Shown in pieces: positions 1-64,000 of a stretch of 64,000 nt of DNA. The stretch's first letter is position 1, and every line of letters begins with the position of its first letter. Made by a program: the position numbers and the translations under genes. The notes beneath the pieces were generated by a model that was given only the letters and a program-made list of their open reading frames with translations, did no database searches and was not told the DNA's origin. The stretch is from Streptomyces sp. NBC_00683. Lineage in GTDB: Bacteria; Actinomycetota; Actinomycetes; Streptomycetales; Streptomycetaceae. The stretch lies in the NCBI RefSeq assembly GCF_036226745.1, contig NZ_CP109013.1, forward strand, positions 1,798,001 through 1,862,000, in the 5' to 3' direction.

Positions 1-435
1 CGGGTCCGGGCGGAGCAGGGGTTGCAGGGGGGCCACGGCGAGGGCGCCCGCGCCGACGATCGCCACCGGCTTGAACGGCCGGTGCACGGCCAGGCTGAAC
101 AGGGCGATCAGCAGCGCGCCGGCCGCGACGGGTTCCACGATGCCGACGGCGGTCAGCGACACCGCGAGCCCCACGGGCCAACGGCGCCGGAGCCAGAGGG
201 CGCAGCAGGCGGCGGCACCGACCAGGGAGTCGACGAAGACGACACCGTCCGGGGTGGTGTGGTCCGCGTCGATCGCGGCGAGGGCGAGCACCCCGATGGA
301 GGCTGCGCAGAGGAAGGCCGTGATGTCGTCGATCCAGTCCCGTACGGTCCGGCGCGACCGGCCCCCGTCGCCGCCGGACAGCTCGTGGTCGGCCAGGGCC
401 GAGGGCAGCAGCCAGCGGTACTCCGTGCGCGTCAT
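1..435 (-). CDS. Sensor histidine kinase, N-terminal membrane part (cut by left edge)
   Basis: This gene reads leftward off the window, so only about 145 N-terminal residues are present. They begin MTRTEYRWLLPSALADHE and then alternate hydrophobic stretches (for example FLCAASIGVLALAAI and VGLAVSLTAVGIVEPVAAG) with short arginine-rich loops such as WLRRRWPV. That is the usual membrane-sensor domain of Streptomyces NarL-partner histidine kinases. The DHp/HisKA_3 and ATPase domains should lie left of position 1, so the kinase call rests on the N-terminal pattern only. The start is the ATG at 433-435. A response regulator probably follows outside the window. It could instead be another multi-pass membrane protein. 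Confidence 0.7.
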   Translation of the reverse strand, partial: MTRTEYRWLLPSALADHELSGGDGGRSRRTVRDWIDDITAFLCAASIGVLALAAIDADHTTPDGVVFVDSLVGAAACCALWLRRRWPVGLAVSLTAVGIVEPVAAGALLIALFSLAVHRPFKPVAIVGAGALAVAPLQPLLRPDP

Positions 436-580
436 ATCGACAAAACTACGCAGGCCGGGGCCGCCGCAGGCCCGTTGCGGCCGGGGCAGAGACCGAAGTC
501 GCACGATCCCAGACTTTCGGCGGGCCCCGCACGACCGGTGGCCGATGCCGGGGCGGGGCGGTGCGCGACAGGCTCGGGTC

Positions 581-784
581 ATGAAGAAATTCGTGGAGAC
601 GGCCGGGTTCATCGTGTTCGTCCAGGGGGCCGCCGGACTGCTCTACGAGTGGACGAGGTGGTTCCGGCTGTGGGCCGTGGTGGCGCGACTGGACTTCCTC
701 GACGACCACGGGCTCTTCGTCAGCATCGTGCTGGTGGTGACGGGTGGGGCGGTGATGATCGCGGCGGACCGCATCAGGGCGTAG
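581..784 (+). CDS. Small hypothetical membrane protein (67 aa)
   Basis: A 67-residue protein starting at the ATG at 581 (MKKFVETAGFIVFVQG). It has one moderately hydrophobic stretch near residues 8-20 and a clear membrane segment near 47-60 (FVSIVLVVTGGAVMIAA). Two lysines at the N terminus and an arginine near the C terminus suit a small one- or two-span membrane protein. The longer open frame upstream is rich in arginine and serine and looks non-coding. Its 3' end overlaps the convergent EamA gene by 11 bp. I do not recognise the family, and no function can be given. Confidence 0.6.
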   Translation: MKKFVETAGFIVFVQGAAGLLYEWTRWFRLWAVVARLDFLDDHGLFVSIVLVVTGGAVMIAADRIRA

Positions 785-1703
785 CCGTCCGCCTGTCCAC
801 GCTGCGGCGCCCCCAGGCGGTACCCCCCAGCACGAGCACCGCGCCCAGCCCTCCGAGGAGGCCCAGCCGCTCGCCCCCGAGGGAGATGCCCACCGCGGCC
901 GCCCAGAGCGGTTCCGTACCGAGCAGCAGGCTGACGCGGGACGGCGAGGTACGGCGTACGGACCACGCCTGCACGAAGAACGCGAAGAGCGTGCAGAAGA
1001 CGGAGAGGAAGACCAGCCCGGCCCACTCGGCGGCGCCGAAGTCCGCCGCCACCGTCCAGGGGGCCGGGCCCGTCCCGGGGACCGCGGCCAGCACGGCGAA
1101 GACGGCGACCGCGCTGCCGAGCTGCACGGTGGTCAGCGACAGCGAGTCCGCCGACCGGATCGCTTTGATGCGGGACATGGCCAGGACGTGGACCGTGCGG
1201 GCGAGGGCGGCGAGCAGCATCAGGAAGTCCCCCGCCGAGGGGCTGGTGAATCCGCCGCCCTGGGTCAGGAGCACGACACCGGCGACCGAGAGGCCGGCCG
1301 CGGCGAGAAAGGCCCTGGGCGGCCTGATCCCGGTGACCGCGGCCTCGGCGAGCGGCGTGAAGATCATGGTGAGGCTGATGATGAGACCGGCGTTGGTCGC
1401 CGAGGTGTGCACGACGCCGTACGTCTCCAGCAGGAAGATCACGCTGAGTACCAGTCCCAGCAGCCCGGCGCCCCTCCACTGCTCCGCACTCAGCGCCCGC
1501 AGCTTGCGCCGGCCGGCCACGGCGAGGACCGGCAGCACGATCGCGAAGCGGAGCACCAGCACGGCGATCACGGTGTGCGTGGTGGTGATGCCCTTGGCCG
1601 CGAGGTAGCTGGCGCCCCAGACGAAGGCGACGAGCAGTACGGGCAGATCGGTGGCCCACGCCCGGCGGGGCGGGGCGAGGGCGGGCAGGGCGACAGAGGA
1701 CAC
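774..1703 (-). CDS. EamA/DMT-family exporter
   Basis: A 309-residue multi-pass membrane protein of the drug/metabolite transporter superfamily. It shows two EamA repeats with about ten membrane segments. The first carries the typical FVWGASYLAAKG motif; the second begins near DFLMLLAALARTVHVL and ends in a lysine-free, arginine-rich tail. Members export amino acids, nucleobases or small drugs; the substrate here is unknown. I chose the GTG at 1703 because AGGAGA lies about 8 nt upstream; a frame extension to 1775 lacks a site. It is divergent from a TetR regulator, with palindromes between them, so local TetR control is likely. Confidence 0.85.
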   Translation of the reverse strand: MSSVALPALAPPRRAWATDLPVLLVAFVWGASYLAAKGITTTHTVIAVLVLRFAIVLPVLAVAGRRKLRALSAEQWRGAGLLGLVLSVIFLLETYGVVHTSATNAGLIISLTMIFTPLAEAAVTGIRPPRAFLAAAGLSVAGVVLLTQGGGFTSPSAGDFLMLLAALARTVHVLAMSRIKAIRSADSLSLTTVQLGSAVAVFAVLAAVPGTGPAPWTVAADFGAAEWAGLVFLSVFCTLFAFFVQAWSVRRTSPSRVSLLLGTEPLWAAAVGISLGGERLGLLGGLGAVLVLGGTAWGRRSVDRRTATP

Positions 1704-1808
1704 GTCGGCTTCTCCTGGTTCTCCACAGCGGGAAACGATGTGGAGACCTCGCCGGCTCACACGCGGAGCGATCACGCTACCCGGCGCGCGCCACCTGCGG
1801 GAACACCT

Positions 1809-1823
1809 GTCCGGTGACCGGAC
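1809..1823. promoter_or_regulatory. 15-bp palindrome, candidate TetR operator
   Basis: GTCCGGTGACCGGAC is a perfect inverted repeat of 7-bp arms around one G. It lies in the 226-bp gap between the divergent EamA exporter and the TetR gene. Size, symmetry and position are as expected for a TetR-family operator; binding itself is inferred. Confidence 0.5.
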
Positions 1824-1879
1824 CTGTCACGCGCCCTCAGGGGTTGTCCCCCGTCGAAGCGGTCCTCCGCCGGTGGCGG

Positions 1880-1895
1880 GACATCCTAGAATGTC
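1880..1895. promoter_or_regulatory. Inverted repeat overlapping the likely TetR promoter
   Basis: GACATCCTAGAATGTC has 5-bp arms (GACAT/ATGTC) and contains a TAGAAT hexamer that could be the -10 box of the TetR gene starting at 1930. It is an alternative or second operator for autoregulation. Only symmetry and position support it. Confidence 0.4.
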
Positions 1896-1929
1896 GGTCT
1901 TATGGCCCTCTGAGACACGGAGTTGACGC

Positions 1930-2574
1930 ATGGCTGGAGCGCGGCCGGACGGACGGGTCGAGCGGGGCAACCAGACCAGGCAGCTGGTTCTGGAGCATGC
2001 GGTCCAGGTCGCCTCGACGGAGGGCCTGGAGGGCCTGTCGCTCGGGAGGCTGGCCACGGAACTGAAGCTGAGCAAGAGCGGGGTGTTCGCGCTCTTCGGC
2101 TCCAAGGAGGAGCTCCAGCTCGCCACGGTGCGCGCCGCCGTGACGGTCTTCGTGGAGCACGTGCTGACACCGACCAGGGCGGCGGCCCCGGGGCTGGGCC
2201 GTGTCTGGCGCATGTGCGAGAGCTGGCTCTCCTACTCGAGCCGGCGGGTGTTCCTCGGCGGCTGCTTCTTCTACTCGACGATCGCCGAGTTCGACTCCCG
2301 TGACGGCAAGGTGCACGACGCACTGGCCTCCTCGCAGACCGGCTGGGTCACGTTCGTGGAGGAGACCATCGACGAGGCCAGGGTCCGGGGCGAGCTCGCC
2401 GAGGACACGGACGTCTCCCAACTGGCCTTCGAGCTGATCGCGTTCATGGAGCTGGCCAACGCGGAGTCGGTCCTGCACAGCAACACTCCCGGCTACGCGA
2501 AGGCGGCGCGGGCGATCCTCGCGCGCCTGCGCGGCGCCGCGACGGACGTCTCGCTGCTGCCCGCAGCCCCCTGA
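1930..2574 (+). CDS. TetR/AcrR-family transcriptional regulator
   Basis: A 214-residue one-component regulator. Residues about 15-65 form the TetR helix-turn-helix: LVLEHAVQVASTEG, then LSLGRLATELKLSKSGVFALFGSKEELQLAT, close to the family consensus. The rest is the variable ligand-binding and dimerisation domain, with a WLSYSS and GCFFYSTIAEFDSR region typical of the TetR_C group seen in many actinobacterial regulators. GGAG about 7 nt before the ATG at 1930 supports the start. It is divergent from the EamA exporter and followed by an SDR on the same strand after 252 bp. It probably represses the exporter and itself; the ligand is unknown. Confidence 0.9.
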   Translation: MAGARPDGRVERGNQTRQLVLEHAVQVASTEGLEGLSLGRLATELKLSKSGVFALFGSKEELQLATVRAAVTVFVEHVLTPTRAAAPGLGRVWRMCESWLSYSSRRVFLGGCFFYSTIAEFDSRDGKVHDALASSQTGWVTFVEETIDEARVRGELAEDTDVSQLAFELIAFMELANAESVLHSNTPGYAKAARAILARLRGAATDVSLLPAAP

Positions 2575-2826
2575 ACGCCGCGACGGCTCACCGGTCGCAC
2601 CGGCGATCCTCCTCCGCGGCCTCCCGGGGCCTGACTCGCCGGTCGGCCCCGGCAGTCCGCACGTCCGCTCCTGCGGAACCGGCCCCCGGACGCAACTCAT
2701 TCGGCAGGCCCGGCGGGCGCCGGGCTCCCTGTCCGTTTCCCGCCGGTGAGCGGGCTTCCGGAGGGCTTTCCTTATTGTTGCCGCCGCCGAACGGCGCGGC
2801 AGCTCCGGCAGACAGGGAAATACGCG

Positions 2827-3564
2827 ATGACCAGCACCAACAGGACCGCGCTCGTGACCGGCGGAAGCCGCGGCATCGGTGCGGCGACCGCCCTCAGGCT
2901 CGCCCGGGACGGCGTCGACGTGGCACTGACGTACGTCCGTGACAAGGAGGCCGCCGAGGCAGTCGTCCGCCGGATCGAGGGGTACGGCCGCCGCGCGGTC
3001 GCCCTTCACTCGGACGCGGCCGACGCCGGTGCGGCCGAGGCGGCCGTGCACGAGGCGGCGGACACGCTGGGGCGGCTCGACATCCTCGTCAACAATGCGG
3101 GTATCGGTGTCCTCGGCCCCATCACGGACCTGACCACTGCCGACGTGGACCGGGTACTCGCCGTCAACGTGCGCGCCGTGTTCCTGGCCTGCCGGGCGGC
3201 CGCGGGACGGATGGCGGACGGCGGGCGCATCATCTCGCTCGGCACCGCGCTGAGCAGGCACGCGGGCGGTCCCGGCGGCTCGCTCTACGCCATGAGCAAG
3301 TCCGCCCTGGCCGGTCTCACCAAGCCGCTCGCCCGCGAGCTCGGCCCGCGCGGCATCACGGTGAACATCGTCCAGCCGGGCCCTGTCGACACCGACCTCA
3401 ACCCGGCGTCCGGCCCGTTCGCCGCCGGGCAGCGGTCCGCCACCGCACTGGACAGGTTCGGCACGGCGGACGAAGTGGCCTCCCTGATCGCCTACTTGGC
3501 GAGCGACGAGGCCGCGTACATCACCGGGACCGAGGTGGTGGTGGACGGAGGCCACGCGGCCTGA
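2827..3564 (+). CDS. Short-chain dehydrogenase/reductase (classical SDR)
   Basis: A 245-residue NAD(P)H-dependent oxidoreductase with every classical SDR mark: the TGGSRGIG cofactor loop at residues 11-18, NNAG at 89-92, Ser137, and the catalytic Tyr154-x3-Lys158 (SLYAMSKSA). PGPVDTDL follows the active site, and the C terminus (SDEAAYITGTEVVVDGG) is the usual FabG-like ending. The substrate cannot be read from sequence; arginine in the first loop (SRG) favours NADPH. The ATG at 2827 has AGGGAA upstream and places the cofactor loop at the expected distance. An upstream in-frame start at 2746 would add a tail with no SDR similarity. Confidence 0.92.
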   Translation: MTSTNRTALVTGGSRGIGAATALRLARDGVDVALTYVRDKEAAEAVVRRIEGYGRRAVALHSDAADAGAAEAAVHEAADTLGRLDILVNNAGIGVLGPITDLTTADVDRVLAVNVRAVFLACRAAAGRMADGGRIISLGTALSRHAGGPGGSLYAMSKSALAGLTKPLARELGPRGITVNIVQPGPVDTDLNPASGPFAAGQRSATALDRFGTADEVASLIAYLASDEAAYITGTEVVVDGGHAA

Positions 3565-3622
3565 TCGTCACGGATCGAACACTTCGGCCGCGACCGGCAC
3601 GGGGGTGGGGTGGGATGGCTCC

Positions 3623-4060
3623 ATGCGAGCCCTTCTCACCACCGCCGCCGGAGTCTGCGCACTGGTGGCACTCACCGCCTGCACGCACGGGGCGGCGACT
3701 TCGCCCGGGCAGCGGCCGACCACTTCGGCGCCCACGAGCGCACCGGTGGACACAGCGGCTCTGGAATCGTCCGTACGCGCCTATGTGAAGGCCTACTACG
3801 AGCCCGACACCGCCGCCGCCTACCGGCTCCTCTCCGCGACGTGCCGGGACCAGTGGACCGAGGAGTCCTTCGCCGAACTCCCCGAACGGGCGACGGCGAC
3901 GGCCCGGCAGCTCGGAACGACGTACACCCTGCGGCGACTGACCGTGGGCAGGGTCACGAAGGACACCGCACAAGTGACCTACGGCGTCGGTGAGCCGAGA
4001 TTCGACGAGACGTCCACATGGGTCCTGGAGGACGGCGGGTGGCACAACGACCTCTGCTGA
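3623..4060 (+). CDS. Secreted lipoprotein, unknown function
   Basis: A 145-residue protein with a lipoprotein signal: MRALLTTAAGVCALVALTAC, where the lipobox LTAC puts the acylated cysteine near residue 20. A Thr/Ser/Pro-rich linker follows, then a small domain (SSVRAYVKAYYEPDTAAAYRLLSATCRDQW). That domain resembles the NTF2/DUF4878-like folds common in actinobacterial lipoproteins, which I infer only from its pattern of aromatic and charged residues. I chose the ATG at 3623 because the signal peptide begins there; the in-frame ATG at 3605 adds six residues. Export and attachment to the outer membrane face are well supported; the role is unknown. Confidence 0.75.
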   Translation: MRALLTTAAGVCALVALTACTHGAATSPGQRPTTSAPTSAPVDTAALESSVRAYVKAYYEPDTAAAYRLLSATCRDQWTEESFAELPERATATARQLGTTYTLRRLTVGRVTKDTAQVTYGVGEPRFDETSTWVLEDGGWHNDLC

Positions 4061-4137
4061 CTGGGGCCCCGCCGCGCTGCCCCGTACCGCTGCCGGTCAT
4101 ACGCTGACGGGGACGACAGCGAACGAAGTGGGAGACC

Positions 4138-4974
4138 ATGAGCCAGACCCCGACCCCGGTCCACACCCTCAACGACGGCCGCACCGTCCCCGCGGTGGGT
4201 CTCGGCACCTGGCCGCTCGACGACGAGGCGGCCGAGCAGGCGGTCGCCGGGGCGCTGGGCCTCGGCTACCGGCTCGTGGACACCGCTCTGAACTACCGCA
4301 ACGAGACCGGCACCGGACGCGGGATCGCCCGCAGCGGCGTACCGCGCGAGGACGTCTTCGTGACGACCAAGGTGCCCGGCCGGCATCACGGGTACGAGGA
4401 GACGCTGGCCTCCTTCGAGGAGTCCCGGGGCAATCTCGGGCTGGAGTACGTCGACCTGTACCTCATCCACTGGCCCCTTCCCGGCGTCGGCAGGTTCGTG
4501 GACACCTGGAAGGCGATGATCAAGCTCCGCGAGGAAGGGCTCGTACGTTCCATCGGCGTCTCCAACTTCACCGCGGCCCATCTGGCCCGGCTGGAGCAGG
4601 AGACGGGCGTGCTGCCCGCGGTGAACCAGATCGAGATGCATCCGCTGCTGCCGCAGGAGGAGTTGCGGGCGGTGCACGCCGAGAAGAGCATCCTCACGGA
4701 GAGCTGGAGCCCGCTGGCCCGGGGGCGCAAGGTGCTCGAGGCCCCGGAGGTCGTGGCTGCCGCCGGGGCGCACGGGGTGACGCCGGGCCAGGTCGTGCTG
4801 CGGTGGCACACGCAGCTCGGTGCGGTACCGATCCCGAAGTCGGCCGATCCCGGGCGGCAGCGCGAGAACCTGGACCTGTTCGGGTTCGAGCTGACGCCCG
4901 AGGAACTGGCAGGGATCGGGGGCCGGCCGCAGCACCGCTTCGGCGGCGACCCCGAGACGCACGAGGAGTTCTGA
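4138..4974 (+). CDS. Aldo/keto reductase (AKR5-like)
   Basis: A 278-residue NADPH-dependent oxidoreductase of the TIM-barrel aldo/keto reductase superfamily. The catalytic tetrad is intact: Asp48 and Tyr53 in DTALNYRNE, Lys78 in TTKVPG and His111 in LIHWP. Also present are SIGVSNF, the NQIEMHPLLPQ segment and the cofactor motif IPKSADPGRQREN. Length and motifs match bacterial 2,5-diketo-D-gluconate reductase-type AKRs, but the natural substrate is unknown. GTGGGAG sits just upstream of the ATG. It is probably monocistronic, 77 bp after the lipoprotein gene. Confidence 0.9.
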   Translation: MSQTPTPVHTLNDGRTVPAVGLGTWPLDDEAAEQAVAGALGLGYRLVDTALNYRNETGTGRGIARSGVPREDVFVTTKVPGRHHGYEETLASFEESRGNLGLEYVDLYLIHWPLPGVGRFVDTWKAMIKLREEGLVRSIGVSNFTAAHLARLEQETGVLPAVNQIEMHPLLPQEELRAVHAEKSILTESWSPLARGRKVLEAPEVVAAAGAHGVTPGQVVLRWHTQLGAVPIPKSADPGRQRENLDLFGFELTPEELAGIGGRPQHRFGGDPETHEEF

Positions 4975-5027
4975 CGTCGGGCCGGGTGCCGCGACCGGTT
5001 GCCGCAGGCGGCCGGCCGACGCCCGGG

Positions 5028-5357
5028 TCACCGGTTGCGGGGGGTGACCTCCGACATCCGGGACCAGTCGTCGCCCGGCACCTCGACGTTGATGATCTCC
5101 GGGACCTCGGAGACCAGCCCGGACATCGTCTCGATCGCCGCCTTGAAGTGCTGCGAGTTCACGTGCGCCACACCCGCCTCCTGAGAGGCGAAGGCTTCGA
5201 GCAGGACGAACTGGTCCGGGTTCTCGACGCTGTACGACCACTCGAAGAAGAGGTTGCCCGGCTCCTGACGGGTGGCGAGGGTGAAGTCGTCGACCGCCGG
5301 GAGCCAGTTGTCACGCTCGGCGGTACGGACGGTGAACCTGACGGCGATGAAGATCAT
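5028..5357 (-). CDS. Antibiotic biosynthesis monooxygenase (ABM/YgiN-like) domain protein
   Basis: A 109-residue single-domain protein of the dimeric alpha-beta barrel ABM family. Typical features are the opening MIFIAVRFTVRTAERDNW, the PGNLFFEWSYSVENPDQFVLLEAF core and the HVNSQHFKAAIETM segment, whose His/Phe/Phe pattern is usual in YgiN-type quinol monooxygenases and LsrG-like isomerases. Catalysis needs no cofactor in known members; the substrate here is unknown. The start at 5357 has AGGAG six nucleotides upstream; an extension to 5438 lacks family similarity. It stands alone on the minus strand, 111 bp beyond the end of alc. Confidence 0.85.
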   Translation of the reverse strand: MIFIAVRFTVRTAERDNWLPAVDDFTLATRQEPGNLFFEWSYSVENPDQFVLLEAFASQEAGVAHVNSQHFKAAIETMSGLVSEVPEIINVEVPGDDWSRMSEVTPRNR

Positions 5358-5468
5358 GGCGACTCCTGGTCGACGGCGTGCCGCGGTGCGGGCGTCGACC
5401 AGGGTCCCATATGCCATCAACCAGGGCATGCCCGGCACACCCGTGTGCCGCCGACGGGCCCTGCGGTT

Positions 5469-6584
5469 CTAACCGCCCAGCTCCTCATGACGGGCGGCCA
5501 GCCGGTCCGCCCCTTGTTCGGTCAGCGAGCCGAGGAGCCGCAGCCGGGAGATCCCGCCGTCCGGGAAGATGTCGATCCGGACGTGCGTGCCGAGCGCGGG
5601 CTCCGTGAGGACGAAGCGGTGGTTCGTGTCGGGCTGCAGCCGGGTGCGGGGCAAAATCTCGGTCCAGTCACCGCTGCTCCCGTCGCGCACCGAAAGGGTC
5701 GCCCATCCCGCCGCGTTGCCCTTGAGGTAGGCGGTGTCGATCTCGACGGCGCGGATCTCCGACTGCGCGGCCAGCCGGTAGCGGATCCAGTCGTTGCCCT
5801 TGTCCCGCCTGCGCCGCGTCTCCCAGCCGTCGTCCATCTTGCGGGAGCGGCCGGGCGCGATGGTGTTCGTGGCCGGGGAGTAGAAGCGGTCGGAGGCGTC
5901 CTCGACCTGACCGCCGTTCTCCAGGGCCACGAGGTCGAACGTACCGAGGGCGGACAGCCAGGCGGGGTCGGGGGCCACTTCGCCGTGGACCCTCAGCCGG
6001 GCTATGCCGCCGTCCGGGTGCTGGTTGACCCTGAGGTGGGTGAAGCGCTGCCCGGCGTCGACCGTGAAGCCGTTGGCCGCGTGGCCGCCGACGGCCGTAC
6101 GGGGTACGAGTGTTGTCCACTTCACGTCGGGTGCGAGGAGGTCCTCGGGCGACGGGGAGCCGGGCACCGAGGTCGCCTCGACGGAGACCGACTGCGGGTA
6201 GTTTCCACGGAAGTGGGCGGTGTCGACGACGAGTCCGCGCACGACTCCGGGTGCGCCGAGGCGTACGAGGGCCCAGTCGTGGTCCTCGTCGGTGGGGTGC
6301 GGCTCGGCGGCACCGGTACCGCGTCGGCGGCGGGTCTCCCAGCCGTCCATGATCTTGCCCTTGTGCCCGAAGCGCTCCGGGTCGAACGCGGCGGGCTCCG
6401 GCTTCAGCAGATTCTCGCGCTCGGCGAAGAACTCGTCGTTGGCGGCGATCACGCCGGCGCCGAGCCGGCGGTCGGCGAGGTCCACGAGATGGGTGAAGGG
6501 AAAGTCCGCGGTCCGGTAGTCGGCGTACTCGTCGCCACCTCCGTACGGGCTCGCGTCGCCGGTGAAGTGGGGTGTCGCCGTCAT
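5469..6584 (-). CDS. alc: Allantoicase
   Basis: A 371-residue enzyme that hydrolyses allantoate to ureidoglycolate and urea. The family is built from two similar beta-sandwich halves. Both are visible, each with the motif DGWETRRRR (residues 80-88 and again near 255), followed by DHDWALVRLGAPGVVRGLVVDTAHFRGNYP in the first half and by NDWIRYRLAAQ...IDTAYLKGNAA in the second. HPDGGIARLR and FPDGGISRLR form another matched pair. It starts at the ATG at 6584, only 2 nt after the allB stop, so the pair is translationally linked. It should follow the allB promoter and its operators. Confidence 0.96.
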   Translation of the reverse strand: MTATPHFTGDASPYGGGDEYADYRTADFPFTHLVDLADRRLGAGVIAANDEFFAERENLLKPEPAAFDPERFGHKGKIMDGWETRRRRGTGAAEPHPTDEDHDWALVRLGAPGVVRGLVVDTAHFRGNYPQSVSVEATSVPGSPSPEDLLAPDVKWTTLVPRTAVGGHAANGFTVDAGQRFTHLRVNQHPDGGIARLRVHGEVAPDPAWLSALGTFDLVALENGGQVEDASDRFYSPATNTIAPGRSRKMDDGWETRRRRDKGNDWIRYRLAAQSEIRAVEIDTAYLKGNAAGWATLSVRDGSSGDWTEILPRTRLQPDTNHRFVLTEPALGTHVRIDIFPDGGISRLRLLGSLTEQGADRLAARHEELGG

Positions 6585-6586
6585 GG

Positions 6587-7942
6587 TCAGTGGTTCCTTT
6601 CGAGGAGGCGGCCGGTGGGTTCGCCGAGTACGCCGTCGGCGGCGATCCGCTGCCCGCGCAGCCAGGTCGACCTGACGACGCCGTACAGCGTCCGGCCCGC
6701 GTAGGCGGTTACCTGGTTGCGGTGGAAGAGCTCGGCCGGGTCGACGGTGAAGGTCTCGTCGGGGGCGAGGACCGCGAAGTCCGCGTCGTGTCCGGCCTCG
6801 ATGGCGCCCTTGCGGGTGAGACCGGCGAGCGCGGCGGGGGCGGCGGACATCCAGCGGGCTACGTCGTCGAGCGTGTGGCCGCGCCTGCGCGCCTCGGTCC
6901 AGATGGCGGGGAGACCCAGCTGGAGGGAGGAGATGCCGCCCCACGCGGAGGCGAAGTCCGGTGTCTTGAGGTCGGTGGTGCAGGGCGAGTGGTCGGAGAC
7001 GATGCAGTCGATGGTGCCATCCGCGAGGCCCGCCCACAGCGCGTCCTGGTTGGCGGCCTCCCTGATGGGCGGGCAGCACTTGAACTCCGTCGCACCGTCG
7101 GGGACTTCCTCCGCCGTGAGGGTGAGGAAGTGCGGGCAGGACTCGACGGTGACGCGTACGCCCTCGCGCTTGGCGGCGGCGATCAGCGGCAGGGCGTCGC
7201 TGGAGGAGAGGTGCAGGACGTGGACGCGGGCGTTCAGCCGCTTGGCGTGGGCGATGAGCCCCTCGATGGCGGTGTTCTCGGCGTCGCGCGGCCGGGAGGC
7301 GAGGAAGTCGGCGTACGCGGGGCCGCTGCGCTGCGGTGCGGACGCCAGGTGGTGCGGGTCCTCCGCGTGCACGATCAGGAGTCCGCCGAATCCGGCGATC
7401 TCGGCCATGGAGCGGGCCAGTTGCTCCTGGTCAAGCTCGGGGAACTCCTCGACCCCGGAGGGCGAGAGGAAGCACTTGAAGCCGAAGACCCCGGCCTCGT
7501 ACAGCGGACGCAGATCCTTCGTGTTCGACGGGATCGCACCGCCCCAGAATCCGGTGTCGACGTGCGCCTTGGGCGCCGCCACCTGCTGCTTGGTACGCAG
7601 GTGCGGGACGGTGGTGGTCGGCGGGAGGGAGTTGAGCGGCATGTCCAGCAGCGTGGTGATGCCGCCTGCCGCGGCTGCCCGGGTGGCGGTCCAGAAGCCT
7701 TCCCACTCGGTGCGGCCGGGGTCGTTCACATGGACGTGGGTGTCGACGAGGCCGGGCAGCAGTACGTCGTCGCCGAAGTCCTCGGTACGTGCCCCGTCGG
7801 GCACCTCGGTGTCGTAGGGCAGGACCGCCTCGATCGTCCCGCCGGCGACGACGACCGCGGCCGCGCGGGTCCCCTCGGGGGTGACGACGCGCGTCGAGCG
7901 CAGTACCAGTTTCATGTCCGCCTTCACGTCCGCACCGGGCAC
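6587..7942 (-). CDS. allB: Allantoinase
   Basis: A 451-residue amidohydrolase opening allantoin to allantoate in the cytoplasm. The binuclear metal site is clear: [11 protein letters not shown] (two His), the carboxylated lysine in [10 protein letters not shown], His in VHAEDPHH, His in [10 protein letters not shown] and Asp in [13 protein letters not shown]. Length and motifs match AllB rather than dihydropyrimidinase. The GTG at 7942 has GAGGAG about 6 nt upstream; an internal ATG nine codons later is less likely. It is the first gene of the allB-alc operon and divergent from allR. A TTGACG-17-AAGACT promoter and a TTCAAC-N5-GTTGAA palindrome lie just upstream. Confidence 0.96.
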
Positions 7943-7962
7943 CCGTGCTCCTCACTCAGAAT

Positions 7963-7979
7963 TTCAACGAATTGTTGAA
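7963..7979. promoter_or_regulatory. 17-bp palindrome at allB (TTCAAC-N5-GTTGAA)
   Basis: TTCAACGAATTGTTGAA is a perfect inverted repeat with 6-bp arms and a 5-bp centre. It lies 20 bp before the allB start and just downstream of the proposed -10 box, where a repressor would cover the transcription start. Closely related elements occur at the uricase operon, catalase and aceB promoters. Confidence 0.65.
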
Positions 7980-7981
7980 GG

Positions 7982-8010
7982 AGTCTTCACTCGGGAAAGC
8001 ACCCCGTCAA
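7982..8010 (-). promoter_or_regulatory. Probable allB-alc promoter
   Basis: On the minus strand, TTGACG (8010-8005) and AAGACT (7987-7982) are separated by 17 bp. The -35 box is strong and the -10 box is only fair. The 17-bp palindrome begins 3 bp further downstream. Confidence 0.45.
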
Positions 8011-8077
8011 GACCTCACTTTCCCCGCGGGGCGACGAGCGGGCCACCGGCGGCCCCGGAACGGTGCAGATTGGAGAA

Positions 8078-8113
8078 TTCCACAAAGTAGAAGTCCAATT
8101 TCGCCAGGCGGAA
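8078..8113. promoter_or_regulatory. Paired 15-bp boxes, 21 bp apart, upstream of allR
   Basis: TTCCACAAAGTAGAA (8078-8092) and TTTCGCCAGGCGGAA (8099-8113) match the TTCCG-N5-CGGAA type, with starts exactly 21 bp apart. The second box occupies the spacer before a TAGAAT hexamer, which suggests autoregulation of allR. Identical spacing occurs at aceB, hyi and gcl. AllR is the best candidate binder, by analogy with the known control of allantoin genes by this IclR protein. Confidence 0.65.
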
Positions 8114-8287
8114 CGTAGAATGGGCCAGGAGCGGCACCACCACACTCCGGACAGACCGTGGCCCGGACTGTCGACACCGGGACAAAACAGGTTCTGACCG
8201 GCAAGGACGCCGCACCGGGAGCAGTGGGCCGATCGGGAGCAGCCCGGTAGGCTGCTGCCTTGCCTCCGCTTCGAAAGGACCGTTGAC

Positions 8288-9088
8288 GTGCCGCCGTCCC
8301 ACGCCAGCACTTCCGACTCCAAGCCCGCCGGTCCCAGTGGCGGGGTGCAATCCCTCGAGCGCGCCTTCGATCTGCTGGAGCGCATGGCGGATGCCGGGGG
8401 CGAGGTCGGGCTCAGCGAACTCTCCGCGAGCAGTGGCCTTCCGCTGCCGACCATCCACCGGCTGATGCGCACGCTGGTCGTGTGCGGCTACGTGCGCCAG
8501 CAGCCCAACCGCCGCTACGCGCTGGGCCCGCGGCTGATCAGACTCGGCGAGTCCGCGTCCCGGCTGCTGGGCACCTGGGCGCGTCCGTATCTCCAGCGCC
8601 TGGTCGAGGAGACCGGCGAGACGGCGAACATGGCGCTGCTCGACGGGGACGAGATCGTCTACGTCGCACAGGTGCCCTCGAAGCACTCGATGCGCATGTT
8701 CACCGAGGTGGGACGCCGGGTTCTCCCGCACTCCACGGGGGTGGGCAAGGCCCTGCTCGCGAACACGCCGGCGGACGAGGTCCGGGCACTGCTGGCCCGT
8801 ACGGGAATGCCCGCGGCCACCGAGAAGACGATCACCACACCGGACGGCTTCCTCGACGCGCTCGAACAGGTGCGCAGGGCCGGCTACGCGGTGGACGACA
8901 ACGAGCAGGAGATCGGGGTCCGCTGCCTCGCGGTGTCCGTGCCCAACTCCCCCACTTCGGCCGCCATCTCCATCTCGGGTCCGGCGGGACGGGTGACGGA
9001 GGCGGCGACGGAGCGGATCGTGCCGATCCTCCAGCAGATCTCGAAGGAGCTCTCCGAGGCCCTGGCCAGCAACGGCTCGACGGGCTGA
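8288..9088 (+). CDS. allR: IclR-family regulator of the allantoin/glyoxylate genes
   Basis: A 266-residue IclR-type repressor. An N-terminal winged helix-turn-helix spans about residues 20-80 (VQSLERAFDLLERMADAGG, LSELSASSGLPLPTIHRLMRTL, GYVRQ). A C-terminal effector domain contains LPHSTGVGKALLA and the VRCLAVSVPNS...ISISGPAGR block typical of IclR. The GTG at 8288 has AAAGGA upstream. It faces away from allB-alc and lies about 5 kb from aceB. That neighbourhood matches AllR, reported in S. coelicolor to repress allantoin-pathway genes and to respond to glyoxylate-type metabolites. The family is certain; the AllR name rests on context. Confidence 0.88.
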   Translation: MPPSHASTSDSKPAGPSGGVQSLERAFDLLERMADAGGEVGLSELSASSGLPLPTIHRLMRTLVVCGYVRQQPNRRYALGPRLIRLGESASRLLGTWARPYLQRLVEETGETANMALLDGDEIVYVAQVPSKHSMRMFTEVGRRVLPHSTGVGKALLANTPADEVRALLARTGMPAATEKTITTPDGFLDALEQVRRAGYAVDDNEQEIGVRCLAVSVPNSPTSAAISISGPAGRVTEAATERIVPILQQISKELSEALASNGSTG

Positions 9089-9094
9089 ACCACC

Positions 9095-9111
9095 GGGGCC
9101 GGGACGGCCCC
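9095..9111. terminator. Stem-loop between convergent allR and ABC genes
   Basis: GGGGCC and GGCCCC arms enclose a 5-nt loop in the 28-bp gap between the two converging genes. There is no U-tract, so it may serve as a bidirectional actinobacterial-type terminator. Confidence 0.45.
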
Positions 9112-9116
9112 CGCGG

Positions 9117-9797
9117 TCAGACCCGCAACGGCACCGACAGGCAGCCGTCCCCCATCGCCACCGTCCCGTCCGCCCGGTCCAGGTGGGCCCGGTCGTGGGT
9201 GACCATCACCGTCGCCGTCGACCATTGCCGGGTCAGCCCGGTCAGCAGGTCGAGGACCGCCGCGCCCCGTTCGTGGTCGAGCGCGCTGGTCGGTTCGTCG
9301 ACGAGCAGCACCGCAGGTTCGTTCATCAGGGCCCGCGCGATGTTGACCCGCTGGCGCTGACCACCGGACAGCTGGTGCGGTCTGCGGTCGGCCTTGTCCG
9401 CCAGACCCACCGCGTCCAGGAGCTCCAGTGCCCGGCGCCTTGCTGCCCGTGCCGAGCCGCGCGACAGGTGGGTCATGACCTGCAACTGCTCCGCGGCGGT
9501 CAGGGAGGGCAGCAGGTTCGGCTGCTGGAAGACGATGCCGATGCGCTCCCGGCGCAGCGCCGCCCTGTCCGCGCGGCTGAGCCCGGCGGTCTCCGTACCC
9601 GCGACGACGACTCGTCCACGGTCCGGAGTGACGAGCGTGGCCGCCACCGCGAGGAGGCTGGACTTGCCGGAGCCGGACGGTCCGACGACCGCGGTCAGCG
9701 AGCCCGCGGCGACGTCCAGCGAGACCTGGTCGAGCGCCGTGAGCCGGCCGTCCCCGTCGGGGTAGGTCAGGGTGACGTCGCTGAGGGTGAGGGTCAT
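9117..9797 (-). CDS. ABC transporter ATP-binding protein (MacB/LolD type)
   Basis: A 226-residue ATPase subunit. The Walker A motif GPSGSGKSS lies near residues 39-47, the Q-loop at FQQPNLLPSLTAAEQL, the signature LSGGQRQRVNIARAL, Walker B VLLVDEPTSALD and the switch histidine in VMVTHD. This pattern is typical of LolD/MacB ATPases that partner FtsX-type permeases. Its ATG overlaps the permease stop by 4 bp (9794-9797), so the two form one unit. It probably drives export or extraction of a peptide, lipid or antibiotic. The neighbouring divergent kinase and regulator suggest a stress- or drug-sensing module. Confidence 0.93.
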   Translation of the reverse strand: MTLTLSDVTLTYPDGDGRLTALDQVSLDVAAGSLTAVVGPSGSGKSSLLAVAATLVTPDRGRVVVAGTETAGLSRADRAALRRERIGIVFQQPNLLPSLTAAEQLQVMTHLSRGSARAARRRALELLDAVGLADKADRRPHQLSGGQRQRVNIARALMNEPAVLLVDEPTSALDHERGAAVLDLLTGLTRQWSTATVMVTHDRAHLDRADGTVAMGDGCLSVPLRV

Positions 9798-10873
9798 CGG
9801 GCACTCCCGAGTGCGGTGAGCGGGTCGACGGCGGTGATCCGCCGGATGGACAGGGCGGCCCCGAGCACGCCGAGGGCGATCATCACCGCGGCCGGCACGA
9901 GGACGGTCGACGCGTCGAGGACGAACGGCACGGTGCCGTCCGGGCCCCCGACCAGCGCACCGATGCCCGCGGCGAGCCCGGCGCCCGCCCCCGTACCGAG
10001 GGCGAGCATCACCACGGCCTGTCCGAGCGCGTCCCGCAGCAGGTACGGGGTGGAGGCGCCCAGGGCCTTGAGTACGGCGACGTCGCCGCCGCGCTGGATC
10101 GTCCAGACGGTGAAGAAGGCGCCTATGACCAGCGCGGAGATGGCGAAGAGGAAGCCGCGCATCAACTGGAGCGAGCCGTTCTCCGCCTGGTACGAACCGA
10201 TCGCCTGCAGGGAGCCGTCGAGAGTCAGGGTGCTCGTGCCCGCCGCCCTGTCACCGGCGGCCGGATCGGCGTCGGCGGTCGTGGTCAGGGCGACCACGGT
10301 GGCCTGATTCCCTGTGCCGCCGATGCGCTGCCAGTCGGCGAGGGACGTCCACACCACCGGCGTATGGCTGTACGAGGCGTCACCCCGAACCGCGTCCACG
10401 GTCACTTCGACGGCGCCGAGCAGGACCGTGTCGCCGGCCCCGGCGCCGAGGTCGTCCGCGGCCTTCTCCGAGAGCACGACCCGGCCTGCTCCCACGGTGC
10501 CGGGCGCGAGCCCTCCGTGCGGGTCGACTCCGAACGCCGAGACCGCGGCCGTGCGGTCGCCGTCGGCCGTCCCGGCGTTCAGCGTCCGGATCCCGAGCGG
10601 CTCCGCGGCGGTGACCCCGGGCCGGCCGGCCCAGGTACGCCAGGCACTCTCCTCGACGGTCGAATCCGTGAACGACTCCGACTGGCCGTCCGGCGGGGCG
10701 GCGAACGCGAGCCGGTCGGCGTTCAGCCCTGTCACGGCCGAGGTGTTCTCCCTGGCCAGGCCGGCCGTGAGACCGGACAGCAGGCCCACCAGCAGCGTGA
10801 TCAGCACCACGACCGTGCCCATGAGGGCGAACCGTCCCTTGGCGAACCGCAGGTCTCTCCATGCAACGAACAT
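9794..10873 (-). CDS. FtsX-type ABC transporter permease
   Basis: A 359-residue permease with MacB/FtsX topology: one N-terminal membrane segment (GTVVVLITLLVGLLSGLTAGL), a large extracytoplasmic domain of about 200 residues, then three C-terminal spans (FLFAISALVIGAFFTVWTIQRG, LGQAVVMLALGTGAGAGLAAGIGAL and VLVPAAVMIALGVLGAALSI). The GDVAVLKALGAS segment between spans two and three is the conserved FtsX coupling region. It is the first gene of the pair and ends in a 4-bp overlap with the ATPase. The start is the ATG at 10873. Expression is probably controlled by the divergent two-component system. Confidence 0.92.
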   Translation of the reverse strand: MFVAWRDLRFAKGRFALMGTVVVLITLLVGLLSGLTAGLARENTSAVTGLNADRLAFAAPPDGQSESFTDSTVEESAWRTWAGRPGVTAAEPLGIRTLNAGTADGDRTAAVSAFGVDPHGGLAPGTVGAGRVVLSEKAADDLGAGAGDTVLLGAVEVTVDAVRGDASYSHTPVVWTSLADWQRIGGTGNQATVVALTTTADADPAAGDRAAGTSTLTLDGSLQAIGSYQAENGSLQLMRGFLFAISALVIGAFFTVWTIQRGGDVAVLKALGASTPYLLRDALGQAVVMLALGTGAGAGLAAGIGALVGGPDGTVPFVLDASTVLVPAAVMIALGVLGAALSIRRITAVDPLTALGSAR

Positions 10874-10930
10874 GACTCCAGACTCGGGCCGCGGGCCTCG
10901 GGAGACATCGCGCGCCGGAGGGGGCGGACA

Positions 10931-10946
10931 TCAACCTTTCGATTGA
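10931..10946. promoter_or_regulatory. Inverted repeat between the ABC and two-component genes
   Basis: TCAACCTTTCGATTGA carries TCAA/TTGA arms and lies between the divergent permease and kinase starts. It is a candidate binding site for the adjacent NarL-type response regulator; the symmetry is short. Confidence 0.4.
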
Positions 10947-10983
10947 CCGGCCGCGCGTCCGGCGCGTCTACGCTGGAACGACC

Positions 10984-12189
10984 ATGGATTCGCGTTCGCA
11001 CACCCCAGTAACCGCCGCGCTGCGGCTCTGCCTGCACGCGCTGCTGCTGGGCCTGCTGGCGCTGGCCGCCGCACGCGCGACGGGCGACGGCACGGCGCAC
11101 TCCACCGCCGTCGTCGTCGTGGCAGGGGTGATGGCCGCCCTGTACGCGGCGGGCGCGCTCACCCCCCTCGTACAGCCGCAGACCCGTGCCGCCGCCGTCT
11201 GGCTCGCCGCCCTGGGCGCGGTCTGGCTCGCCCTGCTCGCACTGTCGTCCGACGCCCTGTGGGTGGCCTTCCCGCTCTACTTCCTGCAGCTGCACCTGCT
11301 CCCCGTGCGGTGGGGCCTGCCCGCCGTGGCGGCCACGGCGGCGGCTGCGATCACCAGCTTCGTCGTGCACGGCGACGCCGTCACACCTGGCACCTTCATC
11401 GGGCCGCTGCTCGGTGCGGCGGTGGCCGTGGCGACCGTGCTCGGGTACGACGCGCTGTTCCGGGAGAGCGAGCAGCGCCGCGAGCTCATCGAGGAGCTCG
11501 TCTCCACCCGGGCGGAGCTGGCCGACGCCGAACGCACCGCGGGCACCCTGGCCGAACGGGAGCGGCTGGCCCGCGAGATCCACGACACGCTCGCCCAGGG
11601 CCTGTCCAGCATCCAGCTGCTCCTGCGGGCCGCCGAACGCACGCTCCCCCAGGATGCTCCGGCCACCCCCCATGTCCGCCGGGCCCGTGAGGCGGCACAG
11701 GAGAATTTGGCCGAGGCCCGCCGCTTCGTGCGCGCCCTTAGCCCGCCGGACCTGGAGCACGGTTCGCTGGCCGCTGCCCTGTCCCGTCTCTCGTCGCGCA
11801 CCTCGGCACCGGAGCTCACCGTGCAGTTCGCGGTCAGCGGTACGCCGGTGGAGCTGCCCACTCCGTACGAGGTGGCGTTGCTCCGTACCGCCCAGTCGGC
11901 GCTGGCCAATGCGGTGCGCCACTCGGGTGCGCGGCGGGCGGAGATCACCCTCAGCTTCATGGGGACGTCGGTGGCCCTGGACGTGGTGGACGACGGGAAG
12001 GGCTTCGACCCGGCGGCTGACGGGAAGCGCGGGGGCACGGAGAGCGGGGGCTTCGGGCTGCCCGCCATGCGCTCGCGGGCCCGCTCGCTGGGCGGCACGC
12101 TGAGCGTCGAGTCGGCGCCGGAGCAGGGTACGGCCGTCGCCGTCACGCTGCCGCTGCCGTCCGCCGAGCCGGAGGGCGCCGCCGCATGA
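10984..12189 (+). CDS. Sensor histidine kinase (HisKA_3, NarL-type system)
   Basis: A 401-residue membrane kinase. Residues 1-165 form about five or six membrane spans, followed by a short coiled-coil-like region rich in Glu and Arg ([22 protein letters not shown]). The phosphoacceptor is His200 in [13 protein letters not shown], the HisKA_3 motif. The ATPase domain has an N-box ([11 protein letters not shown]), a G1 box ([10 protein letters not shown]) and a G2 region ([17 protein letters not shown]). The stop overlaps the regulator start (ATGA, 12186-12189), so they are co-translated. It is divergent from the ABC pair, a common arrangement in Streptomyces for sensing compounds the transporter handles. 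Confidence 0.94.
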
Positions 12190-12818
12190 CCGACCCGATC
12201 AGGCTGCTGCTCGCCGACGACCACCCGGTGGTCCGGGCAGGCCTGCGCGCCCTCCTCGACACCGAGCCGGACTTCCGGGTCGTCGCCGAGGCGTCCACGG
12301 CGGAGCAGGCCGTGGCCCTTGCCGCGACCGGGCAGTTCGACGTCGTCCTGATGGACCTGCAGTTCGGCACGGGGATGCACGGCTCGGAGGCCACGGCCGC
12401 GATCACCGCGGCGGCGGACGCGCCCCGGGTGCTGATCCTCACCACGTACGAGTCGGACGCGGACATCCTGGCCGCGGTCGAGGCGGGGGCCGGCGGCTAC
12501 CTGCTGAAGGACGCCCCGCCCACGGAGCTGGCGGCAGCGGTGCGCACGGCGGCTGCCGGCCGCTCGGCGCTCGCCCCGGCGGTCGCGCACCGCCTGATGG
12601 ACCGGATGCGGACCCCTGCCCAGGCCCTGACCAAACGTGAACTCGAAGTGCTCCAGCTGGTCGGTGAGGGCCTGTCGAACCAGCAGATCAGCAAGCGGCT
12701 CTTCCTGAGCCAGGCAACGGTGAAGTCCCATCTGGTGCACATCTACGCCAAGCTCGGCGTCGACTCACGCACCTCGGCCGTCGCCGCGGCGACCGCACGC
12801 CGCCTGATCCGCCGCTGA
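12186..12818 (+). CDS. NarL/LuxR-family response regulator
   Basis: A 210-residue regulator. The receiver domain has the acidic pair DD at residues 11-12, the phosphoacceptor Asp57 (VVLMDLQF), a conserved Thr (ILTTYESD) and Lys (YLLKDAPP). The C-terminal LuxR helix-turn-helix spans about 145-205: [45 protein letters not shown]. It starts inside the kinase stop, giving tight stoichiometric expression. The likely target is the divergent ABC permease/ATPase promoter, where an inverted repeat lies at 10931-10946. Confidence 0.95.
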
Positions 12819-12880
12819 CCGGACGCGCTTCCCCCACGGGCGCGGCGGCAGCTCCGGCGGACCGGCCCGTCACGGCGCCC

Positions 12881-13195
12881 TCACGGGCGCGGCGGCTCCC
12901 CGAAGAGGTCCACGGCGATCCTGACGTCCCGCAGGCCGGGAGCGAGTGCGCTGACCGAGCCGATCGCCCCCGCCACCAGGAGGAGGGAGCGTCGCAGCCG
13001 GGGAATCTCGGGCGTTCCGCTGACCGCCATGGCGTCCAGCGCGGCCAGCTCGTCCTCGGCGATTCCGCGGTCGGGGAACTCCACGGGGTGCCCGGCCAGT
13101 TCACGGCGGAGCCGGGACACGGCCGTACGCAACTCCGCGACTCTCGGATCCTCATCACTGCCGGTCAACCGCTTCTGCCCCACGCTTCGCAACAA
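12881..13195 (-). CDS. DUF5955-like hypothetical protein
   Basis: A 104-residue soluble protein. The middle is helical and charged (DPRVAELRTAVSRLRRELAGHPVEF) and is followed by a small C-terminal domain (RLRRSLLLVAGAIGSVSALAPGLRDVRIAVDLFG). I recall this pattern from Streptomyces proteins grouped as DUF5955, but cannot confirm it. The listed start is a TTG at 13195 preceded by GGGAG; a GTG four codons later is an alternative. It lies between the response regulator (convergent) and the nucleotidyltransferase (divergent). No function is known. Confidence 0.65.
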   Translation of the reverse strand: MLRSVGQKRLTGSDEDPRVAELRTAVSRLRRELAGHPVEFPDRGIAEDELAALDAMAVSGTPEIPRLRRSLLLVAGAIGSVSALAPGLRDVRIAVDLFGEPPRP

Positions 13196-13385
13196 AGCAC
13201 TCCCCCTCGCACGTTCTGTGCCGGTGTACCGACCAGGTCCCGGGCGGCGGTCAAGTGCCTGGGTCCGTCGTCAAGTTAACGCCATGAAAGGTGGCGTGCG
13301 CCACTCCGCGGCCGGAAAATGAGGGTACTCCCTGAGAGTGACCTCCATTTCGCCAGTGCGAACAGAGCAGTGGTATCCAGAGCGC

Positions 13386-13991
13386 ATGGCTGACAAACAA
13401 AGGATCCCCGTCGTCGCCGGCGTGCTGCTCGCCGCAGGCGGCGGCCGCAGGCTCGGCGGCCGGCCGAAGGCCCTGCTGGAACACCGCGGGCGCCCCCTGG
13501 TCGAACACGCGGTCCGGGCACTGCGCAACGGCGGGTGCGGCCCGGTCCATGTGGTGCTGGGCGCCTCGGCCGACGAGGCACGGGCACGGGCGGACCTCTC
13601 CAGGTGCACGGTGACCGTGAACCCCCGCTGGGAGGACGGCATGGGCTCCTCGCTGCGTGCGGGGCTCGATGCGCTCACCGGTTCGGACGCGGACGCGGCA
13701 CTCGTCCTGCTTGTCGACCAGCCGGGTATCGGCGCGGAGGCGGTGGCGCGGGTGCGGTCGGCGTACCGGTCCCGGACGAGCCTGGTGGCGGCGACGTACG
13801 ACGGGCAACGGGGCCATCCGGTGATGTTCGGCGCCGAGCGGTGGGCGGACGTCGGGGCGGGCGCGGTCGGCGACCAGGGTGCGCGGGCGTATCTGCGGAC
13901 GCACCGCGATGCGATCACGCTCGTCGAGTGTTCCGATGTGGCTCAGGCGTACGACATCGACACGGCGGAGGACCTGGGGCACCTGGAATGA
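13386..13991 (+). CDS. MobA-like nucleotidyltransferase (MocA type, molybdenum cofactor)
   Basis: A 201-residue NTP transferase. The N-terminal GVLLAAGGGRRLGGRPKALLEHRGRPLVEHAV is the nucleotide-binding loop with its essential lysine. The metal-binding aspartate region is LVLLVDQPGI, and PRWEDGMGSSLRAGL plus GQRGHPVMFG follow. These motifs match MocA/NicX-type enzymes that attach CMP to molybdopterin for xanthine dehydrogenase-family enzymes. The location between allR and aceB suggests service to purine oxidation, although no xanthine dehydrogenase is in this window. The ATG at 13386 fits the family start; a GTG at 13338 would add 16 unlikely residues. Confidence 0.82.
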   Translation: MADKQRIPVVAGVLLAAGGGRRLGGRPKALLEHRGRPLVEHAVRALRNGGCGPVHVVLGASADEARARADLSRCTVTVNPRWEDGMGSSLRAGLDALTGSDADAALVLLVDQPGIGAEAVARVRSAYRSRTSLVAATYDGQRGHPVMFGAERWADVGAGAVGDQGARAYLRTHRDAITLVECSDVAQAYDIDTAEDLGHLE

Positions 13992-14060
13992 ACGGAGGGT
14001 ACCCACCCTGGCACGGTGCGCCATCTCCTCCCCACTTCTGTCGACCCGGAGAATCTCGAT

Positions 14061-14077
14061 ATCAACAAACCATTGAA
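14061..14077. promoter_or_regulatory. Variant 17-bp element at the aceB promoter
   Basis: ATCAACAAACCATTGAA matches TTCAAC-N5-GTTGAA at 10 of 12 arm positions. Its right half runs into the -35 hexamer TTGAAC, the same geometry as at the uricase operon and catalase promoters. Confidence 0.5.
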
Positions 14078-14101
14078 CTTCCACCATGAGGAAACTAATA
14101 T
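14073..14101 (+). promoter_or_regulatory. Probable aceB promoter
   Basis: TTGAAC (14073-14078) and TAATAT (14096-14101) are separated by 17 bp, a good vegetative-sigma match in an AT-rich island. The first 15-bp box fills the spacer and the second covers the -10 box and start site, a layout that predicts repression. Confidence 0.7.
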
Positions 14102-14114
14102 CCACTGATCAGAA
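14079..14114. promoter_or_regulatory. Paired 15-bp boxes, 21 bp apart, on the aceB promoter
   Basis: TTCCACCATGAGGAA (14079-14093) and ATCCACTGATCAGAA (14100-14114) have starts 21 bp apart. Both are imperfect palindromes of the TTCCG-N5-CGGAA type. They cover the spacer, the -10 box and the likely transcription start of aceB. Confidence 0.7.
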
Positions 14115-14246
14115 GCGCGGAGTACCACTTCCGCACCCGGACGGCACCCACGGCCGCATCCCGGAGCCATGGCACGCAGTGCCGTCCCAGGCGACCCGGC
14201 GGCTGTGGGCCGCCGCCCGCACCACCCGCTGAAGGAGTGACAGCTC

Positions 14247-15866
<1,620 letters not shown>

Positions 15867-15884
15867 CCCCCTCCCGCATACGCG

Positions 15885-15917
15885 ACTGCCCCCGGCGCCG
15901 TCGGCACCGGGGGCAGT
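15885..15917 (+). terminator. Terminator after aceB
   Basis: ACTGCCCCCGG (15885-15895) pairs perfectly with CCGGGGGCAGT (15907-15917) around an 11-nt loop, starting 18 nt after the aceB stop. There is no U-tract, as is common in Streptomyces. Confidence 0.8.
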
Positions 15918-15930
15918 GCCATGCCGCCAG

Positions 15931-15949
15931 GAGCTCGTAACACGATCTT
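15931..15949 (+). repeat. Left copy of a 19-bp direct repeat
   Basis: GAGCTCGTAACACGATCTT. It matches 17 of 19 bases of the copy at 16621-16639. The two copies flank the PH-like membrane protein gene, 690 bp apart in the same orientation. Confidence 0.6.
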
Positions 15950-15993
15950 CCTTGGCGACGTACAGTCGCCCGGAACCTGACGAAGGGAACGCC

Positions 15994-16587
15994 TTGTCCA
16001 TACCCTCCCGTACAGCCGGTGAAGGGATACTGCTCCCCGCTGAGCGGGCGCGCCGAGGCGTGACCTACCTCGGCCTCATCCTCACGGCGATGCTGTGCCT
16101 GTTGATCCTCGAAGCCCTGCTGATCTATGTGATCTGCGTGCTGGTCGCGGGTGATGACATGGAGATCATGGGCGCACCGGGCGTCGGCGGATATGCGGGA
16201 CTACCGGTGATCCAGGGATTGGTGTGCCTGCCTCTGCTCGCGGTCGTGTGGCGGCATCCGTCCCTGCGCATCGATTCAACGGGCATCAGCAAGGTGCGGC
16301 CTGGCGGTACGGAGACCGTGCGGTGGGCTGATGTCGACAAGGTTCAGTTCAGCAGGAAAGGGGCCGTCCTGGTCCTGGTGGTGAAGGCAGGCTCCCGCCC
16401 GGGGAAGCCGAACACCGTAGGCGGGCAGACGGCGGCTGTGCCCTACTACTCGCTCGGAAACTCCTTCTGGCGCCGACTGAGGCCGGCTCACCACGACCTG
16501 ATCGTTGATGCGGTCGAGCGATTCGCCCCGGGAAAGTACACCGACGTGCCCTGGGACCTGGGCCGGGGCCGCGGCAAGAGCGCGTAA
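15994..16587 (+). CDS. PH-like domain membrane protein, unknown function
   Basis: A 197-residue protein with two N-terminal membrane spans (YLGLILTAMLCLLILEALLIYVICVLVA and GLPVIQGLVCLPLLAVVW). A cytoplasmic part follows, with LRIDSTGISKVRPGGTETVRWADVDKVQFSRKGAVLVLVV, the strand pattern of bacterial PH (YdbT/PH_2-like) domains in which a W-x-D/E-V motif follows a strand. I chose the TTG at 15994 because GAAGGGAA lies 6 nt before it. An upstream ATG at 15916 overlaps the terminator and adds poor sequence. GC looks lower than in neighbours, and a 19-bp direct repeat flanks it. No function can be assigned. Confidence 0.65.
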   Translation: MSIPSRTAGEGILLPAERARRGVTYLGLILTAMLCLLILEALLIYVICVLVAGDDMEIMGAPGVGGYAGLPVIQGLVCLPLLAVVWRHPSLRIDSTGISKVRPGGTETVRWADVDKVQFSRKGAVLVLVVKAGSRPGKPNTVGGQTAAVPYYSLGNSFWRRLRPAHHDLIVDAVERFAPGKYTDVPWDLGRGRGKSA

Positions 16588-16620
16588 CACATTTTGGAGC
16601 GTTGCCGGTCCGGGTCCGTA

Positions 16621-16639
16621 GAGCTCGGCACACGATCTT
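16621..16639 (+). repeat. Right copy of a 19-bp direct repeat
   Basis: GAGCTCGGCACACGATCTT, 2 mismatches to the copy at 15931-15949. Nearby, GCGTTGCCGGT also occurs twice (16599 and 16660 regions), so this gap looks rearranged. Confidence 0.6.
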
Positions 16640-16721
16640 GTCGGATTGCATTGGTGGGGCGTTGCCGGTGTGACGATTCCCGTAGTCGCCTTCGTGTTCG
16701 TCGCCGATGCGGCCTCGATCG

Positions 16722-17015
16722 TCAGTCGAGGCCTTCGATGATGCGGAAGTCGCGCTCGACGCCGTCAGCGAGTGCGGCCAGCGCCTCCTGGTAGGCCGCA
16801 CTCGCATGTGCGGCGACCGCCTGCTCGAAGCTGTCGAACTCGATCAGGACTGTGCGCTCGGCGATTCCGGCGTCGTGTGCGACGACCCGGCTGCCGCGGG
16901 CGAGCAGCCGCCCGCCCGCGGCTTCGACGGCTGGACCAGCCAGCTTGTTGTAGGCAGCCAGCTTCTCGGGGTCCGCGATGGTGCGGTAGGCGCTGACCCA
17001 ATAGCCTTTGACCAC
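16722..17015 (-). CDS. DUF1330 family protein
   Basis: A 97-residue protein of the ferredoxin-like DUF1330 family. It has the typical opening VKGYWVSAYRTIADPEKLAAYNKLAGPAVEAAGGRLLARG, the ERTVLIEFDSFEQAVAAHASAAYQEALAAL core and the C-terminal RDFRIIEGLD. Members are small dimeric alpha-beta proteins with no settled function. The GTG at 17015 has a strong AGGAGG site 5 nt upstream. It stands 60 bp downstream of the MFS transporter on the same strand and might be co-transcribed with the MarR-MFS unit. Confidence 0.88.
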   Translation of the reverse strand: MVKGYWVSAYRTIADPEKLAAYNKLAGPAVEAAGGRLLARGSRVVAHDAGIAERTVLIEFDSFEQAVAAHASAAYQEALAALADGVERDFRIIEGLD

Positions 17016-17074
17016 GGTTCCTCCTGTGTTCGGAATTGATGCTCAGAAGCTTCGAAGTCGGACGGCTTCGATCC

Positions 17075-18559
17075 TCAGCTTCCGGTTCGACTCGACCGGC
17101 CCGGGCCCGGCACACCGACTGGGGCTGTGACCGGGTTGGTCTCGGGTGAGCGTCGACGGGCGAGGGCGAGGCCGGCCATCGTCGTGATCGCCATCGCGGC
17201 GACGCCGACCAGTGCCGCGGTCGTGTAGGCGTCGTCGTTCGGGAAGAGGCGGCCCGTGGCGGTGCCGGCGGCCAGGACCAGACCGCCGATGGCGCTGCCC
17301 AGGGAGTACCCGACGCTGCGGACGACGTAGTTGAAGCTCATGGCGCTCGACGTCTCGCTCTTGGGGGTGACGGCCAGGATGACGCCGGGCATGGCGGCCG
17401 AGAAGCTGCCGACGCCGAAGCCCAGCACGCCCATGGCCGCCAGCAGTTCGGCCAGGTTGGACCGGGCGGTGGCGAACAGGACGAACCCGCCGCCGACGAT
17501 CGCGGCGCTGCCGGCCAGGAGCAAGGGGCCGTCGATCCGTTCGCGGACCCACGGCGTGAGCTTGCCGGCGACGAACCCCAGGACGGAGAACGGGATGAGG
17601 ACCAGCCCCGCCACGAAGGTGGTCAGTCCGAAGCCGTAGCCGGCGCTGTGCGGCGTCTGCGCGTAGCGGGTGATGAGCGTGAGCAGGAGGTACATGCCGC
17701 TCCCGCCGACGAACATGGCGATGTTCGCCCCGGCGACCGCCGGGTGCCGTACCGCCCGGACGTCGACCAGGGGCGTCTTGGTTCGCAGTTCGGAAACGGT
17801 CCAGACGCAGAGCAGGAGTACGGCGGCGACGGCAAGGGTCACCGCCACGGCGAGGTGTCGGCTCCACAGGCTCCTCTCGCCGGCCAGGAACAGGACGAGG
17901 AGCAATCCGCCCGCCAGGACGAGCGCACCGGCCACGTTCACGTGAGCGGAGCGGCCTTCGGGAGCTGCGGGCATGGAGCGCCACGCGGTCACGAAGGCGA
18001 TGGCGGTGACGAGCAGGCCGAGGCCGTAGGCGGCCCGCAGTCCGCCGAACTCGGCGAGCAACGCGGCCAGCGGGTAGCCGACGCCGGCTCCGATGATGGA
18101 GACCACTGAGATCAGGGCGATCGTGGCCGCGCTGCGCTCCTCGGGAAGGTGGTCGCGGGCCACGCCCATCATCAGCGCCGTGAGACCGAGTCCGACGCCT
18201 TGGGCCGCTCTGCCCATGAGCAGCCAGGCGAACGGCAGCGGCAGCACGGTGAGCGCGCTGCCGACGACGACGATCGCCAGCGTGGCGAGAATCGTGGCCC
18301 GCCGGTGCGGACCGGCTCCGAGCCGGCCGAGGACGGGTGTGGCGACGGCGCCGCTGAGCAGGGCGATGGTCAGCGTCCACTGCGCGCTGTCGAGGGAGAC
18401 GTGGAACGTGGTCGCCACGCTGGTGATGAGCGGCGTCCCGAGGCTGGCGACCGCCGCCACGACCAGGGCGATGAACACCAGGGCGGGGACCAGCAGACGT
18501 GCCTCGGAACGTATCGGGGCAGTGCTCATGGGCTGGTCATGAGCCTGGGCCGCGGTCAC
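17075..18559 (-). CDS. MFS transporter, DHA2-like exporter
   Basis: A 494-residue major facilitator with about 14 membrane segments. The first loop after span 2 reads LGRLGAGPHRRATILATLAIVVVGSALT, a variant of motif A. The GVARDHLPEERSAATIALISVVSIIGAGVGYPLAALLAE region holds a motif-C-like Gly pattern near span 5, usual in proton-driven exporters. The GTG at 18559 overlaps the MarR stop (GTGA); an internal ATG 10 codons later is possible. Linkage to a MarR repressor strongly suggests efflux of an aromatic or antibiotic compound that is also the MarR ligand. Confidence 0.9.
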   Translation of the reverse strand: MTAAQAHDQPMSTAPIRSEARLLVPALVFIALVVAAVASLGTPLITSVATTFHVSLDSAQWTLTIALLSGAVATPVLGRLGAGPHRRATILATLAIVVVGSALTVLPLPFAWLLMGRAAQGVGLGLTALMMGVARDHLPEERSAATIALISVVSIIGAGVGYPLAALLAEFGGLRAAYGLGLLVTAIAFVTAWRSMPAAPEGRSAHVNVAGALVLAGGLLLVLFLAGERSLWSRHLAVAVTLAVAAVLLLCVWTVSELRTKTPLVDVRAVRHPAVAGANIAMFVGGSGMYLLLTLITRYAQTPHSAGYGFGLTTFVAGLVLIPFSVLGFVAGKLTPWVRERIDGPLLLAGSAAIVGGGFVLFATARSNLAELLAAMGVLGFGVGSFSAAMPGVILAVTPKSETSSAMSFNYVVRSVGYSLGSAIGGLVLAAGTATGRLFPNDDAYTTAALVGVAAMAITTMAGLALARRRSPETNPVTAPVGVPGPGRSSRTGS

Positions 18560-19014
18560 CGGTCCGACTCCTCTCGGGCGTTGCTTTCGAGCTCCGCCAG
18601 ATGCTGCAGCGCCGGAAGGGCTGCCGCCAAGGCCTCGACCTCGTCACCGGTGAGTTCGTCGATCAACCGCGCGTACGCGTCGACGCCCGCCTGGCGTCGC
18701 GTCCGGACGTACGACGCGCCCGCCTCGGTCAGGCACACCAGCGTGACCCGCTTGTCGGACGGATCGCCCTTCCGCTCGACCAGCCCGGATTCCTCCATCA
18801 CGCGGACCAGGACGGTCATCGCGGGCTGGGTGACGCCCTCGGCCACCGCCAGATCGGTGATCCGGCGCGGGCCGGTCTTGTCCAGGGTGGCCAAGGTGGC
18901 GGCGGACGTCAGGCTCATGTCGCGGGGAAGGCGTCTCACGGCCCTGGTGGCCAGACCGTAGAGGGCTGACCCGATGGCATCGGAAGCGCCGTGCGCGGCG
19001 TCTCGGCGGCTCAT
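18556..19014 (-). CDS. MarR-family transcriptional regulator
   Basis: A 152-residue winged-helix repressor. The DNA-binding core is LTSAATLATLDKTGPRRITDLAVAEGVTQPAMTVLVRVMEESGLVERKGDPSDKRVTLVCLTEAG, an almost textbook MarR sequence with the DxRxxxxxLT wing (SDKRVTLVCLTEAG). It is first in a GTGA-overlapping pair with the MFS exporter. There is no clear ribosome site before the ATG at 19014, and a TATGCT hexamer ends 6 nt before it, so the transcript may be leaderless. The inverted repeat at 19030-19043 would sit in the promoter spacer, allowing autorepression. Confidence 0.93.
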   Translation of the reverse strand: MSRRDAAHGASDAIGSALYGLATRAVRRLPRDMSLTSAATLATLDKTGPRRITDLAVAEGVTQPAMTVLVRVMEESGLVERKGDPSDKRVTLVCLTEAGASYVRTRRQAGVDAYARLIDELTGDEVEALAAALPALQHLAELESNAREESDR

Positions 19015-19029
19015 GCTTGAAGCATAACA

Positions 19030-19043
19030 GATTTATATGAATC
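19030..19043. promoter_or_regulatory. Candidate MarR operator
   Basis: GATTTATATGAATC is an AT-rich 14-bp inverted repeat (GATT/AATC arms, 12 of 14 positions symmetric) just upstream of the marR-MFS unit. It is striking in this GC-rich context and overlaps the likely promoter. Confidence 0.55.
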
Positions 19044-19229
19044 CTTTATGCATCTCCCCGGCGGGGCAGCATGCAGGAGGACCGGACGCCGATCTCGGCC
19101 CACCGTCTCCGCAGGGACCACGCGACACCGGTTCGCAGCACGTACACGACGCCCGCGAGCTCCACTCGGGAGCGGGCGGCAGATCAGCACGCACTGGTTG
19201 GCTTTCCGACCGCGCACGTTCCGGGACGG

Positions 19230-19586
19230 TCACCGCGCCGGGGTACGGCGCTTCCGGCATACGGGCAGGTCGGCGGCGACCATGCGCCCGAGACACACCA
19301 CGGCCCGGACGAGCAGCACATTCACGACCGCCCCGAGCCCGCACGAGAGAGCCAGACTGAACGGACCGGCGTCGCCCCCACCCCCACCGAGGTCGCCGAA
19401 CACCGCGGTGAGCGGCATGAGAACGAAGACGTACAGGAAGTTCAGCCCGGGCTGCGACAACCAGAACAGCAACGGACCGACGTGCGAGGAGCCCTGGACC
19501 CCCATGACCAACCCGCCGACGATCATGGCGACGACGTACACGAGGGCCACGGTCCGGGCGGTACGGGGACGGCTGGAACGGCCCAT
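19230..19586 (-). CDS. Hypothetical membrane protein
   Basis: A 118-residue protein with about three membrane spans: VALVYVVAMIVGGLVMGV, FLYVFVLMPLTAVFGDL and LALSCGLGAVVNVLLVRAVVCLG. There is a glycine-rich loop (GGGGG) between spans two and three, an arginine-rich N terminus and a basic C-terminal tail (CRKRRTPAR). I chose the ATG at 19586 because GAGAGGA lies 8 nt upstream; the frame could extend to 19649. I do not recognise the family and it has no operon partner. Confidence 0.55.
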   Translation of the reverse strand: MGRSSRPRTARTVALVYVVAMIVGGLVMGVQGSSHVGPLLFWLSQPGLNFLYVFVLMPLTAVFGDLGGGGGDAGPFSLALSCGLGAVVNVLLVRAVVCLGRMVAADLPVCRKRRTPAR

Positions 19587-19781
19587 CACTGCGGTCCTCT
19601 CGTCACGGCGCACCGGAGAGCGGCCACTCGGTTCGACCGACCACACCATCGTTATTGAACACGTTCGAAACCTATCACCTTGTCGCCGGGGCGGAGTTGA
19701 CTCGCCCCAGAAGCGGTCTCGGACCGTCGCCTGGAATCCGCACAGCGCGCACCGGCCGTCGACCGTGGCTGCTCGCGAGTG

Positions 19782-20225
19782 TCAGGAAGCAGGTCCAGTC
19801 AGCACCGATCCCCGGGTCAAATTCCCCACCGACCCTCCGGAAAAATAGACTCTGGCTGCATGCGGCGGATCGATGAAATCTACATTTTTCCCATACCATT
19901 CGATCTCGGCGATGGTGAGGTGAACATCAGTAGCCAACTTCTCGGTGATGCCCTCGGGCACGAAGATCTGCCCACGCCGAACGACTCCACCGATGCACCT
20001 GACGATGCAGACTCCCTCCAGGTCGCTAGAACGCTCAACCTCGTAGATCTGCAACCTGCCGGGCTCGATCACGTTTACTGGATTAATCAAGGTCGAAAAT
20101 ACTCGCTCTCCACATAGTCGATGCACTCCACTCCTGATGCCCCCAGCTTGCTGCGCTGAAGTTGACGAAGCGACAAATATCTTCAGCTTCCAGAAATCCA
20201 GTCCCGGTGAGCCCACCAAGTCCAT
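19782..20225 (-). CDS. Third gene of a low-GC cassette, unknown function
   Basis: A 147-residue protein. The centre is strand-rich (LQIYEVERSSDLEGVCIVRCIGGVVRRGQIFV) and loosely recalls the beta-barrel domain II of translation GTPases; this is only a pattern impression. The second half is EGITEKLATDVHLTIAEIEWYGKNVDFIDPPHAARVYF. Codon use (ATT, AAT, GTA, TTG) and GC content differ sharply from surrounding genes. Its ATG follows the stop of the upstream gene with no gap (TGAATG), so it is translationally coupled. I do not recognise the family. Confidence 0.6.
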   Translation of the reverse strand: MDLVGSPGLDFWKLKIFVASSTSAQQAGGIRSGVHRLCGERVFSTLINPVNVIEPGRLQIYEVERSSDLEGVCIVRCIGGVVRRGQIFVPEGITEKLATDVHLTIAEIEWYGKNVDFIDPPHAARVYFSGGSVGNLTRGSVLTGPAS

Positions 20226-20867
20226 TCAAATCGCTTTCGCGGTAGTTGACAGCTCAAGAGCGTGAGCGAACGACCTGTAGCCCATTTTTACGGAATTCGG
20301 GGATCCCGATGCCGGCATCAGGACCGTGGGCAGCAGAGAAGCCCGCCACATGCGGTAGACATCCCAGGGGGCCCCAGGCGCATCCGTGCCAGTCAGTCTC
20401 GCAGCACGACGCACTGTCTCGACAATCCGTTCGGACGATGCGGCGGCGGGTTTCCCCAGGGCAACAGCCGCTCCTACCAAAGCGTGAGTGAAGTGCACGA
20501 GGTGAAGGTCGGCACCTGCACTGACCATTCGCCGCACCGATCGAGGACTGCCAAGATGCGACGAGAATTCTTCGATTCCACGGGACCACAGCAACAGGGA
20601 CGCAGCGGTAATTTCGTGATCAGCGTGCCAGCCGAGCTCGTCCACGAGATTCATGGTTGAGGGATGAAAATTTCCGACCGCCTGCACCGTCCGCAGAATA
20701 TGAGTCAGCTCGGACTTGTTTCGAGCAGTGAAGTCGCCAACTGAAATACGAGCAAGTGCTGCACCTGCCCCTGCGTCGACTACGGCCCCGATTTCTACGA
20801 TTCCCCCGAGCGGACCAAAGATTTCGCGCGCCAGCGACACTTCAGAGACTTCTACTTGATCGGGCAT
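20226..20867 (-). CDS. Second gene of a low-GC cassette, unknown function
   Basis: A 213-residue, apparently soluble protein with no signal peptide. Readable regions are FTARNKSELTHILRTVQAVGNFHPSTMNLVDELGWHADHEITAASLLLW and ADLHLVHFTHALVGAAVALGKPAAASSERIVETVRRAARLTG, both helix-rich. It starts at the ATG at 20867, inside the 3' end of the previous gene (16-bp overlap, different frame), with GGAAAG upstream. Its stop abuts the next ATG. The tight packing argues for joint function of the three proteins. No family is recognised; lower GC than the genome norm suggests acquisition by transfer. Confidence 0.6.
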   Translation of the reverse strand: MPDQVEVSEVSLAREIFGPLGGIVEIGAVVDAGAGAALARISVGDFTARNKSELTHILRTVQAVGNFHPSTMNLVDELGWHADHEITAASLLLWSRGIEEFSSHLGSPRSVRRMVSAGADLHLVHFTHALVGAAVALGKPAAASSERIVETVRRAARLTGTDAPGAPWDVYRMWRASLLPTVLMPASGSPNSVKMGYRSFAHALELSTTAKAI

Positions 20868-21274
20868 TTGCTCTTTCCACTAGGAGATCCCTCCCTTGCC
20901 GGATTGCCCGACAACACCCGGAAAATCCCTTCGAGATCTACAGCTGTTGCTGCACAGAAATCCTGGTCGCTTTCCCGGATCGCATCCATCGCCTCGTTGA
21001 AATGTTGAGCGTTCGGTCCGGCCTCTTGAATCAGACGAGTGGGAACGATCATCCAGTTCCTCACCGGCCTGAAGGTCCACTCGACCTGCGTCGATGCTTG
21101 CCGCACTGCTGATTCAAATACTTCCTTCAGCTCTTCGTGGGGCTCGGCAAAACGCCACCCGACGAACGCGACCTGACGGTAGCCATAGATGGGGTGGCGC
21201 TCCACCGGCGACCTGAACCACACCACATCCCCGAATCGCCCAAGAACCTGCCTTGCCCGCTCGTTGCGCTTCAT
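20852..21274 (-). CDS. First gene of a low-GC cassette, unknown function
   Basis: A 140-residue protein opening MKRNERARQVLGRFGDVVWFRSPVERHPIYGYRQVAFVGWRF, followed by a helix (EPHEELKEVFESAVRQA) and MIVPTRLIQEAGPNAQHFNEAMDAIRESDQDFCAATAVDLEGIFRVL. The aromatic-rich start and acidic helices are typical of small cytoplasmic proteins such as immunity factors, but that is a guess. The ATG at 21274 has GAGGAAGG upstream and is preferred over earlier in-frame starts up to 21394. It heads a three-gene overlapping set running to 19782, located 202 bp after a secreted esterase gene on the same strand. Confidence 0.6.
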   Translation of the reverse strand: MKRNERARQVLGRFGDVVWFRSPVERHPIYGYRQVAFVGWRFAEPHEELKEVFESAVRQASTQVEWTFRPVRNWMIVPTRLIQEAGPNAQHFNEAMDAIRESDQDFCAATAVDLEGIFRVLSGNPAREGSPSGKSKCPIK

Positions 21275-21396
21275 GCCTTCCTCGCCTGATGTCCTCGGAT
21301 GACCCTTCTCCCCCACGTCGGCCGGCCTCAGCCCCCGCTCCTGGCCACCCAGAGGGACCGAATTATCTCCGAGAGGAGGGTCGGTGAGCATCACCG

Positions 21397-21482
21397 CGCT
21401 GAGCCGCAGCCCGGAAACAGGCTGCGCCGCCCCCGGCCGGTCCGGGAGCAGCGCAGCCGTGCGTACGGTCTCCGGCTCAGCG
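21397..21482 (-). terminator. Nested stem-loop after the secreted esterase gene
   Basis: An outer 10-bp stem (CGCTGAGCCG at 21397 with CGGCTCAGCG at 21473, overlapping the esterase stop) encloses an inner 8-bp stem (GGCTGCGC at 21420 with GCGCAGCC at 21451). It probably terminates esterase transcription before the low-GC cassette. Confidence 0.55.
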
Positions 21483-22832
21483 CGGTGCGGCGCCTTCGGC
21501 GGACGGCGTGTCCGCGTAGTCCTTGAACTGCAGCGACACCGCGTGCTCGTCCGAGGGCCAGTTGGGCACCGTGATGGTTTCGTCCGTCCCGCCGGTCCCG
21601 CGCATCGTCTGGGTGACGGGGATCGTCCCGCCGGCCTGGGCGTCGGCCGGGAGGTAGAGGTCGGTGGCCGTCAGGAACGGGACCTTGTCGAAGGGCGGCA
21701 GGGGCGCGTCGAGGTGGCTCGCGCGGTCGCAGTCCTTGTCGAACGCGAACACACCGAGGATCTGCCGCAGTTGGGGTGCGATGGCCGGGTTGAGTACGTC
21801 GGTCCCGGCGATGCGGAGCCGGTCGTCGTCCGCCGTGCCCGACCGCCACTCGCGGGCGCGGACGATGGTGAGTGCCGTGTGACCGGGGCAGGTGTCCATG
21901 TTGTCCGCGACACCGCCGGGCGGGGAGACGAGGAGCCGTACGAAGCGGTCGCTCCGTTCGAACGGTTCGAAGTAGAAGTGGCTGGTGCGCTCGCCGCTGC
22001 GGATGAGGGCCAGTTCGTAGTGTCCGCGCCCGTTGACGCCGAGCGGGCCGAAGGCGCCGTCGGCACCCACCCGCACGATGTGCTGCGGCAGGTAGCCGGC
22101 ACGTGCACCGGTGGCGGGGTCCAGCCTCCAGACCTCGAGGCGGCCCTGGAGCCCGGTGTTCTGCGGGAAGTGCACGACGCGGCCGGCGATCTTCACGAGG
22201 CCGGGCAGTTCGGGCAGCACACGGGTGGTGAGCGGTGGTCTGCCGCGGAGGAACTCGTAGATGTGCGCGAAGCTTTCGGCGGATGTGGCGCTCTCCGTGT
22301 GTCCCGCCTGTGGCTCGTGGACGTTGACCGCTCCGCCGATCGATCCGTTCGGCTGGAGGCTGCTCCAGATGGCGAGCGTGGGCACCCCGCCGGGAGGCGC
22401 GGTTGCCGTACGGCCGTCCAGATTAACGTACTTGGCGACCTCGGCCGCCCGTTCCGGCACCGAGAGGTACGCGTGCAGGACTCTCGTGCCCCGCGAGTGC
22501 GCCAGGATGTCGACCTGCGCCGCTCCGGTGCGTGCCCGGACGGAGTCGACCAGTGCCTCCAGACCGGCGATCGCGTGGTCGTCGGTCGCGATGGAGGTGT
22601 CGTACTCGTGGACGTACAACAGGTCGTCGCGGTAGCCGTTGCCGGAGAACCGCTTGGCCTGGGACTGCCATTGCTGCGCCGAGCCCTGCTGACCGTGGAC
22701 GAAGATCACCGGGTTGGGCGTCGTGCGCGGTGCGGCCGCGGACTGCGTCGGGGTCGTCAGGGCGGTGAGCGTCCCTGCGATGGCCAGGAACACAGCGAGC
22801 AGGATGGTCCGGGCCGGTAAGGAACCGGTCAT
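21477..22832 (-). CDS. Secreted alpha/beta-hydrolase, lipase/esterase-like
   Basis: A 451-residue exported protein. Residues 1-34 are a Sec signal peptide ending near TQSAAAPR. An alpha/beta-hydrolase core follows: PVIFVHGQQGSAQQW (oxyanion region) and the nucleophile elbow VDILAHSRGTRVLHAY, where Ser replaces the centre of G-x-S-x-G as AHSRG. The second half is beta-rich (LEVWRLDPATGARAGYLP, FGPLGVNGRGHYELALI) and resembles a carboxypeptidase-regulatory or polymer-binding module. GGAGGAG lies before the ATG at 22832. It is followed by the low-GC cassette after a strong hairpin. The substrate is unknown. Confidence 0.85.
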   Translation of the reverse strand: MTGSLPARTILLAVFLAIAGTLTALTTPTQSAAAPRTTPNPVIFVHGQQGSAQQWQSQAKRFSGNGYRDDLLYVHEYDTSIATDDHAIAGLEALVDSVRARTGAAQVDILAHSRGTRVLHAYLSVPERAAEVAKYVNLDGRTATAPPGGVPTLAIWSSLQPNGSIGGAVNVHEPQAGHTESATSAESFAHIYEFLRGRPPLTTRVLPELPGLVKIAGRVVHFPQNTGLQGRLEVWRLDPATGARAGYLPQHIVRVGADGAFGPLGVNGRGHYELALIRSGERTSHFYFEPFERSDRFVRLLVSPPGGVADNMDTCPGHTALTIVRAREWRSGTADDDRLRIAGTDVLNPAIAPQLRQILGVFAFDKDCDRASHLDAPLPPFDKVPFLTATDLYLPADAQAGGTIPVTQTMRGTGGTDETITVPNWPSDEHAVSLQFKDYADTPSAEGAAPR

Positions 22833-22938
22833 GATCTCCTCCGGGTGGCGTGTGCGGGGTCGTTGCGCCGTCGGAGTCGGAAACTACGGCCGGCGCCGAC
22901 GGCCCACCAGTCGCCGCCGCGAGCGTGAGACAGCGGTC

Positions 22939-23535
22939 TCAGATCCGGCCCGGCACCGTTCGGAGGGTTTGGTGGAGTACGGCACGGGCAGTGCGTTCGG
23001 CCAGGGCGGGGTCGAGCCTGCGGCTGCTCAGCAGCTCGGCGTACAGGGCGGATTCGACCACCCGGACGTAGAGGTAGGCCAGCTCGTCGATGCCCGACGC
23101 GGGCCAGAGCGGTCCGCTCTCCCCCGACTCCTCCAGCAGGATGCCCCGCTGGGCCAGCACGGCCTGCCGGTGCACGCCCCCGCCCGTCAGCAGACGCCGG
23201 GCGGTCTCGGGCTCGGCACGGAGGAAGTCCCGAAAGGGGGCGGACCGCCGCAGGGCCGTGACGAAGTACCGGGTGATCTCCAGGACTCCGTCCACGCCCG
23301 CGCTGGTACGCCGGCGCCGCGCCCGGTCCAGCAGGTGGTCCGCCAGTTGCCACAGCACGTCGGCCAGGAGGCCGTCCCGGCTGCCCACCACGCGGTAGAG
23401 CGTGGCCCGGCTGATCGCGAGGTCCTGGGCGAGCGCGTCCATGTCCACCGTGCCGTGCCGCAGGAAGTACCGGCAGGCGCTGTGCACGACGTGGCCCCGG
23501 CTCACCACGCGTCGGGCAGGTGCCGCACCCGGCAT
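22939..23535 (-). CDS. TetR-family regulator, QsdR type
   Basis: A 198-residue TetR-like regulator. The helix-turn-helix is GTVDMDALAQDLAISRATLYRVVGSRDGLLADVLWQL, with LYR in place of the more common LYYHF. The C-terminal domain (ILEITRYFVTALRRSAPFRDFLRAEPETARRLLTGGGVHRQ...AYLYVRVVESALYAELLSSRRLDPALAERTARAVLHQTL) is the pattern I associate with QsdR-type regulators, known from Rhodococcus lactonase control. A GGAGGAGG-like site lies before the ATG at 23535. It may control the esterase 107 bp downstream on the same strand. Confidence 0.85.
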   Translation of the reverse strand: MPGAAPARRVVSRGHVVHSACRYFLRHGTVDMDALAQDLAISRATLYRVVGSRDGLLADVLWQLADHLLDRARRRRTSAGVDGVLEITRYFVTALRRSAPFRDFLRAEPETARRLLTGGGVHRQAVLAQRGILLEESGESGPLWPASGIDELAYLYVRVVESALYAELLSSRRLDPALAERTARAVLHQTLRTVPGRI

Positions 23536-23630
23536 GGCGGGCTCGCCTCCTCCTGGGCCGGCGCCCCGGGCGGCCCGGGGGCGGGGGCCGGTACTTTACC
23601 GCGCGCGGCCCCCGCCCGGGCCGTGCCTTT

Positions 23631-24608
23631 TCAGCCGGTGAGCACGACCGTGCGCTGGGCCGAGAAGTCGCCCCACGTCCCGTCGGGCAGTTTCGGCCGG
23701 ATCTTGAGCGAGTAGCGCGTGCCGGGCGGATCGCTGAGGGTGAGCCGGTACGTCGCTCGGCCTGCGGGTGGGGTGCCGCCCCAGACGATCGTGGTGGTCA
23801 GCTTCCCGTTCAGGTACAGCTCGTACGCCGGGATCGTGCCGCCGGTGTCCGGCTGGTCCCAGGAGAGGTCGACCAGGAACTCCTTGCTCCCGGCGGTCGT
23901 CCTGGTCCGCAGCCCGGTGGGTGCCGTGCTCGCGGGGGCACCGGGGGCGGAGGCGGTGGTCAGGTCGAGCGCGTTGCTGTCGGGTGAGGACCTGTCGGCG
24001 GCGTCCCTGGCCCGGACGGTGAAGGTGTAGACGGTGCCGGGGCGCAGTCCGGTGAGCCGGGCCGTCGTCTGCGTGCCCGGCACGGTGTGGATCCTGGCGT
24101 CCTCCTGGTAGACGTCGTACGCGGTGACGCCCACGTTGTCCGTGGAGCCGCCCCAGGAGAGGGTGGCCGTCCGGCTGCCGTCGGCCGTGCCGCGGAGCTT
24201 CACCGGGCGGGTCGGGGGCTCCTCGTCGGCAGGGGTGGGGGCGGGGGTGGTGACGGGGACGGCCGCGCTCGGCGCGGACAGGTTCCCGCCGCCGTCACGG
24301 GCGCGGACGGTGAAGGTGTAGGCGGTGGCCGGGGTCAGGCCGACGATGTCCGTCATCTGCTTGGTGGCCGGGACGGATGCCGCCTTCTTCCCTTCGCGGT
24401 AGACCTCGTAGCCGGTGATCTTCTTGTTGTCCGTGGCCTGCTCCCACATGACGTGGACGGACGTGGAGCTGCCCGCCTGCGCGGTCACCCCCTGGGGTGC
24501 CGTCGGTTTCTGGGTGTCCGCTTCCGCGGCGCCCGCGCAGGCGGTGAGAGAGGCGAGGAGCAGGGTGGCGGAGCAGGCCAACGCGGTGCGTGCGTGGGGG
24601 CGTTGCAC
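23631..24608 (-). CDS. Lipoprotein with three fibronectin type III domains
   Basis: A 325-residue extracellular lipoprotein. The signal is MQRPHARTALACSATLLLASLTAC with lipobox LTAC. Three FnIII repeats follow: KPTAPQGVTAQ...VHVMWEQATDNKKITGYEVYREG...YTFTVRARDGGG, then PTRPVKLRG...TLSWGGSTDNVGVTAYDVYQ...YTFTVRARDAAD, then TAPTGLRTR...VDLSWDQPDTGGTIPAYELYLNG. Repeats one and two share the exact string YTFTVRARD. I prefer the GTG at 24608 (GGAAGG 7 nt upstream) over the ATG at 24623. FnIII modules usually accompany polysaccharide hydrolases; here no catalytic domain is attached. The role is probably adhesion or carbohydrate contact. Confidence 0.85.
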   Translation of the reverse strand: MQRPHARTALACSATLLLASLTACAGAAEADTQKPTAPQGVTAQAGSSTSVHVMWEQATDNKKITGYEVYREGKKAASVPATKQMTDIVGLTPATAYTFTVRARDGGGNLSAPSAAVPVTTPAPTPADEEPPTRPVKLRGTADGSRTATLSWGGSTDNVGVTAYDVYQEDARIHTVPGTQTTARLTGLRPGTVYTFTVRARDAADRSSPDSNALDLTTASAPGAPASTAPTGLRTRTTAGSKEFLVDLSWDQPDTGGTIPAYELYLNGKLTTTIVWGGTPPAGRATYRLTLSDPPGTRYSLKIRPKLPDGTWGDFSAQRTVVLTG

Positions 24609-24751
24609 GGTGATGCCTTCCATCCGGCGGCAATTGGTCCAGACCTGTATGCCATGCAGGTGGGGGTGTCCACAAGGGCGTGGATCAGAACGTTCCGCAA
24701 TGTCCTGCGATGAGTGCGATGAGTTCCGGGCGCCCGAGCAGTCAGAGGAGT

Positions 24752-25360
24752 ATGGATACGCTCAGCGGGACCACACCCGACCTCGATCTGGAACCGGCGG
24801 CCGGACAGATCGCCGAACTGATCAGCTCCGTCGACGACCGGCAGCTCTCCGGACCCACGCCCTGCCCGAAGTACTCGGTCCGCGACCTGCTCGCCCACAT
24901 TCTCGGACTGTCCGTCGCCTTCCGCGACGCGGCACGCAAGGACCTGGGGCCGACGACGGGCACCTCACCGTCCTCGGGTCTGCCGGTCCTCCCCGACGAC
25001 TGGCGGAAGTCGCTGCCTCCCCTGCTGGACGAGCTCGTCGCGGCGTGGCGCGACCCGGCCGCCCGGGAGGGGATGACCCAGGCCGGCGGGGTGGACCTGC
25101 CCGGCTCGGTGGCCGCCATGGTCGTGTCGAACGAGCTGGTCGTGCACGGCTGGGACCTGGCCCGGTCGACCGGGCAGGAATTCCGGGCCGACGAGGCGAG
25201 CCTGCGCTCGTCGGAGGCGCTGCTGGCGCCCGGGGACGACGACAGGTCCGGTCCGGACGCGATCTTCGGCCCGCCTGTCCCGGTCGCGCAGGACGCGCCG
25301 CTGCTCGACCGCGTGATCGCGCTGAGCGGTCGTCGGCCGGACTGGAAGCCGGGCGACTGA
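24752..25360 (+). CDS. TIGR03086-type putative metal-binding protein (DinB/MDMPI fold)
   Basis: A 202-residue protein of the mycothiol-dependent maleylpyruvate isomerase-like N-terminal superfamily. It shows LEPAAGQIAELISSVDDRQLSGPTPCPKYSVRDLLAHILGLSVAFRDAARKD, the standard opening with the metal-ligand His in LLAHILG. VVSNELVVHGWDLARSTGQEF supplies the second His motif (VHGWDLA). Most members have no defined substrate. The ATG at 24752 fits the family start, but GGAG is only 1 nt away, so translation may begin at an earlier ATG near 24710. It is convergent with the next hydrolase. Confidence 0.85.
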   Translation: MDTLSGTTPDLDLEPAAGQIAELISSVDDRQLSGPTPCPKYSVRDLLAHILGLSVAFRDAARKDLGPTTGTSPSSGLPVLPDDWRKSLPPLLDELVAAWRDPAAREGMTQAGGVDLPGSVAAMVVSNELVVHGWDLARSTGQEFRADEASLRSSEALLAPGDDDRSGPDAIFGPPVPVAQDAPLLDRVIALSGRRPDWKPGD

Positions 25361-25361
25361 C

Positions 25362-25438
25362 GGAGGCGGGAGCCCGGGGCGCAAGCGGGAGTTCGGGGCG
25401 CAGGCGGGAGTCCGGGACGGAAAGCGGGAGTCCGGGGC
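25362..25438. repeat. Degenerate 19-20-bp tandem repeat, four copies
   Basis: Four units starting at 25362, 25381, 25400 and 25419 share a GCGGGAGTCCGGG core. They fill the gap between convergent genes. The strand is G-rich, and no U-tract or simple hairpin is evident. Confidence 0.75.
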
Positions 25439-25441
25439 CGC

Positions 25442-26122
25442 TCAGCTGGTGAAGAACTCGGTGATCTGCTGGGCCACCTCGTCCGCGTGCCGCTGGTGCA
25501 CCTGGTGCCCGCCGCCCAGCGTGATCAGCCGGCAGTCGGGGATGAGGGAGGCCATGTCCGGCAGACGCTCCTGCGGCATACCGCTCTCCGGCCCGCCGGC
25601 GATCATCAGTGTCGGTGCGACGATCTGTCCCAGCTCCTCCTCCCACTGCGGGTCGGGCGCGGCGATCTGCGCCCTGACGGCCGGGAGGGCGTTCTCGTCG
25701 CAGTCCACCGGTCCGGTGGGGCGACCGTCCAGCGCCTGCCCCGGGAACGGCGGCGGGGTCTCCACCAGCACCAGCCGCTCGACCCGGTCCGCGTACTCCT
25801 CGGCGAGCAGGTAGGCGACGACTCCGCCCATCGAGTGGCCCACGACGCCCACCCGGTCGAGGTCGCACTCGTTGAGGAAGCCGAGGACGTCGTCCCGCAT
25901 CTCCTCGAGCGCGTACGCGTCGGGCCAGTCGCTCTCGCCGTGTCCGCGCATGTCGAGTGCGTACACCCGCCATTCCTCGCCGAGCAGCCGCGCCACCGGC
26001 TCCCAGCTCGCGGCGGAGCCGCCGAGGCCGTGCAGCAGCACCACCGGCGAGCCGAAGGGGTCACCCCAGGTCCGGTACGCCAGCCGCACTTCGCCGACAT
26101 CGACAACAGACCGATCTTCCAT
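25442..26122 (-). CDS. Alpha/beta-hydrolase
   Basis: A 226-residue cytoplasmic hydrolase. It contains VVLLHGLGGSAASW (oxyanion loop), DMRGHGESDWPD, the nucleophile elbow VGVVGHSMGGVVAYLLAEEY with Ser in GHSMG, and a C-terminal GGGHQVHQRHADEVAQQI carrying the probable catalytic His. The family includes esterases, haloperoxidase-like enzymes and C-C hydrolases; the substrate is unknown. At 226 residues it is compact, with a short lid. The ATG at 26122 matches the family start; longer frames to 26308 run into the chitosanase promoter. It is divergent from the first chitosanase gene. Confidence 0.88.
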   Translation of the reverse strand: MEDRSVVDVGEVRLAYRTWGDPFGSPVVLLHGLGGSAASWEPVARLLGEEWRVYALDMRGHGESDWPDAYALEEMRDDVLGFLNECDLDRVGVVGHSMGGVVAYLLAEEYADRVERLVLVETPPPFPGQALDGRPTGPVDCDENALPAVRAQIAAPDPQWEEELGQIVAPTLMIAGGPESGMPQERLPDMASLIPDCRLITLGGGHQVHQRHADEVAQQITEFFTS

Positions 26123-26186
26123 GCCCCGAACGCTACAGCCGAAGGACGTGGTCCGGTCCCGGGCACGTGCCTGGCAGGCTTGTCGC

Positions 26187-26987
26187 GTGAAGCACCTGTG
26201 CAGCTCCCTCGCCGTCGCCGTGGTCCTCGCCCTGTCGGGCTGCTCCGGACCGGACGCCGACGCCCCGGAGAAGGGGCTCGACGACCCCGCGAAGAAGGAC
26301 GTCGCCATGCAGCTGGTGTCCAGCGCGGAGAACTCCTCGCTGGACTGGAAGGCCCAGTACGGCTACATCGAGGACATCGGCGACGGCCGCGGCTACACCG
26401 CCGGCATCATCGGATTCTGCTCCGGCACCGGCGACATGCTGAAGGTCGTCGAACGCTACGGGGCGGCGCGCCCCGGAAACACGCTCGAACGCTTCCTGCC
26501 GGCGCTGCGCGCGGTGAAGGGCAGCGATTCGCACGCTGGGCTCGGCGACCCGTTCACCGAGGCCTGGTCGAAGGCCGCGTCCGACCCGGCGTTCCGGGCC
26601 GCACAGAACACGGAGCGTGACCGCTCCTACTTCGATCCCGCAGTCGGTCAGGGCGAGGCCGACGGACTCAGCGCCCTGGGCCAGTTCATCTACTACGACG
26701 CCTATGTGATGCACGGTTACGAGGACGCGGAGGGCACGGTCGGCTTCCGCACGATGCGTGCCCAGGCCCTCGCGACTGCCGAGCCACCCTCCGCCGGAGG
26801 GGACGAGGAGGCCTATCTCAACGCCTTCCTCGATGCCCGGGTGGCCGCGATCCGCAAGGAGCCCTCCCACAGCGACACCAGCCGCGTGGAGACCGCCCAA
26901 CGCGTGTTCGTACGCGAAGGAAAGCTTCAGCTGGAATCGCCGCTGCGGTGGAAGGTGTACGGCGAGAGCTACCACATCGACTACTGA
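26187..26987 (+). CDS. Chitosanase, GH46, predicted lipoprotein
   Basis: A 266-residue endo-chitosanase. The signal KHLCSSLAVAVVLALSGC has an LSGC lipobox, so this copy should be anchored to the cell surface, unlike its neighbour. The GH46 core starts at GLDDPAKKD. The proton donor is Glu in SSAENSSLDW and the second carboxylate is Asp in IGDGRGYTAG. GTGDML, ERDRSYFDPAV, LGQFIYYDAYVMHG and DTSRVETAQRVF complete the family pattern. It cleaves chitosan chains to oligomers. The GTG at 26187 fits the signal peptide. It is followed by a strong terminator and then a paralogue sharing a nearly identical DNA segment. Confidence 0.92.
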   Translation: MKHLCSSLAVAVVLALSGCSGPDADAPEKGLDDPAKKDVAMQLVSSAENSSLDWKAQYGYIEDIGDGRGYTAGIIGFCSGTGDMLKVVERYGAARPGNTLERFLPALRAVKGSDSHAGLGDPFTEAWSKAASDPAFRAAQNTERDRSYFDPAVGQGEADGLSALGQFIYYDAYVMHGYEDAEGTVGFRTMRAQALATAEPPSAGGDEEAYLNAFLDARVAAIRKEPSHSDTSRVETAQRVFVREGKLQLESPLRWKVYGESYHIDY

Positions 26988-27027
26988 GCGTAATCGTTCC
27001 GGGCCCCGTACCGCGTGTCTGCACGCA

Positions 27028-27066
27028 GTGCGGGGCTCTTGCGTGTACGGAAAAAGAGCCCCGCAC
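27028..27066. terminator. Terminator between the two chitosanase genes
   Basis: GTGCGGGGCTCTT (27028-27040) pairs with AAGAGCCCCGCAC (27054-27066) around a 13-nt loop. The 13-bp stem is perfect. It isolates the first chitosanase transcript from the second. Confidence 0.8.
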
Positions 27067-27106
27067 ATCCGTGTCCGGGGTCTGTACCGCAGGCTCAACT
27101 ACCTGA

Positions 27107-27121
27107 TAGGAAAGCTTCCTA
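27107..27121. promoter_or_regulatory. Palindrome upstream of the second chitosanase
   Basis: TAGGAAAGCTTCCTA has 6-bp arms (TAGGAA/TTCCTA) and a 3-bp centre, 40 bp before the GTG. ROK-family CsnR is known to bind a palindrome upstream of Streptomyces chitosanase genes, and this looks like such an operator. The first chitosanase has no such element. Confidence 0.65.
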
Positions 27122-27160
27122 ACAGAACATCGGAACGACGAACTCCCGTTTGGAGGACTG

Positions 27161-28057
27161 GTGCACTACCCCCACAATGGCACCGCACGTCGCACCACCC
27201 GTCTCACCCGCCGAACCCGTCTCCCCCGCCTCACCCGACCCCTCGGTCTCGCCGCAGTGGCCCTCGGGCTGACGCTCACGGCGATTCCGTTCACCGCTCA
27301 GGCCGGCGCCCCCACGCCGTCGGCCGCGCATCACCTGGAGGCCGCCGCGACCGGGCTCGACGACCCCGCGAAGAAGGACATCGCCATGCAACTGGTGTCC
27401 AGCGCGGAGAACTCCTCACTGGACTGGAAGGCCCAGTACGGCTACATCGAGGACATCGGAGACGGCCGCGGCTACACCGCCGGCATCATCGGATTCTGCT
27501 CCGGCACCGGCGACATGCTCGGTCTGGTCGAGCTCTACACGGAGCGCAAGCCGGGCAACGTACTCGCGAAGTACCTGCCCGCCCTGCGCGCGGTGGACGG
27601 CTCCGACTCGCACGAGGGGCTCGACCCGGGCTTCACCGGGGACTGGGCCGAGGCAGCGTCCGACCCCGCCTTCGAACAGGCCCAGAACGACGAGCGGGAC
27701 CGGGTGTACTTCGATCCGGCCGTGAGCCAGGGCAAGTCCGACGGCCTCGGCACGCTCGGCCAGTTCGCGTACTACGACGCCATCGTCATGCACGGCGGCG
27801 GCAGTGACAGCACAAGCTTCGGCTCCATCCGCCGGATGGCTCTGGAGCAGGCACGACCGCCGTCGCAGGGCGGCGACGAGGTGGCCTACCTTGACGCCTT
27901 CCTGGACGCGCGGGTCTGGGCGATGAAGCAGGAGGAGGCCCACTCGGACACCAGCCGGGTGGACACCGCCCAGCGGGTGTTCCTTCGGAACGGCAATCTG
28001 AATCTGGATCCGCCGCTGGACTGGCACGTGTACGGCGACAGCTTCCACATCGGCTGA
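27161..28057 (+). CDS. csn: Chitosanase, GH46, secreted
   Basis: A 298-residue endo-chitosanase exported by a long basic signal (RRTTRLTRRTRLPRLTRPLGLAAVALGLTLTAIPFTAQA). The N-region is arginine-rich and carries no lipobox; a Tat route is possible but the RR motif is not canonical. The mature GH46 domain starts near TGLDDPAKKD. Catalytic Glu (SSAENS) and Asp (IGDGRGYTAG) are intact, with ERDRVYFDPAV and DTSRVDTAQRVF later. TGGAGG lies 6 nt before the GTG at 27161. A 15-bp palindrome lies just upstream. It appears to be the regulated, released enzyme beside a lipid-anchored paralogue. Confidence 0.95.
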   Translation: MHYPHNGTARRTTRLTRRTRLPRLTRPLGLAAVALGLTLTAIPFTAQAGAPTPSAAHHLEAAATGLDDPAKKDIAMQLVSSAENSSLDWKAQYGYIEDIGDGRGYTAGIIGFCSGTGDMLGLVELYTERKPGNVLAKYLPALRAVDGSDSHEGLDPGFTGDWAEAASDPAFEQAQNDERDRVYFDPAVSQGKSDGLGTLGQFAYYDAIVMHGGGSDSTSFGSIRRMALEQARPPSQGGDEVAYLDAFLDARVWAMKQEEAHSDTSRVDTAQRVFLRNGNLNLDPPLDWHVYGDSFHIG

Positions 28058-28073
28058 CCCCGCCAACACCCAT

Positions 28074-28114
28074 GGCGCGTACGGCGGTTCCCGCAAGGGG
28101 CCGTCGTACGCGCC
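28074..28114. terminator. Bidirectional terminator
   Basis: GGCGCGTACGGCGG (28074-28087) pairs, with one bulge, with CCGTCGTACGCGCC (28101-28114). It lies between the convergent chitosanase and permease genes. Confidence 0.7.
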
Positions 28115-28135
28115 TCGGGCGCCGAAGCCGCCCGG

Positions 28136-29551
28136 TCAGTGGGCGACGGGCAGGGCCACCGGATCCTTCGACGGTTCGCCTCCGGCGGCCTCCTCGTCGC
28201 CCGCCGGCTTCCGGCCCAGGTGGTTGAAGGCCAGGTTCAGCAGGATCGCCACAACACAGCCGGTGGAGATGCCCGAGTCGAGGACGACGAGCAGGTCCTC
28301 GGGGAAGGCGTGGTAGAAGTCCGGCGCGGCGATCGGGATCAGGCCGATGCCGACGGCGGTCGCGACGATCAGCGCGTTCTCGCCCTTCTCCAGGGCCGCG
28401 GCGGCCAGCGTCTGGATACCGCTCGCGGCGACCGAGCCGAAGAGGACGATGCCGGCGCCGCCGAGTACGGGCAGCGGTACGAGGGCGATGACGGACGCGG
28501 CGACCGGGACCAGTCCGAGCACCACGAGGATCGCTCCGCCCGCCGCGACGACGAAGCGGCTGCGGACCTTGGTCATCGCGACCAGCCCGATGTTCTGGGC
28601 GAACGCGCTGCACATGAAGCCGTTGAAGAGCGGGCTGATGGCGCTGCCCAGCGTGTCGGCGCGCAGACCGCCCTCGATGGTCCGCTCGTCCGCCGGACGT
28701 CCGACGATCTTGCCGAGGGCCAGCATGTCCGCGGTGGACTCGGTCATGCAGACCAGCATCACGATGCACATCGAGACGATCGCGGCGATCTCGAACTGCG
28801 GGGCGCCGAAGTGGAACGGCGTCGGGAAGCCGACCAGGTCGGCGTCCCCGAGGGTCCCGAAGTCGGTGATGCCGACCGGGATCGCGATCAGCGTGCCGAT
28901 GACCAGGCCGAGCAGGATCGCGATCTGCTGGAGGAAGCCGCGCAGGAGTTTGCGCAGGGCGAGCACGATCACGAGGGTGACGGCGGCCATCGTGATGTTG
29001 GTCGTCGAACCGTAGTCGTCGGCACCCGCGTTGCCGCCCTGGGACCAGTTGAAGGCGACCGGCAGCAGCGAGACGCCGATCAGGGTGATGACGGTGCCGG
29101 TGACGACGGGCGGGAAGAACCGGACGAGTTTGCAGAAGTACGGGGCGAGTACGAAGCCGAGGAGGCTGGCGACGATGATCGCGCCGAAGATGACGGCGAT
29201 GCCGTCGTGCCCCCGGTCCTTGCCGATCGCGATCATCGGGGTGACCCCCGCGAACGAGACCCCGTTGACGAACGGCAGCCGGGCGCCGACGCGCCAGAAG
29301 CCGAGGGTCTGCAGGAGGGTGGCGATGCCCGCGGTGAAGAGGCTCGCCCCCATCAGGAAGGCGGTCTCCTTCGCGGTGAGGCCGACGGCGGGTCCCACGA
29401 TCATCGGCGGGGCGACGACACCGGCGTACATGGCGGCCACGTGCTGCAGACCGCTGGTGAACATCTTCAGTGGGGGAAGTGTCTCGTCGACCGGGTGCTT
29501 CCGGTCGGTTCCTTCGGATATCTCTGTGCGAAACCTGGGCGTAGCTGCCAC
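28136..29551 (-). CDS. NCS2 nucleobase:cation symporter, probable urate/xanthine permease
   Basis: A 471-residue membrane transporter with about 14 segments. Family marks include LQHVAAMYAGVVAPPMIVG near residue 37, the substrate-site segment MTESTADMLALGKIVGR, and QNIGLVAMTKV, which fits the NCS2 signature Q/E/P-N-x-G-x4-T-R/K/G. The Gln of that signature is usual in urate/xanthine carriers. The GTG at 29551 has GGAGG 5 nt upstream; the longer frame is not conserved. It lies downstream of the 8-oxoguanine deaminase-like and uricase genes on the same strand but after a hairpin, so it may have its own promoter. It should import urate by proton symport. Confidence 0.9.
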   Translation of the reverse strand: MAATPRFRTEISEGTDRKHPVDETLPPLKMFTSGLQHVAAMYAGVVAPPMIVGPAVGLTAKETAFLMGASLFTAGIATLLQTLGFWRVGARLPFVNGVSFAGVTPMIAIGKDRGHDGIAVIFGAIIVASLLGFVLAPYFCKLVRFFPPVVTGTVITLIGVSLLPVAFNWSQGGNAGADDYGSTTNITMAAVTLVIVLALRKLLRGFLQQIAILLGLVIGTLIAIPVGITDFGTLGDADLVGFPTPFHFGAPQFEIAAIVSMCIVMLVCMTESTADMLALGKIVGRPADERTIEGGLRADTLGSAISPLFNGFMCSAFAQNIGLVAMTKVRSRFVVAAGGAILVVLGLVPVAASVIALVPLPVLGGAGIVLFGSVAASGIQTLAAAALEKGENALIVATAVGIGLIPIAAPDFYHAFPEDLLVVLDSGISTGCVVAILLNLAFNHLGRKPAGDEEAAGGEPSKDPVALPVAH

Positions 29552-29659
29552 GGCTTCCTCCGGTCGGGTACGCGTCGGGGACGCGGGTGTCAGGGAGGTG
29601 GTGCTGAGTGGTGCGTTGGTGCAGGTCGTGCAGCTGATGCGGCAGCTTTCGTCACCGGT

Positions 29660-29693
29660 GCGAGGGCGCGTACGTATGGGTACGCGCCCTCGC
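29660..29693 (-). terminator. Terminator after the deaminase gene
   Basis: GCGAGGGCGCGTA (29660-29672) pairs perfectly with TACGCGCCCTCGC (29681-29693) around an 8-nt loop, between the deaminase and permease genes. The rest of the 251-bp gap shows no gene. Confidence 0.7.
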
Positions 29694-29779
29694 AACGGCT
29701 GCCGTGGACCCGGTTCGGGCCACGGCGGCCGGCCCAGGGCCGTCCCCCTCGGCCGGCCAGTCGGGGGAAGCGCGCGGAG

Positions 29780-29820
29780 CGTCAGGCTCCGGCGGCCATG
29801 CGTCAGGCTCCGGCGGCGAT
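29780..29820. repeat. 21-bp tandem duplication at the deaminase stop codon
   Basis: GCGTCAGGCTCCGGCGGC occurs twice in tandem with a 21-bp period. On the minus strand this duplicates the last codons and stop of the deaminase gene, so a fossil copy of the C-terminal end follows the real stop. Confidence 0.7.
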
Positions 29821-31200
29821 CTGCGCCAGGCGTCTGGCCTCGTCGCGGGTCGCGCGGGCGATGGCGTCCTCGTCCACCGTGATGAGGTGGTTGTCCTCGA
29901 CGACGGTTCTGCCGTTGACGAGGGAGAGGGTGACGGGTGCCGCGGCGCCGAAGACGAGCGCGGTCACCGGGTCGGCGATGGAGGCGTGGGCCAGTGTGTC
30001 GAGCTTCCACAGGACGAGGTCGGCGAGCTTGCCGGCCTCCAGGGAACCGATCTCCTCGGCGCGGCCGAGGACCTGTGCGCCGCCGTACGTCCCCAGGCGC
30101 AGGGCCTGTCGGGCGTTGAGGGCCTTCTCGCGGTGGGCGCCGAGACGGTTGATGAGGAGGGCGTTGCGCAGTTCGGTGTGGAGTTCGCCGGACTCGTTGG
30201 ACGCGGTGCCGTCGACGCCGAGACCGACGGGGACGCCCGCGGCGAGCATGTCGGGGACACGGGCGATGCCTGCGGCGAGGCGGGCGTTGGAGGACGGGCA
30301 GTGCGCGACACCGGTGCCGGTGCGGGCGAAGGCGGCGATGTCGGAGTCGTTCATGTGGACGCAGTGCGCCATCCACACGTCGTCACCGAGCCAGCCCGTC
30401 GACTCGAAGTAGTCGGTGGGGCCCATGCCGAACAGTTCCTTGCAGAACTGCTCCTCCTCGACGGTCTCCGATCCGTGCGTGTGCAGCCGCACTCCGCGTC
30501 GGCGGGCCAACTCGGCCCCCTGCCTGAGGAGTTCGGTCGACACGGAGAAGGGTGAGCAGGGCGCGACGGCGATCCGGGTCATCGCGTCGAACGAAGCGTC
30601 GTGGTGTGCGTCGATGGTCGCCTCGGTGCCGGCGAGGGCGCCTTCGAGGGTCTCGACCGCGAAGTCCGGCGGCAGTCCGCCGTCCTTCTCGCTGCGGTCC
30701 ATGGAACCGCGGGCGAGGGTGAACCGTACGCCCATGTCGCGTGCGGCGCCGATGATCGCGCCGGACAGGTCGCCCGCGCCCTGCGGGTAGACGTAGTGGT
30801 GGTCCATCGCGGTGGTGACACCGCCGCGGGCCATCATGGCGAGCGAGCCCTGCGCGGCCACGCCGGCCATCCGCTCGTCGATGCGCGCCCACGTCGGGTA
30901 CAGGGCGACCAGCCAGTCGAAGAGGTTGTGGTCGGTCGCGAGCCCCCGGGTGATCCACTGGTAGAAGTGGTGGTGGGTGTTGACCAGTCCGGGTGTGACG
31001 AGGTGGCCGGTGCCGTCGATGCGTCGTACGACATCGGTGAGGCCTTCGGGCGCCTTGCCCGCGCCGACGGATTCGATGCGGTTGCCCGCCACGACGACAT
31101 GGCCCGAGGCGTACTCGGTGTCGTGGGCGTCGACGGTCGCGATCGAACAGTTCTCGATGACGATGCGCTCTGTGGGCCTGGGGTCCGCCGAAGCTGCCAT
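29803..31200 (-). CDS. 8-oxoguanine deaminase-like amidohydrolase
   Basis: A 465-residue zinc amidohydrolase of the AtzB/TrzN/guanine deaminase group. Metal and substrate motifs are VTPGLVNTHHHFYQW, the His in RLHTHGSETVEEE, MAHCVHMNDSDI and GLGVDGTASNES (Asp). The early TTAMDHHYVYP segment and the HCPSSNARLA block match 8-oxoguanine deaminases, which convert 8-oxoguanine to urate. That would feed uricase directly. The ATG at 31200 has GAAGGAAG upstream; an earlier in-frame start at 31236 is less likely. It lies 155 bp after uricase, beyond a hairpin. Guanine or s-triazine deaminase activity are alternatives. Confidence 0.85.
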   Translation of the reverse strand: MAASADPRPTERIVIENCSIATVDAHDTEYASGHVVVAGNRIESVGAGKAPEGLTDVVRRIDGTGHLVTPGLVNTHHHFYQWITRGLATDHNLFDWLVALYPTWARIDERMAGVAAQGSLAMMARGGVTTAMDHHYVYPQGAGDLSGAIIGAARDMGVRFTLARGSMDRSEKDGGLPPDFAVETLEGALAGTEATIDAHHDASFDAMTRIAVAPCSPFSVSTELLRQGAELARRRGVRLHTHGSETVEEEQFCKELFGMGPTDYFESTGWLGDDVWMAHCVHMNDSDIAAFARTGTGVAHCPSSNARLAAGIARVPDMLAAGVPVGLGVDGTASNESGELHTELRNALLINRLGAHREKALNARQALRLGTYGGAQVLGRAEEIGSLEAGKLADLVLWKLDTLAHASIADPVTALVFGAAAPVTLSLVNGRTVVEDNHLITVDEDAIARATRDEARRLAQIAAGA

Positions 31201-31305
31201 GGTGCTTCCTTCTTCTGTCTCTGGCGATGTGGGCACGGCAGGACCCTAGGAGGATTTGAGTGCCACAGCGTCGAGGCCGTGGGTGCCGAGGTGTGAGGAG
31301 GACGT

Positions 31306-31342
31306 CCGGCCCCCCGCACGACTGCGGGGTGGCGGGAGGCCG
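31306..31342 (-). terminator. Hairpin after uricase
   Basis: CCCCGCA (31312-31318) pairs with TGCGGGG (31323-31329) around a 4-nt loop, with an outer GGCC/GGCC pairing. It lies 27-50 nt past the uricase stop and probably ends or attenuates the uraD-uraH-uricase transcript. Confidence 0.6.
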
Positions 31343-31355
31343 GCTCGGTGCTGTG

Positions 31356-32288
31356 TCAGAGGTTGGTCATGTCGACCGGGATCCTCGGTTCGACACCGTC
31401 CCGGAGCACCGTCGCCTCGATGAGGCCGTACGGCCGGTCGGCGGCGAAGTAGACGGCACCGTCGGCGGTATCGTTCTTCAGTCCGAAGGGCTCCAGGTCC
31501 ACGAGGAAGTGGTGGTTGTTCGGCAGCGAGAAGCGGATCTCGTCGATCTCGCTGCGGCTGTTGATGACGCGCGAACCCATCTGGTAGAGGGTCTGCTGGA
31601 GCGAGAGGGAGTACGTCTCGGCGAAGGCCTGCAGCATGTGCTTCTTGGCCTGCTCGTACGACTTCTCCCAGTTGGGCATCCGCTCGTCGTCGCTGGTCCA
31701 GTTGTAACGCCAGGCGGCCGACACGTCGGTGCACAGGACGCGGTCGTACGCCTCCTTGAGCGTCGTGTACCTGTCCTTGACGTAGCCCCAGAACTCCGAG
31801 TTGGTCGAGTTCATGACGGTGAGGTCCTTGAGACCGGAGATGATCTCCCAGTTCTCGCCGTCGAAGGTGATCTGGGTGGTGCGCAGCTCCTGGCCCTTGC
31901 GGGCGAAGGAGTGGTTGACCTCGTCGGCGCCGATGAACTTGGAGTTGCCGTCCGAGGTCGCGATGCGTTCCCAGGCGTACTCCTGGATCCGGATCCGCGC
32001 CGTCTTGATCGGCTCCTGCGAGGTCACGAAGTGCCGGGCGAGGTGGATGCCGAACTGCTCGGCGGACGCGATGCCGTGTTCCTTGGCGAAGGCGAACACC
32101 GTGTTCTTGGTGGTGTCGGTCGGCAGGACGTTCGCGTTGGAACCGGAGTAGTGGACCTCGTCCATGTCGCCGGAGAGGGCGACCGAGACGTTGAGGTCCT
32201 TGATGTGGTGGGTGTCGCCGTCCCGCGTGATCCTGACGACGCGGTTCTCTGCTTTGCCGTACTGGTTCTGGCCGAGAATCGTGGGCAT
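31356..32288 (-). CDS. Urate oxidase (uricase)
   Basis: A 310-residue cofactor-free oxidase turning urate, O2 and water into 5-hydroxyisourate and H2O2. Conserved regions are ANVLPTDTTKNTVFAFAKE (catalytic Thr and Lys pattern), HFVTSQEPIKTARIRIQEYAWERI, EVNHSFARKGQELRTTQITF and the C-terminal FSLPNNHHFLVDLEPFGL, including the active-site His. The length matches bacterial homotetrameric uricases. It starts 6 nt after the HIU hydrolase stop and is the third gene of uraD-uraH-uricase. The H2O2 it makes fits the shared 17-bp promoter element with the catalase gene at 43.5 kb. Confidence 0.97.
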   Translation of the reverse strand: MPTILGQNQYGKAENRVVRITRDGDTHHIKDLNVSVALSGDMDEVHYSGSNANVLPTDTTKNTVFAFAKEHGIASAEQFGIHLARHFVTSQEPIKTARIRIQEYAWERIATSDGNSKFIGADEVNHSFARKGQELRTTQITFDGENWEIISGLKDLTVMNSTNSEFWGYVKDRYTTLKEAYDRVLCTDVSAAWRYNWTSDDERMPNWEKSYEQAKKHMLQAFAETYSLSLQQTLYQMGSRVINSRSEIDEIRFSLPNNHHFLVDLEPFGLKNDTADGAVYFAADRPYGLIEATVLRDGVEPRIPVDMTNL

Positions 32289-32294
32289 TGTCTG

Positions 32295-32693
32295 CTAGCT
32301 CCCTCGGTAAACGGAGTAGCCGAACGGGTTGAGCAGCAGCGGTACGTGATAGTGCTCGCCCGGCGTGACGGCGAATGCGATCGCCACCTCCGGGAAAAAC
32401 GCACCGCTGTCCCTTACGCGGGGGGCGTCCTGCTGCGCCTCGGCTTGCTTCTGGCTGGTGAAGTACGACTCGGTGTCGAAGACGAGCCGTACGTGGGTGG
32501 TGCCTTCCGGCAGGGCCGGCAGGTCCTTGCAGCGCCCGTCCGCGTCGGTCGCGGATCCGCCGAGCGTCACGTACTGCGCGTCGCCGCCGCGGGCGGCGAG
32601 CGAGACGGTGACGGCTTCGGCGGGGCGGCCGATGCTGGTGTCCAGGATGTGGGTGGACACCGATGCGGTGGTGTCGGTGCTCAAGGCCGTCAC
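32295..32693 (-). CDS. uraH: 5-hydroxyisourate hydrolase (transthyretin-like)
   Basis: A 132-residue enzyme hydrolysing 5-hydroxyisourate to OHCU. It has the transthyretin-like fold marks VSTHILDTSIGRPAEAVTVSL (active-site His), a long second strand set (THVRLVFDTESYF), HYHVPLLLNPFGYSVYRGS, and ends exactly in the diagnostic C-terminal tetrapeptide YRGS. A 14-residue stretch with QAEAQQDAPRVRD in the middle is a modest insertion. The GTG at 32693 overlaps the uraD stop by 4 bp, so translation is coupled. It is the second gene of the operon. Confidence 0.96.
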   Translation of the reverse strand: MTALSTDTTASVSTHILDTSIGRPAEAVTVSLAARGGDAQYVTLGGSATDADGRCKDLPALPEGTTHVRLVFDTESYFTSQKQAEAQQDAPRVRDSGAFFPEVAIAFAVTPGEHYHVPLLLNPFGYSVYRGS

Positions 32694-33211
32694 GCTCCTT
32701 GTTCTGGGGTTTCCTGTACGAGGCGGGTCAGCCGGATACGGTTGATCTTGCCCAGTTCGGTGCGCACGATCTCACGCTCCTGCTCGGGCGAGTTCCCGAT
32801 CCGGGACTTCACCGCGTCGCGCATCTGCTCACCGGTTGCTCCGGTGGCGCAGATCAGGAAGACGTGGCCGAACCGCTCCTGGTAGGCCAGGTTCAGTTCG
32901 AGCATCTCGGTCCTGAGCTCCTCGGACGCTCCGGCCATCCCCCGCTGTTCGCGGGCGGAGGCCGGATCCCCGGGCTTCGGGCGGCCGATCGGCGGATGGC
33001 CTGCCATCGCTTCGGCCAGGTCCTCCACAGAGAGCTCGGCCGTGGCGGCGTCGCTCGTGGAGAACAGGGCTTCTGCGGTGGCGTACGGCCGGTGAGCGAG
33101 GACCGTGCTCCCCCATGCCGCGCTGGCGCACACCTCGTGCAGCGCGGCAGTGGCCTCTACGGCCGCCAGGGTGTTGAACCGGGCGAGGCCCGGTGTGGAG
33201 CTCGAAGTCAC
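32690..33211 (-). CDS. uraD: OHCU decarboxylase
   Basis: A 173-residue enzyme giving S-allantoin from 2-oxo-4-hydroxy-4-carboxy-5-ureidoimidazoline. The catalytic His lies in MAGHPPIGRPKPGD, followed by the conserved EQRGMAGASEELRTEMLELNLAYQERFGHVFLICATG block. It is the first gene of the uraD-uraH-uricase operon. The start at 33211 lies 72 bp from a 17-bp palindrome that overlaps the -35 box. The order places all three steps from urate to allantoin in one transcript, although the terminal enzyme is encoded first. Confidence 0.95.
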   Translation of the reverse strand: MTSSSTPGLARFNTLAAVEATAALHEVCASAAWGSTVLAHRPYATAEALFSTSDAATAELSVEDLAEAMAGHPPIGRPKPGDPASAREQRGMAGASEELRTEMLELNLAYQERFGHVFLICATGATGEQMRDAVKSRIGNSPEQEREIVRTELGKINRIRLTRLVQETPEQGA

Positions 33212-33259
33212 GGGAGCCTCCGTGGCTGTTTTTCGCTGTGCGTTGTACGGGCTGCGGAT

Positions 33260-33288
33260 AGCTAACGCCTTTCACAACATCACGTCAA
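33260..33288 (-). promoter_or_regulatory. Probable promoter of the uraD-uraH-uricase operon
   Basis: On the minus strand, TTGACG (33288-33283) and TTAGCT (33265-33260) are 17 bp apart. The -35 box is built into the right half of the 17-bp palindrome. Confidence 0.65.
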
Positions 33289-33300
33289 CAGTTTGTTGAA
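33284..33300. promoter_or_regulatory. 17-bp palindrome at the uricase operon
   Basis: Read toward the genes it is TTCAACAAACTGTTGAC, identical in all 17 bases and in orientation to the element before catalase at 43409-43425. The arms are TTCAAC and GTTGAC. Confidence 0.75.
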
Positions 33301-33318
33301 ATTCCGCGAACGCGGAGA

Positions 33319-33353
33319 GCCGCCGTCCCGGCATCCGGACAGCGGCTCTCGGT
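33319..33353 (-). terminator. Terminator after the HTH gene
   Basis: GAGAGCCGC and GCGGCTCTC arms enclose a loop of about 17 nt that itself can pair (CCGGCATCCGG). It lies between the stop of the HTH gene (33378) and the uricase operon promoter, separating the two units. Confidence 0.7.
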
Positions 33354-33377
33354 GCGCACGGCTCACCCCTCGGTCAA

Positions 33378-33755
33378 CTACTCACCCTTGGTACCGTCTT
33401 CGCGGTTGAGGTAGTTGTAGACGGTGAAGCGGCTGACGCCCAGGGCGCCCGCCACGGTCTCCACGCCGTGCCGTACGGCGAAGGCACCGCGTGCCTCCAG
33501 AGTCCGCACGATCCGCTGTTTGGTCTTGCGGTCCAGGTCGGCGAGCGGCATCCCGTGCCGCCGCTCCATTCCGGCCAGGATGTGGTCGAGCGAGTCGGAG
33601 AGCTGCGGGAGCCGCACGGCTATGACGTCCTCCCCCTCCCAGGCGAGCACCACATCGTCGGCCTGCGCCTGCTCGGGGCCGAGCAGCTCGGCGCCCATGG
33701 CGTCCACGAGCGGCTTCACCGCGGCGACCAGGGGGTGCTCCCCCTGTCCGGTCAC
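33378..33755 (-). CDS. Small helix-turn-helix protein (DauR/YheO-type HTH)
   Basis: A 125-residue protein. The C-terminal half is KTKQRIVRTLEARGAFAVRHGVETVAGALGVSRFTVYNYLNRE, matching the DauR-type HTH domain (PF13309 as I recall it) with its GVSRxTVYxYL recognition helix. The first 60 residues (HPLVAAVKPLVDAMGAELLG...VVLAWEGEDVIAVRLPQ) may be a small dimerisation or sensor module; the PAS-like domain usual in YheO is absent. The GTG at 33755 overlaps the upstream stop (GTGA). Lying directly before the uricase operon, it is a candidate regulator of it, which is inference. Confidence 0.8.
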   Translation of the reverse strand: MTGQGEHPLVAAVKPLVDAMGAELLGPEQAQADDVVLAWEGEDVIAVRLPQLSDSLDHILAGMERRHGMPLADLDRKTKQRIVRTLEARGAFAVRHGVETVAGALGVSRFTVYNYLNREDGTKGE

Positions 33756-34003
33756 GGGGTGTCCTCCCCGATCACGTTGACCTGGAGCGACACCCGGGTG
33801 GCACCCGAGGCCAGGGCCTTGCGCAGCAGGGAGTCCACGGCCGTGAGGACCTGGTCGGCGCCGCCCTCGGCCGTGTTGCCGAACGGTCCGACATCCACCG
33901 AGTCCAGCTCGGCCGTCCGGATCACCTCGCGGGCCACCACCGCATGGGCGGGCGCCTCGTCGAGATCGAAGGGCTCGGTGGTGAATTCCACCCTCAAGCG
34001 CAC
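33752..34003 (-). CDS. MTH1187/YkoF-like small protein
   Basis: An 83-residue protein: RVEFTTEPFDLDEAPAHAVVAREVIRTAELDSVDVGPFGNTAEGGADQVLTAVDSLLRKALASGATRVSLQVNVIGED. The order beta-alpha-beta, GPFGNTAEG loop, helix, then GATRVSLQVNV resembles the MTH1187/YkoF (thiamine-binding, PF01910-like) ferredoxin fold, in which GPxGTxxEG precedes the helix. This is a motif-level impression. It overlaps the HTH gene by 4 bp, so the two are co-translated. It may be a small-molecule sensor for the HTH partner; that is inference. Confidence 0.7.
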   Translation of the reverse strand: MRLRVEFTTEPFDLDEAPAHAVVAREVIRTAELDSVDVGPFGNTAEGGADQVLTAVDSLLRKALASGATRVSLQVNVIGEDTP

Positions 34004-34073
34004 TGTGCCTCCCTCATGTCCCCGCCGCGGTCGTCTGCTCGCACGGCTGGCTCCCGACCCTAAGGCACGGCGG

Positions 34074-34916
34074 TCAGGAGCCCGACTGGATGTCCCCGCG
34101 GGTGGAGGAGCTGATCGGGTCGCCGTGCGCGAAGTCGCCGGGCGGGATGCCGGGGTGGTGCCCGTCCCTGACCAGCCCCGCGGCGGCGGCCGCCGGACCG
34201 AGCGCGAGCCGGGAGACGATCCGGTACCGGTCGCCCCGGTAGACGGAGTGGACGTACTCCACGGGCCGGCCGGCGGTGTCCGAGGTCAGCCGCTCGAAGA
34301 GGAGCGCCGGGGACAGTTCCGGAACCTCCAGGAGCCGCGCCTCCGCCCGGGTGACGACGGTGGGCTCGATGGCCTGGACCGCCTCGTGGACGTGCACTCC
34401 GTGGGTGTCCCGCAGGTGCTCGTACAGGTCGCCGCTCTCCAGCTCGTGGGCCGACAGGCCGGGGACGAACGCCGCCCTGATGTGCAGGTGCTCGATGGCC
34501 ATCGGCGCCCCGTCGACCAGGCGCAGCCGGGCGACGTACACGATCTCCTCGGCGGGCGACATCCGCAGCTTGCGGCCGACCCGGGCGCCGGCCTGGAGGG
34601 TGGTGAACTCCAGCAGGCGGCTCGACCACGCCCCGGCCGCCTGCGGGACGCCCAGGGCGAGGTCGGCGGAGACGAGCTCCTGGGTGATCTTCTCGGGTGC
34701 GACGAACATGCCGCGGCCGTGTTCGCGGACCAGGAGCCCGGCGGCCACGAGCTCGTCGATCGCGGCGCGCACCGTGGGCCTGGACACGCCGAGCAGGGTG
34801 CAGAGGGCGCGCTCGGAGGGAATGGCGTCCCCGGGACTGCGCGACTCGATGAGCTCGAGGACGGCGTCGCGGGCCCGCTCCCGTTTGAGCACCGTCCCCG
34901 GTACGTCGTCTGCCAT
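34074..34916 (-). CDS. GntR/HutC-family regulator
   Basis: A 280-residue regulator. The N-terminal winged helix is VLELIESRSPGDAIPSERALCTLLGVSRPTVRAAIDELVAAGLLVREHGRGMFVAPE, canonical GntR. The C-terminal UTRA domain includes VGRKLRMSPAEEIVYVARLRLVDGAPMAIEHLHIRAAFVPGL and VEYVHSVYRGDRYRIVSRL. It belongs to the same type as DasR and other amino-sugar regulators. GGAGGGTG lies before the ATG at 34916. It is divergent from a sugar ABC importer-hexosaminidase operon and probably controls it through the TGGTC-rich region between; the effector is likely a phosphosugar. Confidence 0.92.
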   Translation of the reverse strand: MADDVPGTVLKRERARDAVLELIESRSPGDAIPSERALCTLLGVSRPTVRAAIDELVAAGLLVREHGRGMFVAPEKITQELVSADLALGVPQAAGAWSSRLLEFTTLQAGARVGRKLRMSPAEEIVYVARLRLVDGAPMAIEHLHIRAAFVPGLSAHELESGDLYEHLRDTHGVHVHEAVQAIEPTVVTRAEARLLEVPELSPALLFERLTSDTAGRPVEYVHSVYRGDRYRIVSRLALGPAAAAAGLVRDGHHPGIPPGDFAHGDPISSSTRGDIQSGS

Positions 34917-35166
34917 GCCTTCACCCTCCTGACGTCAGGTTTCACCTGACCAGTTGACCAACAGGCTCTCACTGGTCAGGGCAGTGTAGCCGCCCTTTAC
35001 GAGAAGGACAGAGGACTCCGGCACTCAGAGATCATCAAGACCCCTTTGTACACAAGGGGTTGACGGCCCCATTGGTCTATGCCACCTTCATCCACCACCA
35101 AGAGGTGAGCTGTCCAGTGGGCTTCACTGGTCAGGTGGTCAGGTCCTGTTCTCGTTGAGGTGAACC
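34917..35166. promoter_or_regulatory. Divergent control region of the GntR gene and sugar ABC operon
   Basis: There is no gene in these 250 bp. ACTGGTCAGG occurs twice forward (near 34971 and 35126) and once inverted (CCTGACCAGT, near 34945). ATTGGTCTATGCCACC near 35071 resembles DasR-type sites built from TGGTC half-sites. A 21-bp imperfect palindrome with ACCCCTT/AAGGGGT arms spans 35040-35060. These are candidate sites for the adjacent GntR protein or DasR. Confidence 0.6.
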
Positions 35167-36432
35167 GTGAAGTACCGCTTGCTTGCCGGTGGTTGCGCGC
35201 TTGTGATGGCCGCCGCCCTCAGTGCCTGTAGTTCCTCCTCGGACGACGCCGGTGAGGCCGGTGGTGTGACGACGGTCGACGTCTGGCTGATGCGCGACAG
35301 CGTCTCGGCCGCTTTCCAGAAGGAGTTCGTCGCGGGCTTCGAGGCCCAGCACCCGGAGATCAAGGTCAAGGTCCAGATCCAGGAGTGGGACGGGATCGGG
35401 CAGAAGATCACCGCGGCGCTGGCCAGCAACGACGCCCCGGACGTGATCGAGGCGGGCAACACCCAGGTGGCTCAGTTCGCCGAGAGCGGCGGGCTGCTGG
35501 ACCTCAGCGACAAGAAGGACGAGCTGAACGGGAAGGACTGGCTGAAGGGCCTGGCCGAGCCCGGCTCGTACAAGGGGAAGCAGTACGGGATCCCCTACTA
35601 CGCGGCCAACCGGGTCGTCATCTACCGCACGGACCTGTTCGAGAAGGCCGGGGTCGACGCCGCCTCCATCACCACGCGTGAGCAGTGGATCGCTGCCACC
35701 ACCAAGCTCAACAAGGGCGGCACGCAGGGCATTTACCTGCCCGGACAGCTCTGGTACGCGCTGGGCGGCTTCATCTGGGACGAGGGCGGCGACTTCGCCA
35801 CCGAGTCCGGTGGCAGCTGGAAGGGCGCGCTGGACTCGCCCGAGGCGCTGCGCGGCATGGAGTTCTACGCCCAGCTCCAGGCACTCGGCAAGGGTCCCAA
35901 GGACTCCGACGAGGACGATCCGCCGCAGGCCGAGGTGATGGCGCAGGGGCAGGTGGCCCAGGTGATCTCCACTCCGGGCGGGGCGAACGTGGTCATGGAG
36001 AACAACCCGGAGCTCAAGGGAAAGCTCGGCTTCTTCCCGATCCCGGGCAAGACGGCCGGCACTCCGGGCGCGGTGTTCACCGGGGGATCCGATCTGGTCG
36101 TGCCCGCCGCGGCCGGCCACCCCGACGAGGCGCTGACGTTCATCAAGGAACTCACGGGCGACGCCTGGCAGAAGAAGCTCGCCGTGGCCATGAGCTATGT
36201 GCCCAACCGGACCACGCTGGCCTCGTCCGTGGCCGGTGACCCGGGCGCCTCCGCGATGGCGGTCGGCGCGGCGAACGGCCATGCGACGCCCAACACGCCC
36301 GGCTGGGCAGCGGTCGAGGCCGAGAACCCGATCAAGGACTACATGACCGCGGTCCTCACCGGCAAGAACGCCGCGGCGGAGGCCGCCAAGGCCTCGGCGG
36401 ACATCACCAGGGCCATGAACGCCGGCTCCTGA
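35167..36432 (+). CDS. Sugar ABC transporter substrate-binding lipoprotein
   Basis: A 421-residue extracellular solute-binding protein (MalE/UgpB class). The signal ends in the lipobox LSAC followed by a serine cluster. TTVDVWLMRDSVSAAFQKEFVAGFEAQHPEIKVKVQIQEWDG is the typical opening lobe. APDVIEAGNTQVAQFAESGGLLDLS, GIPYYAANRVVIYRTDLFEKAG, GGSDLVVPAAAGHPDEALTFIKELTG and NTPGWAAVE follow. The resemblance is to Streptomyces amino-sugar binders such as NgcE, so N-acetylglucosamine oligomers are a likely ligand, also because GH20 follows. The GTG at 35167 has GAGG upstream. It heads the five-gene importer/hydrolase run. Confidence 0.92.
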   Translation: MKYRLLAGGCALVMAAALSACSSSSDDAGEAGGVTTVDVWLMRDSVSAAFQKEFVAGFEAQHPEIKVKVQIQEWDGIGQKITAALASNDAPDVIEAGNTQVAQFAESGGLLDLSDKKDELNGKDWLKGLAEPGSYKGKQYGIPYYAANRVVIYRTDLFEKAGVDAASITTREQWIAATTKLNKGGTQGIYLPGQLWYALGGFIWDEGGDFATESGGSWKGALDSPEALRGMEFYAQLQALGKGPKDSDEDDPPQAEVMAQGQVAQVISTPGGANVVMENNPELKGKLGFFPIPGKTAGTPGAVFTGGSDLVVPAAAGHPDEALTFIKELTGDAWQKKLAVAMSYVPNRTTLASSVAGDPGASAMAVGAANGHATPNTPGWAAVEAENPIKDYMTAVLTGKNAAAEAAKASADITRAMNAGS

Positions 36433-36481
36433 CCCCGCCCGCTTCCGCCCTGCCCTTCCCCTCACCGAAAGGAGGCCTGCC

Positions 36482-37447
36482 GTGCCGGTCGTCCGTGAAC
36501 GGACCGCACCACGCGTCCATCATCCCGCGGGAGCACCGCCGGGGCGGCGGCCCCGCCCCTCGCGCAACCTCTGGCCGTACGCCCTGATCGCCCCCGCGAT
36601 CGGCGGCATGCTCTACCTGCTCGTGTACCCGCTCGCGCGGGCCGTGCTGATCTCGCTGCAGGACTTCCGGCTCCGCCAGCTGATCAGCGGGGACGCGGAG
36701 TTCGTCGGACTGCGGAACTACCGGACGCTGCTGTCCGACCCGCGGTTCTGGGAGGTGGTCGGCCGCACCTTCGTGTTCATGGCCGTCAACGTCGTACTGA
36801 TCATGGTCATCTCCACCCTGGTCGCGCTGATGACGGAGCGGCTCGGCCGGGCGGGGCGCACAGCGGTGCTCTGTGCGCTGGTGCTCGCCTGGGCCATGCC
36901 GGTGGTCGCGGCCACCACGGTCTTCCAGTGGCTGTTCCACTCCGAGTTCGGCATCGTCAACTGGTTGCTGACCTCGCTCGGCTTCGGCTCGTTCGACCGC
37001 TACCCGTGGTTCGCGAACGGTACGGCGGCCTTCGTGATCCTGGTGGTACTCATCGTCTGGCAGTCCGTGCCGTTCGCGGCGATCACCCTCTACTCGGCGC
37101 TCACCACCGTCCCGGCCGAGCTCTACGAGTCGGCCCGGCTGGACGGTGCGTCCGGCGTCCGGATCTTCCGCTCGGTCACCTTCCCGATGCTCCGGCCGAT
37201 CTTCATGCTGGTCTTCTCGCTCGAGGTGATCTGGACGTTCAAGGCGTTCGTCCAGATCTGGGTGATGACCCGCGGCGGTCCCGGCGACTCCACCACGATC
37301 CTGCCCGTGTACGCGGTCCAGACGGCGCTCTCCAGCCAGCGCTACGACCTGGGGTCCGCCGCTTCGATGGTCACCGTGGTGCTGATGTCCGGGGTGCTCG
37401 TCCTCTACTTCCGCCAGATGTTCCGCCAGGAGGACGAACTCCGATGA
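36482..37447 (+). CDS. Sugar ABC transporter permease 1
   Basis: A 321-residue inner-membrane permease of the MalF/UgpA class with six spans, beginning LWPYALIAPAIGGMLYLLVYPLARAVLISL. The coupling EAA motif is ESARLDGASGVRIFRSVTFPMLRP. The following FSLEVIWTFKAFVQIWVMTRGGPGDSTTILPVYAV is typical of this class. The GTG at 36482 has an excellent AAAGGAGG site. The last bases overlap permease 2 (ATGA, 37444-37447). No ATPase is encoded nearby; Streptomyces sugar importers commonly share the MsiK ATPase. Confidence 0.94.
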   Translation: MPVVRERTAPRVHHPAGAPPGRRPRPSRNLWPYALIAPAIGGMLYLLVYPLARAVLISLQDFRLRQLISGDAEFVGLRNYRTLLSDPRFWEVVGRTFVFMAVNVVLIMVISTLVALMTERLGRAGRTAVLCALVLAWAMPVVAATTVFQWLFHSEFGIVNWLLTSLGFGSFDRYPWFANGTAAFVILVVLIVWQSVPFAAITLYSALTTVPAELYESARLDGASGVRIFRSVTFPMLRPIFMLVFSLEVIWTFKAFVQIWVMTRGGPGDSTTILPVYAVQTALSSQRYDLGSAASMVTVVLMSGVLVLYFRQMFRQEDELR

Positions 37448-38283
37448 CCCTGCTACGCCCCCGGATCCGGCGGATCCCGCTCAACGCCGCCGCTGTCGTG
37501 ACCGTCGTCGTCTGCCTCTTCCCGGTGTACTGGATGATCTCGACGGCCTTCAAGCCGTCCCGGGACATCCAGTCGGCCGACCCGCAGCTCGTTCCGTACA
37601 CCTGGACGCTGGACCACTTCCGACGGGCCGTGCAGGCCGACGGGTTCGAGCTGTTCTGGCGCAACAGCATCCTGGTCACGCTCGGCGCGGTGCTGCTGGC
37701 GCTGGTCGTGGCGCTCGGGTCGGCGTTCGCCGTGGCCAGGATGAGGTGGAAGGGCCGGCGCCAGTTCATGCTGCTGGTCTTCATCGCCCAGATGGCGCCC
37801 TGGGAGTCGTTGATCATCCCCATCTACATCATCTCCCGCGACACGGACATGCTCGACCGGCTGCCGACGCTGACCCTGGTCTACTTCATGATCACGCTGC
37901 CGTTCACGATCGTGGTGCTGCGGGGCTTCATCGCGACCATCCCGCCCGAGCTGGAGGAGGCGGCGCAGGTCGACGGCTGCACCCGGACCGGCGCCTTTCG
38001 GCGAGTGGCGCTGCCCCTGCTCGCTCCCGGCCTGATGGCCACCTCGCTCTTCGGATTCATCACCGCCTGGAACGAGTTCGCGTACGCCAACTTCCTGATC
38101 ATCAAGCAGCAGGACAACCGCACCCTGCCGGTCTGGCTGTCGTCCTTCCAGAACACCTTCGGCACGGACTGGGGCGCCACCATGGCCGCCTCCACGCTCT
38201 TCGCCCTGCCCGCGCTGGTCATCTTTCTGCTCCTCCAGCGCCATGTCACCTCCGGCTTCGCGGCCGGCGCCGTCAAGGGCTGA
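37444..38283 (+). CDS. Sugar ABC transporter permease 2
   Basis: A 279-residue permease of the MalG/UgpE class with six spans. It has the characteristic opening NAAAVVTVVVCLFPVYWMISTAFKPSRDIQ and the EAA motif EEAAQVDGCTRTGAFRRVALPLLAPGLMAT, then ITAWNEFAYANFLIIKQQDNRTLPVWL. It starts within the permease 1 stop by a 4-bp overlap and pairs with it to form the channel. A hexosaminidase gene starts 50 bp downstream, so imported substrate is probably an amino-sugar oligomer. Confidence 0.95.
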   Translation: MTLLRPRIRRIPLNAAAVVTVVVCLFPVYWMISTAFKPSRDIQSADPQLVPYTWTLDHFRRAVQADGFELFWRNSILVTLGAVLLALVVALGSAFAVARMRWKGRRQFMLLVFIAQMAPWESLIIPIYIISRDTDMLDRLPTLTLVYFMITLPFTIVVLRGFIATIPPELEEAAQVDGCTRTGAFRRVALPLLAPGLMATSLFGFITAWNEFAYANFLIIKQQDNRTLPVWLSSFQNTFGTDWGATMAASTLFALPALVIFLLLQRHVTSGFAAGAVKG

Positions 38284-38333
38284 CCCCCGTCGCCGTACCG
38301 CGAACCGCCCGAGATCCGAATCCGGAGGCCCCC

Positions 38334-39896
38334 ATGCCCGCATCACGCCCCGAGCTCTCCCTCGTACCCCGGCCCCGCAAGGTCTCGCCCCGCCCCGGCC
38401 GCTTCGTCCTCGACGCCGGCACCTGCGTCCGTGCCCTGCCGGGCACCGAAGCGGCGGCCGAGCTGCTGCGTACGCTGCTCGGCCCGGCCACCGGCCTGCC
38501 GCTGGCCCCCGCGGCCGACGGCCGGATCGTCCTGGCGCTCGACCCGCAGCTCGGCGGGCTCGGCGAGGAGGGGTACGGCCTCACCGTCGGACCGCAGGCG
38601 CTTCTGCTGCGCGCCGCCCGGCCGACCGGACTGCTCCGCGGGGTGCAGACGATCCGTCAGCTGCTGCCCCCCGAAGCCCTTTCGGGCGGTGCGCGGGCCG
38701 CGTCCTGGGAGCTGCCGTGCGTCGAGATCAGCGATGTGCCGCGCTACCCGTGGCGCGGCGCGATGCTCGATGTGGCCCGGCACTTCCAGCCCGTGTCGTA
38801 TCTGCGCCGGTACGTCGACCTCCTGGCCTTCCACAAACTCAACACGCTCCATCTGCACCTCACCGACGACCAGGGCTGGCGCATGCCGGTGGACGCCTTT
38901 CCGCGGCTGACCTCGGTGGGGAGCCACCGGGCCGAGTCGCTGTCCGACGGTGTCCCGCACTCGGGGGCGTACACCAAGCAGGAGCTGCGGGACCTGGTCG
39001 GCCACGCCGCGGCCCGCGGGGTGACGGTCGTACCCGAGATCGAGATGCCCGGTCATGTGCGCGCGGCCCTCGCCGCCTACCCCGAGCTGGGCAACCACCC
39101 GGGCCGGAGTCTCGATGTCTGGACCGAATGGGGCGTCTGCGACACCGTGCTCGGCGTCCACGAGCAGGTCTTCGACTTCTGCCGGACGGTGCTGGAGGAG
39201 GTCATGGACGTCTTCCCGTCCCCGTACATCCACATCGGCGGCGAGGAGTGCCCGACCACCGAATGGGAGAACAGCCCCGCGGCCCGTGACCGGGCGGCGG
39301 CCGAGGGGCTCGCCGGTCCCGGGGCGCTGCACGGCTGGTTCATGGGCCGCATCGGGTCGTTCCTCGTGGAGCGGGGGCGCAGGCCCACCGGCTGGGCCGA
39401 GACCGGCACCGAACTCCCCCTCGACTTCACGGTGATGACCTGGCGCGACCCGGCCCACGCCCGTGCCGCCGCCCGCCGCGGCCACCGGGTGGTGAGCGCG
39501 CATCACCGTGCCACGTACCTCGACTACGCCCAGTCCACGGATCCGGGCGAGCCGCCCGCGCAGCCGGGAGACCCCGTCGGTCTGCACACCGTGTACGGCA
39601 ACGAGCCGGCGCCGGAGGACTGGGAGGCCGGCGAGGCCGAGCTGGTCCTGGGCACCCAGGCGCAGTTGTGGACCGAGTACGTGCGGACGCAGGACCGGAT
39701 CGAGTACCTCACCTACCCCCGCCTGTGCGCCCTGGCCGACCGCGCCTGGTCCGGCAGCGGCGGTGACTGGCCGGGGTTCGTCGAGCGCCTGCGCCACCAC
39801 ACCGCGCGGCTGGACGCCCTCGGTGTCCCCTACCACCCCCTGACCCCGCGGTCCCTCATGACCGCCTCCGCAGGTACAGCGCCATCCCCTCGGTAG
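38334..39896 (+). CDS. Beta-N-acetylhexosaminidase, GH20
   Basis: A 520-residue glycosidase that removes terminal N-acetylglucosamine from chitin-type oligomers. It has an N-terminal GH20b domain (VPRPRKVSPRPGRFVLDAG) and the GH20 barrel: YPWRGAMLDVARHFQPVSYLRRYVDLLAFHKLNTLHLHLTDDQGWRM, VTVVPEIEMPGHVRAALAAYPELGN and YIHIGGEECPTTEWE. The usual catalytic GGDE pair appears as GGEE here, with Glu in place of the assisting Asp. There is no evident signal peptide, which fits hydrolysis inside the cell after import. GGAGG precedes the ATG at 38334. It follows the two permease genes in one operon. Confidence 0.93.
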   Translation: MPASRPELSLVPRPRKVSPRPGRFVLDAGTCVRALPGTEAAAELLRTLLGPATGLPLAPAADGRIVLALDPQLGGLGEEGYGLTVGPQALLLRAARPTGLLRGVQTIRQLLPPEALSGGARAASWELPCVEISDVPRYPWRGAMLDVARHFQPVSYLRRYVDLLAFHKLNTLHLHLTDDQGWRMPVDAFPRLTSVGSHRAESLSDGVPHSGAYTKQELRDLVGHAAARGVTVVPEIEMPGHVRAALAAYPELGNHPGRSLDVWTEWGVCDTVLGVHEQVFDFCRTVLEEVMDVFPSPYIHIGGEECPTTEWENSPAARDRAAAEGLAGPGALHGWFMGRIGSFLVERGRRPTGWAETGTELPLDFTVMTWRDPAHARAAARRGHRVVSAHHRATYLDYAQSTDPGEPPAQPGDPVGLHTVYGNEPAPEDWEAGEAELVLGTQAQLWTEYVRTQDRIEYLTYPRLCALADRAWSGSGGDWPGFVERLRHHTARLDALGVPYHPLTPRSLMTASAGTAPSPR

Positions 39897-39933
39897 CTCA
39901 ATCCCCCACCACTGTTCCGGAGAGGAACATCCC

Positions 39934-41367
39934 ATGAGGAAGATCGACAGGAGCCGGCTCCGTTCGGCCGCGGCTGCCGCCGTCACCGTGGCGCTGGGCT
40001 GCACCGCCCTCGCCGCCGTCCCCTCGACCGCCGGCGCCGCTGCCGCTGCCGACGGGCTCGTCGTCCAGTACCGCACGAGTGCGTCCGGAGCGACGGCCGA
40101 CCAGAGCGAGCCCTGGCTGAAGGTGCGCAACACCGGCAGTACGAGCGTCCCGCTCAGCAACGTCAAGGTGCGGTACTACTTCAAGGCCGATTCGGCCTCT
40201 ACGGCCTACCGGTTCGCCTGCTCCTGGGCGGTGAAGGGCTGCGGGAACATCACCGGTACGTTCGGGACGCTCGCGAACCCGACGGCAGACGCCGACCGCT
40301 ACCTGGAGATCGCGTTCACCTCGGGCGCGGGCTCCCTGGCCCCCGGTGCGGACACCGGGGACATGCAGCTGCGCTTCCACCGGGCGGACTGGCAGTCGCT
40401 GCGGCAGAGCGACGACTACTCCTTCGGCGCCGAGCGGACCGCGTACGGCGACTGGCCCCGGATCACCGCGCAGCTCGGCGGGGTCACGGCCTGGGGCGAG
40501 GCTCCCGGCGGCAACGGCCCGACGGATCCGACGGATCCCCCCACCGATCCGCCGGCGGACGGGCCCAGGCTGTTCGACGACTTCAACTACAGCGGCCACA
40601 CGGACCCGGGTATCGCCGCGCACGGCTGGAGCGTCCGCTCCAACTCCGGCGGTCCGGGTGTGCCGGGTGCCGTGTGGGCTCCGGAGAACGTCACCTTCAG
40701 CAGCCAGAGCGGCAATTCGGTGATGAACCTGGAGACGTCCACGGCGGGTACCGGCGCCTCGACGGAGCACACGGAGATCCTCACGCAGGCCACGAAGTTC
40801 CGTAACGGCACCTATGCGGCCCGGGTGAAGTTCAGCGACGCCCCCCGGTCCGGGCCCGACGGCGACCACCTCGTCCAGACGTTCTTCACCATCAACGACC
40901 TCAAGGCGCCGATGGCGGACGACTACGCGGAGTACGACTTCGAGTACCTGCCCAACGGCGGCTGGGGCGAGCCGGCCAACATCCTCTACACGACGTCGTG
41001 GGAGACCTACCGCCCCGACCCGTGGGAGGCCGTCAACCAGCACAGCGAGGCGCGGCAGAGCTATGCGGGCTGGCACGACCTGGTGGTGACCATCGACAAC
41101 AGCGCCATCACGTACTACGTCGACGGGCAGCACTTCGGCACGCACGGGGCGGCGTACCTGCCGGAGCGGCCGATGTCGATCAACTTCAACCAGTGGCTGA
41201 TCGACCTGGCGGGCCAGAGCAGCACCACGCCCCGGTCCTACGACCAGCAGGTGGACTACGTCCTGCATGTGAAGGACCAGGTCCTGTCCCCGGCCCAGGT
41301 GTCCGCACTGGTGGGCCAGTACCGGGCGGCGGGCACGACCTTCCAGGACACGGTGCCGGCCGGCTGA
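39934..41367 (+). CDS. Secreted CBM3-GH16 beta-glycosidase
   Basis: A 477-residue exported enzyme. A signal peptide (to about residue 36, STAGAAAAA) is followed by a CBM3-like beta-sandwich (LVVQYRTSASGATADQSEPWLKVRNTGSTSVPLSNVKVRYYF...FHRADWQSLRQSDDYSF). A Pro/Asp/Thr linker (PTDPTDPPTDPP) comes next, then a GH16-type domain with the catalytic motif EYDFEYLPNGGW (E-x-D-x-E). CBM3 usually binds cellulose; GH16 enzymes cleave beta-1,3(4)-glucans and related polymers. GGAGAGG precedes the ATG at 39934. It is the last gene before a strong terminator, 37 bp after GH20. Confidence 0.9.
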   Translation: MRKIDRSRLRSAAAAAVTVALGCTALAAVPSTAGAAAAADGLVVQYRTSASGATADQSEPWLKVRNTGSTSVPLSNVKVRYYFKADSASTAYRFACSWAVKGCGNITGTFGTLANPTADADRYLEIAFTSGAGSLAPGADTGDMQLRFHRADWQSLRQSDDYSFGAERTAYGDWPRITAQLGGVTAWGEAPGGNGPTDPTDPPTDPPADGPRLFDDFNYSGHTDPGIAAHGWSVRSNSGGPGVPGAVWAPENVTFSSQSGNSVMNLETSTAGTGASTEHTEILTQATKFRNGTYAARVKFSDAPRSGPDGDHLVQTFFTINDLKAPMADDYAEYDFEYLPNGGWGEPANILYTTSWETYRPDPWEAVNQHSEARQSYAGWHDLVVTIDNSAITYYVDGQHFGTHGAAYLPERPMSINFNQWLIDLAGQSSTTPRSYDQQVDYVLHVKDQVLSPAQVSALVGQYRAAGTTFQDTVPAG

Positions 41368-41387
41368 CCCGGCGGGTGTGACCGGCG

Positions 41388-41418
41388 GCGGGGTGGAGGC
41401 GGGCGGCCTCCACCCCGC
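41388..41418 (+). terminator. Terminator after the CBM3-GH16 gene
   Basis: GCGGGGTGGAGGC (41388-41400) pairs perfectly with GCCTCCACCCCGC (41406-41418) around a 5-nt loop, 20 nt after the stop. It closes the importer/hydrolase operon. Confidence 0.85.
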
Positions 41419-41447
41419 TTCGGCACGTCCGGAAGTCAGGACGCCTC

Positions 41448-41477
41448 TTGACAGCCCCACCTCCTTCCGGGCAATCT
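41448..41477 (+). promoter_or_regulatory. Possible hyi-glxR promoter
   Basis: TTGACA (41448-41453) and CAATCT (41472-41477) are 18 bp apart. The -35 box is perfect and the -10 box weak. The paired 15-bp boxes begin at the -10 box and extend over the likely start site, a repressor layout. Confidence 0.5.
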
Positions 41478-41512
41478 TCCGTTAAGCAGAAACTAACTTC
41501 CGCAATACGGAA
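41477..41512. promoter_or_regulatory. Paired 15-bp boxes, 21 bp apart, upstream of hyi
   Basis: TTCCGTTAAGCAGAA (41477-41491) and TTCCGCAATACGGAA (41498-41512). The second is a perfect TTCCG-N5-CGGAA palindrome and ends 10 bp before the hyi start, touching its ribosome binding site. Starts are exactly 21 bp apart. Confidence 0.75.
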
Positions 41513-41522
41513 GGAGCGCACT

Positions 41523-42362
41523 ATGGGTTACTCGGACCAGCGCTTCGATGTGAACCTCTCGATCCTCTTCACCGAACTCCCGCTCCTGGAGCGCCCCGCG
41601 GCGGCCGCCGCCGCGGGCTTCACCGCGGTCGAGCTCTGGTGGCCCTGGACGGAGACCCCCACCCCCGCGCAGGCCGAGCTCGACGCCCTGAAGGGGGCGC
41701 TCGACGCAGCGGGCACGCAGCTGGTGGGGCTGAACTTCTACGCGGGCCAGCTGCCCGGCCCCGACCGTGGCGCACTGTCCGTGCCCGGCGCGGAGTCGGA
41801 CCGCTTCCGCGCCAACATCGCGGTGGCGGCCGAATTCGCCGCCTCGGTCGGCTGCCGGGCGCTCAACGCGCTGTACGGCAACCGCGTCGACGGCGTGGAC
41901 CCGGCCGCACAGGACGCGCTCGCCCTGGAGAACCTGACCGCCGCCGCCCGCGCGGCCGACGGAATCGGGGCCACCCTCCTGATCGAGACCCTCAACAAGC
42001 CGGAGTCGCCGCTCTACCCGTTGGTGAGCGCACCGGCGGCGATCGAGGTCGTCGACCGGGTCAACGAGGCGACGGGACTGGGGAACGCCGCTTTCCTGCT
42101 GGACCTCTACCACCTGTCGATGAACGGCGAGGACCTCGGCCAGGTGATCAAGGCGTACGCCGCCAAGACCGGCCTCGTCCAGATCGCCGACAACCCGGGG
42201 CGCGGCGCGCCGGGCACCGGCTCACTCCCGCTGGAGCAGCTCCTCGACGAGCTGGCGCAGGCCGGCTACGAGGGCTGGGTCGGCCTGGAGTACAAGCCGG
42301 GCGACCGGCCGAGCGCAGAGTCCTTCGACTGGCTCCCGGCCGCGGCCCGGCCGGCCCGCTGA
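41523..42362 (+). CDS. hyi: Hydroxypyruvate isomerase
   Basis: A 279-residue TIM-barrel isomerase interconverting hydroxypyruvate and tartronate semialdehyde. The opening RFDVNLSILFTELPLLERPAAAAAAGFTAVELWWPW is typical of Hyi. Metal-site carboxylates lie in LLIETLNKPESPLYPL (Glu), FLLDLYHLSMNGEDL (Asp) and WVGLEYKPGDRPSAESFDWL (Glu), with QIADNPGRGAPGTGSL between. GGAAGGAG lies before the ATG at 41523; a longer frame from 41448 would read through the operator and is rejected. It is the first gene of hyi-glxR. It handles the product of glyoxylate carboligase encoded 5 kb away. Confidence 0.95.
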   Translation: MGYSDQRFDVNLSILFTELPLLERPAAAAAAGFTAVELWWPWTETPTPAQAELDALKGALDAAGTQLVGLNFYAGQLPGPDRGALSVPGAESDRFRANIAVAAEFAASVGCRALNALYGNRVDGVDPAAQDALALENLTAAARAADGIGATLLIETLNKPESPLYPLVSAPAAIEVVDRVNEATGLGNAAFLLDLYHLSMNGEDLGQVIKAYAAKTGLVQIADNPGRGAPGTGSLPLEQLLDELAQAGYEGWVGLEYKPGDRPSAESFDWLPAAARPAR

Positions 42363-42405
42363 GGCCCCGGCCCCCTCGTACACACGCTTATCGGAAGGCA
42401 CCCTC

Positions 42406-43299
42406 ATGAGCAACAACCTCCCCAAGGTCGCGTGGATCGGGCTCGGCATCATGGGCTCGCCCATGTCCGAGAACCTGATCGAGGCCGGTTACGACGTCAC
42501 CGGCTACACCCTGGAGCAGGACAAGATCGACCGGCTGGTCGCGGCGGGCGGCAAGGGTGCCGCCTCGATCGCGGACGCGGTGCGCGACGCCGACGTCGTC
42601 ATCACGATGGTGCCCGCGTCGCCGCAGGTCGAGGCCATCGCGTACGGCCCCGACGGCATCCTGGAGAACGCGCGGCCCGGTGCTCTGCTGATCGACATGT
42701 CCTCGATCACGCCGCAGACCTCCGTGGACCTGGCGAAGAACGCGAAGGCCAAGGACATCCGCGTACTGGACGCCCCGGTCTCCGGTGGTGAGGCCGGCGC
42801 GATCGAGGCCGTGCTGTCCATCATGGTCGGCGGTGAGCAGACCGACTTCGACGCCGCGCAGCCCCTCCTGAACGCTCTGGGCAGGACGATCGTGCTGTGC
42901 GGACCGCACGGCTCGGGCCAGACGGTGAAGGCCGCCAACCAGCTGATCGTCGCGGTCAACATCCAGGCGTGCGCCGAGGCCGTGGTCTTCCTGGAGAAGT
43001 CCGGCGTCGACCTGGCCGCGGCCCTCGACGTCCTGAACGGCGGACTGGCCGGCTCGACGGTCCTGACCCGCAAGAAGGACAACTTCCTCAAGCGGGACTT
43101 CGCTCCGGGCTTCCGGATCGACCTGCACCACAAGGACATGGGCATCGTCACGGACGCCGCCCGCAACGTCGGTGCCGCCCTGCCCGTCGGCGCGGTCGTG
43201 GCCCAGCTGGTCGCCTCGCTGCGCACGCAGGGCGACGGCGGGCTGGACCACTCCGCGCTGCTGCGTGCCGTCGAGCGCCTCTCCGGCTCCCAGGTCTGA
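42406..43299 (+). CDS. glxR: Tartronate semialdehyde reductase (2-hydroxy-3-oxopropionate reductase)
   Basis: A 297-residue NAD(P)H-dependent beta-hydroxyacid dehydrogenase giving D-glycerate. The nucleotide loop is AWIGLGIMGSPMSENLIEAGYDVTGYT. Next come the substrate motif LDAPVSGGEAGAIEAVLSIMVGG and the catalytic lysine region CGPHGSGQTVKAANQLIVA. The C-terminal helical domain (RIDLHHKDMGIVTDAARNVGAALPVGAVVAQL) is complete. GGAAGG precedes the ATG at 42406. It follows hyi by 43 bp in the same operon. With Gcl and Hyi it converts two glyoxylates to glycerate and CO2. Confidence 0.96.
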   Translation: MSNNLPKVAWIGLGIMGSPMSENLIEAGYDVTGYTLEQDKIDRLVAAGGKGAASIADAVRDADVVITMVPASPQVEAIAYGPDGILENARPGALLIDMSSITPQTSVDLAKNAKAKDIRVLDAPVSGGEAGAIEAVLSIMVGGEQTDFDAAQPLLNALGRTIVLCGPHGSGQTVKAANQLIVAVNIQACAEAVVFLEKSGVDLAAALDVLNGGLAGSTVLTRKKDNFLKRDFAPGFRIDLHHKDMGIVTDAARNVGAALPVGAVVAQLVASLRTQGDGGLDHSALLRAVERLSGSQV

Positions 43300-43306
43300 C
43301 ACCCCC

Positions 43307-43325
43307 GGCCCTGCCCCGCAGGGCC
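43307..43325 (+). terminator. Terminator after glxR
   Basis: GGCCCTGC and GCAGGGCC form a perfect 8-bp stem with a CCC loop, 8 nt after the stop, separating glxR from the catalase gene. Confidence 0.7.
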
Positions 43326-43408
43326 CCCCGAACTCCGGGTCGCGGTGGCGCTGACACCTGTCCTGTCGCGCCCAGGCGCCGCCGCGGCCCGGAATCATCT
43401 CCTCCAAT

Positions 43409-43425
43409 TTCAACAAACTGTTGAC
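43409..43425. promoter_or_regulatory. 17-bp palindrome at the catalase promoter
   Basis: TTCAACAAACTGTTGAC, identical over 17 bp to the uricase operon element and in the same orientation to the gene. Its last five bases are part of the -35 hexamer TTGACG. Confidence 0.75.
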
Positions 43426-43450
43426 GTTCCGTTCCCGGCGAATCTACGCT
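43421..43450 (+). promoter_or_regulatory. Probable catalase promoter
   Basis: TTGACG (43421-43426) and TACGCT (43445-43450) are 18 bp apart, ending 37 bp before the ATG. The -35 hexamer overlaps the 17-bp palindrome. Confidence 0.65.
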
Positions 43451-43487
43451 CCTGGGGCCGTCAGCAGCCCCAGTACGGAAGGTCTCC

Positions 43488-44945
43488 ATGTCGAAGCGTG
43501 TGCTCACGACCGAGTCAGGCGCCCCGGTCGCCGACAACCAGAACTCCGCCACGGCCGGCGCCGGTGGGCCGATCCTCCTCCAGGACCAGCACCTGCTGGA
43601 GAAGCTCGCCCGCTTCAACCGCGAGCGCATCCCGGAGCGCGTCGTCCACGCCCGCGGCTCCGGCGCGTACGGCTACTTCGAGGTGACGGACGACGTCACC
43701 GGCTTCACCCGCGCCGACTTCCTCTCCGAGGTGGGCCGACGCACCGAGACGTTCATCCGGTTCTCGACGGTCGCCGACTCCCTCGGCGGCGCGGACGCCG
43801 TACGCGACCCGCGGGGCTTCGCCCTCAAGTTCTATACGGACGAGGGCAATTACGACCTCGTCGGCAACAACACCCCGGTGTTCTTCATCAAGGACCCGAT
43901 CAAGTTCCCCGACTTCATCCACTCGCAGAAGCGCGACCCGTTCACGGGCCGCCAGGAGCCGGACAACGTCTGGGACTTCTGGGCGCACTCCCCCGAGGCG
44001 ACGCACCAGATCACCTGGCTGATGGGTGACCGCGGCATCCCCGCCTCGTACCGCCACATGAACGGCTACGGCTCGCACACCTACCAGTGGACGAACGCGG
44101 CGGGCGAGGCCTTCTTCGTGAAGTACCACTTCAAGACGAACCAGGGCGTGCGCTCCCTCTCCGCCGACCAGGGCGCCGAGCTCGCCGGCAAGGACGCCTC
44201 CTCGCACCAGACGGATCTGCTCCAGGCCATCGAGCGCGGGGTCAACCCGTCGTGGACGCTGCACGTGCAGGTCATGCCGGCCGCGGAGGCCGCCGACTAC
44301 CGCTTCAACCCGTTCGACGTCACCAAGGTGTGGCCGCACAGCGACTATCCGCTGCAGCGGGTGGGCCGCCTGGTCCTCGACCGCAACCCGGACAACGTGT
44401 TCGCCGAGGTCGAGCAGGCCGCCTTCTCCCCGAACAACTTCGTGCCGGGCATCGGCCCGTCGCCGGACAAGATGCTGCAGGGCCGGCTGTTCGCGTACGC
44501 CGACGCGCACCGCTACCGGCTGGGCATCAACCACACCCAGCTCCCGGTCAACGCGCCGAAGGCGGCCGTCGTCGACAACTACGGCCGCGACGGCCTGCAC
44601 GCGACGCGCTACGGCTCGCGCCAGGACAAGAACTACGAGCCCAACTCGTACTCCGGTCCCGCGGAGACCGGCGCCGCCCTGGCCGCGCCGCTCGCCGTCC
44701 ACGGCTGGACGGGTACGCACGAGGCACCGGCCCACACGAAGGACGACGACTTCTTCCAGGCCGGTGAGCTCTACCGCCTGATGTCGGCGGACGAGAAGGA
44801 CCGGCTGATCGCCAACATCGCCGGCGGCCTCTCGCAGGTCACCCGCGACGACGTGATCGAGAAGAACCTGGCCCACTTCCATGCAGCGGACGCCGACTAC
44901 GGCACCCGCGTGGAGAAGGCGGTCCGCGCGCTGCGCGAGGACTGA
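43488..44945 (+). CDS. Monofunctional haem catalase (small subunit, clade 3)
   Basis: A 485-residue catalase. The distal His is in [16 protein letters not shown]; Asn in [14 protein letters not shown] and the Phe pair around it are conserved. The proximal haem-ligand signature [14 protein letters not shown] contains the tyrosine. Size fits clade 3 small-subunit enzymes with NADPH binding. GGAAGG precedes the ATG at 43488. It lies between glxR and gcl and shares a 17-bp promoter element with the uricase operon, so its likely duty is disposal of H2O2 from urate oxidation, not only general stress defence. Confidence 0.96.
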
Positions 44946-45249
44946 CCCTCCCTCCCCCATGGGCCCTGCCCGTGCCGCGCACACCCGGATGAGGGGTCAT
45001 GCGGGGCGCGGGCAGGACGAGGCCGCGGCGGCGGACGACGCCAGTGCGGTGGCGAAGGGCCCGGACGGCCCGGCTTCTGACCTGAAGAAGCCGGGGCGCC
45101 GGCCCGGTCACCGCCGCCGCGGCCCCCTGTTCCGAGGGGCGCGGCGCACGGACGACTCCGTGCGCCGCGCCCCTTTTCGACGTCTCCGGACGACGCATCT
45201 GAGTACGGGTACGGATGGATGCCGCCGACGGCGTCCCGACAATGGCGCT
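44946..45249. other. 304-bp gap between catalase and a lipoprotein gene
   Basis: I see no convincing gene. Open frames here are arginine-rich shadows. The one clear structure is the hairpin at 45136-45173. A promoter for the lipoprotein gene must lie after it, but no good hexamers stand out. Confidence 0.6.
45136..45173 (+). terminator. Strong intrinsic terminator
   Basis: GGGGCGCGGCGCACGGA (45136-45152) pairs perfectly with TCCGTGCGCCGCGCCCC (45157-45173), a 17-bp stem with a CGAC tetraloop, followed by TTTT. It probably ends the catalase transcript 190 nt past its stop. Confidence 0.88.
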
Positions 45250-46008
45250 ATGACTACGACGCGGTTACCGCGCGCCGCATCCGGCGGGCGCAGGTCCCTC
45301 AGAGGGCTCCTCGGCCTCCTCCTCGTCCTCGCCGTCCCCGCCTGCTCCGCAGAGGACCGCGCCACGAGCCCCGAGGAGCTGCGCGAACTGGCGGGCGGTA
45401 CAGAGGCGCAGGAGACCCGGAACGTGGCCGAGGACTATCTCCGGACCACCGTGCGCGCCTACGACAAGGACACTCCCCTGGTCCTCGGCCTGACCACGGT
45501 GAACGACCTGTGCGTCGGCGGGGCGGCGAGGGAGTGGTTCTTCCCGTCCGGCGACGACCGGTACAGGATCCGCTGCTCCCTGAGGATCACCGCCTACTAC
45601 GGCGCCGACCCGAAGCGGATCGGTGACACCCTGGACGCCGTCCTCACGGCCGGCGACCACGACGTCTCCGCGTCTCCCACGGGCCCGATCCCGTTCGGTC
45701 ACGACGACTACCGCACCCGCCTCGTCTCCTACTACCGGGGACGCGGCCCGAACCCGACGGGCCCGGACACCCCGGAACCGTTCCAGCTCTCCGACCCTTC
45801 GCAGACCCTGTCCTGGGACACCCTGCGCAGCAGCCCGAAGACGCCGGTCCAGGAGACGGGCCCGTGTACGGAGAACGATCCGCCTGTCACCCGGTGCTTG
45901 CGCGAGCCCGCATCGACGACGGTCGCAGACCTGCGCAGGCGGTACGGAATGGTCTTCAAGCTGGAGATGTCGGCCCCCGACTACTACCAGGTCTTCAGGG
46001 ACGGCTAG
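45250..46008 (+). CDS. Secreted lipoprotein, unknown function
   Basis: A 252-residue protein with a twin-arginine-like, basic N-region (RLPRAASGGRRSLRG) and a hydrophobic stretch ending at VPAC, a plausible lipobox. The mature part has paired cysteines (VNDLCVGG, RIRCSLRI, TGPCTENDPPVTRCLRE) that may form disulfides, and the tail (TTVADLRRRYGMVFKLEMSAPDYYQVFRDG) is aromatic. I do not recognise the family. It may be one of the many actinobacterial envelope lipoproteins. The ATG at 45250 fits the signal peptide. It is convergent with gcl and shows no link to glyoxylate metabolism. Confidence 0.7.
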   Translation: MTTTRLPRAASGGRRSLRGLLGLLLVLAVPACSAEDRATSPEELRELAGGTEAQETRNVAEDYLRTTVRAYDKDTPLVLGLTTVNDLCVGGAAREWFFPSGDDRYRIRCSLRITAYYGADPKRIGDTLDAVLTAGDHDVSASPTGPIPFGHDDYRTRLVSYYRGRGPNPTGPDTPEPFQLSDPSQTLSWDTLRSSPKTPVQETGPCTENDPPVTRCLREPASTTVADLRRRYGMVFKLEMSAPDYYQVFRDG

Positions 46009-46085
46009 AGGGACGACGCCGGCCCCGGGATTCGCCGACAGGGTCGGGAATCCCGGGGCCGGAGCTCCGGACGGTGGCCGGGTGG

Positions 46086-47870
46086 TCAGGAAACCGTCAG
46101 CGCACGGATCGACGTCGGCGCGTGGCCGGGCTCCGTCGCCACATCCTCGAACTCGTTGACCGACGCGATGTCCGTCCCGCTCATCGAGATGTTCGTGACG
46201 CGCTCCAGGATCGCCTCGACGACCACCGGCACCCGGAACTCCGCCGCCAGCTTCTTCGCCTCCTCGAACGCGGGCAGCAGCTGGTCCGGCTCGGTGACCC
46301 GGATCGCCTTGCAGCCGAGGCCCTCGACGACCTTGACGTGGTCGACGCCGTAGACGCCCAGCTCCGGGGAGTTGATGTTCTCGAACTCCAGGTTGACCTG
46401 GAAGTCGATGTCGAAGTTGCGCTGGGCCTGGCGGATGAGCCCCAGGTAGGAGTTGTTCACCAGCACATGGACGTACGGGATGTGGTGCTGCGCGCCGACG
46501 GCGAGCTCCTCCAGCATGAACTGGAAGTCGTAGTCGCCGGAGAGCGCGACGACCGATCCCTCCGGGTCGGCCGTGGCGACGCCCAGCGCGGCCGGGATCG
46601 TCCAGCCCAGCGGGCCGGCCTGGCCGCAGTTGATCCAGTGGCGCGGCCGGTAGACGTGCAGCATCTGCGCGCCCGCGATCTGGGAGAGGCCGATCGTCGT
46701 CACGTACCGGGTCTCGGGCCCGAAGGCCCTGTTCATCTCCTCGTACACCCGCTGCGGCTTCAGGGGCACGTTGTCGAAGTGCGTGCGGCGCTGCAGCGTG
46801 GCCCGCCGCTCCTGCGTGGACGCGGCCCATGCCGACCGGTCCTTCAGGGTGCCCGCGGCCTTCAGCTCGCGCGCCACCTCGACGAAGAGCTCCAGCGCGG
46901 CCTTGGCGTCGGAGGCGATGCCGAGGTCCGGGGCGAAGATCTTGCCCAGCTGGGTGGGCTCGATGTCGACGTGGACGAACGTCCGGCCCTGCGTGTAGAC
47001 GTCCAGCTTGCCGGTGTGGCGGTTGGCCCACCGGTTGCCGATGCCGAGGACGAAGTCGGACTCCAGGAAGTTCGCGTTGCCGTAGCGGTGCGAGGTCTGC
47101 AGGCCGACCATGCCCGCGTTGAGCTCGTGGTCGTCGGCGAGGATGCCCCAGCCCATCAGGGTCGGCACGACCGGAACACCGGTCAGCTCGGCGAACTCCA
47201 CCAGGAGTTCGGAGGCGTCCGCGTTGATGATCCCGCCGCCCGCGACGAGCAGCGGACGCTCGGAGGCGTTCAGCATCTCGACGGCGCGCTCGATCTGCTT
47301 GCGGGTCGCGGCGGGCTTGTGGACGGGCAGCGGCTCGTACAGATCGGGGTCGAACTCGATCTCGGTGAGCTGCACGTCGATCGGCAGGTCGATGAGGACC
47401 GGGCCGGGACGGCCGGTGCGCATCAGGTGGAAGGCCTGCTGGAAGACGCCGGGGACCTGGGCGGCCTCCAGGACGGTGGTGGCCGCCTTGGTGACCGGCT
47501 TGGCGATCGACGCGATGTCGACGGCCTGGAAGTCCTCCTTGTGGAGCACCGCCGTGGGGGCCTGGCCGGTGATGCAGAGGATCGGGACGGAGTCGGCGAT
47601 GGCGGAGTAGAGGCCCGTGATCATGTCGGTGCCGGCCGGACCGGACGTACCGATGCAGACACCGATGTTGCCTGCCGCGGCCCGGGTGTAGCCCTCGGCC
47701 ATGTGGGAGGCGCCCTCGACATGGCGGGCGAGGGTGTGGTGCACCCCGCCGGATGCCTTGAGTGCCGCGTAGAACGGGTTGATCGCCGCACCCGGCACAC
47801 CGAACGCGTTACTGACGCCTTCGCGCTTGAGAATCTCAACTGCCGCTCGGGCAGCGGTCATACGAGGCAT
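46086..47870 (-). CDS. gcl: Glyoxylate carboligase (tartronate-semialdehyde synthase)
   Basis: A 594-residue thiamine-diphosphate enzyme joining two glyoxylates to tartronate semialdehyde with loss of CO2. The sequence follows E. coli Gcl closely as I remember it: [56 protein letters not shown] and [26 protein letters not shown]. The ThDP motif [35 protein letters not shown] is intact. The position of the usual ThDP-activating Glu appears to hold a hydrophobic residue, as is known for Gcl. AGGAG precedes the ATG at 47870. It is transcribed alone, with two operator boxes just downstream of a clear promoter. Confidence 0.97.
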
Positions 47871-47930
47871 TGAGTGCTCCTGCTCGGACCTGGTGGATTC
47901 GGGCTCTGTCGCGCCACCTGAGAGCACCAA

Positions 47931-47966
47931 TTCCGCATTACGGAAATTCTGTTCTGCTATGTGGAA
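47931..47966. promoter_or_regulatory. Paired 15-bp boxes, 21 bp apart, upstream of gcl
   Basis: TTCCGCATTACGGAA (47931-47945) is a perfect TTCCG-N5-CGGAA palindrome; TTCTGCTATGTGGAA (47952-47966) is a weaker copy. Starts are 21 bp apart. They lie directly after the -10 box, so binding would block transcription. Confidence 0.78.
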
Positions 47967-47968
47967 TC

Positions 47969-47997
47969 AATCTAAGGCGGAGTCGTACGGCCGTCAA
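47969..47997 (-). promoter_or_regulatory. Probable gcl promoter
   Basis: On the minus strand TTGACG (47997-47992), a 17-bp spacer and TAGATT (47974-47969) form a good vegetative promoter. The transcription start would fall inside the operator pair. Confidence 0.75.
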
Positions 47998-48109
47998 GGG
48001 AGGACGCCGGGACGAAGTACGCCAACCTCCTCCCCAGAACCTCGCTCCTGGTGGACCATGGGGGTACGGAGCGCAGTCGCCGCGGCAATCACGGCAGGAG
48101 GGGCGGACG

Positions 48110-48832
48110 GTGGATTCCCTACCGGTGCACTGCCCGGCCTGCGGCCGGGACCACGCGTACATCACGCCCGTCTATCCCTGCCCGTGCGGCTCCCCGACGG
48201 CCCCGCCGCTGATGCGGGGCACACCGGTCGAACCCATCACCCACCGCACCTGGAACGACGACTGGGTGAGCGTTCGCTGCACCGCCTGCGGGCGGCGGGA
48301 CCAGTGGCCGCACCCCGAGCTGTGCTGCCCCTGCGGCGCCGTACTGCGGATACCCGTCCGCCCGGTGACCCCGCACGGCGCGGCACCGTCCGCCGCGGCC
48401 CGGCCGCCCGGGCCCTCGCACATCCCGCTGCCCCGCACGGCCGCGCACCCGCGCCCCTCGTTCCGGCCGATGGTGATCCGGACCGCGCGCGACGCGGTGA
48501 GCGCCGCCGCCCTCTACCTGAAGTGGCTGGGCTACCGCGAGGTCGTCCAGCCCGAGGTGCGCCCCGCGTCCCGGATAGACCTCCGGGCTTCCGGGCTCAT
48601 CGCACAGGTCGACTCCACCACCCGGCCGACCGCGCTGCGCGACGTCGAGTGCCTCTGGCTCAACGCCCTCAACACCTCGGTGTCGGGCGTGCTCTTCTCG
48701 CTGGCCGGCTACGCGGAGGACGCGCGCTCACGCGCCGACGGTCTCGCCATCCCGCTCTTCGTCATGGACCTCACGGGGACGCCGCAGCCGGTGAACAGCC
48801 CTGCGGACGAACTGATCAGCACGGGACCCTGA
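48110..48832 (+). CDS. Zinc-ribbon protein with degenerate Mrr-like endonuclease fold
   Basis: A 240-residue cytoplasmic protein. The N-terminal 80 residues hold two CxxC-type zinc ribbons: CPACGRDH with CPCGS, and CTACGRRDQ with CPCGA. A Pro/Ala linker follows. The C-terminal part (DAVSAAALYLKWLGYREVVQPEVRPASRIDLRASGLIAQVDS...GVLFSLAGYAEDARSRADGLAIPLFVMD) has the Mrr/restriction-endonuclease pattern D-x(n)-Q-x-K, but the catalytic lysine position reads Asp (AQVDS). It is therefore probably a non-cutting DNA- or nucleotide-binding relative. AGGAGG precedes the GTG at 48110. It is monocistronic; its function is unknown. Confidence 0.75.
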   Translation: MDSLPVHCPACGRDHAYITPVYPCPCGSPTAPPLMRGTPVEPITHRTWNDDWVSVRCTACGRRDQWPHPELCCPCGAVLRIPVRPVTPHGAAPSAAARPPGPSHIPLPRTAAHPRPSFRPMVIRTARDAVSAAALYLKWLGYREVVQPEVRPASRIDLRASGLIAQVDSTTRPTALRDVECLWLNALNTSVSGVLFSLAGYAEDARSRADGLAIPLFVMDLTGTPQPVNSPADELISTGP

Positions 48833-48852
48833 CCACCCGTCATACTGGTCCC

Positions 48853-49380
48853 ATGCGCATCCGTCCCGCCCGGCGCCCGGAACTCCCGCTGCTCCAGGCC
48901 ATCGAGCGCGCCGCGGGCGAGCCGTTCCGCGCGGTCGGCATGCCCGCCGTCGCCGACGACGAGCCGCCACCGCTCGCCCTGCTGGAGAACTACCGTCGCA
49001 GCGGGCGCTGCTGGGTGTCCACGGACGAGACCTCGGACCTCCCGGTCGGCTATCTGATCGCCGACCGCGTGGACGGCGCCGCCCACATCGAGCAGATCTC
49101 CGTCGACCCGGTGGCCGCCCGCCGGGGTGTCGGCCGGGCCCTCATCGACCATCTCGCCGGCTGGGCCGAGGCGGAGGGACTGACCGCTCTCACACTGACG
49201 ACCTTCGCCGAAGTTCCTTGGAACGCGCCCTACTACACGCGCCTCGGTTTTCGGACACTGGCGGAGGACGAGCTCGGTGACGGGCTCCGCGGGATCAGGT
49301 CGCAGGAAGCCGAACACGGCCTGGACCGCTGGCCGCGCGTGTGCATGCGCCGCGATCTCCCCACCGACACATCGAAATGA
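48853..49380 (+). CDS. GNAT-family N-acetyltransferase
   Basis: A 175-residue acetyltransferase. It begins with the usual MRIRPARRPELPLLQAIERAAGEPFR. The acetyl-CoA site is in IEQISVDPVAARRGVGRALIDHLAGWAEAEGL (motif A, R-R-G-V-G-R/A), followed by LTLTTFAEVPWNAPYYTRLGFRTL (motif B, with the typical NxPxYxxxGF). Members of this subgroup often acetylate amines, toxins or antibiotics; the substrate is unknown. The ATG at 48853 fits the family start, 20 bp after the previous gene on the same strand, so co-transcription is likely. Confidence 0.92.
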   Translation: MRIRPARRPELPLLQAIERAAGEPFRAVGMPAVADDEPPPLALLENYRRSGRCWVSTDETSDLPVGYLIADRVDGAAHIEQISVDPVAARRGVGRALIDHLAGWAEAEGLTALTLTTFAEVPWNAPYYTRLGFRTLAEDELGDGLRGIRSQEAEHGLDRWPRVCMRRDLPTDTSK

Positions 49381-49451
49381 TTTCGGTCACGTGTGCCCCG
49401 CGAGCCTCATATGTTCGGACTGTTGTCAGTATGGGGACGTACAGTGAAGGC

Positions 49452-49673
49452 ATGGTCTTAACTCCTCGGCTTTCACCTCCCTCCACCCCTGTTTTCGCGA
49501 CCCAGCCCACCCACCCGTCCGCCGTCGAGGCGAACGAGGCGATTCGCGCGCTCGTGGACGCCCGCGCGGGCCAGGACTGGTCGTCCGTGGAGTCGGCGAC
49601 GTACGAGGTGCTTCTGATCGAGTGGGCGGCCGCGACCAAGGGCATCGACTGCGACATCATCGAAGCCGCCTGA
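49452..49673 (+). CDS. Small conserved protein with a TTA codon at position 3
   Basis: A 73-residue protein, MVLTPRLSPPSTPVFATQPTHP then a helical acidic domain (SAVEANEAIRALVDARAGQDWSSVESATYEVLLIEWAAATKG). Codon 3 is TTA, the rare leucine codon read only by the developmentally controlled bldA tRNA in Streptomyces. Two starts are possible: the ATG at 49452 (GAAGG close upstream) and the ATG at 49431; the TTA is in both. I recall similar small Streptomyces proteins without known function. It is separate from the GNAT gene by 71 bp. Confidence 0.65.
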   Translation: MVLTPRLSPPSTPVFATQPTHPSAVEANEAIRALVDARAGQDWSSVESATYEVLLIEWAAATKGIDCDIIEAA

Positions 49674-49731
49674 CCCCGCCCGACCGCCCCACCCGGCGCC
49701 ACGCGCCACGCCATGCGCACCGCGCCATGCG

Positions 49732-51339
49732 CTACGCCCCGTAGCTCTCCCGCAGTTCGACCTTCCGGACCTTCCCGCTGACCGTCATCGGGAAGGTCTC
49801 CAGGATCTGCAGTCGGCGCGGGATCTTGTAGTGCGCCAGCTGCTCGCGGCAGTACGCGGTCACCTCGTCCAGCGTCGGCGGATCGGCCGGGTCGCGGGGG
49901 ATGACGCAGGCCAGGATCTCCTCGCCGTACGTGGCGTCGGGCACCCCGACCACCTGGACGTCGGCGATCTTCGGATGACCGTAGAGGAACTCCTCGATCT
50001 CCCGCGGGTACACGTTCTCCCCGCCTCGGATGATCATGTCCTTGATCCGGCCGACGATCTGGACGTATCCGTCCTCCCGCATCACCGCGAGATCCCCCGT
50101 ATGCATCCAGCGCCCCGCGTCGATCACCTCCGCGGTCCGCCCGGGCTGGTCCCAGTAGCCGAGCATCACGCTGTACCCGCGGGTGCACAGCTCACCGGGC
50201 CCTCCGCGCGGCAGGGTCACGCCCGTCACCGGGTCGATCACCTTGACCTCCACATGCGGCAGCACCCGGCCGACCGTGCCGGTGCGGCGCTCCAGGTCGT
50301 CGTCCCTGCGGGTCTGGGTGGAGACCGGTGAGGTCTCCGTCATGCCGTAGCAGATCGACACCTCCTCCATGTGCATCTCGGCGACGACCCGCTTCATCAC
50401 CTCGACCGGACACGGCGATCCGGCCATGATCCCGGTGCGGAGCGAGGAGAGGTCGTAGTCGGCGAAGCCGGGGAGGTTCAGCTCCGCGATGAACATGGTG
50501 GGGACGCCGTAGAGCGAGGTGCAGCGCTCCTGCTGAACCGCCGAGAGCACGGCGGCGGGCTCGAAGGACGGGGCCGGGATCACGATGCAGGCGCCGTGCG
50601 AGGTGATGCCCAGGTTTCCCATGACCATGCCGAAGCAGTGGTAGAAGGGGACCGGCAGACAGACCCGGTCCTCCTCGGTGTAGCCGACCATCTCCCCCAC
50701 GAAGTAGCCGTTGTTCAGGATGTTGTGGTGGGAGAGCGTGGCCCCCTTGGGGAAGCCGGTGGTACCCGAGGTGTACTGGATGTTGATCGGGTCGTCGCAG
50801 GACAACTCCGCCTCACGGAGGGCGAGTTCTTCTGCGGTGACAGCTGCCGACGTGGCCGTCAGTTCGTCCCAGGTCGGGTCGCCGATGTAGTGGACGGCGC
50901 GCAGGTCCGGGCAGTTGGCACGGACCTGGCCGACGAGCGCGCGGTAGTCGCTGGTGCGGTGGACGAGCGACGCGATCAGCAGGGAGATCCCGGCCTGGTT
51001 GAGCACGTACTCCAGCTCGTGTGCCCGGTAGGCCGGGTTGATGTTGACCATGACGGCGCCGATGCGGGCCGTCGCGTACTGGACGAGCACCCACTCCGGG
51101 CAGTTGACCGCCCAGATACCGACACGGTCGCCCTTGGCCACCCCGGATGCCATCAGTCCGCGGGCCAGTTCCTGGACGGCGGCGCCGAATTCGGCGTACG
51201 TCCAGCGGCGCCCCGACACCACGTCGACCAGGACCTCGCGCTCCGGGAAGGCGTCGACCGCCCGGTCGAGGTTGCGGCCGATGGTGTCGCCGAGCAGTGC
51301 GGTTCCGCCGGTGCCGTGCGCGTAGGACAGCTCGCTCAT
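49732..51339 (-). CDS. Fatty acyl-CoA synthetase (AMP-forming), FadD-like
   Basis: A 535-residue adenylating enzyme that activates a carboxylic acid to its CoA ester. The P-loop-like motif is [20 protein letters not shown]. The AMP-binding region includes [15 protein letters not shown], and the hinge/lid is [28 protein letters not shown]. The final catalytic lysine lies in [15 protein letters not shown]. The sequence is close to AMP-binding acyl-CoA synthetases for medium or long chains. The ATG at 51339 overlaps the stop of the next synthetase (4 bp), so the two are co-translated. Their divergent neighbour is a GAF-LuxR regulator. Confidence 0.93.
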
Positions 51340-53012
51340 CGCAGGTCCCCCTCGTCGAACTCGGTGCCCGCGCCCTGGGCCGTACGCTCCCGCAGTTCGA
51401 TCCGGCGGATCTTGCCGGAGACGGTCTTGGGCAGCTCGGCGAACTCCAGCCGGCGGATGCGCTTGTACGGGGCGAGGACCGCCCGGGAGTGCTCGAACAG
51501 CACCTTCGCCGTCTCCGGGCCGGGCTCCCAGCCCTCGGCGAGTACGACGTACGCCTTGGGTACGGCGAGGCGCACGGGGTCGGGTGCGGGCACGACCGCG
51601 GCCTCGGCCACCGCTTCGTGCTCCAGCAGGGCGCTCTCCAGCTCGAACGGCGAGATCTTGTAGTCGGAGGCCTTGAACACGTCGTCGGCGCGGCCCACGT
51701 ACGTGATGTAGCCGTCCTCGTCCCGGGCGCCGATGTCACCGGTGCGGTAGTAGCCGCCCGCCATGGCCTCGGCCGTACGTTCCGGGTCGCCGTGGTAGCC
51801 GGTCATCAGGCCGACGGGTGCGGACGACAGGACGAGGGCGATCTCGCCCTCCGCCACACCCGCCCGCCCGGAGACCGGGTCGAGCAGCTCGACCTCGAAG
51901 CCGGGGCTGGGGCGCCCCATCGAGCCGGTCTTCAGCCGCTGGCCCGGCGTGTTCGCCACCTGGACGGCGGTCTCCGTCTGGCCGAAGCCGTCCCGGATGG
52001 TGACGCCCCAGGCGCGCCTGACGGTCTCGATGACCTCGGGGTTGAGCGGCTCCCCGGCCGCGACGACCTCCCGCGGCGGTGTCTTCAGCTGCGCGAGGTC
52101 GGCCTGGATGAGCATCCGCCACACGGTCGGCGGCGCACAGAAGCTGGTCACCGCGGAGCGGTCCATCTCCGCCATCAGCCGGGCCGCGTCGAAGCGTGTG
52201 TAGTTGAAGATGAAGACGGTGGCCTCGGCGCTCCAGGGCGCGAAGAGGTTCGACCAGGCGTGCTTGGCCCAGCCGGGCGAGGAGATGTTGAGGTGCACAT
52301 CGCCGGGCTTGAGGCCGATCCAGTACATCGTCGACAAGTGCCCCACCGGGTACGAGACATGGGTGTGCTCGACCAGCTTGGGGCTCGCCGTCGTACCGGA
52401 GGTGAAGTACAGCATCAGCGGTTCGTCCGCGTCGGTCTCACGGTCGGCGGTGAAGGTATCGGGCGCCTCGTCGGCCCCGCTGTACGGGAGCCAGCCCGCC
52501 ACGTCCTCGCCGACGGTGATCCGGGTGTAGTCGCCGGGCACCTCGTCGAACTTCGGCGCGTCCTCGGACCGCACGAGAACGTGGCGGACCTTGCCGCGCT
52601 CGACCCGGTCGCGCAGGTCGACGGGGCCGAGCAGCGGCGTCGCGGGGATGACGACGGCACGCAGCTTCATCGCGGCGAGGGCGGTCTCCCACAGCTCGGT
52701 CTGGTTGCCGAGCATGACCAGGATCCGGTCGCCCTCCCGTACCCCCTGGGCGCGCAGCCAGTTCGCGGCCCGGTTGGAACGGGCGGCCATCCTGGCGAAG
52801 GACACCTCGGTGCGCCGTCCGTCCTCCTCCACGATGTGCAGGGCGGTCCGGTCGTTGTTCTCGGCGATGACGTCGAACCAGTCCAGTGCCCAGTTGAAGC
52901 GGGCCGGCCTGGGCCATTCGAAGCCGGCGTAGGCCTTCGCATAGTCCTCGCGGTGTTCCAGCAGAAAGTCCCGAGCGGCCCGGAACGTCTCCGTCGCGCT
53001 GGTTGCCGGCAT
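51336..53012 (-). CDS. Acyl-CoA synthetase (AMP-forming), medium-chain/ACS-like
   Basis: A 558-residue adenylating enzyme. Key motifs are [23 protein letters not shown] (P-loop), [20 protein letters not shown] (A5), [40 protein letters not shown] (hinge and lid) and the catalytic lysine [15 protein letters not shown]. The N-terminal [35 protein letters not shown] is typical of medium-chain or acetyl-CoA-synthetase-like members. It is the first gene of the two-synthetase unit. A 15-bp palindrome lies 28 bp upstream of its start. Having two adenylating enzymes together suggests uptake of two acid classes or sequential use. Confidence 0.93.
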
Positions 53013-53039
53013 GTGCCCTCCTCATTGCGGACCCGTCCC

Positions 53040-53054
53040 TTAACATCATGTAAA
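53040..53054. promoter_or_regulatory. 15-bp palindrome between acyl-CoA synthetase and GAF-LuxR genes
   Basis: TTAACATCATGTAAA is an inverted repeat (TTNACAT/ATGTNAA around one base) in an otherwise GC-rich divergent region. It is a candidate site for the adjacent LuxR-type regulator. Confidence 0.5.
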
Positions 53055-53127
53055 CAGTGACCCGGATCTCACCACCCCCGAACGGGGGTGGTGCGGGCAG
53101 GACCCCACGGGGCGGAGAGGCATCGGC

Positions 53128-53973
53128 GTGCCACAACCGGCTGAGGCGACGGAGATGCAGGCGGCTCTGCTGAGGCTGCGCCGCACGAGCGGGCTGCCGG
53201 TGGTCTTCGGCGGGCTGCTGTCCGACGCGCGGCACGCGCGGATCGCCGAGCTGAACGGGGCGCAGACGGGTGCGTTGCGCGGGCTCGTCATCTCCGCGGG
53301 CAGCGGGCTCGGCGGCAAGGCGATCGCGCTGTCGCGGCCGTGCGCGGTGACCGACTACGCCTCCTCGCGCCACATCAGCCACGAGTACGACACGGCTGTC
53401 GCGGCGGAGGGTCTGCGCTCGGTCGTCGCGGTGCCCGTCGTCGTGCGCCGCAAGGTGCGGGGCGTGCTGTACGGGGCGCTGCGCGAGGCGCTCACACTCG
53501 GGGACCGCACGTTCGACGCGGCGGTGTCCGCGGCCCGTGATGTGGAGCAGGCGCTGGCCGTGCGGGACGAGGTGCAGCAGCTCCTGGCGACCACCCGGGA
53601 GCAGATGACCGGTCCGCACGCGGATCCCGGCACCTGGGAGGACGTCCGCGAGGCGCACCGCGAACTGCGTGCCCTGGCCCCGAGGATCGTCGACCCTGCC
53701 CTGCGCGACGAGCTGCTCGCGGTGTGCGGGCGGCTCGCCTCGGCTGCGGGTACGAACCGGTCGGCCGCGGCCCGGCAGGTGAGGCTGGCGCCGCGCGAGA
53801 CGGATGTGATCGCCTGTGTGGCGGCGGGGGCGACGAACGCGGCGGCGGCCGAGCGGCTGGGGCTGCGGCCGGAGACCGTGAAGGGGTACCTGCGCTCCGC
53901 GATGCGGAAGCTGGGGGCGCACACCCGGCTGGAGGCGGTGGTGGCCGCGCGCCGGGCGGGGCTGCTGCCGTAG
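53128..53973 (+). CDS. GAF-LuxR transcriptional regulator
   Basis: A 281-residue regulator. Residues about 10-140 form a GAF-like sensor (GLPVVFGGLLSD...RGLVISAGSGLGGKAIALSRPCAVTDYASSRHISHEYDTAVAAEGLRSVVAVPVVVRRKVRGVLYGAL). A helical linker follows, then a C-terminal LuxR helix-turn-helix (VRLAPRETDVIACVAAGATNAAAAERLGLRPETVKGYLRSAMRKLGAHTRLEAVVAARRAG). I recall similar proteins beside acyl-CoA synthetases in actinobacteria. The GTG at 53128 has GGAGAGG upstream. Divergent placement suggests control of the synthetase pair in response to an acyl or redox signal. Confidence 0.88.
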   Translation: MPQPAEATEMQAALLRLRRTSGLPVVFGGLLSDARHARIAELNGAQTGALRGLVISAGSGLGGKAIALSRPCAVTDYASSRHISHEYDTAVAAEGLRSVVAVPVVVRRKVRGVLYGALREALTLGDRTFDAAVSAARDVEQALAVRDEVQQLLATTREQMTGPHADPGTWEDVREAHRELRALAPRIVDPALRDELLAVCGRLASAAGTNRSAAARQVRLAPRETDVIACVAAGATNAAAAERLGLRPETVKGYLRSAMRKLGAHTRLEAVVAARRAGLLP

Positions 53974-54032
53974 AGATCCTGGCGCGGCCCGGTCGTGACG
54001 GTGGAGGCCACCGGCCGGGCGGACCGACGCCC

Positions 54033-55151
54033 TCAGTCGCCGAAGTCGACGAACGGGGCGAACCTGACGTCGTACGCGGATGCTTGTGACATCACCGTCA
54101 GCAGGTCCACGGCCTCCTGCGTGATCTCCTCGCGCTGCTCCCGGCCGAGTCCGCCGAGGGCCTGGACGGTGACCGTCGCGTCGTCGCCCGTTTCGTCGAG
54201 GCGCCAGAGCGCGGCCAGGAAGCCGTCCACCAGGACCGTTCCGTAGGCCTGGTTGCCGACGCCGTTGCGCCCCTTGTACGCGGCCGGGATGATCCGTGTC
54301 CGGTCGGCGTGGCCGAGCAGTACGTTGTCGAACTCGGGCAGGAAGCGGGGCGGCGCCGGTACGTCCGGGCCGGGGCGCGGGGCATCCGGCAGGTCGAAGA
54401 GCTCGACGCCGTGTTCGTCGCGGAAGGTGACGAGCTGGGGCCGCAGCCGTTCGAAGACCTCGCTCAGCCGGGTGAGGCCCGCCCACATCTGCATGTCCTT
54501 CACGGAGGCCGGTCCGAACGCGCCCAGGTAGCGCAGCACGGTCCCGTCGGGCGCGGGCGCCGGCTGCGAGGCCCTGCCGAGCCAGTGCTCGACCGTCGTC
54601 AGTGCGACCTGTCCGCTGCGTCCCCACATTCCGCGCGGGGTGACCTGGACGAGCGGCAACAGGCAACGGGCGGCGACCGACAGGGCCCGCGGGTCCGCGT
54701 CCGGCCAGTGCACGATCAGTTCCTCCCGCAGCTCCTTCATCGTGCGGGGCCGTTCCTCGACGAGCTCCTTGGCGAGGGAGGCGAGCCGGTCCAGGTCCAC
54801 CCCGGTGAGCCCGCGCCGGAACACCTTCAGCTCCCGGTCGCGGGCCGGCTGGACCAGGGGGCGCAGGGTGAGGGCGTCATCGGCGGTGTGCGTGTGGATG
54901 GTGGAGCGCAGGGTGACGATCCTGACGACTTCGCGGGACTCCATGAGCGCGGAGAGTTCGGCGGGATCGAAGCCTTCGAGCCGGGCTAGGAGCTGGAAGT
55001 ACGGCGGCCTGGTGTTCTGCGCCTGCAGCCCCACCAGGCGGGTGACGGCGTCCTTCGCCGGCACGGCGGTACGCCGGAGCAGCAACTGGCGTTCCAGGGT
55101 TGCCCGGTTGAGTGCGCGGCTGGAGAGCACGGGAGCATTCTTCGCGACCAT
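54033..55151 (-). CDS. Winged-helix DNA-binding domain protein (HTH_42/YcaQ-like)
   Basis: A 372-residue protein of the HTH_42 family (PF06224 as I recall it). Typical regions are VLSSRALNRATLERQLLLRRTAVPAKDAVTRLVGLQAQNTRPPYFQLLARLEGFDPAELSALME, VVRIVTLRSTIHTHTADD and RFLPEFDNVLLGHADRTRIIP, then VLVDGFLAALWRL. Relatives such as E. coli YcaQ/AlkX act as DNA glycosylases for interstrand cross-links, with a catalytic QxQ motif; here GLQAQN is intact, so a repair role is plausible. The ATG at 55151 fits the family start. It is divergent from the DMT gene. Confidence 0.88.
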   Translation of the reverse strand: MVAKNAPVLSSRALNRATLERQLLLRRTAVPAKDAVTRLVGLQAQNTRPPYFQLLARLEGFDPAELSALMESREVVRIVTLRSTIHTHTADDALTLRPLVQPARDRELKVFRRGLTGVDLDRLASLAKELVEERPRTMKELREELIVHWPDADPRALSVAARCLLPLVQVTPRGMWGRSGQVALTTVEHWLGRASQPAPAPDGTVLRYLGAFGPASVKDMQMWAGLTRLSEVFERLRPQLVTFRDEHGVELFDLPDAPRPGPDVPAPPRFLPEFDNVLLGHADRTRIIPAAYKGRNGVGNQAYGTVLVDGFLAALWRLDETGDDATVTVQALGGLGREQREEITQEAVDLLTVMSQASAYDVRFAPFVDFGD

Positions 55152-55244
55152 GGACCGCACGCTACGCGGCAGGCTCTGCACCGGCGCTCGAATCCGACAC
55201 TCGTGCCGGGCGGCGGCACCACGGACCGGGGGCCGCCCGCCCGC

Positions 55245-56135
55245 ATGATGGTGCCCGTGATCAGTGTCCTCTTCGCCGTTCTGACAGCACTCAGCAACGG
55301 TGCCGCCTCGGTCCTCCAGCGCCGCGCCGCCCTGAACGTGCCCGACAGCGAGGCCATGCGGCTGTCGCTGATAGCGCATCTGTTGCGTCAGAAGGTGTGG
55401 CTGTGCGGGATCGCCCTGGTGATCGTCGCCGCCGTCTGCCAGGCGGTGGCGCTGGCCACCGGGCCGATCGCCGTGGTCCAGCCGATCTTCGTGATCGAGC
55501 TGCCCGCGACGCTGCTGCTCGCCGGGGTCGTCATGCGGGTCCGGGTGTCCCGGACCGTCTGGTACGGCGTGGCCGCCGTGACGCTGGGGCTGGCCGTCGG
55601 TATGGCCGCCGCCGCACCGGTCGGCGGCAGTGACAGTGTGCCGGGCGAGGACTGGATCCCGGCTCTCGTGGTCACCGGCCTGTTCGAGGCCGCGCTGATC
55701 ACCGCCGCGCTCGGCACCGGCGGCAACGCGAGGGCCGCGCTGCTGGGCCTGGCGGCGGCCTGCGGGTACGCGCTGACGGCTGCCCTGATGAAGGACGCCA
55801 TGGCGCGGCTGGACGAAGGGGGTGTGACCGCCCTGCTGACGGCCTGGCAGCTGTACGCCACGGCGGCGGCCGGTGTGGGGGCGCTGTTCCTCCTCCAGAA
55901 CGCGCTGCACGCCGGCAGTCTGGCGGCCGTACAGCCGATGCTGACGCTCGGGGACGCGCTGATCAGCATCACGTTCGGGGTGACGCTGTTCGGGGAGGTC
56001 CTGCGCACCGGCTGGTGGCTGCTGCCGCAGCTGGCCGGTGTGGCGCTGATCGCCGTGGGCTGTGTGGTGCTGGCCCGTTCCCCGCTGGCCGCGGCGAACG
56101 CGGGGGACACCGCCCCCGCGCCGCGGGTGGAGTGA
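55245..56135 (+). CDS. DMT/NIPA-like membrane transporter
   Basis: A 296-residue protein of about nine membrane spans. It opens VISVLFAVLTALSNGAASVLQRRAALNVPD, which resembles the NIPA/DMT family, followed by VWLCGIALVIVAAVCQAVALATGPIAVVQPIFVIELPATLLLAGV. The second half shows LLTAWQLYATAAAGVGALFLLQNALHAGSLAAVQPMLTLGDALISITFGVTLFGE, the matching repeat. Substrates of the bacterial members are uncertain (ions or small metabolites). The start is uncertain: ATGs at 55245 and 55248 are close, with weak upstream GGGGG. It is convergent with the GST gene, 7 bp away. Confidence 0.85.
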   Translation: MMVPVISVLFAVLTALSNGAASVLQRRAALNVPDSEAMRLSLIAHLLRQKVWLCGIALVIVAAVCQAVALATGPIAVVQPIFVIELPATLLLAGVVMRVRVSRTVWYGVAAVTLGLAVGMAAAAPVGGSDSVPGEDWIPALVVTGLFEAALITAALGTGGNARAALLGLAAACGYALTAALMKDAMARLDEGGVTALLTAWQLYATAAAGVGALFLLQNALHAGSLAAVQPMLTLGDALISITFGVTLFGEVLRTGWWLLPQLAGVALIAVGCVVLARSPLAAANAGDTAPAPRVE

Positions 56136-56142
56136 GGACGGG

Positions 56143-57171
56143 TCAGGGGCGCCCGCGGGCCGGTACGCCCTCGCCGGGCGGCACCGGGCCCGGCGGGGTG
56201 CCGTCGCCGAACGGGCGGCCGCCGAGCTGCTCCCGGTGGTGCGGGGTCAGCCAGCCGATCAGGTCGGGGCCCAGCGGCACGATGCCGGTCGGGTTGATGC
56301 CCGTGTGCACGCGGTAGTAGTGCTGCTTGATGTGGTCGAAGTCGACCGTGTCGCCGAAGCCGGGGGTCTGGTAGAGGTCGCGTACGTACGCCCACAGGAC
56401 GGGGTCCTCGGCCAGTTTCGAGCGGTTGCACTTGAAGTGGCCGTGGTAGACGGCGTCGAACCGCACCAGGGTGGTGAAGAGCCGGATGTCCGCCTCGGTG
56501 AGGGTGTCGCCGACGAGGTATCGACGGTCGGCGAGCCGCTCGGAGACGTGGTCCAGGCGGCGGAAGACATCGAGGTACGCGGCCTCGTACGTGCTCTGGC
56601 CGTCGGCGAATCCGGCCCGGTAGACACCGTTGTTGACGTCGCGGTAGATGCCCTCCATCACCTCGTCGATCTCCTCCCGCAGCCGTTCCGGGTAGAGGTC
56701 GGGGGCGCCGGGGCGGTGCAGCGCCGTCCATTCGGTGGCCAGGTCCAGCGTGATCCGCTGGTAGTCGTTGGTGACGAGCCTGCCGCTCGGTACGTCGACG
56801 ATCGCGGGGACACTGACCCCGCCGGGGTAGCCGTGCTCGCGCGCGTCGTACGCCTCGCTGAGGTAGCGGATGCCGAGCACCGGGTCGCGGCCGCCCTCGT
56901 CCAGGGTGAAGCGCCAGCTGCGGTCGTCCTGGATGGGGTCGGCGACGGCCAGCGAGAGGGCGCCCTCCAGTCCGAGCAGCCGCCGTGAGACGAGGGCGCG
57001 GCTCGCCCAGGGGCAGGCCCTGCTGACGACCAGCCGGTAGCGGCCCGCCTCGACGGGCCAGCCGTCGCGGCCGTCGGCGGTGATGCGGTCGGCGAAGTGG
57101 CTGCGCGACCGTTTGAAGGGCTTGTGGCCGTACGAGGTGTTCCCGCCCGGCTCCGCTTCCTCGCCGCTCAT
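56143..57171 (-). CDS. Xi-class glutathione S-transferase (glutathionyl-hydroquinone reductase-like)
   Basis: A 342-residue thioredoxin-fold protein. The active-site Cys53 is in VVSRACPWASRALV, the CPWA motif diagnostic for Xi-class enzymes that remove thiol adducts from hydroquinones. Also present are VSVPAIVDVPSGRLVTNDYQRITLDL, INNGVYRAGFA-like VNNGVYRAGFADGQ, and LFTTLVRFDAVYHGHFKCN. Actinobacteria normally use mycothiol, so the real substrate is probably a mycothiol adduct. The ATG at 57171 overlaps the MFS stop by 4 bp, giving an exporter-detoxification pair. Confidence 0.92.
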   Translation of the reverse strand: MSGEEAEPGGNTSYGHKPFKRSRSHFADRITADGRDGWPVEAGRYRLVVSRACPWASRALVSRRLLGLEGALSLAVADPIQDDRSWRFTLDEGGRDPVLGIRYLSEAYDAREHGYPGGVSVPAIVDVPSGRLVTNDYQRITLDLATEWTALHRPGAPDLYPERLREEIDEVMEGIYRDVNNGVYRAGFADGQSTYEAAYLDVFRRLDHVSERLADRRYLVGDTLTEADIRLFTTLVRFDAVYHGHFKCNRSKLAEDPVLWAYVRDLYQTPGFGDTVDFDHIKQHYYRVHTGINPTGIVPLGPDLIGWLTPHHREQLGGRPFGDGTPPGPVPPGEGVPARGRP

Positions 57172-58661
57172 CGTGTTCCCCTCTGTGCGTCGGGTGTTTC
57201 GGATGTCTCCTGGCTTCTTCTTCCCCGGCGGCCCGCTCCGACGTCGGCCAGGGCCACGACGAGCGCGGCCAGGACGAACACGATGGAGACAAGGAGCCCG
57301 CGGTCGTACGCGTCCGCCCAGCCGTCGGGACCCAGCTGGGCGAAGAAGACCGAGCCCACCGCGGCGATCCCGATGGAGGATCCGACCCGCTGGCTGGTCT
57401 GGAGGGTGCCCCCGGCACTGCCCGCGTTCTGCACCGGCACCTGGGAGAGGGTCAGGGTCTGGTTGGGGGCGATGACGAGCCCGCTGCCGAGTCCGGCCAG
57501 GAGCAGCGGAGCCGCCATCGCCAGTCCGGCGCCCCTGCCCGGCACCAGGTGTGCGGCCAGTGCGGTGAGGCCGAGTCCGACGGCCACCATGACCAGTCCG
57601 ACGACGATCAGGGGCCGGCCGAACCTGCCGACGAGCCGGCCGCCGATGGTCGCCGCACCACCCGCGCCCAGTGCGAACGGGGTGATCGCGAGGCCCGCCT
57701 CCAGGGCGCTGTAGTCCAGGCCCGACTGCAGGTACAGCGTGTTGATGAAGAAGATCGAGGTGAAGCCCGCGAAGTACAGCAGGATCATCAGACACCCCAG
57801 CCAGAAGGACCGGAGCCGGAAGAGCGCGAGGTTCAGCACGGGCTGGACGCCCTTCTTCGCGCAGCGGGACTCCCAGCCGACGAAGGCGGCCAGCAGGACC
57901 AGGGCGACCAGGACGAGCAGCCATTTCCCGTTGCCCGGCCACTGCTGGGCCTGGACGAACGGAAGCAGCAGGGCCAGCACCCCCGCGCCGAGCAGCAGCA
58001 CCCCGACCGGGTCCAGGTCGCGTGGCCCGACCCGGCCCGCGGACGGGGTGTCCGGCAGGAGCCGGTGGGCCAGCAGGAGGCAGACGGCTCCGATCGGCAG
58101 GTTGACGTAGAAGATCCAGCGCCAGCCCTCCTGCGCCCCCGCACCCTGGATCAGCAGCCCGCCCAGGAGCGGGCCGACGGCGGTGGAGATGCCGACGACG
58201 GTGCCGAACATGCCGAAGGCCCGGCCCCGCTCGCGGCCCGAGAACATCTGCTGGATCAGGGCGGAGATCTGGGGCGAGAGCAGCCCGCCCGCCGCACCCT
58301 GGAGCAGCCGGGCGACGACGAGCCAGAGGCTGGACTGGGCGGCTCCGCACGCGGCGGAGGCCAGGGTGAACAGGGTGAGGCCCCACATGAACATGGTGCG
58401 CCTGCCCCGGGCGTCTCCCAGCCGGCCGCCGGGGATGAGGACGAGCCCGAACGCGAGCGCGTAGCCGGACAGGACCCACTGGAGGTCGGACTCCGGGGTG
58501 TGGAGGCCTTCCTTGATGGACGGCAGCGCCACGTTGACGATGGACACGTCGAGGAGCGTCATGAAGCCCGCCACCAGGCAGACGGCGAGGGCGCGCCAAC
58601 GACGGGGATCGGAAGGTCCGGGAGGAGAGCCAGGATCCCGGTGCGCCACGCTCTCTGCCAT
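57168..58661 (-). CDS. MFS exporter, DHA2 family (14 spans)
   Basis: A 497-residue proton-driven multidrug exporter. Motif D1 is near FMTLLDVSIVNVALPSI (LDxTxVNVALP variant), motif A at GGRLGDARGRRTMFMWG, and motif C in VVGISTAVGPLLGGLLI. About 14 membrane segments are visible. The ATG at 58661 starts the first gene of a two-gene unit with the Xi-class GST (4-bp overlap). It is probably a quinone or antibiotic exporter linked to thiol-based detoxification. No regulator is adjacent; the VOC gene is divergent. Confidence 0.93.
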   Translation of the reverse strand: MAESVAHRDPGSPPGPSDPRRWRALAVCLVAGFMTLLDVSIVNVALPSIKEGLHTPESDLQWVLSGYALAFGLVLIPGGRLGDARGRRTMFMWGLTLFTLASAACGAAQSSLWLVVARLLQGAAGGLLSPQISALIQQMFSGRERGRAFGMFGTVVGISTAVGPLLGGLLIQGAGAQEGWRWIFYVNLPIGAVCLLLAHRLLPDTPSAGRVGPRDLDPVGVLLLGAGVLALLLPFVQAQQWPGNGKWLLVLVALVLLAAFVGWESRCAKKGVQPVLNLALFRLRSFWLGCLMILLYFAGFTSIFFINTLYLQSGLDYSALEAGLAITPFALGAGGAATIGGRLVGRFGRPLIVVGLVMVAVGLGLTALAAHLVPGRGAGLAMAAPLLLAGLGSGLVIAPNQTLTLSQVPVQNAGSAGGTLQTSQRVGSSIGIAAVGSVFFAQLGPDGWADAYDRGLLVSIVFVLAALVVALADVGAGRRGRRSQETSETPDAQRGTR

Positions 58662-58750
58662 GGTCCGAACCCTAGGCCGCGGCTCCTGATTCCGGCGGAC
58701 CCGTCGGTGGGGTCCGGCGTGTTCCGCCCTACCGGGGGTACTCGCGGGAC

Positions 58751-59188
58751 ATGACTGTCGGGAAAACGAGTGTTCTGGTCCTGGACTGTGCCGAGCCCAT
58801 GGAGCTCGCCGGGTTCTACGCCGATCTGCTGGGTGCCGAGATGCGGGTGGGAAGCGATCCCGACTTCGTCGAGGTGGTCGGCAACCCGGGTGTGCACCTG
58901 GCCGTTCGCCGCGACCACGGCTACGCGCCCCCCAGCTGGCCCCGCCCCGAGGACTCCCAGCAGGCGCATCTGCGCATCCTGGTCGAGGTGGGGGACATGG
59001 ACGAGGCCGAGCGTGAGGCGATAGGCCTGGGCGCCCGGCCGGTGGACACGAAGGACAGCAACAGCGGTCCGCGCGATGTCCGCGTCTACACGGATCCGGC
59101 CGGGCACTCGTTCTCCCTGGCCGTCTACCCCTCCTTCAGCCCCGAACGGCGGCGGAGCGAGGAGTCGGTGAGCACGGACGGGGTGTAA
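58751..59188 (+). CDS. VOC-superfamily (glyoxalase/bleomycin-resistance-like) protein
   Basis: A 145-residue single VOC domain: TSVLVLDCAEPMELAGFYADLLGAEMRVGSDPDFVEVVGNPGVHLAVRRDHGYAPPSWPRPEDSQQAHLRILVEVGDMDEAEREAI, then YTDPAGHSFSLAVYP. The pattern YTDPAGHxF carries a likely metal or substrate ligand His. Members are isomerases, dioxygenases or drug-binding proteins; this one is undetermined. The ATG at 58751 matches the family start. Its 3' end overlaps the convergent aldo/keto reductase by 64 bp, an unusually long antisense overlap. Confidence 0.88.
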   Translation: MTVGKTSVLVLDCAEPMELAGFYADLLGAEMRVGSDPDFVEVVGNPGVHLAVRRDHGYAPPSWPRPEDSQQAHLRILVEVGDMDEAEREAIGLGARPVDTKDSNSGPRDVRVYTDPAGHSFSLAVYPSFSPERRRSEESVSTDGV

Positions 59189-60171
59189 CCGGAGTCGCGG
59201 ACGGACAGATTGGTGCCGGGCGGGACGATCTCGTCGATCCGGTCGAGGACGTCCCGGCTGAGCCGGACCTTGTCCGCACCCAGCTGGCTGTCCAGCTGCT
59301 CGAAGGTGCGCGGCCCGATGATCGCCGAGGTCACGGCCGGGTGTTCCAGGACGAAGGCCAGGGCGAGCTGTACGAGGGTGAGTCCGGCCTCTTCGGCGAG
59401 CTCGGCCAGGGCTTCGGTGGCGGCCAGCTTGGCGGCGTTCTCCGGTGCGGTGATGTCGAAGCGGGCTGCCTGGCGTGCGGCACGGCTGGAGGCGGGCTGG
59501 TCGGCGCCCGTGCGGTAGCGGCCGGAGAGCCAGCCGCCGGCCAGCGGGCTCCAGGACAGGACTCCGAGTCCGTACCGCTGGACGACGGGCAGTACCTCTC
59601 GCTCGATGCCCCGGGCGAGCAGGGAGTACGGGGGCTGCTCGGCGACCACGCGTTCGCGGCCCCGGCGCTCGGCGATCCACTGGCCCTCGACGATCGCGGA
59701 GGGCTCGAAGGTGGAGGTGCCGATGTAGCGGATCTTGCCCTGGCGCACCAGGTCGGAGAGCGCGCCGAGTGTCTCGTCGAAGTCCGTGTCCGGCTCGGGG
59801 CGGTGCACCTGGTAGAGGTCGATCCAGTCGGTGCCGAGCCGGCGCAGGCTGTTCTCGACCTCGCGGATGATCCAACGGCGGCTGTTGCCCTGCTGGTTGG
59901 GGTCCTCGCCGAGGCTGCCGTGGAACTTGGTGGCGAGCACCACGTTGTCGCGCCGCCCGCCGGCCAGGGCCTTGCCCACGATGGTTTCGGACTCACCGGC
60001 GGAGTACACGTCGGCGGTGTCGACGAAGTTGATGCCCGAGTCCAGGGCGTGGTGGATGATCCGGACGCTGTCGTCGTGGTCGGTGTTGCCACGGGCGCCG
60101 AACATCATGGTGCCCAGGGCCAGCGGGCTGACCTTGACGCCGGTGCGTCCGAGGGTGCGGTAGTCGGTCAT
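59125..60171 (-). CDS. Aldo/keto reductase
   Basis: A 348-residue enzyme of the YajO/Tas-like aldo/keto reductase group. The tetrad is Asp51 and Tyr56 (NFVDTADVYSAGESE), Lys82 (LATKFHG) and His123 (YQVHRPEP). RYIGTSTFEPSAI, LSWSPLAGGWLSGRY and the cofactor region AIIGPRTFEQLDSQLGA are intact. The substrate is unknown. The ATG at 60171 overlaps the stop of the ABC exporter (4 bp), so it is the downstream partner of that gene. The C-terminal extension (SSLRRRSGLKEG) is unusual and overlaps the VOC gene. Confidence 0.93.
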   Translation of the reverse strand: MTDYRTLGRTGVKVSPLALGTMMFGARGNTDHDDSVRIIHHALDSGINFVDTADVYSAGESETIVGKALAGGRRDNVVLATKFHGSLGEDPNQQGNSRRWIIREVENSLRRLGTDWIDLYQVHRPEPDTDFDETLGALSDLVRQGKIRYIGTSTFEPSAIVEGQWIAERRGRERVVAEQPPYSLLARGIEREVLPVVQRYGLGVLSWSPLAGGWLSGRYRTGADQPASSRAARQAARFDITAPENAAKLAATEALAELAEEAGLTLVQLALAFVLEHPAVTSAIIGPRTFEQLDSQLGADKVRLSRDVLDRIDEIVPPGTNLSVRDSGYTPSVLTDSSLRRRSGLKEG

Positions 60172-63100
60172 CCTGCGTTCTCCTTGACGAGTTCATCGGT
60201 GGTGAGGTGGTCCGCGGGTGCGGGGTTCCCGGTCTGCCGGAAGGCTTCCCAGAGGCGGTGGTAGGCGCCGCGCGCGGCGAGCAGTTCGGTGTGCGTGCCC
60301 GACTCGACGACGGTTCCGGCGTCGATGACGACGACCCGGTCGGCGCGCGCGGCGGTCGTCAGCCGGTGCGCGACGACGACGGTGGTCCGCCGCCTGGCCA
60401 GGGCCTCCGTCGCCGCCACGACACGGCGCTCGGTCGCCAGGTCCAGCGAGGCGGTGGCCTCGTCGAGCAGCAGGATGTCGGGGTCGACGAGCTCGGCGCG
60501 TGCCAGCGCGAGGAGTTGGCGCTGCCCGGCGGACAGGCCCCGGCCCCGCTCCCCCACCGGCTGGAGGTAGCCGAGCCGCAGCCCGGCGACCATCTCGTGC
60601 GCTCCGACCGTGCGGGCCGCCGCCTCCACCTCGGCGTCGGTGGCGTCGGGGCGCCCGTAGGCGATGGCGTCCCGGACGGTGCCGCTGAAGAGGTGGGCCT
60701 CCTGCGGGACGATGCCGAGCCTGCGGCGGAAGCCGGGGAGGTCGAGGTCGCGCAGGTCCTGGCCGTCGACCCGGACCGTGCCGGCCGCCGGATCGTAGAA
60801 CCGGGCGAGGAGCTTGACGACCGTCGACTTCCCGGCGCCGGTGGCGCCGACCAGGGCGACCCTCTCACCGGGGGCGATGCGCAGGGAGAGCCCGTGCAGC
60901 ACCTCCTGGCCGCCGCCGCCCGCGTATCCGAAGGAGACCCCGTCGAACTCGACGTCCCCGCGCAGTTCCCGGACGGGCCGGGGGCTCTCGGCGGGCGGGG
61001 TGCCGGCCGGGGTCCGCATCAGGCTGCGCAGCCTGCCGAGGCCGATGACGGCCTGCTGGTATCCGTCGAACACCTGGGAGAGCTGCTGGATCGGTGAGAA
61101 GAACAGCTCGACGTAGAGCAGGAACGCGATGAGGGTTCCCGCGCTCAGCTCACCCGCCCTGACCTGTCCCGCACCGATCACGAGAACGGCTGCGGTGGAG
61201 AGGGTGCCGAGGAATTCGACGAACGGGAAGAAGGTGCCCATGTAGCGCTGGGCGCGCAGTCTCGAGGTGCGGAAGGACCAGGCCAGTTCGGCGAAGTCGG
61301 CCGCGTTGCGCTGTTCGCGCCCGAAGGCCTGGGTGACGCGGATGGCGGTGACGTTCTCCTGGAGGCAGGCGTTGACGGCGCTGATGCGCTCCCTGGCCTC
61401 CCGGTAGGCGGGTACGGAGTGGTGGCGGAACAGTGCGGTCGCGCCGATCAGTACGGGCAGCGCGACGAGCAGGACGACGGCCAGGCCCGCGTCGATGACG
61501 AGGAGCGCGACGAGGACGCCGAGGATGGTGAGCAGACTGACGACGGCGGTGATCAGCCCGGTCTGCAGGAAGTTCGACAGGGCGTCCACGTCGGTGGTCA
61601 TCCTCGTCATGATCCGGCCGCCGAGCTCCCGCTCGTAGTAGTCGAGGCCGAGACGCTGGAGCTGCGCGAAGGTCTTCACACGAAGGGTGTAGAGGAGGCG
61701 TTCACCGGTGCGCCCCGTCGTGCGGACCTGCGCGACTCCGATCAGCCAGTTCACCGCCACGACGAGCGCGGCTGCCGCGGCGGCGGCGAGCAGGACTCCT
61801 CCGGCCTGGCGTGCCACGCCGTGGTCCACTCCGTGCCGTACGAGGACGGGTACCGCGATCTGTGCGGCGGCGTCCAGGGCGACGAGGAGCAGCCCCAGCA
61901 GCAGCGGCACCCGGAAGGGCCGCAGCAGGGTGCCCAGGTGGAAGTCGGGGTCGGCTGCGACCGCCTGGGCGGTGGGGACCTTCGGGTCGGCCGCGGGCAG
62001 CGGCAGTCTGGCGAGGCCCGCCATCAGTTCGGCGCTCGGCGGGGCGGAGCCGAGCACTCCGCCGCCGGGCCCGGCCCGGCCGGGTCCTGAGGTGGCCGCC
62101 GCTTCGGCGAGGGCCTGGGCGGCCCGGACAGCGGTGCCTTCCTCGGTGGCGGTGTCGGCGCTCTCTGCGCGGTGCCACAGGTGCGCGGTGACCCCGTCGG
62201 CCACAGGGCCCTCGGGTGCGTCGGCCGCCTGCTCCGCTGCCTGCGGACTCTCGGCGGTCGACAGCAGCGTGCGGAACAGGGCCGAACGCGAGCGGAGTTC
62301 GTCCAGGGTGCCGGTGTCCGTGATCCGGCCGCCGTCCAGTACGGCGATCCGGTCGGCGAGCTCCAGGGTCGACCGGCGGTGCGCGACGATCAGGGTGGTG
62401 CGGCGACGGGTGGCCTCGTGGAGGCCCGCGTGGATCTCGGCCTCGACCCGGGCGTCGATGGCCGAGGTGGCGTCGTCGAGTACGAGGACGGCGGGGTCGC
62501 CGACCAGGGCGCGGGCCAGGGCGAGGCGCTGGCGCTGGCCGCCGGAGAGGGTGAGCCCCTGTTCGCCCACGACGGTGTCGTAGCCGTGGGGCAGCCGCTC
62601 GATGAACTCGTCGGCGCGGGCGGTCCGGGCGGCCCGGCGGATCTGCTCGTCGGTGGCGTCCGGGACGCCGTACGCGATGTTGGCGCGCACGGTGTCCGAG
62701 AGCAGCAGGCTCTCCTCGAAGACGAAGCCGATACGGGAGCGCAGTGAGGCCAGGGTCAGTTCGGTGACGTCGGTGCCGCCCACCCGTACGGATCCGGACG
62801 GCACGTCGTAGAACCGGGGCAGCAGGGCGGCCGCGGTGGACTTGCCGGAGCCGGCGGAGCCGATCAGCGCGAGGGTCTCGCCCGGTTCCACGTCGAGGGT
62901 GAAGCCGTCCAGCAGCGGGGCACCGTCCCCGTAGCCGAAGGTGACGTCCTGCCAGGAGAGGGCCGGTGGCCGGTCGGGGAGGTCGCGGGCGCCCGGTGCG
63001 TCGGTGATCACCGGTGCTTCGTCGACGACCTCCAGAACGCGTTCGGCGCCGGCCCGTGCCTGCTGCCAGACGGTGAGCAGCGTCGCCACCTGGCGTACGG

Positions 63101-64000
63101 GGGTGACGAAGGAGCCGAGATAGGTGGTGAAGGCGAGGAAGGTGCCCAGCGAGATCCGGCCGTCCAGGGCCATCCAGCCGCCGAGGGCGAGCACGGCGAC
63201 CTGGCCGAGTGCGGGCACCGCCTGGAGGGCGGGGTTGTAGCGGCTGGTGAAGCGGACGACCCGCAGGCGGGAGGCGAACAGGGTACGGGCGCGCTCCTCC
63301 AGGCCGTTGAGTTCCCGTGTCTCCTGCCCGAAGCCCTTGACCACGCGGACGCCGGTGACGGTGGCCTCCACGGAGGAGGCCACTTCGGCGGCCTCCTGCT
63401 GGGCGTGCCAGTTGGCGGGGAACAGGTCGCGGCGGCTGCGCAGGGCGATGAGGTAGAGCAGCGGTCCGACGACCAGGGCGACCACGGTCAGCAGCGGCGA
63501 GAGCACCGCCATGAAGATCACGGAGCAGAGGAACATCAGGACGTTGCCCGTGAGGTTGGGCAGGAACTGCAGGAGCGTCTGGATCAGGGTGATGTCGGAG
63601 ATGGACCGGCTGACGACCTGTCCGGTGCGCAGGTCGTCCTGCTGGGCGCCGCCGAGCCGCAGCAGTGCGGCGAAGGCGTCGTTGCGCAGGTCGTACTGGA
63701 CACCGAGGGAGAGCCGGCCCGAGCGGTAGCGGCGGGTGAAGCTCGCCGCGAAGCGGATCGCGCCGAGGCCGGCGAGCAGGAGGGTCCAGGGGAGGAGCGA
63801 TCCGGTGGTGCCCCCTGCCACCCCGTCCACGACATGGCGCAGGACGAGGGGCAGGGTGGCGGTGGCGACGGCCGCTACCAGGGCCGCTCCGAACGCGAGG
63901 AGCAGGTCGGTGCGGTGGCGCAGACAGTACCCCAGCAGCCGCCGCGCCCAGCCGGGCGGCGGCTGCGGGGACGTGCCGGTCTGCGGTGGCGGACAGTCGG
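60168..64000 (-). CDS. Fused double ABC exporter (TMD-NBD-TMD-NBD), 5' end outside window
   Basis: At least 1,277 residues in one chain, reading in from the right edge without a start codon. Two half-transporters are fused. The first has Walker A LIGSAGSGKSTAA, signature LSGGQRQRLALARAL and Walker B VLVLDDATSAID, where Asp replaces the catalytic Glu. The second has LVGATGAGKSTVV, signature LSAGQRQLLALARAE and the normal ILLLDEATASLD. Each TMD has six spans. The asymmetry implies one degenerate and one working ATP site, as in BmrCD/TM287-288-type heterodimers. The linker between halves is Ala/Gly-rich. Substrates may be drugs or lipids. Confidence 0.94.
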   Translation of the reverse strand, partial: DCPPPQTGTSPQPPPGWARRLLGYCLRHRTDLLLAFGAALVAAVATATLPLVLRHVVDGVAGGTTGSLLPWTLLLAGLGAIRFAASFTRRYRSGRLSLGVQYDLRNDAFAALLRLGGAQQDDLRTGQVVSRSISDITLIQTLLQFLPNLTGNVLMFLCSVIFMAVLSPLLTVVALVVGPLLYLIALRSRRDLFPANWHAQQEAAEVASSVEATVTGVRVVKGFGQETRELNGLEERARTLFASRLRVVRFTSRYNPALQAVPALGQVAVLALGGWMALDGRISLGTFLAFTTYLGSFVTPVRQVATLLTVWQQARAGAERVLEVVDEAPVITDAPGARDLPDRPPALSWQDVTFGYGDGAPLLDGFTLDVEPGETLALIGSAGSGKSTAAALLPRFYDVPSGSVRVGGTDVTELTLASLRSRIGFVFEESLLLSDTVRANIAYGVPDATDEQIRRAARTARADEFIERLPHGYDTVVGEQGLTLSGGQRQRLALARALVGDPAVLVLDDATSAIDARVEAEIHAGLHEATRRRTTLIVAHRRSTLELADRIAVLDGGRITDTGTLDELRSRSALFRTLLSTAESPQAAEQAADAPEGPVADGVTAHLWHRAESADTATEEGTAVRAAQALAEAAATSGPGRAGPGGGVLGSAPPSAELMAGLARLPLPAADPKVPTAQAVAADPDFHLGTLLRPFRVPLLLGLLLVALDAAAQIAVPVLVRHGVDHGVARQAGGVLLAAAAAAALVVAVNWLIGVAQVRTTGRTGERLLYTLRVKTFAQLQRLGLDYYERELGGRIMTRMTTDVDALSNFLQTGLITAVVSLLTILGVLVALLVIDAGLAVVLLVALPVLIGATALFRHHSVPAYREARERISAVNACLQENVTAIRVTQAFGREQRNAADFAELAWSFRTSRLRAQRYMGTFFPFVEFLGTLSTAAVLVIGAGQVRAGELSAGTLIAFLLYVELFFSPIQQLSQVFDGYQQAVIGLGRLRSLMRTPAGTPPAESPRPVRELRGDVEFDGVSFGYAGGGGQEVLHGLSLRIAPGERVALVGATGAGKSTVVKLLARFYDPAAGTVRVDGQDLRDLDLPGFRRRLGIVPQEAHLFSGTVRDAIAYGRPDATDAEVEAAARTVGAHEMVAGLRLGYLQPVGERGRGLSAGQRQLLALARAELVDPDILLLDEATASLDLATERRVVAATEALARRRTTVVVAHRLTTAARADRVVVIDAGTVVESGTHTELLAARGAYHRLWEAFRQTGNPAPADHLTTDELVKENAG

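Follow-up and report, generated by a model that had tools for sequence, protein, structure and literature searches.

A small HTH_22 protein as the probable repressor at a 17-bp operator of purine-catabolism and catalase genes in Streptomycetaceae

Why do the uricase operon and a catalase gene of this Streptomyces carry the same 17 bases at their promoters, and which protein reads them? In the window, meaning the whole stretch of 64,000 nucleotides that was analysed, the element TTCAACAAACTGTTGAC lies on the minus strand at 33284-33300 and on the plus strand at 43409-43425. The first copy precedes, all on the minus strand, uraD (OHCU decarboxylase, 32690-33211; PF09349, NF010372), uraH (hydroxyisourate hydrolase, 32295-32693; TIGR02962), the gene for uricase, the urate oxidase that produces H2O2 (31356-32288; TIGR03383), and then an 8-oxoguanine deaminase-like amidohydrolase gene as the next in the operon (29803-31236; NF006055 above cut-off). 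The second precedes the catalase gene of the purine cluster (43488-44945, plus strand; PF00199). A preliminary description reported the two copies as identical and in the same orientation to their genes, and this is correct in 17 of 17 bases.

These are the only two exact copies in the genome (8,519,659 bases), where base composition, at an assumed 71% G+C, predicts about 0.00002. The window holds three matches to TTCAACAAACTGTTGAC with at most three mismatches, against 0.02 expected from shuffles. We ruled out a chance repeat by setting both expectations against the copies seen. The core TTCAACN5GTTGA occurs at four places in the genome: before uraD-uraH-uricase, before catalase, before allantoinase and before urease. 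The allantoinase copy is a perfect palindrome, TTCAACAATTCGTTGAA, at 7963-7979 on the minus strand, before allB (6587-7942, minus strand; TIGR03178), and the fourth copy, before ureA, lies elsewhere than the window. The set of two sites first described is therefore right in both its members but too narrow. Also overlooked, along with the allantoinase and ureA sites, was a degenerate version, ATCAACAAACCATTGAA, at 14061-14077 on the plus strand, which precedes the malate synthase gene aceB (14247-15866, plus strand; TIGR01344) and is followed by an element resembling the 15-bp box discussed below; similar pairs occur before aceB in relatives. Among the sampled genomes there are additional palindromes, some close to a cyclophilin-like gene flanked by cydA and hisC and some upstream of a DUF6986 gene; those at three loci (L130, L132, L139) have neither context and may be chance.

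The position of the element suggests what it does. Promoters were inferred from sequence and their alignment in relatives, and the start sites are the likely ones. Before uraD the element overlaps a predicted -35 hexamer, TTGACG (33283-33288, minus strand; invariant in 52 aligned uraD promoters), which is followed after an 18-nt spacer by the -10 hexamer TAGCTA (33259-33264). The catalase promoter has the same arrangement on the plus strand, with TTGACG at 43421-43426, an 18-nt spacer and TACGCT at 43445-43450. That the right arm of the element forms part of TTGACG at both promoters, as first proposed, is borne out by this reading. At allB the -35 hexamer TTGACG (8005-8010, minus strand; found again in relatives) and the -10 hexamer AAGACT (7982-7987) both lie upstream, and the element starts 3 nt past the latter, at the likely start site. 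Overlap of this kind with promoter elements, where a bound protein would block the polymerase, points to a repressor-type operator.

The element is conserved in relatives. The catalase of this cluster is found in 37 of 61 genomes at 85-100% identity, every other catalase match being at most 72% identical, and the element stands in all 37 orthologous promoters, with all 17 bases in 35 and one change in 2. It stands before none of 11 other catalases, which we picked by hand as controls from the matches of lower identity. All 99 examined genomes with both the HTH_22 gene introduced below and uraD in view have the element before uraD, 98 of them with at most one mismatch. These include Streptomyces loci in sets of 30/30 (own genome included) and 22/22, and 19 genomes of other genera, counted from 20 read (15 genera) among 104 that have the HTH_22 gene. 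The twentieth, G435 (locus L330), was left out since its uraD was out of view; a later reading found sites at both uraD and allB. Ten further Streptomyces with the HTH_22 gene fall outside the uraD count. At allB the element is present in 78 of 80 loci with the regulator gene allR, and in the two exceptions (L035, L078) the sequence starts 44 and 171 bases before allR. At least three ureA loci are among the places listed for the 61 genomes.

The preliminary description looked to an alignment of both promoters, and regarded absence of the element from orthologous promoters as fatal to its proposal. Such absence is not what the relatives show, and the proposal withstands this check. When 37 promoters of catalase and 52 of uraD are compared, the flanks vary but TTCAACAAANTGTTGACG is fixed at 17 of its 18 positions, so the element is conserved before orthologous genes at both uraD and catalase where its surroundings are not. 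We believe the contrast between 37/37 and 99/99 on one side and 0/11 on the other strongly supports the proposal that uricase and a dedicated catalase are controlled jointly, as far as conservation can speak for it.

The best-supported regulator of the element is the product of the gene directly upstream of uraD (33378-33755, minus strand), a protein of 125 residues with a C-terminal HTH_22 domain (PF13309, residues 56-117; 71.9 bits against a cut-off of 29.6). The preliminary description called it DauR-type. This holds for the helix-turn-helix domain and fails for the N-terminal domain of DauR: the protein has no YheO/PAS-like Pfam match at E<=0.001, and is for this reason better called a short HTH_22 protein. 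The stretch SRFT[VI]YNYL of the domain is invariant in 29 aligned orthologues. An AlphaFold model (mean pLDDT 84.8, pTM 0.57) has a small alpha/beta N-terminal part; a structure search with it had a best E of 0.9 and no match at E<=0.001, and no sequence relative was found in the PDB at E<=1. The closest database relatives bear only names such as 'helix-turn-helix domain-containing protein' or 'transcriptional regulator'. The gene is whole in 58 of 61 Streptomyces genomes, five matches flagged for stops being intact on reading, and it is present in 139 of 150 genomes of the family (16 of 17 genera). Among 268 class-sample genomes of other genera there is none at E<=1e-20, the best 8-14 candidates of each genome having been scored. 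Its coordinates place it next to uraD or catalase, or not far from one of them, in most genomes. Its own upstream region has no 17-bp site in the window.

The main alternative is that AllR, an IclR-type regulator whose gene diverges from allB (8288-9088, plus strand; PF09339/PF01614, best NCBIfam matches under their cut-offs), binds the 17-bp element in addition to the 15-bp box. This was our first hypothesis because the allB site adjoins allR, as it does in all 78 loci that show the site, and it was dropped after comparing losses of the two regulators. Five genomes retain the uricase operon while their HTH_22 gene is absent or broken (G010, G211, G361, G376, G439). They are not a single group, and none of the five has a uraD site at one mismatch or fewer. 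Three of them, G010, G211 and G361, have kept AllR (82%, 83% and 78% identity) and still have lost the sites; only these three separate the two regulators, since no AllR was seen in the stretches read of G376 and G439. The reverse loss is found in G221, which has no AllR but retains the HTH_22 gene and both sites. The element is thus not kept and lost together with AllR.

Some observations count against the HTH_22 protein. G439, whose HTH_22 gene has decayed, retains GTCAACAGAGCGTTGAC before allB with the core intact, and G010 has a two-mismatch relic of the element at uraD. In G211 and G010 uraD is divergent (about 42-53% identity) and in G211 allB is incomplete, which may mean that the pathway as a whole is in decay in these genomes. 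The site is present in G464 (71% complete) and the HTH_22 gene was not found, the contig beginning 64 bases before uraD; G106, a genome of another family with no HTH_22 match at E<=1e-20, has a one-mismatch element before a xanthine-dehydrogenase-like gene. The comparison excludes G043 and G257 (the stretches read lack a uricase operon), G335, G364, G392 and G399 (distant uraD paralogues only), G370 (none), and G050 and G464 (incomplete, with uraD at the contig end).

The consensus sequences available from PMC8222616 are GKTYCRYW3-4RYGRAMC for IclR group 1 and TGRAACAN1-2TGTTYCA for group 2. Compared by eye, the 15-bp box matches group 1. The 17-bp element shares the AACA..TGTT core of group 2, which favours AllR in part, but its gap of 3 bp suits that consensus, with 1-2, less well. 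AllR matches come from 35 of 114 class-sample genera (again the best 8-14 candidates per genome scored), and nine AllR loci from other families (15-20 kb) carry 15-bp boxes close to allR, hyi, aceB or uraD and, bar one exception, no 17-bp site at one mismatch or fewer. AllR fits the 15-bp box, TTCCGN5CGGAA, better than the 17-bp element, and we think it unlikely that it binds both. The two-way losses and the gene neighbourhood instead support what was first suggested, a binder distinct from that of the 15-bp box with the HTH_22 protein as the candidate.

An unlinked regulator, such as a urate sensor of the MarR or TetR type, might bind the element, the HTH_22 protein being a neighbour lost with it or a co-regulator. 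Urate sensors of the MarR type with palindromic operators do exist (HucR, PecS), another regulator could have been lost along with HTH_22, and the gene immediately preceding ureA is of the TetR type, with the site in between. However, that gene is beside ureA in only two of the three ureA loci read and is unmatched in the other loci searched, whereas the HTH_22 gene keeps close to uraD or catalase. We hold an unlinked regulator to be improbable, and the urease-side TetR gene was rated low as the binder. That the element is a mere promoter feature (an extended -35) or a chance repeat is hardly credible: its right arm does make a good -35 hexamer at two promoters, but 11 of the 12 positions preceding the -35 do not vary across the 37 catalase and 52 uraD promoters, whose flanks do, and at allB this palindrome comes after the -10.

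The small HTH_22 protein is therefore probably a repressor acting at the 17-bp element, which comes and goes with it. We consider it quite likely that the element, whose core is TTCAACN5GTTGAA, serves as operator for a purine/ureide-catabolism regulon across the Streptomycetaceae, repressed by the HTH_22 protein until a purine-pathway signal appears, with AllR working the 15-bp box. The protein would sit on the palindrome as a dimer. As long as the signal (perhaps urate, allantoin or allantoate) is missing, it would keep RNA polymerase out, masking the -35 at the promoters of uraD-uraH-uricase and of catalase, the probable transcription start at allB and, in this genome, the urease promoter as well. 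With the signal present it would leave the DNA, so that uricase would be made along with the catalase that disposes of the H2O2 it forms and with the downstream ureide enzymes. Because the set includes allantoinase and, in this genome, urease, a metabolite of the purine pathway is a likelier signal than peroxide. AllR would act separately at the 15-bp boxes of the glyoxylate genes, TTCCGCAATACGGAA before hydroxypyruvate isomerase (hyi, 41498-41512, plus strand) and TTCCGCATTACGGAA before glyoxylate carboligase (gcl, 47931-47945, plus strand). The two kinds of element adjoin each other at malate synthase, and in many relatives they also do so at allB. We infer the binding, the repression and the ligand on the footing of the element, its promoter geometry, its conservation and its co-distribution with the HTH_22 gene, which were observed. 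In line with this, one RNA-seq comparison of S. coelicolor in the available part of PMC6629963 has uraD, allB and SCO6248 rising together.

We also lean, with less assurance, towards a broader reading. A hitherto unassigned, PAS-less HTH_22 protein would have become a repressor throughout the family for uricase, allantoinase and the dedicated catalase, to which some species would have added urease and malate synthase. It would have taken over purine genes that other Actinomycetes leave to AllR alone, giving a circuit with two operators in which a metabolite signal arms the peroxide defence ahead of H2O2 production. If true, the urate pathway of these antibiotic-producing soil bacteria gains an assigned regulator, and we have a clean case of feed-forward protection, where the substrate of an H2O2-producing enzyme rather than H2O2 itself induces the corresponding catalase. 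That either HTH_22 or AllR has been lost naturally without the other makes this a good system for studying how operators decay once their regulator is lost.

How does this compare with systems already known? DauR, which regulates D-arginine catabolism and has an N-terminal YheO/PAS-like domain, shares with our protein the C-terminal HTH_22 domain of the DauR/YheO-type regulators; the protein differs in its shortness, in lacking that N-terminal match and in its proposed target, purine catabolism. HucR, PecS and UrtR are MarR proteins with urate-linked repression, those of HucR and PecS through palindromic operators; both family and operator differ from ours. AllR of S. coelicolor and E. coli, of the IclR family, controls allantoin and glyoxylate genes; the S. 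coelicolor protein was reportedly studied by Navone et al. in 2015. In this genome allR adjoins allB. The E. coli AllR motif given in the accessible part of PMC8222616 is KTTGGAAWAWTWTTCCAAC. XdhR, a TetR-family protein of S. coelicolor, represses xdhABC at an earlier purine step with (p)ppGpp as ligand, according to the portion available of the review PMC6627660, and so differs from the proposed HTH_22 system in family, ligand and target; the main text of that review has none of the words 'uricase', 'allantoin' and 'AllR'. Searching an open-licence library turned up no paper naming our regulator or operator. In the part of PMC4991794 at hand, expression of SCO6209-6211 (uraD-uraH-uricase) falls in a manner dependent on HbpS-SenS-SenR, and the SenR site predicted upstream of SCO6209 has another, GC-rich sequence. 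We rate the pair of regulator and operator as new, although its kind is already known.

The 17-bp element TTCAACAAACTGTTGAC occurs twice in the window (G000:C1:1798001-1862000 of the source genome, 70% G+C, with Streptomyces as its closest relatives), at 33284-33300 on the minus strand before uraD and at 43409-43425 on the plus strand before catalase, with the same orientation to the gene at both. The 8.52-Mb genome has no further exact copy. The core, TTCAACN5GTTGA, has three forward and three reverse matches there, which make four places, two of them palindromes. Chance would give about 0.4 per genome at an assumed G+C of 71%, and the core written backward, as a control, has no match in the same genome. 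The four places lie upstream of allantoinase (allB), uraD-uraH-uricase, catalase and, at a separate locus, the urease gamma subunit. All belong to one route, from urate through allantoin and urea to ammonia, together with the removal of the H2O2 made by uricase. The preliminary description proposed joint control of uricase and catalase; that interpretation holds, and the allantoinase and urease sites make the regulon wider than it stated.

In the promoters of uraD and catalase, TTGACG takes in the right arm of the element and is followed by an 18-nt spacer and then TAGCTA (uraD) or TACGCT (catalase). The allB promoter reads TTGACG-N17-AAGACT, and its perfect palindrome starts 3 nt past the -10, so it is predicted to cover the likely start site. 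A single protein acting at the -35 in two promoters and at the predicted start in a third would, judging by this placement, best be read as a repressor. We infer that the regulator represses, and its inducing signal would be a metabolite of the purine pathway.

The candidate regulator is HTH_22, a 125-aa protein (PF13309) encoded at 33378-33755 on the minus strand. Its gene is in one piece in 58 of 61 Streptomyces, and five hits flagged for stops (G003, G007, G018, G027, G049) prove whole. The element stands upstream of uraD in all 58 (read in batches of 30, 22 and 6), at 61-104 bases in the batch of 30 and about 340 in G031. Further Streptomyces with HTH_22 have it in 22/22, 21 at no more than one mismatch and G292 at two. 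Twenty HTH_22 genomes from 15 other genera were read; uraD is visible in 19, and the element in 19/19. The earlier claim of an element common to uricase and catalase is thus borne out by 99/99 examined uraD promoters with HTH_22 and by 37/37 orthologous catalase promoters, 35 of the latter identical in all 17 bases and two with one change. The catalase orthologue (85-100% identity) is present in 37 of the 61 Streptomyces, remaining matches being at most 72%; comparing coordinates by eye, it shares a contig with uraD, within 25 kb, in 34, and the three on different contigs are all draft genomes. Eleven other catalases that we picked as controls (56-72% identity, two from the source genome) have no element upstream at up to two mismatches. 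Compared over 37 catalase and 52 uraD promoters, TTCAACAAANTGTTGACG is constant at 17 of its 18 positions, and the neighbouring bases vary. At allB the element is found in 78 of 80 loci with AllR, the IclR-family regulator encoded beside allB (8288-9088, plus strand); in the two exceptions, L035 and L078, only 44 and 171 bases of sequence are available ahead of allR.

In most genomes uraD has the HTH_22 gene as its immediate upstream neighbour; in the rest that gene is some kilobases off or on another contig. An 83-aa protein gene with a Thiamine_BP match just under cut-off (33752-34003) is upstream of it and overlaps it; in many relatives hyi (hydroxypyruvate isomerase) takes that place. HTH_22 is found in 139/150 genomes and 16/17 genera of the family; at E<=1e-20 a class sample has it in 25/28 Streptomyces and in none of 268 genomes of other genera.

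Five genomes carry the uricase operon without an intact HTH_22 gene (G010, G211, G361, G376, G439); it is split over two frames in G010 and reduced to a C-terminal relic in G439. None of the five has the element at uraD within one mismatch, versus an element in 99/99 with the gene (98 of them within one mismatch), a hypergeometric probability of 1e-8 with relatedness ignored. Relics with two and three mismatches are left in G010 and G439, and none in the other three. In a uraD-uraH-uricase tree of 41 chosen genomes G010, G211 and G376 stand mutually apart; G361 and G439 share a small group with G037, which retains both gene and site.

AllR could also be the protein that these sites follow. It is spread more widely than HTH_22 (96/296 genomes and 35/114 genera of the class sample), and is retained in G010 (82% identity), G211 (83%) and G361 (78%). 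Neither G010 nor G361 has the element in its allB promoter, and allB is incomplete in G211. G221 is the reverse case: there is no AllR among the best 8 of 58 candidates scored, allR is absent between allB and aceB, and HTH_22 is retained with sites at allB (perfect) and uraD. Judged by the losses of HTH_22 with AllR kept, and by this reverse case, the sites follow HTH_22 and not AllR. AllR was not seen within the stretches read of G376 and G439, and G439 still has a core-intact site before allB. We believe it quite probable that HTH_22 regulates through the element, which it would bind; no more than three of the five losses discriminate between HTH_22 and AllR, and this takes a little off our confidence.

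AllR probably has a site of its own: the 15-bp box TTCCGN5CGGAA, which agrees with the IclR group-1 consensus (PMC8222616). The box lies before gcl, glyoxylate carboligase (47931-47945), and before hyi (41498-41512), where a second copy with one mismatch stands 21 bp further up (41477-41491). In relatives it or a one-mismatch form precedes hyi and lies upstream of allR, and at least one such copy is near allR, hyi, aceB or uraD in every one of nine loci from other families that carry AllR (L237-L244, L249). At allB many Streptomyces have the 17-bp element followed by a 15-bp-like element. The malate synthase promoter (14061-14095) has a pair made up of a 17-bp-like and a 15-bp-like element, which recurs before aceB in ten relatives' loci (L083, L085, L123, L125, L126, L214, L216, L218, L222, L253), and it may be common to two regulators.

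There are other sites. G106, of another family, is an exception to the family limit, with TTCAACAGTTTGTTGAG (L244, 10789-10805; one mismatch) before a xanthine-dehydrogenase-like gene and no HTH_22 match at E<=1e-20. In several species (L131, L133-L138, L140, L149) the core forms a perfect palindrome close to where a cyclophilin-like gene begins (PF04126, the domain tested on L137); that gene is flanked by cydA-like and hisC-like genes. In L142, L143 and L145 a perfect or one-mismatch core has an etfB-like gene on one side and a DUF6986 gene (tested on L143) on the other, and may mark an additional member of the regulon. Separately, repeated TGGTCA/TGACCA half-sites, read by eye at 34940-35145, separate a GntR/UTRA regulator (34074-34916) from a divergent transporter gene set starting at 35167, and are likely the operators of that regulator.

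We take SCO6208 to be the putative HTH_22 gene of S. coelicolor, since its locus number adjoins SCO6209. In the accessible portions of the literature SCO6209-6211 are uraD, uraH and uricase (PMC4991794), SCO6208 is annotated 'putative transposase' (PMC3897704), SCO6209, SCO6247 and SCO6248 rise jointly in one RNA-seq comparison (log2 3.11, 2.92 and 2.43; PMC6629963), and a ccaR mutant of S. clavuligerus has lower signals for both urease and allantoinase (PMC3992018); those portions of the four papers contain no test of the 17-bp element. As to known regulators, HTH_22 had been called DauR-type. The likeness ends at the HTH, but the HTH itself is common to HTH_22 and DauR.
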